From contig JAAOYA010000010.1 in assembly GCA_018221105.1 (NCBI GenBank), positions 81,678-145,677 of the forward strand: 64,000 nt of DNA, written 5' to 3'. A model generated the notes under the pieces. The model was not told where the DNA came from, searched no databases, and was given only the letters and a program-made list of their open reading frames with translations. A program made the translations under genes and the position numbers. This document shows positions 1 through 64,000 of this stretch, piece after piece. The DNA is from Candidatus Woesearchaeota archaeon. Its GTDB lineage: Archaea; Nanobdellota; Nanobdellia; Woesearchaeales; JAAOYA01. Position 1 is the stretch's first letter. Each line of letters opens with the position of its first letter.

Positions 1-2
1 AT

Positions 3-1886
3 ATTGTAAAATTATCAATTGATGCGAGTGATCCCGACAATGATACATTATTTGTTTTCTACGAGCAACCATTAAATGAAACTGGAGAGTGGCAGACAGA
101 TTATCAAAGTGCTGGACGCTACGATTTTAACATTACTGTAACAGATGGTGATGTTGAATCAATTGTTAATGTAGTAGTGCTAGTAAATAATGTTGATCGA
201 AGCCCTACAATCACAGAGTTCAGTCCAACACAAGAAAATGTTATTGTTAAAGAACTTGAAAGTATTGAATTTGGCGCTCAAGCGCAAGATCCTGATTTTG
301 ATGACGTGTTACAGTTTGAATGGTTTTTAGATGATTTAAAAGTTGCTGATGGACAATCGTATACTTACGAGCCTGATTATGAAAGCCAAGGCGATCATAT
401 AGTAAAAATTGTTGTTACAGGTGCACAACTTAGCGCTAGTCAATCTTGGAGTGTAGAAACATTGCAAAAGAATCGACTACCGATTTTTGAGCCAGTAGCA
501 CAATTAGTTGTGTATGAAGGTCAAACTTTAACTTTTGAGCGCTCAGCAATTGACCCTGATCGCGACAGATTGTTTTACCAGTTTTCAGAGCCTTTTGACA
601 AATTTGGAGTGTGGACTGCTACTTTTGATGATGCTAGTTTTTACGCTGCACAAGTTAGTGTTACTGATGGTTTTGAAATTATCACTAGAGAGTTCATCAT
701 TGAAGTTGTTGATGTTAATCGATTGCCTGTTTTTGATGGCCTACAAGAAGTTTATAATTTGCAAGAGCGCAGTAAATGGAGCATTCCAGTAAACTTTAGT
801 GATGGTGATGGTGATGATGTTATTATTAGTATTGAAGGATTGCCTGCTGGCTCTTTTTTTGATGATGGTATTTTAGAGTGGACTCCAAATTATGAAGTAG
901 TACAACAAAACACTGCACTAGAGCGATTAAAAGGCAATACTAGAACAATAGAGATTGTTTTTGTTGCAGATGATGGTATTGACGTCGTGCGTCAACCTGT
1001 AAAATTGATTGTTGCCGATAAGAATCGAGCTCCAATAATAGAATATATTAACGAAATAGTGGTCAGCGAGGGTGAAACAATTGTTTTAAACCCCGTGGCA
1101 ATAGATCATGATGGTCAACCACTAAAATATTATTATAGTGGTTTTATGGATTCTAATACTAAAGAATTGACTTTTGATGATGCTGGAGAGTATATTGTTA
1201 AAGTTTTAGTAAGTGATGGTGTTAATTCTGACACTATAACTGTTGACGTGACAGTGCTAAACACTAATAGGGCTCCAACAATAAAAAGTGTTCGTGACAG
1301 GACAATCAATGAAGGAGAACAATTAATAATTGACTTAAAAGCAGAAGATGTTGATGGTGATAGTGTAATCTTTAGCGCTTCACAATTACCTTTTGGAGCT
1401 GTGATTGACAATAATCAGTTTGTTTGGACTCCTGGTTACGGGCAGGCTAGTAACGCTCAAACAATCGAGTATTCTATAACAGTATTAGCAAGTGATGGAG
1501 AGTTTGCAAGCGAAGAAACTTTCAGTGTTAGTGTAAAAGATGTTAATAGAAAACCAACAATCACTGGTTTCACACCACAATTTAATAGTATTGATTCTGT
1601 AATTGGCGCACCAGTAATTTTTGAAGTTCAAGCAAGTGACGCTGATGGTGACGCGCTAAGTTATCAGTGGAGTTTTGGTCTTTTAGAAGGACCAATAACA
1701 AACGGTACTAGTATATTGCAAAAGAATTTTGTAATAACTGGTCAGAAAACTGTCAAAGTGACTGTTAGTGATGGCACTAACAGTGTTAGCAAAAAATGGT
1801 TGGTAAATGTTTTAGAGCCCGTCGCCCCTACTATAACATTACAACCTGTTCTTTTTGAAAACATTAAAGAGACAAGAGTTATTTGA
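3..1886 (+). CDS. Large secreted surface protein with tandem cadherin/Ig-like repeats, 5' truncated by window start
   Basis: Frame stays open to window position 3; recurrent motifs such as 'VxVTDG', 'NRxPxI', 'DxDGDxxxF' spaced about 90 aa apart, typical of cadherin/PKD-like repeat proteins. Confidence 0.75.
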   Translation: MVKLSIDASDPDNDTLFVFYEQPLNETGEWQTDYQSAGRYDFNITVTDGDVESIVNVVVLVNNVDRSPTITEFSPTQENVIVKELESIEFGAQAQDPDFDDVLQFEWFLDDLKVADGQSYTYEPDYESQGDHIVKIVVTGAQLSASQSWSVETLQKNRLPIFEPVAQLVVYEGQTLTFERSAIDPDRDRLFYQFSEPFDKFGVWTATFDDASFYAAQVSVTDGFEIITREFIIEVVDVNRLPVFDGLQEVYNLQERSKWSIPVNFSDGDGDDVIISIEGLPAGSFFDDGILEWTPNYEVVQQNTALERLKGNTRTIEIVFVADDGIDVVRQPVKLIVADKNRAPIIEYINEIVVSEGETIVLNPVAIDHDGQPLKYYYSGFMDSNTKELTFDDAGEYIVKVLVSDGVNSDTITVDVTVLNTNRAPTIKSVRDRTINEGEQLIIDLKAEDVDGDSVIFSASQLPFGAVIDNNQFVWTPGYGQASNAQTIEYSITVLASDGEFASEETFSVSVKDVNRKPTITGFTPQFNSIDSVIGAPVIFEVQASDADGDALSYQWSFGLLEGPITNGTSILQKNFVITGQKTVKVTVSDGTNSVSKKWLVNVLEPVAPTITLQPVLFENIKETRVI

Positions 1887-1927
1887 AGAGCAAAAACTTT
1901 AAATACATGTGATAATCAATTCTTAAA

Positions 1928-2443
1928 ATGGCAGATGTTTTAGAAAACCAGCAATGTCCAATGTGTTTTAAAGCAACACTAACATTGCGCGAAGATGAGA
2001 CAGAAGTTCCTTATTTTGGAAAAGTTTTTGTTTTTTCAATGGATTGCTCTAATTGCAAGTATCACAAAGCAGATATTGAAAGTGCAGAGCAAAAACCACC
2101 TTGCAAAATAACATTTGAAGTTAACTCTGAAGATGACATGAAAGTGCGAGTTGTTAAAAGCGGGGAGGCCACTGTTAAACTGCCGCGCATCATGACGATG
2201 GAGCCCGGACCAGCAGCTAATGGTTTTATTACTAACATTGAAGGATTATTAGATCGCGCTAAAAAAGTTTTGGAAAGCGCTCGCGATAACGCTGAAGATA
2301 ATACTGATCGCAAAAAAATCAAGAACATGGTAAAAAAATTACAGAATATCATGTGGGGTCGTGACAAACTAACAATCACAATAGAAGACCCTAGTGGCAA
2401 CAGCGCAATAATCAGCGACAGAACAATTGTGAAAAAACTTTAA
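1928..2443 (+). CDS. ZPR1-type zinc finger protein
   Basis: N-terminal CPMC...CSNC zinc finger, 'FEVNSEDDMKVRVVKSGEATVKLPRI..MEPGPAANGFITNIEGLL' typical of the ZPR1 family. Confidence 0.85.
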   Translation: MADVLENQQCPMCFKATLTLREDETEVPYFGKVFVFSMDCSNCKYHKADIESAEQKPPCKITFEVNSEDDMKVRVVKSGEATVKLPRIMTMEPGPAANGFITNIEGLLDRAKKVLESARDNAEDNTDRKKIKNMVKKLQNIMWGRDKLTITIEDPSGNSAIISDRTIVKKL

Positions 2444-4086
2444 TTCTTTAGTAGTTTGTGTATGTCTTGGTGTATGCTGATTTTTTTCTTTGTTTTGCCT
2501 ACATAGAACGGGCTTGTCGCGTTGCCACCTGGTGCTCCGTGTGCTGCGTACTGGTTTGCAAAAGCTACTTGCTCGTTGTTAACAAAGCCAGCGTAGATTA
2601 TTAAATCTCCAACTAATGGCATTTTTGCTAGTGCGTAAGTATCTTTTGCTAATTGTATTGGATTGCCATAACGGCTCAATATTTTTTTTACTTGGTTTGA
2701 TGGGTTTTGTGTTAGTGGTAAGCTTTTGCCATGGCTTATTATTACAGGATTGGTTTTTGTGTGGCCTATTAGCACTCCTATTGCAGGATGTTTTGATAGT
2801 ATTGTTAAAAGCATTGGATATTTTTTACTAATCTCTTTAACTGTTAACTTATTTTTTGATATGTTAAAATAAATATTTGATAGGCTGCTGCCATTTTCTA
2901 CAAATATTTGTTCTTTGTTTTTCCACTTGAAAGTTTTTCTTTTTGTTCGATAATTTTTTGATAGGCTCCAAAGACCTGCTTTTATCATTATTCTTGCTGG
3001 AAGTGTAGCAATTTTTAGTGTGTTAGCTAGTTTTGTTCTTATTGCGTGCACTCGGTGATTGACTTGTAATTCTGCGCTTTCAAAGTCTACTAATTCCACG
3101 TTTTCTTTTGTTATTTCTTGAATGTATTCTCCTAAGCTTTTTCCGTACAAGTCTTTAAATGGTATGCTTTTGGTGTTGCCGTGATCACTTAATATGTGCA
3201 GTTCGTAATCTTCTGGTAGGTGTCGTAGTATTTTTGCTATTCTTCTATCAATCCCTCTTAGTGTTAGGTAGGCGCTTAGGTTGTTTGGTCCGCGATGGTG
3301 CGCTATTTCATCGTAGCCTAGAAAATTGACGTATACTCGCGGCACTTTTCGTTGTATGTCTAGAATTGTTCCGTGTGTTTCTATTTCACGAAGCAGTACA
3401 TTCATGGCAATTCTGACAATTGGAAAAAAGATGTTTTTGTCGGCTGTTAGTTTTTTACTAAATAATGCTTTTGTACCATAATATATTGATTCTGAAAATT
3501 CTAGTGTTAATTCAAAAAAAGTAAAACTTATCACTCTTAGCAAGCTTATTGGGTTTATCAGTAAAAAAAATAGTATGTCTAAATCTTTTACTTGCTTGAA
3601 AAGTTTTTTTTGCAATAAAGTGCTCATTGTTAACACGCAGTGCTGTGCGCCTCCTGAAAAAGTGTTACCGTAAGAACTACCGCCTTTTAGCACTCCAGTT
3701 TTTGGCAGGATGTTTTGTTCTACTAAAAGTGTTTTTTTTGCGTTGTCAAATGTGTATTCTTGTTTTTGTTTCTTGTCAATATAGCGAAATCCTGGAATAT
3801 CACCGTTAGTGCCATACAATATTTTTGCTAGTGACGCGGGAGTGTTTGCTGGAATGCCACTATAATATGGTTGTAATCGATAACCTTTTTTTCTTATTAA
3901 TCGTCTGATTGTTGGCGCGAAACCCCTGCGCATTGCTTTGTTTAATATGTCGTGGCTTACACTGTCGACTTGTATTACTAAGAATTTTTTACCTTTGGCT
4001 TTGCTTTCAACGTACGCTAAACGTTTTTGTATTGCCTTGTATTTTTTGGCTCTAAAATAGTCTAATGTTCGCTTTACTGGTCGCAT
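2440..4086 (-). CDS. Alkaline phosphatase / type I phosphodiesterase-nucleotide pyrophosphatase superfamily protein
   Basis: 'VIQVDSVSHDILNKAMRRG.AP', 'YDEIAHHRGPNN', 'LSDHGN' motifs. Confidence 0.75.
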   Translation of the reverse strand: MRPVKRTLDYFRAKKYKAIQKRLAYVESKAKGKKFLVIQVDSVSHDILNKAMRRGFAPTIRRLIRKKGYRLQPYYSGIPANTPASLAKILYGTNGDIPGFRYIDKKQKQEYTFDNAKKTLLVEQNILPKTGVLKGGSSYGNTFSGGAQHCVLTMSTLLQKKLFKQVKDLDILFFLLINPISLLRVISFTFFELTLEFSESIYYGTKALFSKKLTADKNIFFPIVRIAMNVLLREIETHGTILDIQRKVPRVYVNFLGYDEIAHHRGPNNLSAYLTLRGIDRRIAKILRHLPEDYELHILSDHGNTKSIPFKDLYGKSLGEYIQEITKENVELVDFESAELQVNHRVHAIRTKLANTLKIATLPARIMIKAGLWSLSKNYRTKRKTFKWKNKEQIFVENGSSLSNIYFNISKNKLTVKEISKKYPMLLTILSKHPAIGVLIGHTKTNPVIISHGKSLPLTQNPSNQVKKILSRYGNPIQLAKDTYALAKMPLVGDLIIYAGFVNNEQVAFANQYAAHGAPGGNATSPFYVGKTKKKISIHQDIHKLLKN

Positions 4087-4157
4087 AAATTGTTATTAAT
4101 GAGTTTTTTTAATAATTTTACTACAATTTTATAAAAAAAGATTATTTCTCGCTCATT

Positions 4158-6089
4158 ATGAGAAAAACTGGTAGTTTTGAACTTGTGACTGACTTGGTGC
4201 CTAAGGGCTCTCAACCTAAGGCTATAAAGCTGTTAGTTGATGGTCTAAAAAAGCATTCTCATCAAACGCTTTTGGGAATTACTGGTAGTGGTAAGACTTT
4301 TACCATGGCTAATGTTATTGCACAGGTTAACAAGCCAACCTTGATTCTAGCTCACAATAAAACTTTGGCTGCGCAATTGTACAACGAGCTTAAAGAATTG
4401 TTTCCAAATAATGCTGTTGAGTATTTTGTTTCATACTATGATTATTATCAACCTGAAAGTTATCTGCCAACAACTGATACTTATATTGAAAAGGATGCTA
4501 AAGTCAATGAGAAAATTGAGCAGTTGCGCCTTCGCGCTACTACTAGTCTTTTGACGCGCAATGACGTGGTTATCGTGGCTAGTGTTAGTAGTATTTATGG
4601 ATTGGGTAGTCCTGCAACTTTTGAGGATTTGTCGTTTAGTATTACTAAGGGCGAAAAATTGAGTCGTCAACAACTTTTGAAAAAATTATTGGATATTCAG
4701 TATGAGCGCAATGATACTGCTTTGCAAAACGGTCGTTTTCGTGTTCGCGGTGATGTTGTGGATATTTTTGGTGGTTTTGAAGAACATTTAGTGAGAGTGG
4801 AATTTTTTGGTGATGTTGTTGAAAGTATTACTTTGCGCGAGAACGTGAGTTTTAAAAAATTAGAGTTGCTAAACTCTATTGATGTTTTTCCTGCGCGCCA
4901 TTACGTGATTACAGAACAACAAAAAGAAATGGCGCTTGACAGCATTAAAAAAGAGTTAGAAGAGCACGCCCCAACTTTAGAGCCCCTAGAGCGTCATCGT
5001 TTGACTACTCGCACAAAGTATGATTTGGAAATGCTTGAGAATGTCGGGTTTTGTAGCGGTATTGAAAATTATTCTCGCCATTTTGAAAATCGCAAAAGTG
5101 GAGAGCCACCTTATTGTTTGCTGGATTTTTTTGGTGATGATTTCTTGTTTTTTATTGATGAGAGTCACGTATCAATCCCGCAGGTTCATGGTATGTATAA
5201 GGGCGATTACAGTCGTAAGAAAAACTTGATTGATTTTGGTTTTCGCTTGCCTAGCGCGTATGATAATAGGCCTTTGAAGTTTGCAGAGTTTGAAAAATAT
5301 TTGAAGCATGTTGTTTTTGTCAGTGCTACCCCGGCTGATTGGGAATTAAAAGGTAGTGGTCAGGTTGTTGAGCAAATCATTCGTCCCACTGGTTTACTCG
5401 ACCCACAAGTTATTGTTAAGCCTACAAAAGGACAAGTTAATGATTTGATAAGCGAGATTAAAAAGACTGTAAAGAATGGTTTTAGGGTTTTAGTCACAAC
5501 ATTGACTAAGCGCATGGCTGAGGACTTGGCCGATTACTTAGCAAAAGCCAATATTAAGACTCGTTACATGCACTCTGAGATTGATACTATTGAGCGCTCT
5601 GAAATTATTCGAGAATTGCGCATTGGCAGTTTTGATGTGTTGGTTGGCATTAACTTGTTGCGTGAAGGACTTGACATTCCTGAAGTATCACTTGTTGCTA
5701 TAATGGATGCTGACAAGGAAGGTTTTTTGCGCACTGACAGGAGTCTTATTCAAACTATTGGTCGTGCTGCACGTAACAGTGATGGTCACGTGTTCATGTA
5801 TGCAGATAAAATTACTGATAGTATGAAGCGCGCCATTAGTGTAACGCACGAGAGACGTGCTAAACAAATAATGTTTAACAAAAAACAAGGCATTACTCCT
5901 AAAACTATTATTAAAAAGATTCCTGAAAAACTCGTGGAGGTTAGTGATGTTAAAAGCATTCCTAAAAGCAGCATTCCACAAGTTGTTGAAGAATTAGAAG
6001 CTCAAATGAATTTAGCTGCTGAAAACCTTGATTTTGAGCGTGCAATACAATTGCGTGATCGTATTAACGAATTAAAAAATAGAAGTTAG
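4158..6089 (+). CDS. uvrB: Excinuclease ABC subunit B
   Basis: Walker A GITGSGKTF, 'YYDYYQPESYLPTTDTYIEKDAKVNEKIEQLR', 'IDESHVSIPQVHGMY', C-terminal UVR domain. Confidence 0.98.
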   Translation: MRKTGSFELVTDLVPKGSQPKAIKLLVDGLKKHSHQTLLGITGSGKTFTMANVIAQVNKPTLILAHNKTLAAQLYNELKELFPNNAVEYFVSYYDYYQPESYLPTTDTYIEKDAKVNEKIEQLRLRATTSLLTRNDVVIVASVSSIYGLGSPATFEDLSFSITKGEKLSRQQLLKKLLDIQYERNDTALQNGRFRVRGDVVDIFGGFEEHLVRVEFFGDVVESITLRENVSFKKLELLNSIDVFPARHYVITEQQKEMALDSIKKELEEHAPTLEPLERHRLTTRTKYDLEMLENVGFCSGIENYSRHFENRKSGEPPYCLLDFFGDDFLFFIDESHVSIPQVHGMYKGDYSRKKNLIDFGFRLPSAYDNRPLKFAEFEKYLKHVVFVSATPADWELKGSGQVVEQIIRPTGLLDPQVIVKPTKGQVNDLISEIKKTVKNGFRVLVTTLTKRMAEDLADYLAKANIKTRYMHSEIDTIERSEIIRELRIGSFDVLVGINLLREGLDIPEVSLVAIMDADKEGFLRTDRSLIQTIGRAARNSDGHVFMYADKITDSMKRAISVTHERRAKQIMFNKKQGITPKTIIKKIPEKLVEVSDVKSIPKSSIPQVVEELEAQMNLAAENLDFERAIQLRDRINELKNRS

Positions 6090-6154
6090 GTGTCACTTAA
6101 TAGTGGTAAATTACCAATAGTTTTATAAACTATTAAAACAATCTATCGTGCATA

Positions 6155-7075
6155 ATGACAAAAATATTACAGTTTTCAGACTTGCACGCAGATTCTGCTA
6201 AAAGGCAAGCCGTCCTAAATATTGCAAAATCTACAAACCCATCCGCTAGTTTTGATTTGGGTGATGAAATTGAAGCTAGAGAATTCTACCCGGAAGTATT
6301 TTCAAAAATTAACATTCCAATACCTAAAGAAGTCATTGATGATATTAATAGAGCAAAAGAACTAAATTCAGAACAAGAGCTTATTAAAGCACTACAAAAA
6401 CATGAAGCAACACTAGCACAATTACGCCAAGGTGTTGAAAATGCAGTAATAGAACAGTTAAAGGTTGAAGGTTCAAAACTAGAAGAAGAGCTTTACAGCA
6501 GATTAAAAGAAATAAATCCTGTTTATGGAGTTTTAGGAAATCATGATCCTTACGCTCTAAAAAAATTTACTCCCAGTGTTACTTATATTGACGAGTCAGA
6601 CCCTGTTAAAGTTAATGATCATTCAATTGCAGGCGTTGTCAACAGTGACGAATTTGTATCTGAAAAGTTTTTGCACTTGTACCCACATCTTACAAGAGAC
6701 ATCAACAACAAAAATGTCGATGAAGTTTCACAGCACACAGGCAAAAGTATTGATGAATTATTACAAAACAGTGCCGAATACCAAAGGTTGCACGATAAAA
6801 ATTTCACTATTGTAGCATCTCACAAGACAGTTTTACCAAACAGTTATGGCACTGGGATTGCGGCTAGCAAATTAGCAAAAGAAAAAGGAGTGAAGCTTAA
6901 CATGTGCGGTCATCGTCACAAAGGCAGTGTAGAAAGAATTGAAGGTGTTTTAATGGTTAATAGCAGTCCAAACATTGCATACGTTGTAGATATTGATGAT
7001 ATGACTGTTGATGTTTACTGGATTAGCTCTGACAAAGAAGGTTTTGCGCGTAATAAATTTGAAAAAGCTGCTTGA
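6155..7075 (+). CDS. Metallophosphoesterase family protein
   Basis: 'FSDLHAD', 'GNHDP', 'CGHRHKG' motifs. Confidence 0.8.
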   Translation: MTKILQFSDLHADSAKRQAVLNIAKSTNPSASFDLGDEIEAREFYPEVFSKINIPIPKEVIDDINRAKELNSEQELIKALQKHEATLAQLRQGVENAVIEQLKVEGSKLEEELYSRLKEINPVYGVLGNHDPYALKKFTPSVTYIDESDPVKVNDHSIAGVVNSDEFVSEKFLHLYPHLTRDINNKNVDEVSQHTGKSIDELLQNSAEYQRLHDKNFTIVASHKTVLPNSYGTGIAASKLAKEKGVKLNMCGHRHKGSVERIEGVLMVNSSPNIAYVVDIDDMTVDVYWISSDKEGFARNKFEKAA

Positions 7076-7681
7076 TTATTTCTCTTCAAATAATACTTTA
7101 TCATCAGTTGACTCTTCAGCTTTTATACTTCCAAGCTTTGATGGTTCTTTTTTTGGTTTTGTTTCTATTGTAGTTTTTTCTTTCGGTTCTTTTTTTGGTT
7201 TTGTTTTCTTTTCTCCTACCATGAACATTGTAAAAACTGCTATCAAAAAAATGATTATTAGTGCTGGGCTAATAAAATTGTCTCCTAAAAATGATAGTAC
7301 GTCATTTAGTATATTGAACTCTGCTAGTAGTATTAGAAAAAATAGTGCTATAAATATTGGAAAAGTCCAACGTTTTTCCCAAACGCTAACCCCTACTGCA
7401 GCAGTCATTATTTGAAACATAACAATAATGAGCAAAAACAATGCTATTCTTGATAGCATTAAATTAAAATTTATGAATTCTGGCAATATTGCAACACTAA
7501 AAAATCCTAACACTAATGCTATTGTTGCATGAATATTTTTTTTTGAAGCGTCACCAAAAATCTTGACTTTTTCCATTACAGCATAAGCTACTGTGAAAAC
7601 TAGAATGAACGGCAGTATCACATCTGTCAATCCAACATTTTCTAAAAATAGGAAAGTGTTTGTAATCATCGCGTTTACCAT
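7076..7681 (-). CDS. Multi-pass membrane protein with charged C-terminal tail
   Basis: Several hydrophobic segments, Lys/Glu-rich C-terminus. Confidence 0.6.
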   Translation of the reverse strand: MVNAMITNTFLFLENVGLTDVILPFILVFTVAYAVMEKVKIFGDASKKNIHATIALVLGFFSVAILPEFINFNLMLSRIALFLLIIVMFQIMTAAVGVSVWEKRWTFPIFIALFFLILLAEFNILNDVLSFLGDNFISPALIIIFLIAVFTMFMVGEKKTKPKKEPKEKTTIETKPKKEPSKLGSIKAEESTDDKVLFEEK

Positions 7682-7773
7682 AAAAGATTTTATTGTCTTG
7701 TTTGTTTTTAAAGTTTTTCACTAGACAAGTGCCGGTAAGCTTTATAAGTAATAATTTGTTCTGCCAACCTCTT

Positions 7774-10563
7774 ATGAATAAAGATATTGTTATCAGGGGT
7801 GCCAGAGAGCACAATTTAAAAAACCTTAACGTGACAATTCCACGTGACAAACTAGTGGTCATCACAGGTCTTAGCGGTAGTGGTAAATCTAGTTTAGCGT
7901 TTGATACTATTTATGCTGAAGGGCAGCGTCGATACGTTGAAAGTTTGAGTGCTTATGCACGACAATTTTTGGGTTTGATGCAAAAGCCTGATGTTGATTC
8001 AATAGATGGACTTTCTCCGGCTATTAGTATTGAACAAAAAACTACTTCGAAGAATCCTCGCTCTACTGTTGGTACTGTGACAGAAATTTATGATTATCTT
8101 AGGCTTTTGTTTGCTCGTGTTGGAAAACCTCATTGTCCGCAATGTGGCAAGCCTATTAGCGCTCAAAGTGCTCAATTGATTTCTAATCAAATACTTGAGA
8201 ATCGCAAAGGTGAAAAAATTCAGGTTTTAGCACCTGTTATCAGGCAGCGTAAGGGTACTTATGAGAAACTTTTTGAGGATTTCAAAAAAGAAGGTTATGC
8301 TAGGGTTCGCCTTAACAAAAAATTCTATGATTTAGAAGATGATAAACTGCCAACACTTGATCGTTATAAAAAGCATGATATCGAAGTTGTTGTTGACCGC
8401 GTTCAAGTCAACTCTCAAAAATCGCGTGTTAACGAAGCAGTTGAGAATGCTTTGAAACTGGCTCATGGGTTAGTGATTATTTTAGGTGAGAAAAATGATG
8501 AGAGGCTTTATTCTTCGCATGCCGCTTGTGCTGATTGTAATATTAGTTTTGAAGAGTTGCAGCCTAGAATGTTTAGTTTTAATAGTCCTTTTGGTGCTTG
8601 TGAGCACTGTCACGGTCTTGGTTTTAAACAAGAGGTTGATGTCGAACTAGTGATTCCTAACAGTGAATTGTCTTTTGCTGAGGGCGCTATAGCACCTTGG
8701 GGTAATACTATTGACTCTTGGCGTTATTATTATTTACGCCGACTAGCCAGAAAAGCAGGTTTTAATATGATGACACCTGTTAAAAAACTGTCAAAAAAAG
8801 TTTTAGACGTGGTATTGTACGGTCCTAACCAAGATGAAGATTATTGGGGATTAGATGATGAGTTTGAAGGCGTTATTCCAAGTTTAGAGAGGCTTCACAA
8901 GCAAACTGATAGTGAGTGGCGCCGTGAAGAAATCGAAAAGTACATGCGCAACGTAGAGTGTCCAAAGTGTCATGGCAAAAGATTAAAAGAAAAAGCTTTG
9001 GCTGTTAAAATTAGCAAAAAAAACATTATTAATATTACAGATTTTTCAATAAAAAACTGTCTTACCTTTTTTAATAATCTAAAACTTTCACAAAAAGATG
9101 AGATTATCGCAAAGCAAATACTAAAAGAGCTAAAGGCACGATTAAACTTTTTAGTAAATGTTGGCCTAGATTATCTCACATTATCTCGCGCTGCCGGAAC
9201 ATTAAGTGGTGGTGAAGCACAACGCATTCGATTAGCTACTCAAATTGGCAGCAATTTAATGGGAGTGGTTTACATTTTGGACGAGCCTAGTATTGGATTG
9301 CACCAGCGTGACAATAATAAATTAATAAAGACTTTGAAGCAATTGCGCGATGTTGGCAACACAGTATTAGTGGTGGAACATGATGAGGACACTATTTTAA
9401 ACGCTGATAATGTTATTGATATTGGCCCTGGAGCAGGAGTTCATGGTGGCAAAATAGTATTTCAAGGCTCGCCAAAACAATTGATGAAAGATTGTGATTC
9501 TTTGACTGGACAATACTTGTGCGGCAAAAAAAAGATTGCAATGTTAGAAAAAAGACGTCAAAACAGTGATTATTTACTAATTAAAGGAGCCAAGCAAAAT
9601 AATCTAAAGAACTTAACTGTGAAAATTCCTACAAACGTGTTAAATGTCATCACAGGTGTTAGTGGCAGCGGCAAGAGCACCTTAATTCACGATATTTTGT
9701 ATAAGGGTTTAATGAAAAAAATTCACCGCTCAAAAGAGCGCCCTGGAGCGCATGACGATATCATAATGGGTGAAGATGTTAATAAATTAATACTTATTGA
9801 TCAAAGTCCTATTGGCAGAACTCCTCGCTCAAACCCTGCAACTTATACTAAAGTTTTTGATTTGATTCGCAGTTTGTTTGCAATGACTAAAGAAGCAAAA
9901 ATGCGCGGTTACACTCCAGGAAGATTCAGTTTTAACGTCAAAGGCGGTCGTTGTGACAATTGCGCAGGTGACGGCCTAATAAAGATTGAAATGCATTTTC
10001 TGCCAGATGTTTATGTTGAATGTGAAGAATGTAAAGGCAAACGCTACAATAGCGAGACTTTAGAGGTTAAGTACAAGGATAAAAGCATTGCAGATGTTTT
10101 AGACATGACTGTCAATCAATCACTAGAATTTTTTGAAAACATTCCATCAATTAAAAGAAAATTGCAAACACTCTACGATGTCGGACTTGGCTATATAAAA
10201 CTAGGACAGTCAAGTACTACACTTAGCGGTGGTGAAGCACAACGTATTAAATTATCACGTGAACTGTCTAAAAAAGATTTAGGCCACACTTTGTACTTGC
10301 TTGACGAGCCAACTACAGGACTGCACTTTGATGACGTCAACAAACTATTAAACGTGCTACAACGATTAGTTGACAAAAAAAACACTATTATTGTAATAGA
10401 GCACAATCTTGATATCATAAAAAACGCTGATCACATTATAGACCTTGGCCCTGAAGGCGGTGATGAAGGAGGCCAAATAGTTGCCGAGGGCACACCTGAA
10501 CAAGTAGCACAAAGCACTAAAAGTTACACTGCAAAGTACATCAAAAAAGTTCTAGAAAAATAA
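7774..10563 (+). CDS. uvrA: Excinuclease ABC subunit A
   Basis: '[62 protein letters not shown]', two ABC domains with zinc fingers; ATG at 7774 fits UvrA N-terminus better than the track start 7693. Confidence 0.98.
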
Positions 10564-10601
10564 AACATTTAAATATAACTTATTACTTTGCAGTGATTAA
10601 A

Positions 10602-10970
10602 ATGGCATCTGAAGAATCAATTGAAGATAAAGTAGGTATTAACATAATACCTGTAATATACCATTTACAAGGGTTGGCAGAAGACATTCAAGCTATAAAA
10701 GATGCAGGATTAGATAATATTCAAGGCCACTTTGTAAAAATTCCTAAAGATTTTCCTGCAGACTATATCGATGTAGCAAGAAGCGCTGTACTATTTTTGT
10801 ATAATCCTCAAAACAGCACTAACCCGATTCATGACATAGCGGATAGACAAATGGTTCGAAGAGCTTATATGCACTTAAAAACAGGCAAAACAGAATTATT
10901 CCCCATAGCTGAAAGCTATAAAACAACAGAAAAAAAACTAGGAATTAGCATTGTTGAAGATCAACCTTAA
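10602..10970 (+). CDS. Conserved hypothetical protein
   Basis: ORF with TATA-like 'catttaaatata' about 27 nt upstream of ATG 10602 (track start 10593 is GTG). Confidence 0.6.
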   Translation: MASEESIEDKVGINIIPVIYHLQGLAEDIQAIKDAGLDNIQGHFVKIPKDFPADYIDVARSAVLFLYNPQNSTNPIHDIADRQMVRRAYMHLKTGKTELFPIAESYKTTEKKLGISIVEDQP

Positions 10971-10979
10971 TTTCTGTTT

Positions 10980-12125
10980 TTAGAAAAATAAGTAGAATAT
11001 ATGCGCGATGCTTGCTAGAAAAAAAGCTATTTTTATGTTACTCGCAAAAAACAATGCTAACAATAAAACTAATACTCTACCAATAGCCACTGGAATTTCT
11101 CGAAATATAATAAACTCGTCAATATTGTTTTCGCGCGCTATTGCATAATTTATTGCAGTAAATGGTATTAGCACTAAAAACATAAAAAAACCAGCCATGA
11201 TAGTAACTAAATAAACAGTAGTATCTGATTGTACGAAAAATCTTGCAATCCACATAAGAAGCATTAATATTGCTCCAATCTTAATGATTGTTAAACGTTT
11301 GAATTTGTCTGATAATTTTCCAACGAGCAAGGTAAAAAATACTGTTCCAACGCCAAGCAATGTTCCCATAATACCAACACTTAACGTGCTAGCAAGCAAA
11401 AAGTACACCACCATAGGCCAAATTACTGCTTCCGTAATACCATTAAGATGGTTTATGGCAACTCCAAAAAAGACTTTTGGATATTTTTTGAACAGTTTGA
11501 TGCCCTCACTAAAACGAAATTCAACGTGAGGTTTTATTTCTTTAGAAAAAAATAATGGTATTATCGAGACTACTAATAAAATCATTGCAACAATAAACAA
11601 TGTGTTAAAGCCAGCCATTAATGTTATAATGCCACCGATTAATGGTGCTATCATGCTGGCAATTCTTGGAAAGGAATAAAGTTTTCCAACATCACTGCTC
11701 ATGCTTTTCTTGTTAGCACTTCTTGCAAAAAGTGAGTGTAGTGGAATCCAATAAATTGTTGTTTGAAATCCACCAATAACAGCAATTAACAATATTGGAA
11801 TTGCAAAACTATCAAGAGAGTATAACATTAACAAAAAAACCAGCATAAAAGGAAAACGCAAGAGCATAGTGTGCTTTAAGCCGTAACGAGAACTAATAAA
11901 CCCCACAAGAAAAGAAGCAAATGGAACTGTTAGTGATTGAACAATAAAAAAAATTATTACTTGTGATACACTAAAGCCTAAAATTAACAAGTAAATTGGC
12001 ACGAAAATACCAATGAGTGACAGCGCAAAACCATCAATTGCGTGCATCAAGTAAATCTCATTAAGTTGTTCTTTTAACAGTCTTAAATGATTGCCATGTC
12101 GCAGATGATGATTGCCAAAATCCAT
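10980..12125 (-). CDS. MFS-type transporter
   Basis: About 10-12 hydrophobic segments with 'GxxxSRYGLKHTM' and 'GKLSDKFKRLTI' MFS-like loops. Confidence 0.75.
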   Translation of the reverse strand: MDFGNHHLRHGNHLRLLKEQLNEIYLMHAIDGFALSLIGIFVPIYLLILGFSVSQVIIFFIVQSLTVPFASFLVGFISSRYGLKHTMLLRFPFMLVFLLMLYSLDSFAIPILLIAVIGGFQTTIYWIPLHSLFARSANKKSMSSDVGKLYSFPRIASMIAPLIGGIITLMAGFNTLFIVAMILLVVSIIPLFFSKEIKPHVEFRFSEGIKLFKKYPKVFFGVAINHLNGITEAVIWPMVVYFLLASTLSVGIMGTLLGVGTVFFTLLVGKLSDKFKRLTIIKIGAILMLLMWIARFFVQSDTTVYLVTIMAGFFMFLVLIPFTAINYAIARENNIDEFIIFREIPVAIGRVLVLLLALFFASNIKIAFFLASIAHIFYLFF

Positions 12126-12204
12126 AATAAAAAAACAGTGCTTGTGTTATTTAAAACTTGTGTACAATGATAAATCTTTTAAACCATTAAAATAATAGTT
12201 TTTT

Positions 12205-13347
12205 ATGCTAAAAAGTGTTACCAAAGCTAAACTGAAAAATAAGCGTGTGTTGTTGCGCGTTGATTTTAATGTTCCACTAAAAAATGGGTTTGTTAGTGAT
12301 GATTCTCGTATACACGCTGCAATTCCTACAATCAAAACAATTCTAAAACAAAAGCCAGTACAACTTATTATTATGGCGCACTTAGGCAGGCCAGGCGGCA
12401 AAGTTGTTAGAGAATTGCGCATGGATCCTATTGCAAAACGTTTGGAGAAATTGCTAAAACAAAAAGTTGTAAAATTAGATGATTACACCACAAAAAAAGA
12501 TGCTAAGAACAAGGTTTTGATGCTTGAAAATTTAAGGTTCTTTAAAGGTGAGGAAAAAAATGATGTTAAGTTTGCAAAAACACTTGCCAGTGTTGCAGAT
12601 GTTTATGTCAATGACGCTTTTGGAGTGTGTCATCGAAAACACGCTAGCGTGCACGCCATCACTAAATATTTGCCATTATACGCTGGACTTCTATTGTTGT
12701 CTGAGATTGAACACTTGCAATTAAAAAAACCTGCCAGGCCTTTTATTGCATTGATTGGTGGGGCAAAAGTTAGTACTAAGATTCCTATGATTGAACAATT
12801 ATTAAAAAAAGCTGACGCAGTGCTTGTTGGCGGAGCAATGATCTTCACATTTTATAGGGCAATGGGACTTTCCACTGGCAAGAGCATTGTAGAAAAAAAA
12901 TATGTTTCTCTGGCCAAAAAAATGCTTTTCAAGGCCAAGGGCAAGATTGTGCTGCCAACAGACATTGTTATAGCCTCAAAAGCTGTCAAAGGTGTTAAAA
13001 CAAAAAATGTCAGTGTTGGTAATATTCCAAACAATATGATTGGACTTGATATTGGCAGCGAGTCAACACAAGTTTTTAATGAAATATTAAAGAGTGCTAA
13101 AACTGTTTTTTTTAATGGTCCTATGGGTTTGTTTGAAGTCAAACCTTTCGATAAAGCAACTAACGAACTTGCTAAAACTATTGCTAATTCTAGAGCGAAG
13201 AGTATTGTTGGCGGCGGTGACAGCCTAGCAGCAATCAAAAAACTAAAACTAGAAAAAAAATTTTCTCACATTTCAACTGGTGGCGGAGCAAGTATTGCAT
13301 TAATCGAAGGAAAAAAGCTTCCCGGAATTGAAGCTTTAAAACGTTAA
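12205..13347 (+). CDS. pgk: Phosphoglycerate kinase
   Basis: 'RVLLRVDFNVPLKNG', 'HLGRPGG', 'VNDAFGVCHRKHAS', 'ALIGGAKVSTKI', 'FFNGPMGLFE', 'STGGGASIALIEGKKLPGIEAL'. Confidence 0.98.
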   Translation: MLKSVTKAKLKNKRVLLRVDFNVPLKNGFVSDDSRIHAAIPTIKTILKQKPVQLIIMAHLGRPGGKVVRELRMDPIAKRLEKLLKQKVVKLDDYTTKKDAKNKVLMLENLRFFKGEEKNDVKFAKTLASVADVYVNDAFGVCHRKHASVHAITKYLPLYAGLLLLSEIEHLQLKKPARPFIALIGGAKVSTKIPMIEQLLKKADAVLVGGAMIFTFYRAMGLSTGKSIVEKKYVSLAKKMLFKAKGKIVLPTDIVIASKAVKGVKTKNVSVGNIPNNMIGLDIGSESTQVFNEILKSAKTVFFNGPMGLFEVKPFDKATNELAKTIANSRAKSIVGGGDSLAAIKKLKLEKKFSHISTGGGASIALIEGKKLPGIEALKR

Positions 13348-13381
13348 CTTTATAAAATAATAACTATTTCTTAGTAGTAAC

Positions 13382-13888
13382 ATGAGCTATTTAAGTGATG
13401 TTGGAAAAGTAAAATCTGAAGCAGAACGTAGAATCGTACAAACTTGTGGTTTGATTAAAGATCCTGCACTAGTTCTAAAACTTTATACTATGACAAGAGA
13501 ATCGATAAGTTTTCCAGAACACCATGGCGTTTTAAATGCCAGAAGATTGGTAGCTCGAGAAGTTATAAAAGGTAATGTCGATCCATTATCAGGTCTTGGT
13601 TTTGTAATATTTTCTGAAGGAACAGCAAATATTGCGCGCTGGGACAAAGAAGAGTCATCAGTGTTAGTCAATCAAGCTTACGAATTTGACATTGAACACG
13701 GACAAGCAATAAACTGGCAACAGTTAGATATCGCAAAAGATGGTGCTTATTGCTCATTCGAATCGCAACTAGTAGCTCACGAAGCAAGAGCTTGGAATAA
13801 ATTCTTACGATCAAGCAAAACAAGACGCAAATCAGAAAAGGCTAAACAAACTTACATAGATGACACATTGGAAGGTCTTATTAAATAG
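13382..13888 (+). CDS. Conserved hypothetical protein
   Basis: Intact ORF, TATA-like element upstream. Confidence 0.55.
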   Translation: MSYLSDVGKVKSEAERRIVQTCGLIKDPALVLKLYTMTRESISFPEHHGVLNARRLVAREVIKGNVDPLSGLGFVIFSEGTANIARWDKEESSVLVNQAYEFDIEHGQAINWQQLDIAKDGAYCSFESQLVAHEARAWNKFLRSSKTRRKSEKAKQTYIDDTLEGLIK

Positions 13889-13890
13889 TT

Positions 13891-14322
13891 TTATTTTTCG
13901 CGTCTTAGGAAGTCTCCTCTGTCTATCAGGTTTGTTATTGTTCCGTCATTTTCGTATTTTCCTAAGCCTAGGTTTTCGTCTCGTTCGTTTTGTATTAGTA
14001 CTGTTCCTTTTTTAGCTATTTTTTTTGTTATGCTTTCTGGTAAAATATTTCTACCGCACAAGAATAGCCATTCTGCTTTGTCGTTTACAAAGACTTTTGT
14101 ATCAGAATCCTTTGCTATTATTTCTAGTAGTGCAAGTGATGCTTTGAAAAGGTCTTTTTTTTCTTCTCCTAGAAATAATCCCGCAGAGAATGGTTCTCTG
14201 TCAATTGAATCTATGATTTTTTGTTGCTGAGAATTTATTTGATAGTATTTTCTTCCTATTTTTGTGTGTTCAACTTTTTTTTCGCTTAGTTGTTTTGTGA
14301 ATGTTTCTAGTTTGTTTGTCAT
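13891..14322 (-). CDS. NIP7-like / PUA-domain protein
   Basis: 'KVFVNDKAEWLFLCGRNILPESI' then 'GTVLIQNERDENLGLGKYE' resembles pre-PUA + PUA arrangement of NIP7/UPF0113. Confidence 0.6.
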   Translation of the reverse strand: MTNKLETFTKQLSEKKVEHTKIGRKYYQINSQQQKIIDSIDREPFSAGLFLGEEKKDLFKASLALLEIIAKDSDTKVFVNDKAEWLFLCGRNILPESITKKIAKKGTVLIQNERDENLGLGKYENDGTITNLIDRGDFLRREK

Positions 14323-15586
14323 CTTCTTCTATTATTGTTTTGATGTTGGTGTTTTCTTCTATTAGTTCTTGTAATTTTTTTATTATTTCGCTGACATCAA
14401 AACGTTTTTTCTTTACTTGTAGGTCTTCTATTTGGTCTTTTAATTTATTAATTTTGGTGTTGTAGTGTTCTATTTTGTATTCTTCTTCTTTTAGTTCTTG
14501 TAATACTTTGTGAGAGTTGATGTCTCTCTCTAAAGCCAGAAGTTGTCGTTGGCTATTGTTTAGTTCTGTTAGCATTCTTGATAGTACTGCTGTGTCTAAA
14601 TAGTCTATTGCGTGTAATGTTTTATTTTTTATTTTGTCGTCTTTAAAATCTAGCTCTCTTCTTTCTATTGCTTTTTTGAAGTCTTTGAATACTTGTATTA
14701 TTCTAAGGTGCAGGTCACTGACTAGTGCTCCTATCGAGTCTTCTAAGTAATTATTTATTAGTTCTTTGTGTACTGATTGATGTGCGTACTTGCGTAGTGA
14801 TTTGTCTATTGCGGTGAAGTTTTCGCGAATGTGATTTTTGGCTCTTTTTTCATCTTCTGCTAGCTTGTCACGTTTTTTGTATGTTTCTTCTAGTTCTTGA
14901 TATGTGTTGGAGTGTTTTAATCGTTGTACGCGTCCCAGGGCCGCTCTTTTGTCGCTTTCTAGTTCGCTTACTTGTTCTTGTAGTGCGTGGCTTTGATCAT
15001 CTTGGCCTCCTATTAATTCTCTTCTTTTGTTTAGTTCATCATGTAATAGTTTTATTTGCTGTCGTGTTTTATGACTGCTTTTCTCAATTGTTTCTTTTAT
15101 TTGTGCTGTTGCGTCAACGATTTTTTTTATTTCTATGTTGGTATCGCGCAGCTCGTGTGAAAAAAACTCGTTTATTACTTGTTTGCTTTTATTTGTTGAT
15201 TGTGTGTAATCTGCTAATCGTTCTTCAAAATTAGTTATGAACTCTTCTATTGCATCAAATTCTAATGGTGGCAATGCTGTTCTTGTTGAGAACTCTCGTG
15301 TTTTTGTGTTGTAGTGTTCTATGCTTCCTTCTAGTATGTGTTTTGCTTTTGGTGGTATGTTAGGATTTTTTAGTTTTGAATTTTCTAGATTGTCAAGTTT
15401 TTTTTGTAGTTCAACTTCAGCTTTGGTAATTGAATCTAATTGTTTTTGTATTGTTTTTTGCGTGTTTTCACTGTCATTTTTTGTTTTTTTGTCAAACCAG
15501 TCTAGAACTTGACTGAATGTAATATTTTCTATTTTTGGCTCTTGTGGTGCTTTATGTTTTTGTAATAATTTTTTGATAAAACGCAT
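14270..15586 (-). CDS. Long coiled-coil protein
   Basis: Heptad-rich Lys/Glu/Leu sequence over about 400 aa. Confidence 0.65.
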   Translation of the reverse strand: MRFIKKLLQKHKAPQEPKIENITFSQVLDWFDKKTKNDSENTQKTIQKQLDSITKAEVELQKKLDNLENSKLKNPNIPPKAKHILEGSIEHYNTKTREFSTRTALPPLEFDAIEEFITNFEERLADYTQSTNKSKQVINEFFSHELRDTNIEIKKIVDATAQIKETIEKSSHKTRQQIKLLHDELNKRRELIGGQDDQSHALQEQVSELESDKRAALGRVQRLKHSNTYQELEETYKKRDKLAEDEKRAKNHIRENFTAIDKSLRKYAHQSVHKELINNYLEDSIGALVSDLHLRIIQVFKDFKKAIERRELDFKDDKIKNKTLHAIDYLDTAVLSRMLTELNNSQRQLLALERDINSHKVLQELKEEEYKIEHYNTKINKLKDQIEDLQVKKKRFDVSEIIKKLQELIEENTNIKTIIEEDDKQTRNIHKTTKRKKS

Positions 15587-15648
15587 TTTATTGACTAATT
15601 ATTGATTGTTTAAAAAGTTTTTTAAAAAACAGTGCTTTTGACTATGTT

Positions 15649-15954
15649 ATGTTGTGGCGTAAAAAGCTTAAGGATAGAGAAAAAAAGCAGGCTTTAGCAG
15701 ATGTTAATGCTTTATTTGATAAAGCATTAGAGGTTCATAGTGCTAATCCCACAAAAGCTGATGATTTGGTGCGCAAGGCCAGGCGAATGGCTATGAAGCA
15801 TCAAATAAAACTTAAATCATCACAGAAGCGCTTATTTTGCAAGCATTGCTATAAACTGTTAGTTCCTTCTAAGAATTCTCGCATTAGAATCACTAAGGGT
15901 AAACTGGTGCAATATTGTGATAGTTGTAAGAAGTTTAGACGTCGACCCCTTTAA
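15649..15954 (+). CDS. rnp4: Ribonuclease P protein component 4 (Rpp21 family)
   Basis: 'ALEVHSANPTKADDLVRKARRMAMKHQIKL......FCKHCYKLLVPSKNSRIRI..GKLVQYCDSCKKFRRRP'. Confidence 0.9.
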   Translation: MLWRKKLKDREKKQALADVNALFDKALEVHSANPTKADDLVRKARRMAMKHQIKLKSSQKRLFCKHCYKLLVPSKNSRIRITKGKLVQYCDSCKKFRRRPL

Positions 15955-16208
15955 TATTCTACTATTCTAAAACTGTCAGGCTCTGATGGGTCGTCATCAT
16001 CGTCTGTTGTGTCCTGATCATCTGAAGAGCTTGTTGTGGTGTTGTCTTGGTCAAACATGTTAAAAAGTCCTGAGTCTTGCGCGGGTACACTATAATCGTC
16101 ACCTAAACCACTATTTTCGTTTTTAGCGCCTGCTAATTCTAAAAGAAATTTGCCTAGTTTTTCTAGGCTTTCTTTGCTTTCCTTGTCTGTCTCTATTATG
16201 ATTTGCAT
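15951..16208 (-). CDS. Small acidic hypothetical protein
   Basis: ORF with Asp/Ser-rich C-terminus following the pilin-like genes. Confidence 0.45.
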   Translation of the reverse strand: MQIIIETDKESKESLEKLGKFLLELAGAKNENSGLGDDYSVPAQDSGLFNMFDQDNTTTSSSDDQDTTDDDDDPSEPDSFRIVEY

Positions 16209-16239
16209 TGAAAACTTATTGTTGTAATGGTTTTTATAG

Positions 16240-16644
16240 TTAACGATTCCAATAGTATAATCGTATTTTTATGATGTCTATCTCTGTGTAATTGCCTGCT
16301 ATGATTATTGAATCTATTTTGACATTAGTGTTTGGCAGGTTTGCTGGAATAGTAGAATCTGTTATTGTTGTAATGTTTATTGTGTAATTGTAATTTGTTG
16401 GCATTGTAGTGTTTACAAACTCGTTTAAGCATGTGATGTTGTTTTGGTGTGCACAATTTCTAAATTTTGTGTTATGCTCGTAAAATTGTAGTATTTCAAG
16501 GTTTTTTGTTGTTGGTTTTTGTGGTTTGTAGCCGCTCATCACAAATGTTATAAAAATAAAACTAAGAAGTATTGCTATTAGTACTTCGAAGGTTTTCAAA
16601 AATGCTTTTTTGTTTTTTACCATATTTTTATTATTGTAGTGCAA
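16240..16644 (-). CDS. Pilin-like/membrane-anchored secreted protein
   Basis: Short positive N-terminus followed by a single hydrophobic helix; overlaps start of neighbour. Confidence 0.5.
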   Translation of the reverse strand: MHYNNKNMVKNKKAFLKTFEVLIAILLSFIFITFVMSGYKPQKPTTKNLEILQFYEHNTKFRNCAHQNNITCLNEFVNTTMPTNYNYTINITTITDSTIPANLPNTNVKIDSIIIAGNYTEIDIIKIRLYYWNR

Positions 16645-17876
16645 GACTCTATTGTTCCATTAGCAGCTATTAGGTTGCAGTTTGCTTGGCGTACGCTAAC
16701 GTCTTGAGCTTGTGGTGTTGTGGGCGTATATTTGATTATTTGCTCGCCTTGTGAGTTGTCTACTGTTATTGCAAAATGTTTTTGCTGTGGGTAAGTCCAA
16801 GAGTTTTTGACGCTTGTATAATCACTGTTGTTAAAAATTGTTAGTTGTGTTGTTGAGAGTCCTGACAGGGTTTGTGAAGCTCCGTACTCTTGTGTTGGCT
16901 TGTCTTTAAGACTGACTGTTTGCAAGTGATTGCCAGAGTGTAAAACAATTAATAATTCTAGACTTCTTGTCAGGTTTGTTGTTATGCTAATTGTCAAATC
17001 ATTATTTTCAGTGCATAGTTCGATGTTTGCTTGCTCGCTTAGTATTAGTGATATTGCAGTACTGCCATCGTAGAGGTTTAAATAGTCCCAATTGAAGTTT
17101 TGGCAATTATCAAAATCATAGTTTAATGCTGCGCTCTGTGATGGGTTAGCCCAATATGTTGAATAATTGTATGTGTTAAAAGTAACTTTTATTGTTTTGT
17201 CACTAATGCCGGTGCTTATGTTGTTGTATAATCGTTTTTTTGTAGCATAAACTAAAGTTTGATGTTTATTTTCACTGTTTTGCATGCTGTGGCGCGAGTG
17301 CATAAAACTATTATTGTATGATTGTGTTAGTCCACTTTGAGTTGATAGTTCGTTGTTGTTAATGTATACTTCGTATTGTACTAGTCTTGTTTGGTCGTCG
17401 TAGCGAACACGATTTAATAGTCCGTTAACATATTCAATTTTTAGATCATTTAGTGTGGTGCTAGTGTTTGATGATACTAAATCTAGGACTGCAGTATTCT
17501 CAAAGCAAGTTGTTGTATCTTCAACTATTAATTGCATGTTAGTGCCAACTACCAAGTCCGGAATTAGGAGTAATTGATTGTCATCGATTGCACAATAAGT
17601 GTTTTTTAGTGTTAGTGTTTTGGAAAAATTATCTTGTAAGCTAATCTTTAATGGTTCTTTTGTTGCACTGTAATCGCTTTTAATAAATAATGGTGTTTGC
17701 GTTATGCTATCACTATTATCAATAAAAAAGTTTCTTTCTATGACATCTAATAATAATTGATTGTTTTGATTGGTCTCGCCTATTGGTTGTATGAAAAAAA
17801 AGAACCACGTGATGTACAACAAAAATAGTGCTAGGCTTATAGCCCAATCTGCTTGTCCAAAGCCTTTCTTGTTCAT
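16617..17876 (-). CDS. Membrane-anchored pilin-like/surface protein
   Basis: 'MNKKGFGQADWAISLALFLLYITWFFFFIQP' N-terminal class III-like signal/TM, beta-rich exterior. Confidence 0.55.
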   Translation of the reverse strand: MNKKGFGQADWAISLALFLLYITWFFFFIQPIGETNQNNQLLLDVIERNFFIDNSDSITQTPLFIKSDYSATKEPLKISLQDNFSKTLTLKNTYCAIDDNQLLLIPDLVVGTNMQLIVEDTTTCFENTAVLDLVSSNTSTTLNDLKIEYVNGLLNRVRYDDQTRLVQYEVYINNNELSTQSGLTQSYNNSFMHSRHSMQNSENKHQTLVYATKKRLYNNISTGISDKTIKVTFNTYNYSTYWANPSQSAALNYDFDNCQNFNWDYLNLYDGSTAISLILSEQANIELCTENNDLTISITTNLTRSLELLIVLHSGNHLQTVSLKDKPTQEYGASQTLSGLSTTQLTIFNNSDYTSVKNSWTYPQQKHFAITVDNSQGEQIIKYTPTTPQAQDVSVRQANCNLIAANGTIESCTTIIKIW

Positions 17877-17915
17877 ATTATTGTTTTAGAAGTTAGTGTT
17901 TTTTAATGTTTCGCG

Positions 17916-18230
17916 TTATTTTTTTTCAAAGCGATCTTTGTCGCGACCGTAGACTTTGTCCATGACTTTTTTGAATCCTTTGTCTAAATCTAGATTTAGT
18001 GAGTTTGCCATGCATGCAACAGTAAATATTATGTCTGCTAACTCGTCTTCTATATCGTTCAATTCTTCTGTGCTTTTTTTTGGTTTTGGTCCGAATCGAT
18101 GGTTGACTTCTCGTGCTAGTTCTCCGACTTCTTCTGCTAAACGCGCTATTATCTCGTGCGGCTTCCAATAACCTATTTTGTACTGGTTGACCCACTCGTC
18201 AACTTCTTCTTGTATTTCTTTTAAGCTCAT
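17916..18230 (-). CDS. mazG: MazG-family nucleotide pyrophosphohydrolase
   Basis: 'RLAEEVGELAREVNH....IEDELADIIFTVACMANSLNLDLDKGFKKVMDKVYGRDKDRF'. Confidence 0.9.
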   Translation of the reverse strand: MSLKEIQEEVDEWVNQYKIGYWKPHEIIARLAEEVGELAREVNHRFGPKPKKSTEELNDIEDELADIIFTVACMANSLNLDLDKGFKKVMDKVYGRDKDRFEKK

Positions 18231-18262
18231 TTTAGTCTTTTTTGTTGTGTTATATAAAAATA

Positions 18263-19459
18263 TTATGTTGTAATCACTAAATCATATAGTGCTAAAAATA
18301 CTGCTTGAGTCCAATGAAGATTTTTTTGGTGACTATAACGCGGGTCATCAATCTTTTTTTTATTTTTAACAATGGAATATTTTTCTTCAAAATAATTTTT
18401 TTGTAAAAAGTTTTCAGAGCATAAGTATAACCATTTTGTAGCAATTCTTTTTGCATCATCAATAAATCCATAATTTAATAGTCCTTTTATTACAAGATAG
18501 TGTAATGGAGCCCAGCCGTTTGGATAGTTCCATTGTTTGCTTTTTGCTCCATAGTTTTGATCTGTTGTTGACAACCCAAATTCATGTTCGAAAAGTTTTA
18601 GATTACTGACTAGCTTTTTGGCTTGGTGTTGCGAGGCAGTTTTTGTCCATAATGGCACAAAAGAGGCTAAGGTTTTAGTTTTTAGTTTTTTATTTGATTC
18701 AAAACAGTAATCAAAGAATAAACCATTTTTTTCATCCCACAAGTATTTGTTTATTAGTTCAATTCTCTTTTTTGATTTTTCTTCCCAATTTATTTCTTTT
18801 TTTAAACCCAGAATTTTTGAAATTTTTGATAGGTCTTTTTCGTATTTGTTTAGAAAACAGTTCAAGTCAATTGGGCAAACAATGTGTGCTTTGTTTTCAA
18901 ATCGTGGTGTTAAATCCCATCCTGATTCGTTTTCAGCGTCTTCTGATTCTCCATTATAATGTGTTAAATCGTAGTATCTTGAAAGATTTGTTATTGTCAA
19001 ATGATGTTTTGTGGTCCAATACTCGTATTCTTTTTTTGTTGTATCATACGCTTTTTTTAACCATTTTTTATCATTTGATAGATTATAGTATGTTAGTATC
19101 ATTTCTGTAAGTAGTGGTGGTTGTGATCGTGTATCATTTCTGTTAAAACTATTTGGAATGAATCCTAATTGTTCAAACATGAAAAAGAAGTTTTCGATCA
19201 TGTTTTTGATTGTTTTTAAATCATTTTCTTGTTCTAATCCTTTTATTATGAACATGCTATCCCAATAAAATTGTGTTTTAAAGGATAATATTTTATCTTT
19301 TGGGTACTTGTTTTCTTCACCATCTTTTCTTATAAGAATGTCAGAGCTTGCTGGTATAAAATTATGGGGTAATTCTTGAATTTTTAGTGAGAAAGAATTT
19401 AATGGTTTAAGTTTTTGTTTAGCTGTTATAATTTTTTCGATTCTATTTTTTGATTGCAT
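18263..19459 (-). CDS. Trehalase-like (GH37/GH63 clan) glycosidase
   Basis: 'FKTQFYWDSMFIIKGL', 'ESGWDLTPRF', 'QWNYPNGWAPLHYLVIKGL'. Confidence 0.85.
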   Translation of the reverse strand: MQSKNRIEKIITAKQKLKPLNSFSLKIQELPHNFIPASSDILIRKDGEENKYPKDKILSFKTQFYWDSMFIIKGLEQENDLKTIKNMIENFFFMFEQLGFIPNSFNRNDTRSQPPLLTEMILTYYNLSNDKKWLKKAYDTTKKEYEYWTTKHHLTITNLSRYYDLTHYNGESEDAENESGWDLTPRFENKAHIVCPIDLNCFLNKYEKDLSKISKILGLKKEINWEEKSKKRIELINKYLWDEKNGLFFDYCFESNKKLKTKTLASFVPLWTKTASQHQAKKLVSNLKLFEHEFGLSTTDQNYGAKSKQWNYPNGWAPLHYLVIKGLLNYGFIDDAKRIATKWLYLCSENFLQKNYFEEKYSIVKNKKKIDDPRYSHQKNLHWTQAVFLALYDLVITT

Positions 19460-19508
19460 GTTTGTAAAACAAAATATTATTATAAAAATGTTTGGTAAAG
19501 TACGATAT

Positions 19509-20297
19509 TCACAAAAATAGTTTTTGTGTGTTGTTGTAGATGTTTAAAGAGACTTCTTTTTCGTCTAAACCTTTAAGCTCTGCGATTTTTTTTATTGTTG
19601 TTTGTACTTGCCATGGTTCGTTTCTTTGGTCTTTTATTGGGCATAGGTATGGCGCGTCTGTTTCTGTTAGTAATTTTGTTATTGGTGCTTCGTTTATTAT
19701 TGAGTGAAAGTGTAGTGCGCGCTCGACGTTTGTTGGGATGGTGAAATACCAACCGTTATCAATTATTCTTTTATTATACTTTTTTTTGCCTGAAAAACAG
19801 TGCATTATAACGTTTTTTGCGCTTGCGCTCTCTAGTGTTTCTATGGTGTCTAATTCTGCTTTTCTGGAGTGTACTATCATTGGCTTTTTGATTTTTTGGC
19901 TTAGCGAAATAATTTTGTTGAAGACGTTTATCATTTCTTTTTGTTTGTCTTTGACCCAATAATAGTCTAGTCCAACTTCTCCTAATGCTACAATATTATC
20001 TTTTTGTGATTTGATAAATTCTAGTTCTTCTTCCACGTTTACTGGTGTTGTTGTCCTGCTAAAACCTGAAGATTCTCCTTCACAGTTCAAAGCGTCTATT
20101 GGGTATAGTCCTAGTGCTGCTTTTACTATTTCATACTTTTTTGTAATTTGTAGAACTTGTCTGTTTGATGGTGGGTTGACACCGTTTGCAATGATTAATT
20201 TTAATCCTTTGTCAATGCTTCTTTTAATGACATCATCTAAGTCAGTAGTGTATTGTTTGTGGTCTAAGTGTGCGTGAACGTCCACTAATGGATTCAT
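19509..20297 (-). CDS. tatD: TatD-family metal-dependent hydrolase/DNase
   Basis: 'VDVHAHLDHKQY', 'ALGEVGLDYYW', 'PMIVHSRKAE', 'IMHCFSG', 'LLTETDAPYL'. Confidence 0.93.
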   Translation of the reverse strand: MNPLVDVHAHLDHKQYTTDLDDVIKRSIDKGLKLIIANGVNPPSNRQVLQITKKYEIVKAALGLYPIDALNCEGESSGFSRTTTPVNVEEELEFIKSQKDNIVALGEVGLDYYWVKDKQKEMINVFNKIISLSQKIKKPMIVHSRKAELDTIETLESASAKNVIMHCFSGKKKYNKRIIDNGWYFTIPTNVERALHFHSIINEAPITKLLTETDAPYLCPIKDQRNEPWQVQTTIKKIAELKGLDEKEVSLNIYNNTQKLFL

Positions 20298-20298
20298 T

Positions 20299-20547
20299 TT
20301 ACTTGTTTAGCAGATCTTCTATTGGCTTGTAATCTTCTGGTTTTTTGTCTGCTGGCGTTTCTTGTTGTGCTTGTGCTACCAGGTCCACTCCCATGTCTTT
20401 TAGTGCTTTTAAGTGCATTTGCATTAATTGCTCGCAAATATTGACTATTCTTAGCATTTCCTCGCGCTCTTTTGCTAAAGTTGAGAATGCTCCTTTGTGA
20501 AATCCTACTTGCTCGTCTTTTGACGTGTTTGGTTGCTCTTGTGTCAT
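20299..20547 (-). CDS. Small hypothetical protein
   Basis: ORF preceded by Shine-Dalgarno-like 'aggtgat'. Confidence 0.6.
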   Translation of the reverse strand: MTQEQPNTSKDEQVGFHKGAFSTLAKEREEMLRIVNICEQLMQMHLKALKDMGVDLVAQAQQETPADKKPEDYKPIEDLLNK

Positions 20548-20630
20548 AATATCACCTGTTCTCGATGAAATCGTGTTTATATTTAAAGCTAATCAATAAT
20601 TTTTTATAACTTTCAATATTTCCTAGTCTT

Positions 20631-22421
20631 ATGATACTTGGCAGGATAGTGGATAAGTTTACTACTACACATTTTAAGTTCTTAGTAGATGGTAGTGCGC
20701 ACAAGTTTGATTTTTGCCAGGTGTACCATAAAGATTATGGTTATGTATTGTGCCAGATTATCGAGTTGGAGCGTGATGCACAAAAAACTATTGCTCGTTG
20801 TAATATTGTAGGGTTTAAGGATGATCAGGACCGCTTAAAGCCTGTTAGGATTCCTTTTGAGCCTGGCAGCGAGGTTTTGACTGCTGAGGACGAGTACATC
20901 AATTCTATGATTAGTCCTGCTGATGTGTCAAGCAGTGCATTGATTGGTTTTTTAGAAGGTCGCAGTGTAGCAGTAAGTCTTAATTTGAGAACTCTTTTGA
21001 CTAAGCACTTGGCGGTTTTAGCTAAGAGTGGTGCTGGCAAAAGCTACACTGTCGGAGTTTTGCTTGAAGAAATTATTGAAAAAAGGGTTCCATTAATTGT
21101 TATTGACCCTCATGGTGAGTATTCAGAGCTTAGAAATCCTACTGATAACGTTGCAGAAAAGGAGCTCTTAGCAAAGTATAAACTGAAACCTAAGGGTTTT
21201 TCTGATAGTATTAAAGAGTTTACCACTAATAATTTACGATTGTCAAATAAGTTAACACCTCAAGAATTGTTGCATTTGTTGCCCTCTAAAATGAGTCCAA
21301 AGCAAGAAGGCTTGATTTACTCTGTTTTGCATGATGTTAAAATGACTAGTTTAGAAGAGCTTATCATGGCTTTGCAATCAATTGATGATAATACTAAATG
21401 GTCAATTGTTAGTGTTGTTGATTACTTGCGCAAGACCGGTTTGTTTAGTCAAGCTCCAACAACAGTTAGTGAATTAGTAAAACCTGGACAGTGCACTATA
21501 ATAAATCTTAAAGGTGTGGAACCTGAACTTCAAGAAATAATAGTTCACAAATTGCTTAGTGACTTGTTTAATGCTAGAAAGAACAATCAAATACCGCCTT
21601 TTTTTGCAGTTGTTGAAGAAGCGCATAATTACTGTCCAGAGCGTGGTTTTGGCGAGGCTAAAAGCTCTAAAATTATTAGAACTGTTGCTAGTGAAGGTCG
21701 AAAGTTCGGAATGGGCTTGTGTATTGTTAGTCAACGGCCAGCGCGTGTTGACAAAAGCGTGTTATCACAATGTACTAGTCAGATTATTTTAAAGATTACT
21801 AATCCTAATGATTTGAAAGCCATCACTTCTAGTGTTGAAGGTGTCACTAGCGACACTGAGGGAGAGTTGACTAGTTTGCCTATTGGCACTGCAATGGTTA
21901 CTGGAGTTACAGAAATGCCATTGTTTGTAAATATTAGGCCTAGAAAAACAATGCATGGTGGCAGGGCTGCCGACATACTAGCACAAGATGAGCCTAAGGA
22001 CTTATTAAAAGAAACGCAAGATTTTGAAGCTGAAGATATTTTGGCTGTTATAAAGCCTAAAATGACTGCAAAAGATATTGTTTTGATGAGCGAAGAGCCT
22101 GTAATTGTTGAGACTTATCTTATTCCTTGTTTACTAATAAAATGCAAGACTGACAGAGAATTTAACATTTTAGTTGATATGATAAAGGGCAGTGTGATTA
22201 AAAACTTGTCAGGCAATAATAATAAATTGCTTGATAGTGTTGATAGTTTGGAGCCAATGGAATTTTATCAAAGTATCGTTTACGCGCAAGTAGATTATAA
22301 AAAAAAGTTAGAAGCACACTTGACAAAAGAGCAGGTTCTTAAAAAGTTTGAAAAAAAGTGCACTGTACTACATAGCACTGATTGTTTTGTCGTCTACTAT
22401 AGTGTTAAGAGTAAAGTATAA
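20631..22421 (+). CDS. herA: HerA-like hexameric DNA translocase/ATPase
   Basis: N-terminal HAS-barrel-like region, Walker A 'AKSGAGKSYTVGVLLEEIIEK', 'PLIVIDPHGEYSEL', 'VVEEAHNYCPE', 'ASEGRKFGMGLCIVSQRPARVDKSVLSQC'. Confidence 0.93.
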   Translation: MILGRIVDKFTTTHFKFLVDGSAHKFDFCQVYHKDYGYVLCQIIELERDAQKTIARCNIVGFKDDQDRLKPVRIPFEPGSEVLTAEDEYINSMISPADVSSSALIGFLEGRSVAVSLNLRTLLTKHLAVLAKSGAGKSYTVGVLLEEIIEKRVPLIVIDPHGEYSELRNPTDNVAEKELLAKYKLKPKGFSDSIKEFTTNNLRLSNKLTPQELLHLLPSKMSPKQEGLIYSVLHDVKMTSLEELIMALQSIDDNTKWSIVSVVDYLRKTGLFSQAPTTVSELVKPGQCTIINLKGVEPELQEIIVHKLLSDLFNARKNNQIPPFFAVVEEAHNYCPERGFGEAKSSKIIRTVASEGRKFGMGLCIVSQRPARVDKSVLSQCTSQIILKITNPNDLKAITSSVEGVTSDTEGELTSLPIGTAMVTGVTEMPLFVNIRPRKTMHGGRAADILAQDEPKDLLKETQDFEAEDILAVIKPKMTAKDIVLMSEEPVIVETYLIPCLLIKCKTDREFNILVDMIKGSVIKNLSGNNNKLLDSVDSLEPMEFYQSIVYAQVDYKKKLEAHLTKEQVLKKFEKKCTVLHSTDCFVVYYSVKSKV

Positions 22422-22446
22422 AAATAGACTCGTTTAAACTAATATC

Positions 22447-22998
22447 ATGGCAATAATTGAAGTTTTTAACAAAGCTTATGATTTTACAGCTTTAGCCCTA
22501 TTGAAAACTATTACAATAATTCTTACTGTACTAATCGGTTTTATTATTGGAAGGTTTGCTGGAAAATTATCTTATCACCTTTTTAGAGAGTTAGAAATTG
22601 ATACTGTCTTGAGTAAAGCCACTAAAAGAAAGTTCAAATTACAAAAGCGTTTGAGTGCTTTTATAGAATTTTTTGTATATTTTCTCACTATTATTACTGT
22701 TTTGAACCAATTGGGAGTTACTACTGTGGTATTATATTTTGTTGCAGTGACTATTTTGTTAGTTATTGTTGTCGCATTAATTATGGGTTTTAAGGATTTG
22801 TTGCCTAACGCTTTTGCTGGCTACACGTTGTATCGCCAAAAATTTTTTGTTGAAGGTGACAGGATAAGAGTCAATGAAGTAGAAGGAAAGGTCATCAGTG
22901 TTAGTTTGTTAGAGACAAAGATTGAGACTAAAAAGGGAGATACTATTTTAGTGCCTAACTCAACTCTTGTTAAACAACAAATTGTAAAGAAAAAATAA
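22447..22998 (+). CDS. MscS-like small conductance mechanosensitive channel
   Basis: TM helices followed by 'FVEGDRIRVNEVEGKVISVSLLETKIETKKGDTILVPNS'. Confidence 0.88.
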   Translation: MAIIEVFNKAYDFTALALLKTITIILTVLIGFIIGRFAGKLSYHLFRELEIDTVLSKATKRKFKLQKRLSAFIEFFVYFLTIITVLNQLGVTTVVLYFVAVTILLVIVVALIMGFKDLLPNAFAGYTLYRQKFFVEGDRIRVNEVEGKVISVSLLETKIETKKGDTILVPNSTLVKQQIVKKK

Positions 22999-23265
22999 TC
23001 ATAGCATTTCTAGCGCGCTTACTAGATTCCAGATTTGTGTTCTCGTATAAGATTGCATGTTGTTGTCTGTTTCTAATTCTTCTAGGACGCTTAATGCTTT
23101 GTTAACGTTTATTGAAAGTTCTTTTTCTTCTGTTAGAATGCTTTTTAGCGTGATTAGTGCTTGGCGAACGTTTTTTGGTGTTGTGCTCTCAAGTTCTATT
23201 TCTTCAATAACTTCAAGTACTGGCACTAAACGTTCATCTATTGATTGTGTCATTTGATTCCTCAC
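22999..23265 (-). CDS. UPF0147 family protein
   Basis: 'IDERLVPVLEVIEEI..E..TPKNVRQALITLKSIL' ; likely start at the second Met (23253) behind 'gtgagg'. Confidence 0.85.
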   Translation of the reverse strand: MRNQMTQSIDERLVPVLEVIEEIELESTTPKNVRQALITLKSILTEEKELSINVNKALSVLEELETDNNMQSYTRTQIWNLVSALEML

Positions 23266-23269
23266 AGTA

Positions 23270-23599
23270 TCACTTTTTCATACTTTTTAGTATTTCTTTT
23301 TGCAGGTTTTCTGCTGTTTCTTTTAGTTTGCTTTCTTGTTTTTCTACAGTTTTAATACGTAGTTCGAACATGTCTTTTTTTTCTTTAAGTTCAACTTCTA
23401 ATTTTTTAGTTTCTGATTGTACCATTATATTACCAATTATTTTATAAGCGTTTTTCGCGTTTTTCATCTCTTCTAATGCGTTTTGTACTTCTAATAATTG
23501 CATTTGAAAGTTTTGTTTTTGCGCGTGAAATGATTGAAGATTTTGTTCTAGAATTTGTAATTGTGAAATATTAGCTTGTGAGTTTTGTTCTTTTGTCAT
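23270..23599 (-). CDS. pfdB: Prefoldin beta subunit
   Basis: Coiled-coil with prefoldin beta pattern 'YKIIGNIMVQSETKKLEVELKEK'. Confidence 0.85.
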   Translation of the reverse strand: MTKEQNSQANISQLQILEQNLQSFHAQKQNFQMQLLEVQNALEEMKNAKNAYKIIGNIMVQSETKKLEVELKEKKDMFELRIKTVEKQESKLKETAENLQKEILKSMKK

Positions 23600-23801
23600 T
23601 TTCTACGATTTTTTTTATTTTGTCATAAACAATTATTAGGTTTTTTATACCATTTGTGCTGGCTTTTAATGCTGTCGCGTCTTTGGCGTCAATAATTAAT
23701 TGATTTTTTTCAATGCTTATTTTTGAGCGAGTACGATCTATTAGTTCTGGCGTTAAGCACTTTACTAATTTTTGATCTTCTAAAATGAAGATTTTTTTCA
23801 T
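23571..23801 (-). CDS. KEOPS complex Pcc1-like subunit
   Basis: Short 'ALKASTNGIKNLIIVYDKI' Pcc1-like C-terminus, conserved position next to prefoldin/rpoP. Confidence 0.65.
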   Translation of the reverse strand: MKKIFILEDQKLVKCLTPELIDRTRSKISIEKNQLIIDAKDATALKASTNGIKNLIIVYDKIKKIVENDKRTKLTS

Positions 23802-23935
23802 CTTGCAAGTACTTTTGTAACTCTTGTTCGTGGTTTGAATAACATTTTAGAGCCACAATAAGGGCACCGAACTTTTTTGCGTAAATAGTCCATGCTGACT
23901 TCTTTGTTGCAATGAAAACACTTGTATACAGCCAT
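23798..23935 (-). CDS. rpoP: DNA-directed RNA polymerase subunit P (Rpb12)
   Basis: Not in ORF track (too short). Manual translation MAVYKCFHCNKEVSMDYLRKKVRCPYCGSKMLFKPRTRVTKVLAR*, with typical CxxC...CPYCG zinc ribbon; ATGA overlap with the downstream gene. Confidence 0.93.
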   Translation of the reverse strand: MAVYKCFHCNKEVSMDYLRKKVRCPYCGSKMLFKPRTRVTKVLAR

Positions 23936-23936
23936 T

Positions 23937-24170
23937 TTATTCTTCTTCTTCGCGCGCTATCATTTTTTGTGAAAACGAGTAAGCTTTACCGGCAAATTTA
24001 TTGTTGCATTTTTGGCATTGCCAAATACCGGCAGCTAAGCGTTTAACTCCTGCTTTTTTGCAATAAGGGCATTTTTGTTTTTTGTTGCGATAGAATTTTT
24101 CTATTTTTTCAACTTTTAATTTGGTGGTCTTTCCATACCTTACTCCGTATCTGTTTGTTGCTTTGCCCAT
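23937..24170 (-). CDS. rpl37ae: 50S ribosomal protein L37Ae (eL43)
   Basis: 'MGKATNRYGVRYG...CPYCKKAGVKRLAAGIWQCQKCNNKFAGKAYSF'; internal Met at 24170 is the real start, the track ORF extends into the tRNA. Confidence 0.93.
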   Translation of the reverse strand: MGKATNRYGVRYGKTTKLKVEKIEKFYRNKKQKCPYCKKAGVKRLAAGIWQCQKCNNKFAGKAYSFSQKMIAREEEE

Positions 24171-24186
24171 TTTTTTTTGATTGGTA

Positions 24187-24297
24187 TGGGGCTGCCCGGA
24201 TTTTCGACAACACCCCACTTTAGTGTGATTGTTTGTTTCGAACCGGGGTCGCAAGGTCCCAAACCTTGAAGGATAGACCAAACTACCCTACAGCTCC
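24187..24297 (-). tRNA. tRNA-Pro(TGG) with putative 36-nt T-loop intron
   Basis: Reverse complement GGAGCTG TA GGGTAGTTTGGTCTATCC T CAAGG TTTGGGA CCTTG CGAC CCCGG TTCGAA [acaaac...cgaaaa, 24201-24236] T CCGGG CAGCCCC A. Confidence 0.85.
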
Positions 24298-24398
24298 AAT
24301 TTTGTTGATGAAAATACCTGTTTTTATAAAGTTTTCCTTTATGGTCTCGTGCAGGGAGCCTAGCAAGGTTTATAAATACTGTCAAGTTCTGCTCTAAC

Positions 24399-25499
24399 AT
24401 GTCAAAAGTCAGTAGTTTGGAGCGTTCAAAACTCAAAAAGTTTGTCAAAGAGTTGGAAGGTTTTCGTAGAGGCGGGACTGAACTTGTCAGCGTATACGTT
24501 CCTCAAGGCTATGATTTGAACGCTATTATTAATCATTTACTTCAAGAGCAGGGCACTGCTTCAAACATTAAAAGCAAGCACACACAAAAAAATGTTGTTG
24601 ACGCCTTGGAGCGTATGGTGCAACATCTTCGATTGTTCAAAAAAACTCCTGATAATGGACTGGCAGTTTTTAGTGGTAATATTAGTGATAAAGAAGGCCA
24701 AAGTGACGTGCAAGTTTACAGTATTGAACCTCCAATGCCATTAAAGTTAAGGCTTTACCGTTGTGATAAGAGCTTTCTGTTAGAACCTTTAGAGGATTTG
24801 ACTGCGATTAAAGAAGTTTATGGCCTTGTAGTCTTAGATCGTCGCGATGCAGCTTTGGCTTTGCTTAAGGGCAAGGTTATTCAACTGCTTAGAAAAACTC
24901 ACTCTGAAGTTCCTGGAAAAACACGTGCTGGAGGACAAAGTGCTCAACGTTTTGCTCGTTTGCGCGAGGGCGCTGCTAAAGAGCATTATAAAAAGATTGC
25001 AGAGCACATGAAAAACGAGTTTTTGTACCTTGATAATTTGAAAGGTATTATTTTAGGCGGTCCTGGCACTACAACTGGTGATTTTCTAAATAAAGGTTAT
25101 TTGACTGGTGACATTCAAAAAAAGATTATTGGCGTCAAAGACTTGTCGTATACTGATGAGTTTGGACTGCAAGAATTATTAGATAAGTCGCAGGATTTGC
25201 TGGCTGCTGAAGAAATAGTTGATGAGAAAAAAATCATGGCACGATTTTTTGAACACTTAGCAAAAGATACTGGCATGACAGCTTACGGCGAAAAAGATGT
25301 TATGGCAAAGCTACAAATGGGAGCAGTAGACACATTATTGATATCTGAGAGTGCTGATGATAAAATTGTTGAAGAATTAGAAGCCAAAGCAGAAGAATTA
25401 AACACAACAGTAAAAATTATTAGTACAGACACTCGTGAAGGAGTACAACTACGCGACATTGGAAAAATAGCAGCAATATTGAGGTATCGAGTAGAATAG
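24399..25499 (+). CDS. prf1: Archaeal peptide chain release factor 1 (aRF1)
   Basis: 'GGTELVSVYVPQGYDLN', 'KTRAGGQSAQRFARLREGAAKEHYKKI', 'ILGGPGTTTGDFL'. Confidence 0.97.
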   Translation: MSKVSSLERSKLKKFVKELEGFRRGGTELVSVYVPQGYDLNAIINHLLQEQGTASNIKSKHTQKNVVDALERMVQHLRLFKKTPDNGLAVFSGNISDKEGQSDVQVYSIEPPMPLKLRLYRCDKSFLLEPLEDLTAIKEVYGLVVLDRRDAALALLKGKVIQLLRKTHSEVPGKTRAGGQSAQRFARLREGAAKEHYKKIAEHMKNEFLYLDNLKGIILGGPGTTTGDFLNKGYLTGDIQKKIIGVKDLSYTDEFGLQELLDKSQDLLAAEEIVDEKKIMARFFEHLAKDTGMTAYGEKDVMAKLQMGAVDTLLISESADDKIVEELEAKAEELNTTVKIISTDTREGVQLRDIGKIAAILRYRVE

Positions 25500-25520
25500 A
25501 ATTACTTGCCACTAGCAATG

Positions 25521-25570
25521 TCAGAAATTAGAAATTTCTGAGCATCCCGAAAAGCAATTAATTGCTTTTC
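25521..25570. terminator. Tandem palindromes between convergent genes
   Basis: tcagaaatt-aga-aatttctga (25521-25541) and perfect 22-bp palindrome gaaaagcaattaattgcttttc (25549-25570). Confidence 0.55.
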
Positions 25571-26751
25571 ATGATTTCTATTACGTCTTTGTGTTTTACT
25601 GGGTGATCCTTTCCAATTGGCAGTTTTGTTTTTACGTCTATTGCTTTTATGAAGTTCTTGCCAAAGTCAGTGTGTACTTTGTACGCGAACTCTAAAGCTG
25701 TAGTGTTTGATGGAATTAAAAATGCATCTGGCAAGATTTTGCCGTCAGCGTCTTGAAGGTTTGGGGCTGGAACTGGAAACACCACAATGTAGTTTAATAA
25801 TTCGAATACTGCTTTGTCAAGCACGTCTTGCACTCCTGTAGTGTTATAAACCTTTAATATGTTGTTTTTTATGAATTCTAATGCATTTTTTTGCTTGTCG
25901 TTGAGCTCTCCAATCACTTCAAAAGAATTTGTTCCTGGAATATATTTTATTAGCTCGTGTTTTGCTGCTTCTTTTAGTGCAAGTTCTGACTCTGAACTGC
26001 AAGGCACTAATAAGTAATCAACAAATTCTTTTTTTAGTTTTTCATAATTTTCTTTAGCGCCAGCAACGTCTATTTTGTTGCACGCTATTATCATTGGCTT
26101 TGTAGCTTTTCGGAATTCTGTTACTAACTGTTTTAATTGCTCTTCTGTCCAATTGATTGCTTTTTTGGGGTCTAAGGATAATTTTTTTATTGAATTTTTT
26201 ACTAGTTCTTCATCAATTTTTAGTCCACTGAACTGTTTTGCTATGCTTTTTATTATGTCACCGTGTTCTTGTTGTACTTGACGGCTGAATTTGTCCCAAA
26301 CTTTTTGAAATATTTGAAAGTACCACATGTCAAGTTCTACTTCTAAAAATTTTATGTCTTTTGCTGGATCGTGACTTCCTGCGCTTACTGGCTCTCCTTT
26401 ATCATTAGTTGAGCCACTGACATCGATTACGTGTATTAGAACGTCTGCTTGGCGTAAATCGTCTAAGAATTGATTACCCATTCCTTTGCCTTCGTAGGCT
26501 CCTGGCACTAGTCCTGCAACGTCTATGATATCTACTGGTATGAAACGATTGTTTAATGTGCAATGACCGCTTTTTGGACTGCATTGCTTGTCAAAATCTT
26601 TACAAACACACTCAATTTTTACAAATCCTACTCCATTGTTCGGTTTTATTGTGACGAACGGATAATTGGCTATTTGTATGTCTGCAAGTGTTAAAGCTTT
26701 GAAAAAAGTGCTTTTTCCAACGTTTGCCTTTCCTACTACCCCAACTAACAT
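25558..26751 (-). CDS. OBG/YchF-type GTP-binding protein with TGS domain
   Basis: 'VGVVGKANVGKSTFFKALTLADIQIANYPFVTIKPN', 'DVAGLVPGAYEGKGMGNQFLDDLRQADVLIHVID', C-terminal TGS-like region. Confidence 0.93.
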   Translation of the reverse strand: MLVGVVGKANVGKSTFFKALTLADIQIANYPFVTIKPNNGVGFVKIECVCKDFDKQCSPKSGHCTLNNRFIPVDIIDVAGLVPGAYEGKGMGNQFLDDLRQADVLIHVIDVSGSTNDKGEPVSAGSHDPAKDIKFLEVELDMWYFQIFQKVWDKFSRQVQQEHGDIIKSIAKQFSGLKIDEELVKNSIKKLSLDPKKAINWTEEQLKQLVTEFRKATKPMIIACNKIDVAGAKENYEKLKKEFVDYLLVPCSSESELALKEAAKHELIKYIPGTNSFEVIGELNDKQKNALEFIKNNILKVYNTTGVQDVLDKAVFELLNYIVVFPVPAPNLQDADGKILPDAFLIPSNTTALEFAYKVHTDFGKNFIKAIDVKTKLPIGKDHPVKHKDVIEIMKSN

Positions 26752-26832
26752 ATTGGATTTTTTTGTTTTGTTTAATATAAAATTTGCTGTTTTGACAGAT
26801 AGTTTTAAAAAGTTTGCAAGTACTGTTTTTTC

Positions 26833-27399
26833 ATGGCAAAAGTCTATGAAGAAGAAGTCATGTTTAACGAAGTTTTTAACCTAAAAGATGTTTACAATGT
26901 TCTTTATGAGTGGCTTGAAGAAAAAAATTATCGTGATAGTAAAGGCGATGAGAAAAAAGTTGAAAGGTTGTACTTGGATCGTTACAAAGAAGATGGCAAT
27001 CGAGAGCTCAGAATACTTTGGAAAACGTACAAACAACCAGATAATAAAAACTTCATGTACAACATTAATGTTTTCATGCGAGGACTAGCAATAAAAGATG
27101 TTGAACTTGTAAAAAATGGCAAGAAACTTGTAGCGCAAAAAGGCGAGATAACAATGATTTTTCAAGGTAACATGTTTTTTGGTGATGAACTACCAGGTGA
27201 TGAAGGTGAAGCTTTCAAAAAGAGCAAGTTATTTGGACAATTCAAAGATGCGCTAACAAAAAGAACCTATAAAAAAACTATTGAAATGCACGAAGACGAA
27301 GTAGAAGCTGACATTCACGCTTTAATTGAAGAAGTCAAGCAGCACTTGCGCTACCCTGACGTGACTCCACGAGCGACTTTTGCGCCTAAAAACCAGTAA
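26833..27399 (+). CDS. Conserved hypothetical protein
   Basis: Intact ORF ahead of tRNA-Thr. Confidence 0.6.
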   Translation: MAKVYEEEVMFNEVFNLKDVYNVLYEWLEEKNYRDSKGDEKKVERLYLDRYKEDGNRELRILWKTYKQPDNKNFMYNINVFMRGLAIKDVELVKNGKKLVAQKGEITMIFQGNMFFGDELPGDEGEAFKKSKLFGQFKDALTKRTYKKTIEMHEDEVEADIHALIEEVKQHLRYPDVTPRATFAPKNQ

Positions 27400-27434
27400 A
27401 GTTTTTAAATATCCCAAAAATCTTGTTCTCTTAT

Positions 27435-27507
27435 GCCCCCGTAGCATAGTAGCTATTGCGGCTGACTTGTAATCAGCAGGTCGCGAGTGCAATTCTCGCC
27501 GGGGGCT
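27435..27507 (+). tRNA. tRNA-Thr(TGT), integration target
   Basis: GCCCCCG acceptor pairs with CGGGGGC; anticodon arm GCTGA CTTGTAA TCAGC; T-stem GCGAG/CTCGC. Confidence 0.88.
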
Positions 27508-27509
27508 TA
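27492..27509 (+). repeat. att direct repeat, tRNA-side copy
   Basis: attctcgccgggggctta, identical to 46326-46343. Confidence 0.88.
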
Positions 27510-27599
27510 TCTTACATGGTCTAGTTCTCCTTTTTTTATTTTTTAGTACCATTGTGGTACTAGAAACATTTAAAGACCTATTTCTTGGAGGACTTCACA

Positions 27600-28775
27600 A
27601 TGAAAATTGATATATATAATCTGAAAGGCTCTCACGAGTCCGCCTTTAGACGATTAAATGAAAGCAAAATTCTAGAAAACAATAAAGAACTAATAACTGA
27701 ATTTGATAGGCACATTTATCGACAAGGATTAAGTATTGCAAGAAGAATAAAGTATTTAGTAATACTAAAAAACTGCGCAGAGATGTTAACAGTTAGTTTT
27801 GAGAAAGCAACAAAAAAAGATATAGAAAGATTAATTGAGCAAATAGCAGATACTGAAAAGTGGGGCAATGCTACCAAAAGAGATTACAGAATTTTTATTA
27901 AGCGTTTCTATAAGTGGCTTTTAGGGGATGACGAAGAGTATCCAAAGATTGTCAACTGGATAAGAACGGGTCATGGAAAAGAAACAAGTTTTGATATGAC
28001 AGAGTTGATAAAAGAAGAAGAACTCCAAAAACTATTAAACGTGACGAAGAACGCAAGAGATAGAGCTTTCATTCACGTTCTTTTCGAGTCAGGAACTCGC
28101 ATAGGGGAAATAGGAACACTGAAAAGAAAAAACATTTATTTCGACGAACGTGGCGGTTTAATCAAAGTAAACGGTAAAACAGGAGAACGGAGCGTGGGAT
28201 TATTCAAATCGGTGAACGATTTATATTTCTGGTATCAACAACACCCTGACAAGAGACCTGAAGCCCCGTTATGGTGTACTTTTAAGAAAGAACACGATAA
28301 TCTCTCATATACTTTTTTCAGAAAGATATTGAGAGAGGCATTCGAAGAAGCAGGTATAAAAAAACGTTATAACCCTCACTTGTTTAGGCATAGTAGACTG
28401 ACTTACTTATCACAGTTTTTTAGCGACCAACAATTAAAGATTTATGCGGGCTGGTCAAAGAGTAGCACAATGGTTGAGGTCTATAGTCATTTGACCTGTA
28501 AGGAAATAAACGAAAAACTTGCAGAGATTAACGGTGTGAAAATAAAGAACAAAGTTGAAGAGAACGAAAAGCCAATGACTTGCCCAAAATGTTATGCTCC
28601 CAATAATAAGAACGCCCAAACTTGTTATAGTTGTCACATAGTTTTAGATGAAAGGTTAGCCCAAAGCATAAGAGAAGTATCAGAAGGTGATAAATTAGTA
28701 GACCAAATTAAATCTAGCCCCGAAGCGATGAAACTATTAAAGCAGCTATCAGAAGTCTTGAACCAAGAAAAATAG
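27600..28775 (+). CDS. Tyrosine recombinase/integrase with C-terminal zinc ribbon
   Basis: 'FESGTRIGEIGTLKRKNI', 'NPHLFRHSRLTYLSQ', 'QLKIYAGWSKSSTMVEVYSH' catalytic R...HxxR...H...Y; 'CPKCYAPNNKNAQTCYSC' ; ATG 27600 preceded by ggagg. Confidence 0.95.
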   Translation: MKIDIYNLKGSHESAFRRLNESKILENNKELITEFDRHIYRQGLSIARRIKYLVILKNCAEMLTVSFEKATKKDIERLIEQIADTEKWGNATKRDYRIFIKRFYKWLLGDDEEYPKIVNWIRTGHGKETSFDMTELIKEEELQKLLNVTKNARDRAFIHVLFESGTRIGEIGTLKRKNIYFDERGGLIKVNGKTGERSVGLFKSVNDLYFWYQQHPDKRPEAPLWCTFKKEHDNLSYTFFRKILREAFEEAGIKKRYNPHLFRHSRLTYLSQFFSDQQLKIYAGWSKSSTMVEVYSHLTCKEINEKLAEINGVKIKNKVEENEKPMTCPKCYAPNNKNAQTCYSCHIVLDERLAQSIREVSEGDKLVDQIKSSPEAMKLLKQLSEVLNQEK

Positions 28776-28778
28776 TGA

Positions 28779-28924
28779 CTATTTCGCTTTCTAAAACCTT
28801 CATAATAATATAGTTTCGCAAAGGCTACCGAAAGCGAAGGAATAATACTTTGCTGGGTAGGCGACTATATATCATGCGTAGAGGAATAGGAGTTTTTCGC
28901 TTTCTTTTTAGAAATGCGAAATAG
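28779..28924. repeat. Imperfect inverted repeat with internal TTTCGCTTTCT copies
   Basis: ctatttcgctttctaaaa (28779-28796) versus ttttagaaatgcgaaatag (28906-28924); further copies at 28830-28838 (reverse) and 28895-28905. Confidence 0.6.
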
Positions 28925-29249
28925 AATGATGGAATTTTTTAACGAGAGCAGGTATTAGCTTAAACTCTCTCAAATCTTCTATTACTCCTTTTTCTTTTCG
29001 TGTATTCAAATAATCATTCTTGAACAATTGGCGTATTTCATTGTTAGCGTTAAACCCTAATTCTTTCCTTACTTGCATTCTCGTTTTGTATTTGAACATA
29101 AGACAGCGAATAATTGCTCTTTCTTTTTCAGTTAGTTGACTGCGCGGTTTGCCCAATCTTATTTTTCTTCCACGTTTTTGCATAAGTAGAGGATGATTTA
29201 TGTTTTTATAATATTTTCTATAATCAAAAAAAAGAGGCGTTTTTTCCAA
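28908..29249 (-). CDS. Small HTH-like DNA-binding protein
   Basis: 'LTEKERAIIRCLMFKYKTRMQVRKELGFNANNEIRQLFKNDYL' HTH-like pattern, basic N-terminus. Confidence 0.55.
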   Translation of the reverse strand: MEKTPLFFDYRKYYKNINHPLLMQKRGRKIRLGKPRSQLTEKERAIIRCLMFKYKTRMQVRKELGFNANNEIRQLFKNDYLNTRKEKGVIEDLREFKLIPALVKKFHHSISHF

Positions 29250-29401
29250 AAGTTAAAAGTTTTGGGCTTATATGAGTTCTAGATAAATTTTAATTTAATC
29301 AATGATTATAAAATACTAAGGGTTTTGATTATGTTTTCGTCATCAATAACAGTGAGGTATCACGAATTTAATTATATATTGTGGTAACTTACCAATTGAT
29401 T

Positions 29402-29746
29402 ATGAACAACAACAATTGGATTAGGATACCTAAAAAAAGCAGTAAAAGGGCTAACCACATTCTAAGAACTTATCTAAATTCTGATTCAAAAAAAATAGTT
29501 CAAGACGTGGCAAAGAAAGAGGGCGATGGAGAATCTGATTTAGGGAGAAAGGCTCTCGAATTTTACATTAACACAGTAGCTAATGATGTGCAAGGACTTA
29601 AAGATTTTTATCAAAACAGTAATGGCGTTCTTTCAGAGTTGTATAAAGAAGTAAAAGAAGTAAAACGACTTTCGCAATCTAACGAGTCTTTGCTAAAAGA
29701 AATAAGGAAAAATCAGAAGGCAGTTAAACCGTCATCAGGCACCTAA
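29402..29746 (+). CDS. Hypothetical small protein with C-terminal coiled coil
   Basis: Met at 29402 within track ORF 29381; Lys-rich start, helical C-terminus. Confidence 0.5.
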   Translation: MNNNNWIRIPKKSSKRANHILRTYLNSDSKKIVQDVAKKEGDGESDLGRKALEFYINTVANDVQGLKDFYQNSNGVLSELYKEVKEVKRLSQSNESLLKEIRKNQKAVKPSSGT

Positions 29747-29884
29747 TAAAAGCTTATTTGTCGAGATAGAAAGGTTTAAATAATATCCCGATATACACCC
29801 TATTAGTTAAAGCGTTTAATTATTCAGTTTTAATTTAAGTTTCTATGCCAGCTTTAGTTTAAGTGCTTTTAGAGGTCAAATAAA

Positions 29885-30184
29885 ATGCGGGTCGGAGTTT
29901 ACAATTTATTAAAAAAGAAAAAACAACGTAACGAATTACATAGTAATAGATTTAATATTTCTTGCGTCGAAAAAATCTTATCGAAAGATAGAGACCCCAA
30001 ATTAGCCCCAGAATCGCTTAAAAAATTAAAAAGAACTCCGCCGACCTTACCTAAAAAGTCGGCTCATGAATTAAATACTAGCTTCATAGATAACTCGTTA
30101 AATATTCTTTCCCAAGTTGACCTAGCGACGAAGACCCTAACAATATCGAACCCGTTTCTTGTCGGAAACAGCTCCCAATGCTAG
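29885..30184 (+). CDS. Hypothetical basic protein
   Basis: Preceded by Shine-Dalgarno-like agaggt 10 nt before ATG. Confidence 0.4.
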   Translation: MRVGVYNLLKKKKQRNELHSNRFNISCVEKILSKDRDPKLAPESLKKLKRTPPTLPKKSAHELNTSFIDNSLNILSQVDLATKTLTISNPFLVGNSSQC

Positions 30185-30291
30185 ACCAGCTAATGAGCAA
30201 ATAGATGCCAAAAACACCATCCACGTTAGGGTCATTTTATTTTTGCATTAAATGAGGTAGATGATAAAATAACAAGATGAGGTATAAAAAA

Positions 30292-30540
30292 ATGGCAAAA
30301 AAACCATGGTATAGAAAAAAGAAAACGGTAGATGGAATATTCGACGCTGCATATTGGTTTCTTCTTTTAGGCTTAATACTGATTTTAGTGCTTACTTTTG
30401 TAAAAGCAGACTCAATCGATAATGAAGAGTTGAGCAATGAAAAAACAAAGTTTAGCACAACAAATAACGTAGTGTTCCACGTACCAAACCACGAACCTGT
30501 TGAAATAACTTTAGTGTTCGCTGCGGAGGAATCCAAATGA
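30292..30540 (+). CDS. Single-TM hypothetical protein
   Basis: gaggt before ATG 30292, one hydrophobic segment, ATGA overlap with next gene. Confidence 0.6.
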   Translation: MAKKPWYRKKKTVDGIFDAAYWFLLLGLILILVLTFVKADSIDNEELSNEKTKFSTTNNVVFHVPNHEPVEITLVFAAEESK

Positions 30541-31229
30541 AAAAAATAACACTATTAGTACTGGCAAGTTTATTGCTAGCCAGTATAGTTAGCGCATTGC
30601 CTTGGCGACCTAGTTGCATAATGGAAGAAGTGCCAAGCTTTTTGAATTTCAATAATGAGACTTGGTACGAAGATTATGATTCGAGCAATAGGCAAGATTA
30701 TTGTGTTTATCCATTGGATACAGTTTATACTGGGAATATTACACAACGTTTTAACGACACTATTTTTATAGCGCAAGAAGTAGGATTTAATACTAATGGA
30801 AACTACTTTACCTATACAAATCCTGATTTCTGGACAATTGTTCAATTAACAGAGAAAAGCAATGTTAGAAATGTCGAAGTCTATTTTGAGTACTACTTTC
30901 CAAGTTATAATGGTTTTTGTTTACCTAATACTATAAATCCAGTAACAGGATTTTATGAAAGCCCACAAGCCGTACTTTTGACCAATGCTGAAAGCAACTT
31001 ATCAATAACAGGAACTTTTGACGACGCTATATATTACATGAATGGTAACGTCGTTTGTGACCAATGGAATAACTTTTCACGTGTTGTTACTGACTTTTCA
31101 AATGACCGTGGTAGTAGTTTTTCATCAGCTAGTAAAACAATTGGAAGTTTAGGGTTTGAACTCAAAAACGTTTACCTCAGGAATATTGAGATACGTGGAA
31201 GCACAGAAACAATAGAGGTGTGGAAATGA
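30537..31229 (+). CDS. Secreted protein
   Basis: N-terminal signal peptide 'MKKITLLVLASLLLASIVSALP'; overlapping start/stop with neighbours. Confidence 0.65.
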   Translation: MKKITLLVLASLLLASIVSALPWRPSCIMEEVPSFLNFNNETWYEDYDSSNRQDYCVYPLDTVYTGNITQRFNDTIFIAQEVGFNTNGNYFTYTNPDFWTIVQLTEKSNVRNVEVYFEYYFPSYNGFCLPNTINPVTGFYESPQAVLLTNAESNLSITGTFDDAIYYMNGNVVCDQWNNFSRVVTDFSNDRGSSFSSASKTIGSLGFELKNVYLRNIEIRGSTETIEVWK

Positions 31230-33124
31230 GTAAAAAAATACTGCTACTTTTTTTTATTGTTTTTTTATTAGCAGTAAATGTATTAGGACTTCAGGAAGAA
31301 CTGAACGTTACAACTTGTAGCGGAGCAACTTCTTGTTCGGAAGCGAATTATAATGATAACACTACTAGCATAGGTCATACTATTGCAAAGGCTGGGACAG
31401 GTACTAGCGAGTGGTCAAATTTTCAAGGCGATGTTAGTTCTACATTAGGCGATGTATGGTTTTATTTCAGACATGGTGGAGAAGCAGATGTTGCTAATAA
31501 TTGGGGCATTGATTTTAAAGATGTTGCAGGTACAACTACTTATTGTTCGATAAACGATATAGCAATGTCATCATCTGACACTTATGACACAAGAAACACA
31601 ACCACTGATTGCTCTTGGACAATATCAAGGCTCGATGACCTTAAAATAGAAGTGACAAGCGGGGTCAGTGGAAAGCCAGCAAATGGTTATATCTATTACG
31701 CCGACCTTTACATTACATACACAGGACTACCTTTTGGAATTTTAAATGCTACAATCACAGACCCTACTACTGACATCACTATTGATTCAAACACATCATT
31801 TTACTTGAACGCTACTGTTACTTGTAATGGCGATGTCGGAGCAGTGTGTGGTATTGTTTATGCTTGGGCAAGATACAATACTAGCGGTGTTGAACCAGAC
31901 ACAACAATGCTTTCACACTATTTCAATGTTTTTAATGATAGTTTTGACCGTGCTGATAGTGCAGACTTAGGTAATGGTTGGGTTGAAACTGATAATGTTG
32001 ATTGTCTTAATAGTATTGTAGATGGCACATATAAAATATATGACCCAAGTGGTGTTGGAACTGGTGAACGAGCTTGTGCTGCTTATCATGAAGATAGTTT
32101 TGAGGGGACAGCCCTAAACAATATCTCGTTTGATTGGCAGATTGAATCAGCTACTGGTGATGGTGCAGCAAATTATATATTAATTTACAATACTACTGGT
32201 GGAACTTATGCTCAATTCATATCTGATACTGATGGAAATTATTATTGGAACCATAAAGATGGCAGTCTTAATCTTGGTGCTTATACTGTAACAGAATGGG
32301 ATAGTTTTATTATGCAAAATATTACAACAACTGATTATGAATTAATATATGATGGTGTTAGCCAAGGAACTTTAAATTTTACAAGCCCACTAACTGGTGC
32401 AATAAGATTTAGACATTCATCAGCAGGCGGAAGAGAAGGTGTATCATACTTAGACAATTTGTCAATTACATCAGTTAACATGTCCTTTGTTTCACCTCTT
32501 TATACAATTTATAACGAAAACCCACTATCAAAAATTCTTAATCAAGGTGATGAGTGGAACATTTCATGGCTTGTTAATTACACTGGAACACAAGCATACT
32601 ATGTTGATGTATTGTTCAATAGTTCTTACGGTAGTGCAAGTATTCCTGATAATGATACCAATAACAGAAAAATAAACCCGACTGGAGGTGCACCGCCTGC
32701 CGATATTAGTTTTACATTAACATATCCTAATAGTGGTTGTTCAGAAGGAAACGGTTGTACTACCGCAAGTTGTACTGCTTGTACTTACTGCCACATAAAT
32801 TTTTCAACTTTATACGACTCCAACGTATCGTGTGTTGGTCAAAATAGCACTGTTCCTTTTTGGATTTATACAAATACAGGGGATGTTAGTATGGATATCG
32901 TTTGGGAGTGGAACGAAACAATAGATAGTGCTTTAACGCTAAAATATGACACTGATAATAATCCAACTGGGGCGACTATTGTTCCCGACCCGCCAACAAC
33001 TGTTAATATTGCACTAGCCCTTGCTCAAGGGAATAATCAAAGTATTTGGGGATGGGGCGACCTTACGGTTGGCGTTGCGGGAAATTATACTTACAAAATC
33101 GATGCGACGAGTTCGCAAAGTTAA
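31226..33124 (+). CDS. Secreted surface protein with LamG/concanavalin-like region
   Basis: Signal peptide 'KKILLLFFIVFLLAVNVLG'; 'NDSFDRADSADLGNGWVE' resembles jelly-roll domain start; Thr/Asn-rich. Confidence 0.65.
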   Translation: MSKKILLLFFIVFLLAVNVLGLQEELNVTTCSGATSCSEANYNDNTTSIGHTIAKAGTGTSEWSNFQGDVSSTLGDVWFYFRHGGEADVANNWGIDFKDVAGTTTYCSINDIAMSSSDTYDTRNTTTDCSWTISRLDDLKIEVTSGVSGKPANGYIYYADLYITYTGLPFGILNATITDPTTDITIDSNTSFYLNATVTCNGDVGAVCGIVYAWARYNTSGVEPDTTMLSHYFNVFNDSFDRADSADLGNGWVETDNVDCLNSIVDGTYKIYDPSGVGTGERACAAYHEDSFEGTALNNISFDWQIESATGDGAANYILIYNTTGGTYAQFISDTDGNYYWNHKDGSLNLGAYTVTEWDSFIMQNITTTDYELIYDGVSQGTLNFTSPLTGAIRFRHSSAGGREGVSYLDNLSITSVNMSFVSPLYTIYNENPLSKILNQGDEWNISWLVNYTGTQAYYVDVLFNSSYGSASIPDNDTNNRKINPTGGAPPADISFTLTYPNSGCSEGNGCTTASCTACTYCHINFSTLYDSNVSCVGQNSTVPFWIYTNTGDVSMDIVWEWNETIDSALTLKYDTDNNPTGATIVPDPPTTVNIALALAQGNNQSIWGWGDLTVGVAGNYTYKIDATSSQS

Positions 33125-33148
33125 AAAAATAAAACGAGGTAAAAAAAC

Positions 33149-33829
33149 ATGGAAAGACAAAAAAGTTATTGTAAATGTGTGCATATGGACTATTGTAATT
33201 TTTGTAAAATTAAAATATCAGAAGAATCGATAACAAAAGGATATTGTGTAGCCTGTGGTGAAGTACCGTACATCATAACGGGAGAAAAGTGTCCAGTGTG
33301 TTTTGATGTGTCATATCTTAATCAAATAACTAAAGAGATAGCAGGTTGTAGATGTGAAAGAGATATCGGTAATGAAATAACAGATGTAGAGATTAGAAGA
33401 AAAGCCTACAAAAAATTTGAAGAAGAAGATGCCAGATACATTCTAAAGTGTCTTAAGTTAGATGAAAAAGAGATAAAACAACGTTTAGAAAACTTGAAGA
33501 AAGTACAAGTAGAAAGAGAAAAAACAAAAGAAGAGTACATAGGTTTTATCTTCGGTTTATCAAAAGTCGCAATTGAAAGTTATGACAAGGCGAAGGAAAC
33601 ACTAGAAAATGAGCACTTAGTGGAATTAACAAGTTCGGAAGTAATTAATGAGATGGCTCTGCGCACTACATTTAGTCAAAACAATCCTTTGAACAAAATA
33701 ATGCCACAACTTGAGATTATTATAGAGAGAAATAAATGGAGCTGGGAGCAATTCAGTAGGAAAATAATAAATTGGTTCGATGATTGGGGCGACCTTGAAG
33801 AAACCCTAAGAAAAAAAGCATTTGATTAA
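33149..33829 (+). CDS. Cysteine-rich zinc-ribbon protein
   Basis: 'CKCVHMDYCNFCKIKI...GYCVACGE....KCPVCF' with gaggt before ATG. Confidence 0.6.
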   Translation: MERQKSYCKCVHMDYCNFCKIKISEESITKGYCVACGEVPYIITGEKCPVCFDVSYLNQITKEIAGCRCERDIGNEITDVEIRRKAYKKFEEEDARYILKCLKLDEKEIKQRLENLKKVQVEREKTKEEYIGFIFGLSKVAIESYDKAKETLENEHLVELTSSEVINEMALRTTFSQNNPLNKIMPQLEIIIERNKWSWEQFSRKIINWFDDWGDLEETLRKKAFD

Positions 33830-33830
33830 G

Positions 33831-34154
33831 ATGTCAAATTATAATAAACTCAAACTTGATCTGGGAGATGAATCTTTCATTATTCTAGATTACAGAGAGG
33901 CTATGACTTTGCTTTCAATTATTGAAGCGATGAAACAATTTCATAGATGGGGAAAGAAGCATTATACCATAAAACAACTGGCTAAAAAAACTCGTGAGGT
34001 CAGAAAAAACCCTTACGTGACAAAAGAAATAATCATAAGAATGATAAAATGGCTAATCGGCAGACACTTGCATATCATTCAAGTTAACAAATATAGATTT
34101 ATATTTCCCACTAAGGACTTTATTAAAAATAATTTGGAGGAAAAAAACAAATGA
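33831..34154 (+). CDS. Small conserved protein, paralog of next ORF
   Basis: 'KLKLDLGDESFIILDYREAMTLLSII....RMIKWLIGRHLHIIQVNKYRFIFPTKDFI'. Confidence 0.6.
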   Translation: MSNYNKLKLDLGDESFIILDYREAMTLLSIIEAMKQFHRWGKKHYTIKQLAKKTREVRKNPYVTKEIIIRMIKWLIGRHLHIIQVNKYRFIFPTKDFIKNNLEEKNK

Positions 34155-34516
34155 CTGAAGAAAAAAAAGTAAAAAGGTATAAAATTTCATTTGGCAAAAG
34201 AGATTACATTTACTTGGACAAAAGAGAAAAGGCAGCCTGGAATTTATTGTTAGCGACAATGTATATACTGTATAAAAAAGAAATAGAACGCTATTCAATG
34301 ACTAGATTGCTCAAAACAGCTTATAAATTAAGGGATAAAGAAACTGAGTATTACATGACAGAAACAAGACTTCGGCGTTTAGTACCATATCTTGTTGTAC
34401 AAAGACCTCGCCTTTTACACATTCGCCAGAGGGGAAATTTTCGACTTTTAAGACCTTCAAAATACTATATAGAAGAACACATAGGTAAAAAAACTAAAAA
34501 GGTAACCCCTAGCTAA
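34151..34516 (+). CDS. Small conserved protein, paralog of previous ORF
   Basis: 'RYKISFGKRDYIYLDKREKAAWNLLLA...RRLVPYLVVQRPRLLHIRQRGNFRLLRPSKYYI'; ATGA overlap. Confidence 0.6.
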   Translation: MTEEKKVKRYKISFGKRDYIYLDKREKAAWNLLLATMYILYKKEIERYSMTRLLKTAYKLRDKETEYYMTETRLRRLVPYLVVQRPRLLHIRQRGNFRLLRPSKYYIEEHIGKKTKKVTPS

Positions 34517-34775
34517 CCCCTTAACTATATTAGTAATCAGAAGAAGAACTTTAAGCCCTATACTACCTTTAAAAAACTAAATCCTTTATCACCTAAATTA
34601 AATTTATAAATTCATCCTTTTGCGGGTTTAGTTTTCAAGTTAAGAAATTAGCGACAGCTACACTAGAATAATGGGACTGCTATAGTCCCAGAACGTTATA
34701 AACGAAAACTCAATCAATTTCCAAAGACCTGAGCAAGTCTAAAAAGGGCTTCAAGAAACCGAAAGGGGAATAGTA

Positions 34776-34985
34776 ATGAAAAACGATTTGAATATCTACA
34801 AAAGAAAACTTGTAATCGTAATATATCACGAGAACCCTAATTCTAAAGCCCTTACATTAAAAGGGTACTGTTTCGAGACATCTAACGAGTTCATATATCT
34901 AAAATCTGGCGGTGGCATTGTTACTTCTATCAAAAAAGAATGGATTAGAAAAATAAAAACAAAGGAAGGTGACACAAATGGGTAG
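34776..34985 (+). CDS. Small hypothetical protein
   Basis: ORF overlapping start of helicase-like gene. Confidence 0.5.
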   Translation: MKNDLNIYKRKLVIVIYHENPNSKALTLKGYCFETSNEFIYLKSGGGIVTSIKKEWIRKIKTKEGDTNG

Positions 34986-37266
34986 ACCGCCTTCTATTGA
35001 TTACAGGGATAAAATAGCGAAAGAGATGTTATTAAATTACAGTGGAAAACATATCAAAACCTTAAAAGTGCCAAAAGTGGGAGTGACTACAAGTCTTGTA
35101 AAAAATAGTATTGAACTTAATCAACGGATAGTATTGGTATCGCCAACTAAAGAAATACTTGAAAAAACAGAAAGGGTTGTCAATGAATTATTAGGTAAAA
35201 AAGTAAAATCAATGTATATTCATCCAAATCTTGGCAATATTAAATTAATAAAAGATGAAGATGACTATGATTTAGATTATAATGAACTCAAAAAAAGTTT
35301 ATGTAAGATAAAAGTAAGTAAAGTTCTTAGAAATGGTTTAAAGTTTTCACGTTTGTTAAAAGAAGGCAAAAAGGAAGAATGTGATAAATTAAAAAAACTA
35401 CATCATTTAGAGCCTATTCCACAAAATTGTAAAACTTGTAAAGAAGACTGTAAGCTAAATCAAATTGTGGAAGCAAAAAACAACGAGGAAAAAATCGATG
35501 TTATCTTAATCACATATCAAAAACTCGATAATTTATTAAGCACTAACAATAAAAAGTTACAAGAAGTGCTAGAATTAATATTCACTTCTGATAATATAAT
35601 ACTGGACGAGTTCACAACTAGCGTAACTAAAACTGATGAAGGAATAAAACTACTTGAGCAACCTAAAGCATTTGATAAAACATATAATCTAATTAGTGAA
35701 GCTGTAGAACAATTTAAAGATGAAATAGGTTTAATGTTAGATGAAGATATTAAAAATAATAATGCGCTAGGCGAGTTCTTACCAACAATTTGGTATCTGA
35801 TAAGCGAAGTAATAAATTTCTTGCAAGATTTAGAAATAGAAAAACATGATACCTTTTTAGAAAAAATAAAAGAAAAAATAACAGATGAAGAAGAAAGTAA
35901 AAAAGTAAAAACAGAACTATACGAACAAGGAATGGCTTATCTGGTCAAAATAATAAAGAATCCCTTTTATGAAACTTATAGAATAATCCAAACAAAGAAT
36001 AAGGGCTGGTCTTTCTTCAAATTCTATGAACTTTATTTTAATAAAGGAAAAAATGTTGAATTACTAGAAACACTCTATAATCTGCTCGATTATGAATATT
36101 TTATCATTGAAAAAGCGAACAGTGAGTACACAATAAAAGATATTAACACTGGATATAGAGACTTTCTTTTTAATCTACAACTAAATTTTAATGGTCAAGA
36201 CCAATTATTAGCAATAGTAGATGCTGGCATGCCTAAATCTTTAGAGTTCTTAAACAAATTTAAAGAAATAGAAGATTATGAAGTTGGTGACCCGAAAAAT
36301 ACACAAAAGATGATTATGCTTGTTTGCGACGACATTGACATCAAAAGTGAAGTTGGTTTTATCAAAAAACGTGGGCGACAAGAAAATATAATAGATGTGC
36401 TAACCAACTGGGCAACCATACACAAGAATAAAAAAGGTGCGCTAATAACAAAAACAGGTTACGAGGAAGTCCCCACTGGTCATTCCCCGTTTAAGATTGC
36501 TCAAGTTATAGGTAAATGGTTTAAAGAGGGTAGAATATCAAGAGAGTCTTTCATTCATTACTATTTCCGTGATATTTATAATCGTGGTACAGATTTTCCT
36601 TTTGAGAAACAATCAATTTTCAGTATGGGTCTTCCTTACCCACCAACTAATATTTATTTTAATAAAGCTATTGTTAAGAGGGATAAAGAAGGATTAGAAC
36701 TGGTCAATAGATATGGGTCGTCTGACTTATTCAGAGACTTATTAAAGGACTCAGAAAGCGATATTGAAGATTTAGAGTTAATACCTACCCTAAATAAAAT
36801 ATTATACGATGATAACGTTTCAAGTAGTTTTAATAATTACATTTTAAGAAACAAAACAGAACGTGGTAATAAACGATTAACCAACTTTTGCCTTCTAACA
36901 AAGTATGATGATGTCATTAAATGCCTAAAGAATGGTTATGATAAATATCCAATGCCTGTGGTTATTAAAGGATACTCGCAAGGAGACTGTTATAAAGACG
37001 TATTAATGTATGAACGTCTTTTCCAAAAATACGGCGATGTCTTAAACCCTCAACATATTCCCTTACTTGCCCGTATTATCAGAAGAGTTAATGAAAAGAA
37101 AAAAGAAAGTGTTAACCTTTTTCATATTAAAGCGGTCAAGAGAAAAAGTTTAGAAAGTGAAGAAGAGACCGAACTAATAAAAGAAGTGTTCAATAGTGAA
37201 GTAAATCTTCAAATACTTAAAGCAGAACTTAAAGAAAAGTACTTTAATTTAAGAATAAAATTTTAA
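34978..37266 (+). CDS. SF2 helicase-like protein with degenerate Walker A
   Basis: 'VPKVGVTTSLV' at P-loop position, 'IVLVSPTKEIL', 'VILITYQ', 'NIILDEFTT', 'YNRGTDFP', 'IPLLARIIRR'; ATG 34978. Confidence 0.65.
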   Translation: MGRPPSIDYRDKIAKEMLLNYSGKHIKTLKVPKVGVTTSLVKNSIELNQRIVLVSPTKEILEKTERVVNELLGKKVKSMYIHPNLGNIKLIKDEDDYDLDYNELKKSLCKIKVSKVLRNGLKFSRLLKEGKKEECDKLKKLHHLEPIPQNCKTCKEDCKLNQIVEAKNNEEKIDVILITYQKLDNLLSTNNKKLQEVLELIFTSDNIILDEFTTSVTKTDEGIKLLEQPKAFDKTYNLISEAVEQFKDEIGLMLDEDIKNNNALGEFLPTIWYLISEVINFLQDLEIEKHDTFLEKIKEKITDEEESKKVKTELYEQGMAYLVKIIKNPFYETYRIIQTKNKGWSFFKFYELYFNKGKNVELLETLYNLLDYEYFIIEKANSEYTIKDINTGYRDFLFNLQLNFNGQDQLLAIVDAGMPKSLEFLNKFKEIEDYEVGDPKNTQKMIMLVCDDIDIKSEVGFIKKRGRQENIIDVLTNWATIHKNKKGALITKTGYEEVPTGHSPFKIAQVIGKWFKEGRISRESFIHYYFRDIYNRGTDFPFEKQSIFSMGLPYPPTNIYFNKAIVKRDKEGLELVNRYGSSDLFRDLLKDSESDIEDLELIPTLNKILYDDNVSSSFNNYILRNKTERGNKRLTNFCLLTKYDDVIKCLKNGYDKYPMPVVIKGYSQGDCYKDVLMYERLFQKYGDVLNPQHIPLLARIIRRVNEKKKESVNLFHIKAVKRKSLESEEETELIKEVFNSEVNLQILKAELKEKYFNLRIKF

Positions 37267-37480
37267 TTTTCCCGAATTTCAGGTAGCGTTTTATGGAGAC
37301 TATTCCAATAATATTAATTGTACTGTTTACAAGCCCCGACTACCAAATCGTCTAATAGGATTTTAAGATGTTTATTACATGTATATTTAATAGACGATTT
37401 GGTAGTCCGTACTTTACGGGGTTTTCAGTTACATGAAACTCTAATACAATCTATAAAAAGCGGGCTGAAATTCGGGAAAA
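37267..37480. repeat. Nested inverted repeats
   Basis: Outer 16-bp arms ttttcccgaatttcag (37267-37282)/ctgaaattcgggaaaa (37465-37480); inner 17-bp arms gactaccaaatcgtcta (37338-37354)/tagacgatttggtagtc (37391-37407). Confidence 0.85.
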
Positions 37481-37619
37481 ACGTCTCTTTAAAAAATTTC
37501 AGAATTTACGAATAATCGCAATATAACTATTAAAACATTTACTCGGTACAGAAACCAAGTCTCATAAAACTCTGTTTTTGCTTTCTTAACAGCTTTTTCT
37601 TTATCCTCTCGCCCTAACA

Positions 37620-37820
37620 GCATAGTATAATTTCCCGTTTAACCCCGCCTAAAAGACCCGAAAAGACCATCTGGAACTTTCGAAATAAGGGGTCAGGAGT
37701 AAAACGAGGCAAGCGTATAACGAGAATTGACCAGAACTTCCTACGTCCTGCGCAGAAGGTTGAGGAGCGTCAGCGACGAAAGACAGAGCGAAGCGAGGGC
37801 ATGTAGAGTATGCCTTTCAA
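37620..37820 (+). ncRNA. Candidate structured ncRNA (strand uncertain)
   Basis: GC-rich ORF-poor stretch in AT-rich element; short hairpins such as cgtc-agc-gacg and terminal ggcat-gtagagt-atgcc followed by Ts. Confidence 0.35.
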
Positions 37821-37837
37821 GAAAATTTTAAAAAGTG

Positions 37838-38215
37838 TCAAATAGAAAATAGTTTAACTACTACAACGGATAATTGAATTACAAATCCTAATAAAATTAG
37901 AAATAAGCCTTGTGAATTTTGAAGATTAAGAAGGTGGCTCAATCTTCTTTTAGAAAGGTCTTGTGTTTTTATCCTGCCCACTTTTTCTCCTCGTTTTAAA
38001 CCATTTAGTTGTCTTCTTATTTTTTGTTTTGCTAATTCAAAATATCGCATTGTCTTTTTATCTTGTGCTAAAAGCCAAACCCCTAAAATATCAATTGACA
38101 ACCCGATTGCTAATGTTAACAATAATAGTTTTTCAGTGTTGTAAATTTTAAGAACTACACTTAACAAAAAGAATACTAAAAGTAGAACTATATTACTTTT
38201 TTTCATAAACCTCAT
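37838..38215 (-). CDS. Small membrane protein
   Basis: Two N-terminal hydrophobic helices and one C-terminal. Confidence 0.55.
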   Translation of the reverse strand: MRFMKKSNIVLLLVFFLLSVVLKIYNTEKLLLLTLAIGLSIDILGVWLLAQDKKTMRYFELAKQKIRRQLNGLKRGEKVGRIKTQDLSKRRLSHLLNLQNSQGLFLILLGFVIQLSVVVVKLFSI

Positions 38216-38242
38216 CTAGTTGTTCTTAATTTAAATATTTTT

Positions 38243-39178
38243 TTAATCATATAACAATTTATGAATATCTTTTAATTTTCTTCGATTTTCATAAATAAAA
38301 TTTTTAAGTTCTTTGACTTTTACTATCTCAATAAGAGCGTCTTTACTTGTTGTATATAAATCACCAATAAATTTAAAACAATTTTCAAGAGAATGATAAT
38401 AAATATCACGGGCTTTTTCTCCGCTATAAATATGATCAACTTTAAAGAAAGTTTTATTTATGTTATAATCATATACTTTGTATATATGTTTCAAACGAAT
38501 CAAATCTCTTCTTAAATCACTATATTCAAGTTTTTTAAAACTATTGAATTTTATAAAAAGTGTATTTAAGGTGTCTACTTCAATCGGAAAGGTATGTATA
38601 GTTCCAACAAAATAATCGTGAAAATCATTATTTTTTCTCTTCAAAGAAATTCTTAGTTTTTTCCAATTTTCAATAAATTCTTTATAAATTTTGTAATCAA
38701 AAGGTTGTTCGGTAATTCGTTTTTTGTAGTCATTAAAAAAATCTAACATAACTTTTTTTTCTTTATTTGAGAGACTTTTATCATCATTAACCCTCTTTAT
38801 ACTCTCTTCAATATTGGTCGGTGTTCTACTTCTAAAAGAATTTGCAACAGTTCCTAAATTATATTCTAAATCAAATATAAAATTTTTAAATAATTCCAAT
38901 TGTTGATTGAATTTTTCTTTTTCAAATCTAAACTGCTCTAGTAAAAAAATGGTATAGACTATTAAAATTGTAAAAACAGAAGTGAAAACTCCAGCGTAAA
39001 AGTTATTTACTTGGTTTTCTAAAGCTAAATTATAAAAGTGAAATGTAATTATTATTAAAATCAAATAAATCATTATATTGAAATAATTTCTATAAAACCA
39101 TTTTTCAACATTACAAAAATGCTTACTAATTATACACTCCATATTACGTACTATAAAAAATAACGTATATATAAACAA
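38243..39178 (-). CDS. Two-TM membrane protein with cytoplasmic helical domain
   Basis: Two hydrophobic segments (MIYLILIIITFHFY; FYAGVFTSVFTILIVYTIFLL) then charged helical domain. Confidence 0.55.
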   Translation of the reverse strand: MFIYTLFFIVRNMECIISKHFCNVEKWFYRNYFNIMIYLILIIITFHFYNLALENQVNNFYAGVFTSVFTILIVYTIFLLEQFRFEKEKFNQQLELFKNFIFDLEYNLGTVANSFRSRTPTNIEESIKRVNDDKSLSNKEKKVMLDFFNDYKKRITEQPFDYKIYKEFIENWKKLRISLKRKNNDFHDYFVGTIHTFPIEVDTLNTLFIKFNSFKKLEYSDLRRDLIRLKHIYKVYDYNINKTFFKVDHIYSGEKARDIYYHSLENCFKFIGDLYTTSKDALIEIVKVKELKNFIYENRRKLKDIHKLLYD

Positions 39179-39206
39179 TGTTATTAAACAATATAAAAAT
39201 AATTAT

Positions 39207-39467
39207 TCAAATTTCATACCTTAATACTTCTTTGCCCAATTTCGTAATCATATACGCTTTGTAAGACCCTTTGCTAGGGGTCAAGCACTCTATTAATTTT
39301 TCTTTTTCTAATTGATAGACTGCTTTAGAAATATCTTGTTGTTTTCGTTTCATCTTTTTTGCTATCTCGGATTGTAGCAACGGACTTTTCTTATCAAGTG
39401 TTTTTAGAATGCCGTGACGAATTTTACTAGTAATGACCAAACCGTATAGTTCCTTAATTTGCCTCAT
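39207..39467 (-). CDS. Winged-helix transcriptional regulator
   Basis: 'RHGILKTLDKKSPLLQSEIAKKMKRKQQDISKAVYQLEKEKLIECLTPSKGSYKAYMITKLGKEVL'. Confidence 0.8.
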   Translation of the reverse strand: MRQIKELYGLVITSKIRHGILKTLDKKSPLLQSEIAKKMKRKQQDISKAVYQLEKEKLIECLTPSKGSYKAYMITKLGKEVLRYEI

Positions 39468-39505
39468 ATTGTTAGGTAATATTTAAATATAAGATTAAAT
39501 AATAA

Positions 39506-39517
39506 AACCTTAAGGTT
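39506..39517. promoter_or_regulatory. Palindrome in divergent promoter, candidate operator
   Basis: Perfect palindrome aaccttaaggtt between divergent genes 39207-39467(-) and 39551-39895(+). Confidence 0.4.
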
Positions 39518-39550
39518 ACCGTAGACTACCATATAATGAGGGGCGGAAAA

Positions 39551-39895
39551 ATGAAACAAGTAATTATAATATTAATGTTAGTATCGTTTTTGATTTTAGC
39601 AGGCTGTTCTCAAGAAACGATTTATGTTTGTTCAGATGGGACAGAAGTAACAGATAGTTCTGATTGTTCTATTCAAAAAGAACAACTGACTGACTCTGAA
39701 GAAATAATGGAAAAGGGAATACGAGTCGAATGTAACGGCGACGAAGATTGCCCAGGGGGTTACTGTGATATGAGAGGTAGTCCTCCAGAATGGGAATGTA
39801 AAGAAGCCAGTTTACCAAGCGAATTTTGTGGCAATGAAATTTGTGATAAGGGTGAGACTTATGTAAGCTGTCCTAGAGATTGTACAAGACCTTAA
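39551..39895 (+). CDS. Cysteine-rich lipoprotein
   Basis: 'MKQVIIILMLVSFLILAGCSQ' lipobox; ATG 39551. Confidence 0.7.
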   Translation: MKQVIIILMLVSFLILAGCSQETIYVCSDGTEVTDSSDCSIQKEQLTDSEEIMEKGIRVECNGDEDCPGGYCDMRGSPPEWECKEASLPSEFCGNEICDKGETYVSCPRDCTRP

Positions 39896-39941
39896 TTTAA
39901 TCATAGATTGTCAACTGAAACAAAAAAAGAAAAGAATAACT

Positions 39942-40850
39942 ATGAAAGAAAAACCAACTTTGTTTAGTTTAAAGAATATATTAGTTTCTTTTCTCATAAT
40001 TTTATCTGTTACATTTTGTTATTATGTTTTTCAAAGTTCTTCTAAAATTCATTCACTATCAATTAGAATTAACAATTTAGAAACGGAAACAAATTCTTTA
40101 AATTCAGAAATAAGTGATCTGAACTCTCAACTTAGTATAAAAGACTTTACTATACAAAATCAAAGGGCTGAAATTGAACAACAAAAACAAGAAATTCAAA
40201 AACTTGAAACAGAGTTAGGAATAACAAAATCAGAATTAGCGGAAGCCAAACCTTATCAAGAGAGAGTTATAAGCGGTCAAAATATTATGGAATCTTACAA
40301 ACTTTTAAGTGACTATACTGATTATACGAGACCAATAATACTTGATTATCTTGAATTAGAATCTCCAGTGACTCCATCAAATGACAATTATTTATGGGAA
40401 AGGGGAAAACAAGTTTATAATTGGTTATCAGATAACTATGCTTACTGTGGAGATAAAGGTTTAAGAGTTGGCACTACCTTTTCAGAATTTCAATTTTATA
40501 GCCCTGACGAACTATTAATATCTAGTAATAATCGTTGCGGTGATTGTGATGACTTCGCTACACTATTTGCAGGTTTAATGTATGCTTCAGGAGTTCCTAA
40601 AAATAAAGTTTGGGTTGTTTGCGGAAAAGTATCAAATGGGGGACATTGTTGGAATTCACTAGTATTAGATGATAAAACGTACAGAATTGACGGAATTTGC
40701 TCACAAAAAGATGAATTATTCGGTTTTTTAGGTTTTAGTCTTGGTATTAAAAAAGCATATTATACGAATACAAAAACAAACGTTGACTGTCTCTCAGAAT
40801 ATACACCCCGAATGAAAATGAACCCTGAAGGAGCTTATATGCTTAGTTGA
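39942..40850 (+). CDS. Membrane-anchored coiled-coil protein with transglutaminase-like domain
   Basis: N-terminal TM, coiled coil, then 'NRCGDCDDFATLFAGLMYASGVPKNKVWVV...GGHCWNSLVLDDKTYRID' (Cys-His-Asp triad). Confidence 0.75.
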   Translation: MKEKPTLFSLKNILVSFLIILSVTFCYYVFQSSSKIHSLSIRINNLETETNSLNSEISDLNSQLSIKDFTIQNQRAEIEQQKQEIQKLETELGITKSELAEAKPYQERVISGQNIMESYKLLSDYTDYTRPIILDYLELESPVTPSNDNYLWERGKQVYNWLSDNYAYCGDKGLRVGTTFSEFQFYSPDELLISSNNRCGDCDDFATLFAGLMYASGVPKNKVWVVCGKVSNGGHCWNSLVLDDKTYRIDGICSQKDELFGFLGFSLGIKKAYYTNTKTNVDCLSEYTPRMKMNPEGAYMLS

Positions 40851-40873
40851 AACTGTCCAATACTCAAATTTAA

Positions 40874-41098
40874 TTAATTTGATATTAAACTCTTTATTTT
40901 GTCAGGTATGGCTCTGTAACCCATTAAATATAGACCAACTATTAAACCAATTAAATCCACATACCAATTAGGCGTGAATGTTCCTGTAAACAATCCTATC
41001 AAAAACATAATTCCTGAAACAATGAAAATGACTGTTCCAAAAACTTCTATTAACCAATGTTGTGCTTCATTAAATAATCCCATAGTTATACCCCTCAA
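40874..41098 (-). CDS. Small membrane protein
   Basis: Two hydrophobic segments. Confidence 0.5.
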   Translation of the reverse strand: MRGITMGLFNEAQHWLIEVFGTVIFIVSGIMFLIGLFTGTFTPNWYVDLIGLIVGLYLMGYRAIPDKIKSLISN

Positions 41099-41130
41099 CT
41101 AAGTTATTAATAGTGATAAGTTTTAATACA

Positions 41131-41949
41131 TTATAAATTTTTTCCTTTTTTTAAAACAACAAGATAATAACCTGCTAGTAACCCGTATGATACTCCAATA
41201 ACGTGTGAAAATACATTGGTTTCAGGTATTAGTTCGAGAGAGTAACCACCAAGCGTGTAGTATGTTAATAACCCAAGAAATATTATTGCAATACAAGTGT
41301 TTGCCCATTTTTTAGTTTGTAAAAAACTAATCAAAATAAGCAAATACAATGGGACAAAAAACATTAATGCGAATAGACTGCCAAACTTTGACTGAAAAAC
41401 AAGTGTTATTAATAACAATACAGAATAAATTATCATAAATATAGAGCCTTTTTTTCGATTGTTCATTCTTGTCAATATTAAAACAGAAATGACTGATAAC
41501 CCCAAGAATGCCGCAACAATGTCAGAAGCCCCATTTTGCGTCTTTAATAGGTCACCTAAAATAAATATGTAAGTCAAAATACCGCTTAATAGAGGAACAA
41601 TTAAAATAAACCCTAAAAACAATTTTCTAAAGATTCTTTGTAGTTTCTCTTTATAAAAAACTAAATAATTAACAGTCATTAGTATAAAGTAGCTTTTTAT
41701 ATTTCCTAAAAAATGTCCTGCTTCATTATGATAATACGACTGTGTCAAAAAAGTCCAAAAGTATGTCTTATCAACATTTAACCAAAAATAAGCAGGATTG
41801 TCTTTGAAAAGAAGATATATTAGAACTAAAAACAAACCAAAAATTGTGTATACTAAATACCATAACCAAAAATCTTTTTGTTTAAAGATATTTGTCCAGT
41901 CTTTTAATTCTTCTTTGATCTGATTTAATATTCCCTTATGGCTTCTCAT
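41131..41949 (-). CDS. Rhomboid-like intramembrane protease (putative)
   Basis: Multi-TM; 'HNEAGHFLGNIKSYF', 'NGASDIVAAFLG' (GxS-like) and 'FSHVIGVSYGLLAGYY' (His in last TM) fit the rhomboid layout. Confidence 0.55.
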   Translation of the reverse strand: MRSHKGILNQIKEELKDWTNIFKQKDFWLWYLVYTIFGLFLVLIYLLFKDNPAYFWLNVDKTYFWTFLTQSYYHNEAGHFLGNIKSYFILMTVNYLVFYKEKLQRIFRKLFLGFILIVPLLSGILTYIFILGDLLKTQNGASDIVAAFLGLSVISVLILTRMNNRKKGSIFMIIYSVLLLITLVFQSKFGSLFALMFFVPLYLLILISFLQTKKWANTCIAIIFLGLLTYYTLGGYSLELIPETNVFSHVIGVSYGLLAGYYLVVLKKGKNL

Positions 41950-42322
41950 GGTTTTTTCTATTCTCAAAATGACGAACTTTATCATTAATCATACGACTTA
42001 TAGTCATTAACAAGTATGCTTGTAAGTTTTTGTTAATGGTTGACGGTTTTACAGAAATGCAATCAATATCTAGTTTTTTGTAGGCATTTAGTTTTGCTTT
42101 TTTCCCTTTATCATAATTATCATCACCTTGAACGCCGAAGTATTCTATAACGATTGAATATTTAGGAAGCCAGAAGTCAGGATACCAAATGCGTAGTTTT
42201 TCGCCGTCGCCATCTTTTTGTTCTTTGATTAGCAAAGGATACTCATATTCAAAATCTATGGAGTGTTTTTTTAGAATTTCAGCGATTGCTCGCTCCCCCT
42301 TACTTTTGTAATTATTAGTCAT
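41936..42322 (-). CDS. PD-(D/E)XK-type endonuclease (VSR/DUF559-like)
   Basis: 'GERAIAEILKKHSIDFEYEYPL....IWYPDFWLPKYSIVIEYFGV'. Confidence 0.72.
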   Translation of the reverse strand: MTNNYKSKGERAIAEILKKHSIDFEYEYPLLIKEQKDGDGEKLRIWYPDFWLPKYSIVIEYFGVQGDDNYDKGKKAKLNAYKKLDIDCISVKPSTINKNLQAYLLMTISRMINDKVRHFENRKNHEKP

Positions 42323-42330
42323 TTTGGTTA

Positions 42331-43476
42331 TTAAGCAACAATATTAAACCAGTCTTTATATTTTTTATAATATTCTTTAATTTCTGCGTCAAATAAATGC
42401 AAATTTCCCTTAAGATTAATTTCTAAGTCTTGTTTGAAATAATCAATAAAATTATTCATGATAAATTCGATACATTTTTCTAGATTATCAATATGACACA
42501 CAATTATTGATTGACTCCAACGTCCACTTAATGTTTTAGGAAATCTCTCAGGTTCTTTTGGTTTGTGCTGATAAATAAAATAATTAACCTTTTTCAAATT
42601 TTTGATTTTAATCTCATCCTCTTTTAACCCGCCAACTTCTTTGGTTTTTTTATTATCAAAACCTGTCTCTGTCTTTTTTACTTCGTAATCAATAGTCAGT
42701 ATTTCTCTGTTTGTTACAACAATGGGTATTATTGATTGAACAATAAAATAAAGGTTGTTCAGTTCTTTACGATAATCTTTTTCGCGAATATAAGCAGTTG
42801 TAGTAAAATATTCAGTCATATTTCTTAAAAATTTATACATTGTTTCTAAATGACTGAACGCCTTATCATAATTATACTCTACTGCTGGTAAAACTTGTTC
42901 TTCACAAAAGGTAAACAGACTATCTTCTTTTCCATCTCTTGCTTTTACTTGTTCTGGATTAATTATTTTAGTATTTTCTAGAACTGTAACTCTATCCGAT
43001 ACAATAATTCCTTCAGTATTAATATTATTTTGAAAAGCGAAAAAAGTGAGAGCGTTTGCTTGTTTTAGTAAAGGCAAAAATATTTGACCATTTATAGTTA
43101 CAGGAATTGAAATTAACTCTTGTCTTGTAAGACTTTTATCAAGGGGTTGTGTAACAAAGAAATATCTATCATCTCTACTTGAATACTTACATTCTCCAAT
43201 AAAAGCAGTGTTAAATGAACTATTAAAGTTTTCTATGTCCGTTTTTACAGAAATTTCTTTAAAAGCATTTATATCAATCTCTTTAGTAATATCTTTATCA
43301 TTCCTCTTTTCAGTATAATGAGTATGATAATGACTAAAATCAAATTTTGAGAATATTAATCTTGCTTGTTCTTCTAATAAAATGCCAGAATCTATTATTC
43401 CCTTTTCAAGCTTGGTTCGAAATTTTTTATCGTTTCTGAAATTCTCTATTAATTTATCAGCTGTAATACTTAACAC
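42331..43476 (-). CDS. Putative PD-(D/E)XK restriction-like nuclease
   Basis: 'LLEEQARLIFSKF....KEIDINAFKE....AFIGECKYSSRDDRYFFV' E-D-ExK arrangement. Confidence 0.6.
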   Translation of the reverse strand: MLSITADKLIENFRNDKKFRTKLEKGIIDSGILLEEQARLIFSKFDFSHYHTHYTEKRNDKDITKEIDINAFKEISVKTDIENFNSSFNTAFIGECKYSSRDDRYFFVTQPLDKSLTRQELISIPVTINGQIFLPLLKQANALTFFAFQNNINTEGIIVSDRVTVLENTKIINPEQVKARDGKEDSLFTFCEEQVLPAVEYNYDKAFSHLETMYKFLRNMTEYFTTTAYIREKDYRKELNNLYFIVQSIIPIVVTNREILTIDYEVKKTETGFDNKKTKEVGGLKEDEIKIKNLKKVNYFIYQHKPKEPERFPKTLSGRWSQSIIVCHIDNLEKCIEFIMNNFIDYFKQDLEINLKGNLHLFDAEIKEYYKKYKDWFNIVA

Positions 43477-43562
43477 CCCATTATTTTAGATTATTAGGAA
43501 ATATTTAACTTTATTGCCTTTCTAGTCTATTTGAAAACTAAATTGTCCAACTTCGCATATAA

Positions 43563-45356
43563 TTAATTAATAAACCTGAACAAGTCTATATCTGAAAAAT
43601 TAAATTTCTTAAACCCATTTCTATTAAATTGTATTAGAATTTCATTAAAAAGACTTTTTAAATCTAAAACTGTTATATCTAAAGAAGAAAATTTAGAATT
43701 TAAAATATTGAAAAAATCCTTAATGTCATTAAGTTCTTGCATATTGCTCAACATATTAATACAATAATAAATTTTTTTGACTCCTTTTTGATTCACATAA
43801 TCAAGTTCTTTATAGATTTTTCTTTTTTCATTTCTTGATATTTTAGCATTTTTTATGAAAACTGCTAAAGGGTCTTTTGATAAATCATAATATACGTCAA
43901 TATCAGGACAGTCTTTCTCTTTTTTATTTAGTCTATGATTTCTCATGATTTTATCATGGGATGTATCAGTGGTTTTTTCTAAAAGAGGTTTTATTTTTTT
44001 ATCAACTTCTCCTTTAATTTTAAGATTTGTCATATCTAACAATAATTCATGTACTAAATATTCTGATATTTGACCACTAAAAGTTCTAGTGATTATTTGT
44101 AATTGGTAATTTGTAAGTTTTTCATCATGTTTATATTTGAAGATTAATCTAGATTGTCTTATCTTATCTAACACTCCTGAAGCAATATTTTTTATTTTCT
44201 TTTGATTGGAATCCCTAGCCAATTTGACTAATTCAAATTCTATTAGAATTATTTTAAGGAAGGATTTAAGCATTAGCATTTCTGATGAAAAATAATCTAA
44301 CTGTGATTTGTTTATATGTTTCTTTTCCACGAACACAATATTTACAAGATATGTGTGAAGTTTATCAATATGTCTTAACGCAGAAAAAAAATCAAAAGTA
44401 ACATATAATGAATGTAAATAATCAGAGTATAAAGTATCAATTATTGTACCTACTAGTCTTTCTTCAAGTATTTTTTTTTGATTTGGTGTAGAAGTTATAG
44501 ATAACAATTTTTCGTATACTCTTTTTGCTTCTTGACTAGATGAACGCAAAGCTCTTGTTAAATCATTTACAGAAGTTAAGTAATTTTCATTGCCACTTTG
44601 TTCATAATTATTTAGATAAAAATAAAGTTTAAATTTGTAATTTCTATAAAGAAGATTAAAAATCAAACCTAAATTATAAGTCATCTTCTCAGGAAAATTT
44701 AATGCTAAATCTTTAAGTAGTAGTAAATGCTTTTCAACTGAATTAAGTATGTCTAAATCTTCTTCTTCATACACAGTTTTTCCTACTACGTGTTTGTAAG
44801 TTTTATGAAGATAAATTCCTAAAATCGAGTCAAAAATCACATAAAATCTCCCATCTAAATTATTACCAATATCTCTAATATGGTTATACATCTTCGAAAA
44901 TTGGTCAATGTGGCTTTCTCTAAATACTAATTTCTTTGAATCTTTTTCTGCAAGTCTAATACACAAAGAATGATAGTATCTTGACATTATATCTAAAGAA
45001 CCTTCAGAATAAGTTCTTATTTTCATTCTAGCTAATAAAAACTGTAAAGCTGTAATAAAATTATGAAAAGCTATTTCATAATTTTTTTCTAAAAAAAACA
45101 TGGCAGTTCTTGAATAAAAATTATGGGAAATATGATAAAGATTTAGGGTTGTATTTGATTGTTCATATATATTTTTAACTTTTTCGAACTCTTCTTTCAT
45201 AGAATCATAAAGACTACTAGGGATTGGTTTATCAGTTTTAAGAAAATTGTTAATTTGTTCAAAGTATTCATTTAATTTTTTCTCTGTTACGAAAGGGTTT
45301 GGTGGTTGAGGATTTATTCTTAACCCCTCTTCTACGGAACGGATTACCATTTTCAT
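43563..45356 (-). CDS. Large helical protein with possible divergent C-terminal PD-(D/E)XK fold
   Basis: Helical repeat-like N-terminus; C-terminal 'SGQISEYLVHELL....CPDIDVYYDLSKDPLAVFIKNAKIS'. Confidence 0.45.
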   Translation of the reverse strand: MKMVIRSVEEGLRINPQPPNPFVTEKKLNEYFEQINNFLKTDKPIPSSLYDSMKEEFEKVKNIYEQSNTTLNLYHISHNFYSRTAMFFLEKNYEIAFHNFITALQFLLARMKIRTYSEGSLDIMSRYYHSLCIRLAEKDSKKLVFRESHIDQFSKMYNHIRDIGNNLDGRFYVIFDSILGIYLHKTYKHVVGKTVYEEEDLDILNSVEKHLLLLKDLALNFPEKMTYNLGLIFNLLYRNYKFKLYFYLNNYEQSGNENYLTSVNDLTRALRSSSQEAKRVYEKLLSITSTPNQKKILEERLVGTIIDTLYSDYLHSLYVTFDFFSALRHIDKLHTYLVNIVFVEKKHINKSQLDYFSSEMLMLKSFLKIILIEFELVKLARDSNQKKIKNIASGVLDKIRQSRLIFKYKHDEKLTNYQLQIITRTFSGQISEYLVHELLLDMTNLKIKGEVDKKIKPLLEKTTDTSHDKIMRNHRLNKKEKDCPDIDVYYDLSKDPLAVFIKNAKISRNEKRKIYKELDYVNQKGVKKIYYCINMLSNMQELNDIKDFFNILNSKFSSLDITVLDLKSLFNEILIQFNRNGFKKFNFSDIDLFRFIN

Positions 45357-45636
45357 ATGTTTTTAATTAGGTTATGTAAAAATCTTATGGTATAAATTCA
45401 AAAATTCTTCTTCAAAACTCGCTTTAGTTTCCTAATTCAGCCTAAAACCCTTAAATTCGGACATTTCAGCCGTTTTTGACCGAAAGTTTTATAAATAAAA
45501 ACCCCTCAATTCTTTATAAATAGGGGTCTCGAGGCACTAAACCCGCTCTGCTAAATTCTCTTAAAACCGAGCAAGAAATTAGCGTGAGCTATACACTCGG
45601 CGACTCCTTCTAAAAGAAAAGCAAACGGAGGTAAAA

Positions 45637-46251
45637 ATGAGTACCAAAACAAAAAAACAAAGTGATAGCTCTAAACTAGCGACAATAGAACTTCCTGGCA
45701 AGATAGGTTTCGGAAGAAACTTTTGGGAAGTTATCGACACTATAGATAGCGACACAGTGATTTACGCAAAACAAGGTCGGGGCGACGAGGAAATGCTAAT
45801 GACAGTTGACCAATTAAAGAATACCGACCCGCAACTAAAAATAGAAGCTACAGAGACTAGAACAGTGTTAAAGTTTAGCGAGTCTTTCGATTTCAAGTTC
45901 ATAGTCTTGAGTCGAAAACCTATGGAAATGATAGAGAGGGACAAGCGACGAGTAAGAGATGTCATCGGAGCGATTGTTGACGGTTTTAACACTGGCGACG
46001 AATACAACGACAAGGACTTTGACCAGAAAGTTTCGGAGTTTCCGAGAGTGGTCAAGTACTACACTGATAACAACGAAGAACACTGGGTTAGTGACAATAA
46101 AGAGCTGTGGATTAGAGAAGACTTGTTTAAGGGGTTTTACGACCTTCTTAAAACCGTTATTGTCGCTTACACAGAGCTATCGAATGGCGAAAAATACGAC
46201 CCTCTGAAGTATTTAGAACGATTAGAAACAGTTCTACCTTATATAATTTAA
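45637..46251 (+). CDS. Hypothetical protein
   Basis: Strong ggaggt Shine-Dalgarno before ATG 45637, TATA-like tttataaat upstream. Confidence 0.65.
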   Translation: MSTKTKKQSDSSKLATIELPGKIGFGRNFWEVIDTIDSDTVIYAKQGRGDEEMLMTVDQLKNTDPQLKIEATETRTVLKFSESFDFKFIVLSRKPMEMIERDKRRVRDVIGAIVDGFNTGDEYNDKDFDQKVSEFPRVVKYYTDNNEEHWVSDNKELWIREDLFKGFYDLLKTVIVAYTELSNGEKYDPLKYLERLETVLPYII

Positions 46252-46325
46252 GGGGTCTAAAAAAGCTATCAGATAAAAGAAATAGGAATAAGTAAATATT
46301 AATAGGGGAACTAAACCAAATGGAG

Positions 46326-46343
46326 ATTCTCGCCGGGGGCTTA
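46326..46343 (+). repeat. att direct repeat, distal element boundary
   Basis: attctcgccgggggctta, identical to the 3' end of tRNA-Thr. Confidence 0.88.
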
Positions 46344-46363
46344 AATTTTTATTGACGAGAAGT

Positions 46364-46828
46364 TTATTTACTAGCGTATCGTATAACATAAATACTTAAA
46401 GCAAGCAAAACACCAAACACTCCACTTCTTATATAATTAATTTCTCCTCCTGTTAGAGGTAGAGTCATGATAAATGCAACCCCAAATATTACTGCCATGA
46501 AAATACTAAAAAACTTTAGATTCTTTTTTGATGACTCGCTGATCTTTGAAGATTGCTCAGAATTTAAATTTTGATCGCTTTGCTTATATATTTTAAAATA
46601 GTAAATCAGTCCGCCTAATCCGCCTAAAAATAATGTTGTTCCAACATAAATTGTTGGCATGTTTCTTTTTTTAACATCAGCAAATACAAAATAAGTTAAG
46701 ACAATCCAAATAACTATTAATGAATAAAATAATATTCCTTTTGGGGTGTATGACAAGGAAACAAAGTTATAAACAATAGTCATAATTAATGAAATAATAC
46801 TTGTTATTAATATTAAATTCTTACCCAT
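46364..46828 (-). CDS. Multi-TM membrane protein
   Basis: Hydrophobic segments; lies between att repeats 2 and 3. Confidence 0.6.
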   Translation of the reverse strand: MGKNLILITSIISLIMTIVYNFVSLSYTPKGILFYSLIVIWIVLTYFVFADVKKRNMPTIYVGTTLFLGGLGGLIYYFKIYKQSDQNLNSEQSSKISESSKKNLKFFSIFMAVIFGVAFIMTLPLTGGEINYIRSGVFGVLLALSIYVIRYASK

Positions 46829-46837
46829 TGTTAAACT

Positions 46838-47251
46838 CTAATAAGCCCTCGCAGTTTTACAATAATCATTTAAGCTCTCACTTTGAATTTTAGCACAATA
46901 CTCAATATTACCTGTACTTATCGCAAGCACTTTATTGCAGTTATCGATAAAGTCTTGTGAAGAACTATCATCACATTTGGAATAATCAAGTTGATTTTTA
47001 AAAATAATACCTCCATAACAAGTTCCCCTATGCCTTTCCTGAATAATTTTTTCACAAACTGATAAATCTAATACCTTGCTAGAAGCTGCTAAATAACAAC
47101 TGTCCCTCTCACTCTCGTCATTTATTGCTTTACACCTGCTAAGTAAGTCCGAAGCTTCCTTTTCTTCGGCAGTTTGGCAGGAAGTCAAAAAAAGAACCAA
47201 TATTACGGCCATAATCAAGAATAATAGCTTAGTGCGATTGTTATTGCTCAT
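46838..47251 (-). CDS. Cysteine-rich lipoprotein
   Basis: 'LFLIMAVILVLFLTSCQ' lipobox; multiple Cys. Confidence 0.7.
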   Translation of the reverse strand: MSNNNRTKLLFLIMAVILVLFLTSCQTAEEKEASDLLSRCKAINDESERDSCYLAASSKVLDLSVCEKIIQERHRGTCYGGIIFKNQLDYSKCDDSSSQDFIDNCNKVLAISTGNIEYCAKIQSESLNDYCKTARAY

Positions 47252-47323
47252 GTAAATATTCTTCTATAGCACCTATTTAAAATTATCGATATTTTTAATG
47301 TCTTTATATGTTAGCTGTAATAG

Positions 47324-47366
47324 TTTTCCCTTTTCATGTCACTTTTTTAAAAGCTCGCCGGGGGCT
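47324..47366 (+). repeat. 43-bp composite repeat, copy 1 (25-bp block + N5 + tRNA 3' end 13-mer)
   Basis: ttttcccttttcatgtcactttttt-aaaag-ctcgccgggggct. Confidence 0.85.
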
Positions 47367-47424
47367 CGTATTTCTAAGCACGATAAAACAAAAGTTTAAG
47401 TAGTAGTTATTAGACAACTATATT

Positions 47425-47706
47425 ATGAAACGAGCATTTTTAACCATCTTAAGCATCACATTATTGTTTAGTTTAGTTGGTTGCGATAGTAGTCTAAAAG
47501 TTCAATGCTGTCAAGAATGTATAGATGCAGCAAATGAGCAAATTCCTAATATGGATCTTGAAGGTCGAAATACTGATAACTTAAACTGTTATGCTTTTAT
47601 AGATTATAACTCCGATCAATGTGCAGAATACTTTACTGAAAAGTTTAATCCTGAAGGCAAAACACACAATTCTATAAGCTTAGGAGAATGTAAAGCAACT
47701 AGTTAA
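47425..47706 (+). CDS. Small cysteine-rich lipoprotein
   Basis: 'MKRAFLTILSITLLFSLVGCDSSLKVQCC'. Confidence 0.7.
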   Translation: MKRAFLTILSITLLFSLVGCDSSLKVQCCQECIDAANEQIPNMDLEGRNTDNLNCYAFIDYNSDQCAEYFTEKFNPEGKTHNSISLGECKATS

Positions 47707-47712
47707 TATTCT

Positions 47713-47755
47713 TTTTCCCTTTTCATGTCACTTTTTTGTTTTCTCGCCGGGGGCT
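47713..47755 (+). repeat. 43-bp composite repeat, copy 2
   Basis: ttttcccttttcatgtcactttttt-gtttt-ctcgccgggggct. Confidence 0.85.
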
Positions 47756-47824
47756 CCACTTTTTTTTGGTAAGATTTTTAAAGCAGTCATGGTATTGTTA
47801 TCTAAAAGAGGTTTTTAGTGGTTT

Positions 47825-50575
47825 ATGGCAGAGCCCACGAAATGGTATAAGTTAGAGGTAAAGAGTGTTCTTGAAAGGTTGAAGTCTTTTGAGGCTGGTC
47901 TTTCTAAGGTTGAGGCTAGGAATCGTTTAGCACAATATGGTCCTAATAGTTTGGAGAAGGCTCATCCTACTAGTGCTTTTAAGATTCTTATGGATCAATT
48001 GAGAAATTTTATAATTTATGTTTTATTGTTGGCTGCTATTCTCACTTTTATTTCTGATAATACTATTGAGTTTTATGTTATTTCAAGCATTATATTATTT
48101 GTCGTCGGGTTGGGTTTTTTTCAGGAGTTCAGAGCGAGAAAGAGTTTAGATTCTTTGAAAAGTTTGGGCACTGCCAAGGCCACTGTTTTTCGTGATGGCA
48201 CAAAATTTTTGATTGACGCGAAAAAACTTATTCCTGGCGACATTATTTTTTTAGAAGAAGGCATTAAGGTTCCTGCTGACGCAAGATTGATTGAGGTTGG
48301 TGGTTTGAAAGTTGACGAGTCAACATTGACTGGTGAGAGTTCTACTGTTGCAAAGAGCAATTTGGTGCTTGATGGTGATCAGGTTTTAGCTGAACAGTCT
48401 AACATGATTTTTAGTGGTACTTTGGTTGTTGGTGGCAATGCAAAGGCTGTTGTTGTCGAGACTGGTATTCGCTCTGAGGTTGGCCATATTAGTAAGTTGA
48501 TGGCTAGTATTCACGAGGTTAAAACTCCATTGCAAAAAAAGATTGATGTCATGAGTAAAAATATTACTTTTGTTGTTTTTGGCATTTGTCTTTTATTGTT
48601 TGGTGTTAGTTTGTTGCAGCGCTGGCCTGTTGAAACTATTGATATTTTTGATAGTTTAATTTTGGTTATTGCTGTTGCTGTTAGTGGCATTCCTGAGAGT
48701 TTTCCGGCAGTTATTACTGTGGCGCTTGCTAGTGGTGTTAATAAGATGGCACGCCAAAAAGTTATTATTAAACGTTTGCCTGCTGTTGAAACTCTTGGAA
48801 GTGTTAACGTTATTTGTTCTGATAAGACTGGTACTTTGACTCGTAATTTGCTTGCCGCTAAAAAAATTTTTGTTGATTTGAATGTTGTTGATGTTTCAAT
48901 TAATGATTATAATCCTATTGGAACTTTTAATATTAATGAGGATAAGGTTGACCCTTTGATTACTGGTTCTTTGGAGACTTTGTGCGAGATTGTGATGGTT
49001 TGCAATAATTCTCATACTAAACAAGAAGATGAGAATTGGGTTTTGCATGGTGATCCTACTGATGGTGCTTTGCTTACTTTAGCAAAGGCAGCTGGCCTAA
49101 ATCATGAAAACATTAAAAAAAAGTATCCTCGTGTTAAAGAATTGCCTTTTGATCCTTATCGTAAAATGATGAGCACTGTTAACAAAACCAAAGAGGGTAG
49201 TGTTTTGATGGTCAAAGGTAGTTATGAGAGTGTTATTGAAAAAAGTAATCGTATACTTATTGAGAATCGTATTGTTAAACTTACTCCTAAAATGAAGCAA
49301 GAGTTGTTGCGAGTTCATGATAAGTTTGCAATTGAATCTTTGCGTGTTCTCGCATTGGCTTACAAGCCTATTGCTAGTGCTGGTTATTCAGAAAATAGTC
49401 TTATTTTTGTTGGTTTGGTAGGTTTAAAGGACTTACCGCGTGATGGTGTAATGAGAGCTATTAGTGATTGTCATAAGGCCGGAATTGATGTTATTATGAT
49501 TACTGGCGATAATAAAACAACAGCTCAAAGTATTGGCCAAGAGCTTGGCATTATTCGAAGCGAAGCTGATAAAGTGCTCAGCTCTAAAGAGTTAGAACGA
49601 TTAACTGAAGAGCAGTTTTTGACTGTTATTGATCAAGTGAAGGTTTACGCTCGCACTACTCCTGAGCAAAAATTTCGAATTGTTAAAGCATTGCAAAAAG
49701 CTGGCAAGATTGTTGCAATGACAGGTGACGGTGTCAATGATGCTCCAGCATTGGATCAAGCAGATTGTGGTGTTGCAATGGGATTGAGCGGTACTGATGT
49801 TGCGCGTGAAAGCGCCGATATTGTTATTACTGATGATAATTTTTCAACTATTGTGAGTGCGATAAAAGAAGGTCGCACTATTTACTCTAATATTAGGCGT
49901 TTTATTTATTATTTGTTAACGGGCAATATTACTGAAGTTTTGATTATTGCTACTGCTGTTATGCTTGGTGTTAGCCTGCCACTTACTGCTTTGATGGTAT
50001 TGTTTATCAATATTGTCACAAGTGACGTTCCGGCTTTGGCTTTGAGTGTTGAACCGTCGCATGGCGGTGTGATGCGTCAAAAACCTCGCAATCCTAAAGA
50101 ACCTTTGCTCAATGATTATATTTTGTTAAAGATTGGTACTTTGGTGCCTGTTTTGATGCTTGGTACTACTAGTCTTTTTATGTGGATGCTTGCTGTTCGC
50201 GGTGGTACTTTGTCAGAGGCTAGGACTGTTGCTTTTGTCACATTGATACTTTTTGAATTATTTCACGCTCTTAACGCTCGTAGTTTGCACCATACTATTT
50301 TCAAAAAAGAGTTTTTAACTTCTAACTCTAAAATATTTTTTGCGATTGGCGTGTCGTTAGTTGCTACTTTGTGGGCTGTTTACTCTCGTTTTGGACAAGA
50401 TGTTTTTGGCACTGCACCGTTAACTCTTGATGTTTGGTTTATTATTTTGGTTGTTTCATCACTGGTTATTTTTGTTGTTGAAATGATTAAATTGTTTGTG
50501 AAAAGTGAGATTGTTGAGCGTAAAAAGCTTGGCATGATTATTGAAACAAAGCATGCTGACTCTGTTAATGCGTGA
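47825..50575 (+). CDS. P-type cation-transporting ATPase (P2/Ca2+-type)
   Basis: 'DESTLTGESS', 'CSDKTGTLTRN', 'MTGDGVNDAPALDQADCGVAMG'. Confidence 0.96.
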   Translation: MAEPTKWYKLEVKSVLERLKSFEAGLSKVEARNRLAQYGPNSLEKAHPTSAFKILMDQLRNFIIYVLLLAAILTFISDNTIEFYVISSIILFVVGLGFFQEFRARKSLDSLKSLGTAKATVFRDGTKFLIDAKKLIPGDIIFLEEGIKVPADARLIEVGGLKVDESTLTGESSTVAKSNLVLDGDQVLAEQSNMIFSGTLVVGGNAKAVVVETGIRSEVGHISKLMASIHEVKTPLQKKIDVMSKNITFVVFGICLLLFGVSLLQRWPVETIDIFDSLILVIAVAVSGIPESFPAVITVALASGVNKMARQKVIIKRLPAVETLGSVNVICSDKTGTLTRNLLAAKKIFVDLNVVDVSINDYNPIGTFNINEDKVDPLITGSLETLCEIVMVCNNSHTKQEDENWVLHGDPTDGALLTLAKAAGLNHENIKKKYPRVKELPFDPYRKMMSTVNKTKEGSVLMVKGSYESVIEKSNRILIENRIVKLTPKMKQELLRVHDKFAIESLRVLALAYKPIASAGYSENSLIFVGLVGLKDLPRDGVMRAISDCHKAGIDVIMITGDNKTTAQSIGQELGIIRSEADKVLSSKELERLTEEQFLTVIDQVKVYARTTPEQKFRIVKALQKAGKIVAMTGDGVNDAPALDQADCGVAMGLSGTDVARESADIVITDDNFSTIVSAIKEGRTIYSNIRRFIYYLLTGNITEVLIIATAVMLGVSLPLTALMVLFINIVTSDVPALALSVEPSHGGVMRQKPRNPKEPLLNDYILLKIGTLVPVLMLGTTSLFMWMLAVRGGTLSEARTVAFVTLILFELFHALNARSLHHTIFKKEFLTSNSKIFFAIGVSLVATLWAVYSRFGQDVFGTAPLTLDVWFIILVVSSLVIFVVEMIKLFVKSEIVERKKLGMIIETKHADSVNA

Positions 50576-50617
50576 TTTTCAAAAGTTTTAAAAACTCTTT
50601 TTAGCATTAGCTTTGTT

Positions 50618-50770
50618 ATGGCAAACATTAGTATTCCACCATCACCTTTCTCTGCTGATGCTGCTGCTGGCAGTAGTATCACACGCTTTGGCATTTTAAT
50701 GCTAGTTTTTGCTGGAGCGCTTATGATTATTGCTTTTATTCGATGGGCTACTAGGAGAATGCGAGAGTGA
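50618..50770 (+). CDS. Small single-TM protein
   Basis: Not in track; MANISIPPSPFSADAAAGSSITRFGILMLVFAGALMIIAFIRWATRRMRE*, stop overlaps adk GTG start. Confidence 0.6.
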   Translation: MANISIPPSPFSADAAAGSSITRFGILMLVFAGALMIIAFIRWATRRMRE

Positions 50771-51390
50771 AAATAACTCTTTTGGGTCCTCCTGGTTGTG
50801 GTAAGGGTACACAAGCAGAATTATTAGCAAAAAAACTTGGTGTTTTGGTTATTAGTACTGGTGTTATAATTCGTAATTTGATGGAGTCTGGTGGTTTTTC
50901 AAAAGAGCAAGAAGAAAACATGAACAAGGGTGGTTTTTTGCCTGACGAGCAAGTGATTAAGATTGTTGAGGACGAGATTAGTAAAAAGGAGCATTCTAGG
51001 GGTTTTGTACTTGATGGTTTTCCTCGCAGCTTGTTTCAAGCTGAAAGTTTTGAAGATTTTGAAATATTAGATTGTGCAATTTATTATAGTGTGAGTGATA
51101 GCGAGGTTGTTAAAAGGATTAGTGGTCGCCGCCAATGTCATTGTGGCAGTACTTATCACGTGCTTTTTAACCCTCCAAAAAAAGAAGGTTTTTGTGATGA
51201 TTGTAATGAAAAGTTATACCAGCGCGAAGATGACGGCGAGAGTGTTGTCAAAAACAGGCTTTTGGCGTACCAGGAGAAAACACAGCCTTTGATTGAATTT
51301 TATAAATCTAAAGGTATTCTATTAGAGATTGATGGCGAGCAAAAGATTGAGAAAGTTTTTGAGGATACTATTGAAGCATTAAAGCTTTGA
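50767..51390 (+). CDS. adk: Adenylate kinase
   Basis: 'ITLLGPPGCGKGTQAELLAKKLGV', 'GFVLDGFPRSLFQAE', Cys-rich LID 'CHCGSTYH...CDDC'. Confidence 0.97.
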   Translation: MKITLLGPPGCGKGTQAELLAKKLGVLVISTGVIIRNLMESGGFSKEQEENMNKGGFLPDEQVIKIVEDEISKKEHSRGFVLDGFPRSLFQAESFEDFEILDCAIYYSVSDSEVVKRISGRRQCHCGSTYHVLFNPPKKEGFCDDCNEKLYQREDDGESVVKNRLLAYQEKTQPLIEFYKSKGILLEIDGEQKIEKVFEDTIEALKL

Positions 51391-52318
51391 TTACTATTGT
51401 TGCATAACTTCCTTTGTTTAATGTGAATTTGACTGTGCATTTTTTGTTTTTTGAGAATTCATCTGGTTGTAATTGTCCTATTGTTAAATCTTTTATTGTT
51501 ATCAGTAATTCTCTTGTGGTGCCAGGGCTTGTTAGTTGTGGTAATTGCGCAAATATAAAATCTCTTGGCGTGATACCTTCATCTTCTAATAGTTTGTTTT
51601 CTGATTCGAACCCTATGAGTTCTATTGTTTGATTATCGATTTTTGTGGTTGGAAAGTATAGTTCTCCTAGGGCATACTTTGCTGTTTTGTGTTTTGTTAT
51701 TAGTTTTTTTACTGTTTCATTAAAAAGATAGCTTTGGTACGCGTGCACGTACATTTTAAGGTTTTGTTTTGGCAGTGTTCTTAGTGCTCCCACATAATCT
51801 GCTGGCTTGTCTATTAAATGGTGTTGTGTTTGTTCTATTAGCTCGCATGCACTTCGAAAATCTTTTTTTACTAGGTGTTTTCCTATTATGTGATTGTTTT
51901 TGTTGTTGCCGAATCGTTGATCGTCAAAATAGTTAGGAATTTGTTTTGCGAGTTTTGGTGGTTGTTCTATGTTTCTAACGGTTATTGTGAACTTGTTACC
52001 AAGTAGTTCTCCAAGGTTTAATCGATTGTTGGTTTGGCCTAAGTAGTTTAGTATTAAATTTTTTGTTTTATAGTCTTTTTTTGCTCCTTTGCTTATTGTG
52101 ATGTATTGTGTGGTTATTGCAATTTTGTCTTTTGTGCCGGCAAAATTGATGTATTTGATTGGTGTTTTGTAGTGTTGACTGATTTTTTTTGTTGCATCAA
52201 TTGTTGTCAAATCACGCTTTGTTAGTTTGTACAATGCGTACTGGCCAGTATCTTCTGGTTTTGCTTTTGTGATCTCTTCTACTATGAAGTCTTCTGGTAT
52301 TGTTTTTAACTTGTACAT
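51368..52318 (-). CDS. truD: tRNA pseudouridine synthase TruD family
   Basis: 'PEDFIVEEI', 'INFAGTKDKIAITTQYI', 'NYFDDQRFG', 'HAYQSYLFN'. Confidence 0.95.
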   Translation of the reverse strand: MYKLKTIPEDFIVEEITKAKPEDTGQYALYKLTKRDLTTIDATKKISQHYKTPIKYINFAGTKDKIAITTQYITISKGAKKDYKTKNLILNYLGQTNNRLNLGELLGNKFTITVRNIEQPPKLAKQIPNYFDDQRFGNNKNNHIIGKHLVKKDFRSACELIEQTQHHLIDKPADYVGALRTLPKQNLKMYVHAYQSYLFNETVKKLITKHKTAKYALGELYFPTTKIDNQTIELIGFESENKLLEDEGITPRDFIFAQLPQLTSPGTTRELLITIKDLTIGQLQPDEFSKNKKCTVKFTLNKGSYATIVIKALMLQ

Positions 52319-52371
52319 TTTGTTGTGTTAATGAAAACTTTTTTATAAAATGTTACTCTAAAAGCTTTTTT

Positions 52372-52701
52372 ATGAACAAAAAAGCTTTTTTTATCAACTT
52401 GGGATTTTCACTGTTATCGTTTATCATTATTTGGGTTTTACGAGATGAAATATTGGTAAGTATTAGTTTGATGGTGCTTTTGGGAGTGGTATTCTTTTTT
52501 CACCGTGAGCCGCGAGAGTGGATTGTTTTTCTTGTTGGACTAGTGTTAGGAGTGCTTTTAGAGGTTGGCAGTGATCAAATCCTTAAATTGCAGTATTGGA
52601 GTGAAGGGATGTTATTAGGTGTTCCTTTGTGGCTGCCACTACTTTGGGGTCTTGGTTTTATATTAATCAGAAGACTTGGTAATAGTATTGTAAAATATTA
52701 A
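52372..52701 (+). CDS. Small membrane protein
   Basis: Hydrophobic segments; ATG 52372. Confidence 0.6.
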   Translation: MNKKAFFINLGFSLLSFIIIWVLRDEILVSISLMVLLGVVFFFHREPREWIVFLVGLVLGVLLEVGSDQILKLQYWSEGMLLGVPLWLPLLWGLGFILIRRLGNSIVKY

Positions 52702-52982
52702 GCAAATATTGTTTTTAAGTGTTCTCGCATTGTTTTAATCTCTGAAGAGTCACTTTGGATTGTTTGATGCCAAGTTTTTAATTGTTCTAAAAGATGTAAT
52801 TGCGCGTTTTTTTTAGTGCGGCCATAACCTTTAACAGGGCAACCTTCAGGTCTAAAATTTGATGGTACCAAGTGCATAGCTTGATAGCCAGTGTCTCCTA
52901 TTGGAATGCAAGCAATACTTATTGGTTCTGCAAGATTGTACTGTCCTACTGACTGCACTGTACTAACTTCTACTCCCCCCAT
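52698..52982 (-). CDS. Hypothetical protein
   Basis: Intact ORF. Confidence 0.5.
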   Translation of the reverse strand: MGGVEVSTVQSVGQYNLAEPISIACIPIGDTGYQAMHLVPSNFRPEGCPVKGYGRTKKNAQLHLLEQLKTWHQTIQSDSSEIKTMREHLKTIFA

Positions 52983-53024
52983 AATACTGTTTTTTCAAAG
53001 TTTTATTTTTAAAAGTATCGTTTT

Positions 53025-53381
53025 TTAATTACAGTCTATCGGGTACCCTTCGTACGGTCCGTACCAGTTTTTATTGTCGAGTACCCAGAATTTGTTGTCT
53101 GATGGACAGTAGAATGCTTTGGCGGTGATTGCTCCGCGAACATAATTTCCTAGTTTTATATCATCTGCTAGTTCTGCCTCTCCCGGGCAGATCCAGGCCA
53201 TTTTGGTGTCACCGTCTGGTTGCTCAAAGCGTTTGAATTGGGGTATTTTTTTTGCTTCTTCTAAATTTCTTGGTGTGAAACGATTATTAATTGTTAACTC
53301 GTAGTTGGCATTGCAATTAGCGCAACCAGTTAACACAATTGATAATGTTAGTAATAGTACTAATAATATTGTTTTTTTCAT
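53025..53381 (-). CDS. Lipoprotein
   Basis: 'MKKTILLVLLLTLSIVLTGCANC'. Confidence 0.7.
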   Translation of the reverse strand: MKKTILLVLLLTLSIVLTGCANCNANYELTINNRFTPRNLEEAKKIPQFKRFEQPDGDTKMAWICPGEAELADDIKLGNYVRGAITAKAFYCPSDNKFWVLDNKNWYGPYEGYPIDCN

Positions 53382-53462
53382 TAATAACCTCTTTTTAATA
53401 TTGTAATGTGTTGTAGTTTTTAATAATTATTATAAAAAAAGCTATTTTAACAGTTTTTTGCG

Positions 53463-53534
53463 AGCCTGTGGCCTAGTGGATAGGGCAATCGCCTCCTAAG
53501 CGATGGGTCGGGGGTTCAAATCCTCCCAGGCTCG
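53463..53534 (+). tRNA. tRNA-Arg(CCT)
   Basis: GAGCCTG/CAGGCTC acceptor, ATCGC CTCCTAA GCGAT anticodon arm, GGGGG TTCAAAT CCTCC T-arm. Confidence 0.93.
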
Positions 53535-53570
53535 TTAAGTTTTTAAACATTGAAGCGTTTAATTGCTGTT

Positions 53571-54371
53571 ATGGAGTTTTCGCGCAAACGATTCAACGAT
53601 CTTTATTATGTGTTAGCAGAGCATGATAGTGTTAATCGTTGGATAGTTTTCATTCATGGTATTGGCAGTAACCATACTGTTTTTGATAAAGCATTAAATC
53701 ATTTTTACTCTGAGGGTTATAATGTGTTAGCAGTTGACTTGTTGGGTCATGGTCGTTCTAAAAAGCCTTTGGCTGACAAGCATTACGCTATTAATAATAT
53801 GGCTAGCAAGGTTCGCCAAGTAATTAATCATGAAAAAATCAAAGATTTTGTGTTGGTTGGTCATTCTCTTGGTGGAATGTTGACTGTCAAAATTGCTGCT
53901 GTCAATAAGGTTAAGCCTGAGGGTATTGTTATTATTGACAGTTTGATTCGTAATCCTTGGGGCGGTATGGCGAAGTATTATCAAAAGTTTTTCCAGTATG
54001 CTATCAAAAAGGGCACTGGTGTTATCAAAAATCCTACTTTGAAGGTGAATTTTGAATTGCCTTCAAAGTATACTAAGTTTAGTCGTTTTTTGAAGACTAT
54101 GAGTAATACTTATTGGAAGGCGTATTTTTTATTGTTTGATTATGCGCTAAAGGCTGACTTGTCTGTTGATGCTTCTAAGCTTGAAATGCCTGCTCTTATA
54201 CTTCACGGCAGCTTTGATATCATCACTCCTGTCTGGTCGGCGCTTGACATTGCTAAAAACATTAAGGATTCTAGGGTTGTCATTATTAATGGTGCTGGTC
54301 ACATAGTGCTTTATTCACAACCGCAACTGGTTAATCAAGAAATTGATAAGTTTTTAAGAGAACTTTCCTAG
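53571..54371 (+). CDS. Alpha/beta hydrolase
   Basis: 'IVFIHGIGSNHTVF', 'LVGHSLGGML', 'GAGHIVLYSQP'. Confidence 0.9.
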   Translation: MEFSRKRFNDLYYVLAEHDSVNRWIVFIHGIGSNHTVFDKALNHFYSEGYNVLAVDLLGHGRSKKPLADKHYAINNMASKVRQVINHEKIKDFVLVGHSLGGMLTVKIAAVNKVKPEGIVIIDSLIRNPWGGMAKYYQKFFQYAIKKGTGVIKNPTLKVNFELPSKYTKFSRFLKTMSNTYWKAYFLLFDYALKADLSVDASKLEMPALILHGSFDIITPVWSALDIAKNIKDSRVVIINGAGHIVLYSQPQLVNQEIDKFLRELS

Positions 54372-55224
54372 TCTTTCACGCTTGTTTATTTTCATTCTAA
54401 TACGAGCTTTTTCTTTAGCTTTTTGTTCTGCGTCATGAAGTGAACAAAAATGATATAGCAACTCGTCACGAACTTTTGTTATTTGATCAAGCTCGTAATA
54501 ATCTTCAAAAACTATTAGTGGTGTTTCATCACATTTTTCTAAGGCTATGATACCCATTCTAGCCATCCAAATATTTTGTTTTCTTCTAAAATCTTTTATT
54601 AACTCAGAATCAGAATCAAAATCTTTCTCTGGATCATCTTGAAAATACATTATTACTGGCAGATGAGTTTCATTTTGATTGTTGTATGTTTGAATACTAA
54701 ATAATAATCTTGAATCTTTTACTGGATCAAGTTTAGAGTCAATAATTAATAATTCTGGACTAATGCTTTTTTCTGTTAATAATCTTACTGCTTGCTCAAT
54801 ATCGGTACCAGTAACTGCGTACTCTAAGTTTGGAGGGCAATAAACACCTCTTGTTGTTGTATTGAGTAAAGAATAAGTCTATAGTGCTATTTCTTATGTG
54901 ATGAGTTTTTATTCTTTGTTCAAGTTCAGGATTTTGCGCTACTATTTTTCTTGCAGCTTCAATAAGCTCTTCAGTGTAACCTGGCAAATCTTCAAATTCT
55001 GGAATGTGTGCTAATTGAATACCATACTCTGCAGGTTTTGCAAGCTCTGAAGTCACATATAAAGTATCCACGCTGACAATATCTTCAGGCTCTAAGTTAT
55101 AATCAGGATTGTAAGATGATGGATCTTGATCTAAATCAACATCTATTGGTTCTGGAATCACACAATCAATCAGTGTAGAATAAGTTCTTAATTCAGGATC
55201 TTCTGCTAGCGAGGCCTTGTGCAT
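54354..55224 (-). pseudogene. Single gene split by an apparent +1 frameshift (track ORFs 54796..55224 and 54354..54650)
   Basis: After 'FFTQYNN' the frame +1 reads RGVYCPPNLEYAVTGTDIEQAVRLLTEKSISPELLIIDSKLDPVKDSRLLFSIQTYNNQNETHLPVIMYFQDD... without a stop into the downstream ORF. Confidence 0.7.
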
Positions 55225-55255
55225 AGTAGTTTCTAGAATAACTTATATAAAAAGT

Positions 55256-56665
55256 TTAGGAATGCTTTTTTAAAGTCTCTACGATTTTTTTGCCGTCTGC
55301 TTTGCCGCGTAACTCTCCCATTGCTTTTCCTATTAGCGCGTTGAATGGTAATCCTTTGTTTTTTGAGATTATGTTTTTGATTTTGTTTTCTAATTCTTTG
55401 TCTGTCATTAAAGAGTATTTTTGATAGTTGACGTTTTGTTTTTTTGCTATTGTGATTAGTATTTCTTCTAAGGCGTCTTTGGCTATTTGCCCATTGTTTA
55501 ATTTTTCGAATATTGTTTCGAAGTCTTTTGTTGTCACGTTGTTTGCGTCTACGTTGTGTTTTCTTGTTAGTTCTCGTAGTTTTGGCAGCATTGTCTCACC
55601 TATGAATGATGGTTTTAGTTTTTTGAATTTTTTTGTGAACGCTTCGAATGTTTTTGTTAGGTGTTGTTTTGCTATTAGCTCTGCTAGGTCTTTGCTGATG
55701 CCTGTTTTTGCTAGTCTTTTTGCTGTGTCTTCGATTAATTCTATGCCCTCTAGTTTTTCGTACGTTGGCGTTATTATTGCTACGTCTGTTTCTGGGTACA
55801 TTCTGTCAGCTCCAGGCATTGGTCTTAGGTACGAGGTTGTGTTGTTTGATTCGACTTTTCGTACTTCGTCTTTTAGTTTACCTTTGAGTTTTACGTGGCG
55901 TTGTATTTCTATTTCTATTACTTTTGGCATGTTTTTGATTTCTTGAAAGCCTTTGATTTCTACTCTGGCTCCGTTGTTTATGCTTAAATTTACGTCTTGT
56001 CGTATGCTGCCTAGTCCTCTTTTTACTCTTTGTGTTGAGCGTAGTATCATGCCGATTTTTTCTGCTGTTTCCTTGGCGTGCTCGCTATCGATTATGTCTG
56101 GCTCTGTTGCTATCTCTATTAGTGGAATACCTAATCTTGAAAGATTGTAGGTGTCTTTTTGGCTTGAGCGTTTGACTATTTTTGCTGCTTCTTCTTCTAA
56201 GCATATCACGCTTATTCTGACTCGTCCTTTAGAAGTTTCTATGTGGCCGTCGCGTCCTACTAGTGCTGTTCGCTGAAATCCTGACACGTTGGAGCCGTCT
56301 ATTACTGTTTTGCGCATGAATTGTATTTTTTGTACTGGTTTGGCATTCAAGAGTTGTGTTATTTGCATTACTGTTTTCAATGCTTCTTGGTTTACTTGGT
56401 GTGGTGGTTCTTCGTCTAATTCTACTAGGCATGTGTTATCATTGTAGACGTAGTACTCGAATTGTTTGGCTTTTTTTTGCTCGTGTGCTGCTGCTTGGTC
56501 TATGCTACCGCTCTCGCCTGCTGATGCTCGCAGTTCTCTAATGATTATCGCGTCTGGTTTCGCGTCTGTGATTTCTGCTGGGCACCCGCAAAAAAGTTTT
56601 TTTCCTGGTAGTTGTTGGTGTATTTCTATTCCTGCTTTGAAACCTAGTTTTTTATAATCTATCAT
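55256..56665 (-). CDS. gatE: Archaeal Glu-tRNA(Gln) amidotransferase subunit E, compact form
   Basis: 'GIEIHQQLPGKKLFCGCP', 'VELDEEPPHQVNQEAL', 'GSNVSGFQRTALV', 'VKRGLGSIRQDVNLSI', GatB/E-type tail. Confidence 0.88.
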   Translation of the reverse strand: MIDYKKLGFKAGIEIHQQLPGKKLFCGCPAEITDAKPDAIIIRELRASAGESGSIDQAAAHEQKKAKQFEYYVYNDNTCLVELDEEPPHQVNQEALKTVMQITQLLNAKPVQKIQFMRKTVIDGSNVSGFQRTALVGRDGHIETSKGRVRISVICLEEEAAKIVKRSSQKDTYNLSRLGIPLIEIATEPDIIDSEHAKETAEKIGMILRSTQRVKRGLGSIRQDVNLSINNGARVEIKGFQEIKNMPKVIEIEIQRHVKLKGKLKDEVRKVESNNTTSYLRPMPGADRMYPETDVAIITPTYEKLEGIELIEDTAKRLAKTGISKDLAELIAKQHLTKTFEAFTKKFKKLKPSFIGETMLPKLRELTRKHNVDANNVTTKDFETIFEKLNNGQIAKDALEEILITIAKKQNVNYQKYSLMTDKELENKIKNIISKNKGLPFNALIGKAMGELRGKADGKKIVETLKKHS

Positions 56666-56698
56666 AGAACAATTTATTGCTGTATTATTTATAAAGTT

Positions 56699-57340
56699 TT
56701 AGCAGAATTCTGTGCAGCCGCCGTCGTTTGTTTTTGTTATGCACTCGGCGCTCATTAGTTCTGCTGCTACTGTTGGACAGGTGATTTTTTGGTCGTCTGC
56801 GTTGTAGTATGTTGCGTCTGTGTCTAGTATGCTTACTACTTTTAGTATGTTATTGTCACAAATAAAGACTTTTTCTGTGTACTTATCATTGCAGTATCCT
56901 CTTGCTCTGTCTTTGATGCTTGGCCCTGCTAGTGGGTCGATGATTACTGGCTCGCATTTTTTGTCATTGCAGCTTACCCCGCTTGATGGTGCGCATGCGT
57001 AATCACAGGTTGTTTTGTAAGTGTCAAATAATGGTTGTAGTTTTTCTGCTTTGTCTTTGTTTACGTATACGTAGCAGCCAAATGGGCATTTGTTGCCTAG
57101 TAGTTGGCAGTCATCGCGTGTTTTGCAATTGTTTGCTTGTGCTATTAGTTCTTTTAGTTCTATGTCTGTTACACAGTCTTCTTCCCATACTCTTAGGCAC
57201 TTGTCTTGTGGCTCGCAGTAGGTGTAGCCTGCGCTTGCTTTGCAACCGTGCTCGTCTAAATCGTTGCCAACGATTTCTTGTTGGCAACCTATAAGAAATA
57301 ATAGTACTATTATGAATAACGCGCTAAAAACTTTCTTCAT
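56699..57340 (-). CDS. Cysteine-rich lipoprotein
   Basis: 'MKKVFSALFIIVLLFLIGCQQ'. Confidence 0.7.
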   Translation of the reverse strand: MKKVFSALFIIVLLFLIGCQQEIVGNDLDEHGCKASAGYTYCEPQDKCLRVWEEDCVTDIELKELIAQANNCKTRDDCQLLGNKCPFGCYVYVNKDKAEKLQPLFDTYKTTCDYACAPSSGVSCNDKKCEPVIIDPLAGPSIKDRARGYCNDKYTEKVFICDNNILKVVSILDTDATYYNADDQKITCPTVAAELMSAECITKTNDGGCTEFC

Positions 57341-57378
57341 AAGACAAAAATTGTTTTATTCTTTTATAAATTTTTTTA

Positions 57379-58023
57379 TCAACTTCCAAAATCCATCATT
57401 TTCGCGTCTTCTGGTATTTTAAAAATGTCATTAGAGACTTTTGAATTGTAGTCTGTTGCTTCAAATGCTACTGTTTGCTCTCCTACAATGTTTTTCGCGT
57501 ATAATATTACTCCTTCGTTTGAAAGACACGCTCTTTGTATGACGTCAACTTCGCTTGTGTTATAATGTATTTTATAGCATGGAGCAGTTATTGTTGCAAT
57601 TTTCATGTTGCCATCACGTGTTATTTCTACATTTTCTTGCATTTCTGCTTTCTCGTACAATTCTTTAAATTGTGTTACTGGATTGATTATTTGATCGCTT
57701 TCGATTTTAAAACACGACCATTCATTATTTGCTTGTGCGCAATTGACTGCTTGGTTTGGAGTCATCAACATCAAAGCATTACCTTGTTCGTTTGAAGCGT
57801 CAACTCGCAAGTTTTGATCTTTTACATACATTGTGATTGTTGACTCATAATCTTGAATTAATATATTGTATGATACCATGTACTCTGTTGGCAATTGTTT
57901 TATTGTGTTAAAGAACTCTTCTTTAGCACTAACAGCATCTCCTGCGCCGCCGCCACTGCCAGTGTTAGCACAAGCGCTCAGTAGTGCTAAGGCTAAAATT
58001 GTTATTAGGATTGTTTTCTTCAC
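57379..58023 (-). CDS. Lipoprotein
   Basis: 'ILITILALALLSACANTGSGGG' lipobox. Confidence 0.7.
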   Translation of the reverse strand: MKKTILITILALALLSACANTGSGGGAGDAVSAKEEFFNTIKQLPTEYMVSYNILIQDYESTITMYVKDQNLRVDASNEQGNALMLMTPNQAVNCAQANNEWSCFKIESDQIINPVTQFKELYEKAEMQENVEITRDGNMKIATITAPCYKIHYNTSEVDVIQRACLSNEGVILYAKNIVGEQTVAFEATDYNSKVSNDIFKIPEDAKMMDFGS

Positions 58024-58613
58024 TTATCATCACCTGCTATTAGTTTTATTAATTCTAGGTTATCATCTATATTATGTTTTGCTTTTAACTTGTTCTCTAG
58101 TGTTGTGAAGCCTTGCACTGTTATTTCTTTAGATTTTGATCCTATTACTTGGTCTTCAACATAAAAAGTTAAACCTCCAGCACTATTTGAGCGGTAAGTT
58201 CCTTGTCGTGCTTTGACGCCGTGAAAATCAGAATTTTGTAGTTCTGGGTATGCTGACATGAAAAAGTCTGGCGTGTAGCCCATGCTAAATGGCCCGCCAA
58301 CCTTTGCTGAAGCTATTGCTTTTAGTGCGTCACTAAATGGTATTCCCTCGTAAGGAGCGTAATCAAAAACAAATTCTGTTGTTTCTATGCTGCCATCTGG
58401 CATTGTGAAGTGATATGCTCCGTCACTTTCTATTGTCATCAAATAAGTTTTTGCTTCTTCGTTGACGTTGCAAGTGCAAAGGTCAGGGCTTGTAAACTCG
58501 TAATCACTTGTTTGAAAACGTGCGTTGCAATAACTCTCACAAGTGCTCTCTGGCGTGGAACCACAAGCTGTTAAGAAAACAAGCAAAAGTGTTAATAGGA
58601 TTATTTTTTTCAT
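58020..58613 (-). CDS. Lipoprotein
   Basis: 'MKKIILLTLLLVFLTACGS' lipobox. Confidence 0.7.
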   Translation of the reverse strand: MKKIILLTLLLVFLTACGSTPESTCESYCNARFQTSDYEFTSPDLCTCNVNEEAKTYLMTIESDGAYHFTMPDGSIETTEFVFDYAPYEGIPFSDALKAIASAKVGGPFSMGYTPDFFMSAYPELQNSDFHGVKARQGTYRSNSAGGLTFYVEDQVIGSKSKEITVQGFTTLENKLKAKHNIDDNLELIKLIAGDDK

Positions 58614-58752
58614 GTTGTTTTTTTTGTTTTATTTATTTATAAATAATATTGTTTATTTGTATAATGCCATAATATCATCAAATTATAGAATGACTACTTT
58701 AAAGTGGTTAAAATAGAAAGTTTTATAAGTTTTCTCAAATTTTTTTGATAAA

Positions 58753-59097
58753 ATGTTAACAAGAGCTTTAAGAGAAACTGGTATTGAAAAAATAGCTGAT
58801 GAAGCTATACTAGAAGGCATGCCTGTCGAAGTATTTTTTTCTAGCATGTTAGAAGAACAAAACAATGGCGAGTGCATGGTTGGCGCCAGCGCTGCTTTCT
58901 CTGTTGGCGAAGAATCTTCTGATAATGGTTGCCTACAAGAACTATCAGAAAGTGAGCACATCAAAGTCATATCTTCTGATAGGCATGTAATAAAAGACGT
59001 GCAAGACTTTGCGATTTCAAGAATGAAAGATCAAACACAACCAACACTAGAATACTTAGAATCTAGAAATATAGCGTACAACACTCGAGAACAATAA
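58753..59097 (+). CDS. Hypothetical protein
   Basis: Intact ORF with AT-rich promoter. Confidence 0.5.
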   Translation: MLTRALRETGIEKIADEAILEGMPVEVFFSSMLEEQNNGECMVGASAAFSVGEESSDNGCLQELSESEHIKVISSDRHVIKDVQDFAISRMKDQTQPTLEYLESRNIAYNTREQ

Positions 59098-59167
59098 AAC
59101 ATTTCTTCAATTGTTTTCTATAATTATCAATAGTTTCTTATAGGAGTACTAAGAGTGAATTACTCAA

Positions 59168-60223
59168 ATGGTTGAAGGTTTAGTTGATAGACATCCAAAG
59201 AATCCTTTGCTTGTGCCAAGATTAGAGCATGATGAAAAAAACGTTTATAATCCCGCAGTATTATCGTTTGATGGTATTACTTTTTTGTTGCCCCGTGTTT
59301 TGAGAAGTTCTTCACAACAATCAGATTTGACGCTCGCTTGGAGTACAAATAACACTAATTTTGAAAGATTAAATTATCCTATAATGTTCGCCACTGAATC
59401 TTATGAAATGCCTCATGCTAAAACACTAAAAAGAAGTCGTGAAAGAGGAGGAGTTGAAGATGCTAGGGCTACAATCATAGATGATACTATTTACTTAGCC
59501 TACACTGCTTTCAGTGACGAGTGCCGTATTGCAATAGCTTCAATGAATGTTGACAAATTTTTAGAATTGTTCAAAAAATCTATTGGTGGTGAGGATTTGT
59601 CTAGTGAGTGGAATGATAGTTGGCAACGACACGGGTTAATGTTCGCAAATGATAGAATGTCAAGAAACGCAAGTTTAGGACAAGTTGGAAGTTTATATTC
59701 ACTAGTTTATCGCAAAGGCTATGAAGATACTAAAATTGGTTTTTCTGATAGTCCAATTGGTCCTTTCAACGGTGATAATGTATTCATATCAAAAACACTT
59801 GGTTGGGAGAGTGAAAGGCTTGGCATTTCATCACAACCAATAGTTCTTAATGATGGTTTAACAATGTACTTATATCACGGAGTAGAAGAAAAATCAGATT
59901 TTCAAGGTTATAACAAAACATATCATATTGGTTTAATATTTTCAAAATTTAAAAAAATTAATGATACTGTGATTATAACAAATTATAAATTAAAAAAACC
60001 CTTAATATCACCTACTAAAGATGAATTATCAATAACAGGTGAATGGTTAAAAAGTGTAAACGTAGCAGCAGTGTTCTCTTGCGGAGCAAACCTTGAAGAA
60101 GAAGATAAATTAAGAGTGTATTATGGTGTAGGAGACGAACACATCTGCAGCGCTGTGATAAAGCCTTTAACAATATTTGACAGTGAAGAATTCGAAGTAG
60201 AAGAAAAAACAATAAAATTCTAA
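59168..60223 (+). CDS. GH130-like glycosidase/phosphorylase
   Basis: 'HPKNPLLVPRLEHDEKNVYNPAVLSFDG', 'GGVEDARATIIDDTIYLAYTAF', 'YHGVEEK'. Confidence 0.85.
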   Translation: MVEGLVDRHPKNPLLVPRLEHDEKNVYNPAVLSFDGITFLLPRVLRSSSQQSDLTLAWSTNNTNFERLNYPIMFATESYEMPHAKTLKRSRERGGVEDARATIIDDTIYLAYTAFSDECRIAIASMNVDKFLELFKKSIGGEDLSSEWNDSWQRHGLMFANDRMSRNASLGQVGSLYSLVYRKGYEDTKIGFSDSPIGPFNGDNVFISKTLGWESERLGISSQPIVLNDGLTMYLYHGVEEKSDFQGYNKTYHIGLIFSKFKKINDTVIITNYKLKKPLISPTKDELSITGEWLKSVNVAAVFSCGANLEEEDKLRVYYGVGDEHICSAVIKPLTIFDSEEFEVEEKTIKF

Positions 60224-60272
60224 AAAAGTTATTTAAATAACTTTATTTTAGCCTTAAAAAAGGTTTTTTATA

Positions 60273-61064
60273 ATGCTTGAAGAATTATTAAATCCTGTTA
60301 GAGAAGTTTTTTTAGAACATCGGCCAACTTTAATGACAGATTATGGCTTGGACTTAGTAGGCTACACTTTTAAGACTATGAATCAACGATTAGAAGAGGT
60401 TGAACTTCAAGTAATGCAAGCGAATACTTTTTGGGAAAAACTAGCGTGTCCTGACCTGCAAAGAACTAAAGACTATTTTTCTAAGACTAAAATGGCAATT
60501 GCTCAACGAAAAAAAACAATTTATGTTAACACTGCCGATTTTAATTTATCATTATTATTTGAAGAGCCTCAAACTATTAATCAAGTAGAAGCTTATGCTT
60601 TTTGTAAAGCTGACCTTAGCCTATCATTAATTCACGAGTGTTTTCACACTTTAATTCCAGTAATTGACACTAAAGAACAATTTACAAGCTCTGTAAGACC
60701 ACCACCCACTAACAAGCTCGCATTAGGGCGTTGGATTATAAGAGGCATATTATTAGAAAAAGCTTTAAGAAGATTACCAGTAGAAGAAGCAATTGTTGAA
60801 ATGTGCACTTTGCACTACTTAGGAGAACACGCTAAAAAAACAAGAATTGCTAGCGACCAATATGATGGCTTGGAATTTATTAAAGAATCATTATTTGCCA
60901 CAAAATTAGAAAACATTCTTGCAATAACAACAAAACATTACTTAGAAGATGATGACGAGCAATCAAAAGCATTTCAAGCGCTTCACAGTGAATACGAAAA
61001 TAATGGTTTTGATGCTGTGATAAACGCCATCAAAAACCCTCAAACACTAGAAAAACTTAAATAA
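60273..61064 (+). CDS. Hypothetical protein with HExxH-like 'HECFH'
   Basis: 'SLSLIHECFHTLIPVIDT'. Confidence 0.5.
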   Translation: MLEELLNPVREVFLEHRPTLMTDYGLDLVGYTFKTMNQRLEEVELQVMQANTFWEKLACPDLQRTKDYFSKTKMAIAQRKKTIYVNTADFNLSLLFEEPQTINQVEAYAFCKADLSLSLIHECFHTLIPVIDTKEQFTSSVRPPPTNKLALGRWIIRGILLEKALRRLPVEEAIVEMCTLHYLGEHAKKTRIASDQYDGLEFIKESLFATKLENILAITTKHYLEDDDEQSKAFQALHSEYENNGFDAVINAIKNPQTLEKLK

Positions 61065-61085
61065 GTGTTTTTCAAATGTGTTATT

Positions 61086-61421
61086 ATGTTTGGCAAGCCT
61101 TGGCTTAAAAGAGATTTTAGAGCAAACACTGAGTTTGTTTTGAAAACTAAGTATGTTATCAGGCATTTGAATCATCATTACAAAGAACAAATTCTTGGCT
61201 TTAATGACGAGCGTTTTGAAAAATGGCAGGGCAAGAAAATTGCTAGTATTCTTGAAGCAATAAAAAATGGTAAGCACTGGCAAGAATTCACACCTATTAA
61301 ATTAACATTAGACCCGAAACGTGACGTTTTCTTAGTCCATGACGGTCTTAGTCGATTGCGAGCTTTCAAACAAAAAAGAGTAAAGTACATACGAGCAACA
61401 CTAACAGTAGCAGAAAGTTAA
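61086..61421 (+). CDS. Small ParB/sulfiredoxin-like protein (tentative)
   Basis: 'IKLTLDPKRDVFLVHDGLSRLRAFKQKRVKYIRATL' resembles ParB-N 'DGxxRxxAxxxxG'. Confidence 0.4.
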   Translation: MFGKPWLKRDFRANTEFVLKTKYVIRHLNHHYKEQILGFNDERFEKWQGKKIASILEAIKNGKHWQEFTPIKLTLDPKRDVFLVHDGLSRLRAFKQKRVKYIRATLTVAES

Positions 61422-61556
61422 AACCACTGGACAAGTGCGCGTATAGGAATATATACTGTCCTAAACAGAAAACATTAAAAAAAATAGACAACTAACATAT
61501 ATAGGATCTACAAGCTATAAATTTATTTAAACTGAACAAACCATACATTTTAACAA

Positions 61557-62576
61557 ATGCTAAATACTAAAAATTGCAAAAATAAAAAAATATGTTTGGT
61601 TGATGTTGATAGTTCGATCCCTAACCTTGCTTTAATGAAAATTTCTTCTTATTTTAAAAAAAACGGTTTCGAGGTCGATTTAAAAAAACTCAATTACTCA
61701 GGATATGACCATCATAAAAGAGAAAAAGTTACAATTGACGGCTCAGAATATGATAAAGTGTTGATTAGTTCAATCTTTACTTTGAACAAAGATATTGTAA
61801 AAGTCGAAAATTGCAGTAATGTACATTATGGTGGAACTGCTCATGACATAAAACTAAAATTGCCAGAAAAAATTGAGCATATGTATCCAGATTATGAATT
61901 ATACCCTGAAAATGAGTACAGTATAGGATATTTGACCAGAGGCTGTATCAGAAAATGCGAATATTGTTTTATACCTGAAAAAGAAGGGTCGCTAAGAATT
62001 CATAGTTCTCTTGCTGAATTTTATAACCCTAGTTTACCTAAAATTATGTTATTAGACAATAATTTTTTAGCAAGTAAAAAAAGCATCAGTTTGCTTAAAG
62101 AATTGAAAAAGACCGATAAAAAAATAAGTTTTAAACAGGGGTTAGATTTTAGGCTTTTAACTCCTGAAAAAGCAAAACTTCTATCAGAATTAGATTATGA
62201 TGGAGAATACATTTTTGCTTTCGATAGGCCTCAAGATATAAAAATTATTGAAAAAAATCTGGAAATTTGGCAACCTTTAGTAAAAGATTGGCAAACAAAA
62301 TTCTTTGTACTTGTAGGCTTTGATTCAACATTAGAACAGGACTTAGACAGAGCAATGTTTTTAAAAGAAAATAAGTGCTTAGCTTATGTAATGAGACATA
62401 GTAATTGTTATGATTCAAAAGATAGGCCCTTTTACACTGACCTTGCCTCATGGTGCAACCAACCAGGACTATTCAAAAAAATGTCTTTCAAAGAATTCAT
62501 CAAAAAAAGGCACACAACAAAAAAAAGATACAACCAAACAATGAAGATAATAAAGAAGGATAAATTAGTAATTTAA
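61557..62576 (+). CDS. Radical SAM protein
   Basis: 'YLTRGCIRKCEYCFIPEKEG' CxxxCxxC cluster, '(Y)PDYELYP' upstream segment. Confidence 0.88.
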   Translation: MLNTKNCKNKKICLVDVDSSIPNLALMKISSYFKKNGFEVDLKKLNYSGYDHHKREKVTIDGSEYDKVLISSIFTLNKDIVKVENCSNVHYGGTAHDIKLKLPEKIEHMYPDYELYPENEYSIGYLTRGCIRKCEYCFIPEKEGSLRIHSSLAEFYNPSLPKIMLLDNNFLASKKSISLLKELKKTDKKISFKQGLDFRLLTPEKAKLLSELDYDGEYIFAFDRPQDIKIIEKNLEIWQPLVKDWQTKFFVLVGFDSTLEQDLDRAMFLKENKCLAYVMRHSNCYDSKDRPFYTDLASWCNQPGLFKKMSFKEFIKKRHTTKKRYNQTMKIIKKDKLVI

Positions 62577-62578
62577 TT

Positions 62579-64000
62579 CTACATATTTCTTGGATTAAGG
62601 CCAAGACATTTTCTTATCCAACCCATACAATAATAACCGAGTCCCTTCTCTGTTTCATCTAAATCTTTTTCTCTTTCTGGGTGTTTATATTTATTCCTTA
62701 TTCTTCCATAAAATTTAAATAAAACACCCATTGAAATTTTATCTTTACCAAAAACGCTTTCAAATTCTCCCCAATTATCACTATTTTCAATTATAATCTT
62801 TAAGTGACCTGTAGAAGAATAAATTAATTTTTTATCTGTAGTTAAATTTTCAAGCTCATCTTTTTTCCAAGGATAATCATTAATTTCTTCTTGTATTCTA
62901 TCATTTATATATTTCTTAACATCTCCAGGGATTCCTTGCCTATACCATTTGTCCTTATAGAGTTCTTTAAGCTTTTTTATAATTAAAGAACGTAACTTAA
63001 TCTCTGTATCATCAATTATTCTTTTTATTTTTTCATCTGATTCATTTTCAGGTGTGCCCGGGGTCCATCCTCCATTAGACCATAATTCTGCACCAAAATT
63101 TTCATCTTTAAATAATATCCAGATTAACTTTTGAGTATTTGTATCAACTTGTCCCTTAGTGGAAGCTTTTCTGATTTGGGCTTTTTCTTCGTTAGTTTTT
63201 TTCCTTAGTGCTTTTTGTACAGATTCAAGAGTTTGGTTTAAATCTTTTTTAAAATCTTTTAAATCTGATTTTAGGTATATATCTTCTTTACTTTTATATT
63301 TTAAGAATCTAAGATACTGTCTTAGTATTTTAAAGAAAATTCTTAATCCAACATTTGTTCTTAGAAGCCCATTCTTTCCCTTTTCCCAGTCCCCAGGTAG
63401 AAGACTACTAATTATTTCAAAATAGTCTTTTATTCTTTTTTCCGCGAAGTTTATAGAATCATCATAATTATTATTAAACAATAATCCTTCATCTTTATGG
63501 ACTAATCCGTTCTCTTTTATTGCTTCACAAATATTTGTTAATGTAAGGTTTGTTTTTTTTCTATCATTTGTTACAATTGAAGGTATTTGTATATGATTAT
63601 GAAATGGTGAATCTTTATCGAAATTTAGTTTTTTAGCTATTAGTGATATAGCTCTTAAAAGCTGGTGTTCCCCATCGTCTGACCCTTCATAAATATCGGG
63701 ATACAAATCCCATAAAAGATTATTATTCACGCTTTGTTGTTTTTTATTTATGTTAACAAATAAATTGGCTTGGTCTTTAATTTTTTGTGATTCATAAGCG
63801 ATTACAGGCATTGTATGTGATGAGGCTTTATTAGATTTTGAATAACCATAGAATCTATGTTGGCCATCTATGATCCATGCACATCCATAAAATGGTGGAA
63901 ATGTTAAAAGACCATATTGAATATCACCTTTCTTATCTTTTTTTTCAAATTTTGGTTTTTGTTTTTCATTAAAACTAATTATTAAATTATTAGGAAATGA
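62579..64000 (-). CDS. DGQHR-domain protein (DndB-like), N-terminus beyond window
   Basis: Track ORF starts at 63811, but the frame is open to 64000 and translates ...FPPFYGCAWIIDGQHRFYGYSKS...; DGQHR motif present. Confidence 0.8.
   Translation of the reverse strand, partial: SFPNNLIISFNEKQKPKFEKKDKKGDIQYGLLTFPPFYGCAWIIDGQHRFYGYSKSNKASSHTMPVIAYESQKIKDQANLFVNINKKQQSVNNNLLWDLYPDIYEGSDDGEHQLLRAISLIAKKLNFDKDSPFHNHIQIPSIVTNDRKKTNLTLTNICEAIKENGLVHKDEGLLFNNNYDDSINFAEKRIKDYFEIISSLLPGDWEKGKNGLLRTNVGLRIFFKILRQYLRFLKYKSKEDIYLKSDLKDFKKDLNQTLESVQKALRKKTNEEKAQIRKASTKGQVDTNTQKLIWILFKDENFGAELWSNGGWTPGTPENESDEKIKRIIDDTEIKLRSLIIKKLKELYKDKWYRQGIPGDVKKYINDRIQEEINDYPWKKDELENLTTDKKLIYSSTGHLKIIIENSDNWGEFESVFGKDKISMGVLFKFYGRIRNKYKHPEREKDLDETEKGLGYYCMGWIRKCLGLNPRNM

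Follow-up and report, generated by a model that had tools for sequence, protein, structure and literature searches.

Behind the 3′ end of a tRNA-Thr gene in a Candidatus Woesearchaeota archaeon, the final nucleotides of the tRNA recur at intervals, and between the recurrences lie small gene-bearing modules that have no integrase. How did such modules come to be there, and which enzyme could have placed them? We examined the 64,000-nucleotide stretch that contains the locus (the window; positions refer to it unless another locus is named), the rest of the host genome, and other genomes of the order.

The tRNA-Thr gene and the modules behind it

The final 13 nt of tRNA-Thr(TGT), the core CTCGCCGGGGGCT, occur four times in the 64-kb window, each time exactly and on the plus strand (Table 1), and no further copy was found there at up to two mismatches. 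Shuffled sequences gave a mean of 0.08 matches and no shuffle held four, ruling out chance recurrence of the core. The third and fourth copies, which the earlier note had reported as repeats in the same orientation, are thus exact and on one strand. A P-type ATPase gene starts at 47825, beyond copy 4, and the housekeeping genes eRF1, L37ae, TruD and adenylate kinase, which lie to either side, show that the locus is in an archaeal chromosome.

Table 1. Features of the tRNA-Thr locus and of the parallel locus L062 of genome G068
Feature	Position	Strand	Details
tRNA-Thr (TGT), target gene	27435–27507	+	ARAGORN; Rfam tRNA 64.8 bits
Core copy 1, end of tRNA-Thr	27495–27507	+	exact match
E1, integrated element with own tyrosine integrase, 18.8 kb	27508–46328	+	bounded by an 18-nt direct repeat
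E1 tyrosine integrase, 396 aa	27585–28775	+	Pfam Phage_integrase, E=4.8e-19; R, HxxR and Y motifs
Core copy 2, E1 right end	46329–46341	+	exact match; inside 18-nt att 46326–46343
E2, integrase-less module, 1012 bp	46342–47353		exact cores at both ends; no integrase remnant
154-aa predicted membrane protein (E2)	46364–46828	-	open reading frame
137-aa lipoprotein (E2)	46838–47251	-	lipobox LTSC; widespread Cys-repeat family
25-nt arm TTTTCCCTTTTCATGTCACTTTTTT, E2 right end	47324–47348	+	identical copy at 47713
Core copy 3, between E2 and E3	47354–47366	+	exact match
E3, integrase-less module, 376 bp	47367–47742		exact cores at both ends
93-aa lipoprotein (E3)	47425–47706	+	lipobox LVGC
25-nt arm TTTTCCCTTTTCATGTCACTTTTTT, E3 right end	47713–47737	+	identical to 47324 copy
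Core copy 4, chromosome border	47743–47755	+	exact match
G068, tRNA-Ala end	L062:4016
G068, integrase	L062:15807–17063
G068, three tRNA-Ala-end cores	L062:17192 (one mismatch), 17314, 17990		within L062:17192–18001

E1 is an ordinary integrated element with an intact integrase. Its end repeat, ATTCTCGCCGGGGGCTTA, spans 27492–27509 and 46326–46343, and its integrase carries a C-terminal zinc ribbon. Inside E1, an imperfect long inverted repeat at 37267–37480 has 38-nt arms that are 79% complementary, with an inner 27-nt pair at 85%, and is possibly the remnant of a small transposon. E1 also codes for a winged-helix protein (39207–39467) that resembles CARF/CasR regulator tails, and for a 128-aa protein (41936–42322) with a likeness to PADLOC candidate defence proteins at their nuclease-like end.

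The contents of E2 and E3 agree with the earlier note, which had described a membrane protein and a lipoprotein on the minus strand in one module and a single 93-aa lipoprotein in the other, neither with an integrase. Domain and remnant searches found no integrase, transfer or other mobility gene in E2 or E3, nor a remnant of one, and no core cuts a gene-sized open reading frame in either. Among 193 genomes of the order, the 137-aa lipoprotein has homologues in 87, and the 154-aa membrane protein has one clear homologue, in G152, where no tRNA gene lies nearby and the adjacent gene looks, from its translation, like a threonyl-tRNA synthetase. With 21 bits where the cut-off is 35, the 93-aa lipoprotein matched a 4-Cys lipoprotein model weakly. 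Around the modules, Rfam returned tRNAs and sub-threshold noise, and viral_contigs gave no matches to the E1 integrase, the 137-aa and 93-aa proteins, or the arm-plus-core pattern described below.

Integrase-less islets elsewhere in the host and in the order

The host genome has 25 tRNA genes, and two besides tRNA-Thr(TGT) carry integrase-less islets behind their 3′ ends. An islet of 0.69 kb with a 15-nt tRNA 3′-end repeat and one class II aldolase-like gene lies at a tRNA that ARAGORN calls Phe(AAA) and that we read as Thr(GGT) with an intron. The other, at Phe(GAA), measures 2.6 kb, has a 23-nt tRNA 3′-end repeat, and codes for membrane proteins, lipoproteins and a CcdA-like protein. Controls with the reverse strand and with 5′-end words yielded no islets. 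The proposal that the cargo consists of Cys-rich lipoproteins therefore stands for E2 and E3 only, the other islets carrying aldolase-like or membrane proteins.

The family of the E1 integrase is widespread, with matches in 233 of 288 genomes, many of the weaker and shorter matches probably being of XerA type. In the stretches examined, the integrase gene mostly comes directly after a tRNA gene, 75–360 bp behind it, and in about half of them the tRNA end is repeated 5–27 kb downstream. Additional tandem cores behind the integrase element were found in G001, after another 74 bp, in G099, after 130 bp, and in G068. The last, from another family of the order, is the best parallel to the E2/E3 arrangement and an independent one: a tRNA and an integrase element are followed by a core, a one-gene module and another core. 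Its array comprises a 122-bp gap and then, between the last two cores, a 0.68-kb module that lacks an integrase and whose one gene, intact, codes for a 168-aa P-loop protein.

A gene for a 188-aa protein upstream of the tRNA-Thr gene was present in 256 of 288 genomes in an order-level search, and its order with tRNA-Thr(TGT) is kept in several other families. Behind this pair, within the stretch seen, no element is present in G039 and G273, an integrase element follows in G285, and G129 has a 34-bp repeat unit; none of the genomes that keep this gene order has E2/E3-like modules within that stretch. A search of genome_contigs with the 188-aa protein returned no relatives of the locus.

Module ends and the origin of E2 and E3

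Core copies 3 and 4 belong to a 44-nt repeat (47324–47367 and 47713–47756) that had escaped the earlier note. It is laid out as a 25-nt arm, a 5-nt spacer, the 13-nt core and one C, and 39 of its 44 positions are identical. The arm occurs twice in the whole genome, at the right ends of E2 and E3, and is absent from the ends of E1 and from the host's other islets. Its sharing by E2 and E3 was far above a random 120-mer control.

We consider it reasonably probable that E2 and E3 are CIME-type islets, stacked with E1 at tRNA-Thr in the order E3, E2, E1 by site-specific recombination, the recombinase having been provided in trans. The attachment site, the 3′ end of tRNA-Thr, would have served at least three times, E3 inserting first between the tRNA and the chromosome, E2 next and E1 last. 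Each insertion would leave the 13-nt tRNA end behind once more, which puts the youngest element next to the tRNA. A recombinase from another element would have joined the att site of E2 or E3 to the tRNA end, and, while E1 or another element adjoins them, the modules could be excised alone or along with that element. The sequence of insertions, the enzyme and whatever mobility E2 and E3 may still have are inferences from this arrangement. Repeated insertion at this tRNA end, as the earlier note had proposed, is well supported by the exact tRNA ends with uncut genes between them, and also by the integrase-less islets at other host tRNAs and the independent G068 parallel. Stacking is favoured as well by the related integrases that sit behind tRNA genes with a repeated end, by the further cores in G001 and G099, by the arm common to E2 and E3, and by the variety of what lies behind tRNA-Thr(TGT) in other families.

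As for the enzyme, the action of the E1 integrase in trans on E2 and E3 is a guess; since the arms of E1 do not contain the 25-nt sequence common to E2 and E3, a different recombinase seems at least as likely. Counting against stacking, besides this difference in the arms, the only tyrosine recombinase in the host genome besides the E1 integrase is a shorter one, which by score and size we take to be XerA-like, and tRNA-end repeats of similar size arise in the order from another type of insertion as well (see below).

It is possible, if not what we would expect, that E2 and E3 are instead the immobile leftovers of larger autonomous elements at tRNA-Thr, from which the integrase and most genes were deleted. 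Loss of the integrase after integration is the usual account of integrase-less archaeal integrated elements (PMC8371274), and the lack of any mobility gene in E2 or E3 would agree with it. Such decay is harder to square with the compactness of the modules, whose genes are intact, whose cores are exact and whose 25-nt arms are identical, and with the absence of integrase or gene fragments from them. The stacked modules are possibly relics in part, having become fixed.

Local duplication would have copied the 44-nt end at core copy 4 to copy 3, or the reverse, leaving a single 1.4-kb insertion behind E1. The 39 identical positions, which include 25 nt beyond the core, are what such an event would produce; the five differences, however, are not scattered but form one 5-nt block next to the core; if five point changes fell at random on 44 positions, a contiguous block would have p ~4e-5 (40 of C(44,5)). 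Mismatches confined to the spacer point less to an aged duplication than to the layout of attP sites, in which a functional arm adjoins a spacer free to vary. The pattern is better fitted by a conserved arm and free spacer than by simple duplication of repeats 3 and 4, which we regard as unlikely; duplication plus one replacement event is possible.

A further process that repeats tRNA ends was seen in G118, which corresponds to archaeon GW2011_AR15 of the same order (identical over 3045 bp). In its loci L125–L145 and L146–L175, roughly half the tRNA genes have hairpin-rich modules of 50–110 bp behind them. The tRNA 3′ end is repeated where each module closes; some are in tandem, and some lie at protein-coding genes. 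Among 32 tested tRNAs, 11 had a hairpin module with a second tRNA end, with more at shorter repeats, and the flanking direct repeats measure 9–43 nt. Twelve aligned modules have two hairpins in common, with compensatory changes in the first. Covariation in this hairpin was 0.408 vs. 0.210 in shuffles, none of 500 being as high, in a comparison where the structure was drawn from the same sequences, which favours the score. A covariance model found 22 copies in G118 and a few in its family. Direct repeats of at least 10 nt flank 20 of 29 model hits, protein genes included, vs. 3% of control positions. The modules have the look of short insertions that are non-autonomous and duplicate 9–43 nt of their target, and searches with four of the loci returned no Rfam family.

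Matches to GCTTGANCGAAGNGAAAC, the motif of the first hairpin, in which a 5-bp stem pairs, were also found in Methanosarcina, Nanohaloarchaeota, Diapherotrites and Woesearchaeota (L228–L304, genome_contigs). These matches mostly lack flanking direct repeats, and since the scan fixed 16 bases, a good part of them is expected by chance. In the host genome, a 13-nt end repeat lies 55 bp behind tRNA-Ala(TGC) of the rRNA operon (L010:16240–16412, minus strand), with a small hairpin between.

That this hairpin process, with its variable-length target duplications, rather than a tyrosine integrase, placed E2 and E3 is very improbable: many G118 tRNAs do carry such modules with a second 3′ end, direct repeats accompany most model hits, and a single short unit of the kind lies at tRNA-Ala of the host, but E2 and E3 bear genes, their ends lack such hairpins, and the model found no copies in the host genome. 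With the hairpins missing from E2 and E3 and the model silent in the host, we keep the two phenomena apart. As a caution, short tRNA 3′-end repeats in the order have at least two origins.

If E2 and E3 do move, single genes that have no mobility gene to themselves could come and go at a tRNA of a small-genome archaeon, and tRNA ends would be a predictable place to find its variable genes. Recurrence of the arrangement in G068, from another family, and at other host tRNAs speaks against an isolated case within the order. We are doubtful of a wider reading, in which tRNA 3′ ends throughout the order would be a general landing place for tiny modules devoid of mobility genes, from 50-bp hairpin units to gene cassettes of 0.4–2.6 kb, all captured and exchanged by enzymes acting in trans, with E2 and E3 as the gene-bearing form of this tRNA-based cassette system.

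Comparison with known systems

The locus had been likened in the earlier note to an integron-like cassette array. Integron cassettes are likewise small cargo units that each end in a recombination site; here, in contrast, there is no IntI and no attC fold, and the putative site is a tRNA end. The E1 integrase scored 42 bits for integron integrase against a cut-off of 265, and the module ends fold no better than shuffles (z 0.5 and 0.2). On the integrase family and the missing attC folds, we reject the integron-like reading as unsupported.

Streptococcal CIMEs are att-bounded, lack an integrase, and share a single site with an autonomous element, next to which they stand in tandem. E2 and E3 are flanked by exact 13-nt cores, which would act as att sites, and have no integrase or transfer genes of their own; E1, with its integrase and 18-nt att, adjoins them at the same site. 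The CIMEs described are larger, and transfer by ICE–CIME accretion has been demonstrated experimentally in streptococci. Prochlorococcus tycheposons are likewise tRNA-bounded cargo islands with a tyrosine recombinase, but are bacterial and larger.

In archaea, elements that re-use one site in tandem and integrated elements without an integrase have been reported (PMC6563490, PMC8371274); in the portions of these papers drawn on here, the tandem elements are multigene, with no sub-kb one-gene modules among them. Nearest among published systems are the ssrA islands of Dehalococcoides. There, tandem modules follow a single RNA gene, a 20-bp copy of its 3′ end bounding each of them, and 15 islands without an integration module were proposed to be cis-mobilizable and mobilised by accretion (PMC3146451). 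Those islands are bacterial, use a serine recombinase (DsiB) and carry dehalogenase genes, whereas the present locus is archaeal, has a tyrosine integrase, and stacks modules with one or two genes each. Since such bacterial counterparts exist, we regard the stacking of E2 and E3 as a small-size form of a known tandem-island arrangement, the unusual feature being the size of the modules, 0.38 and 1.0 kb.
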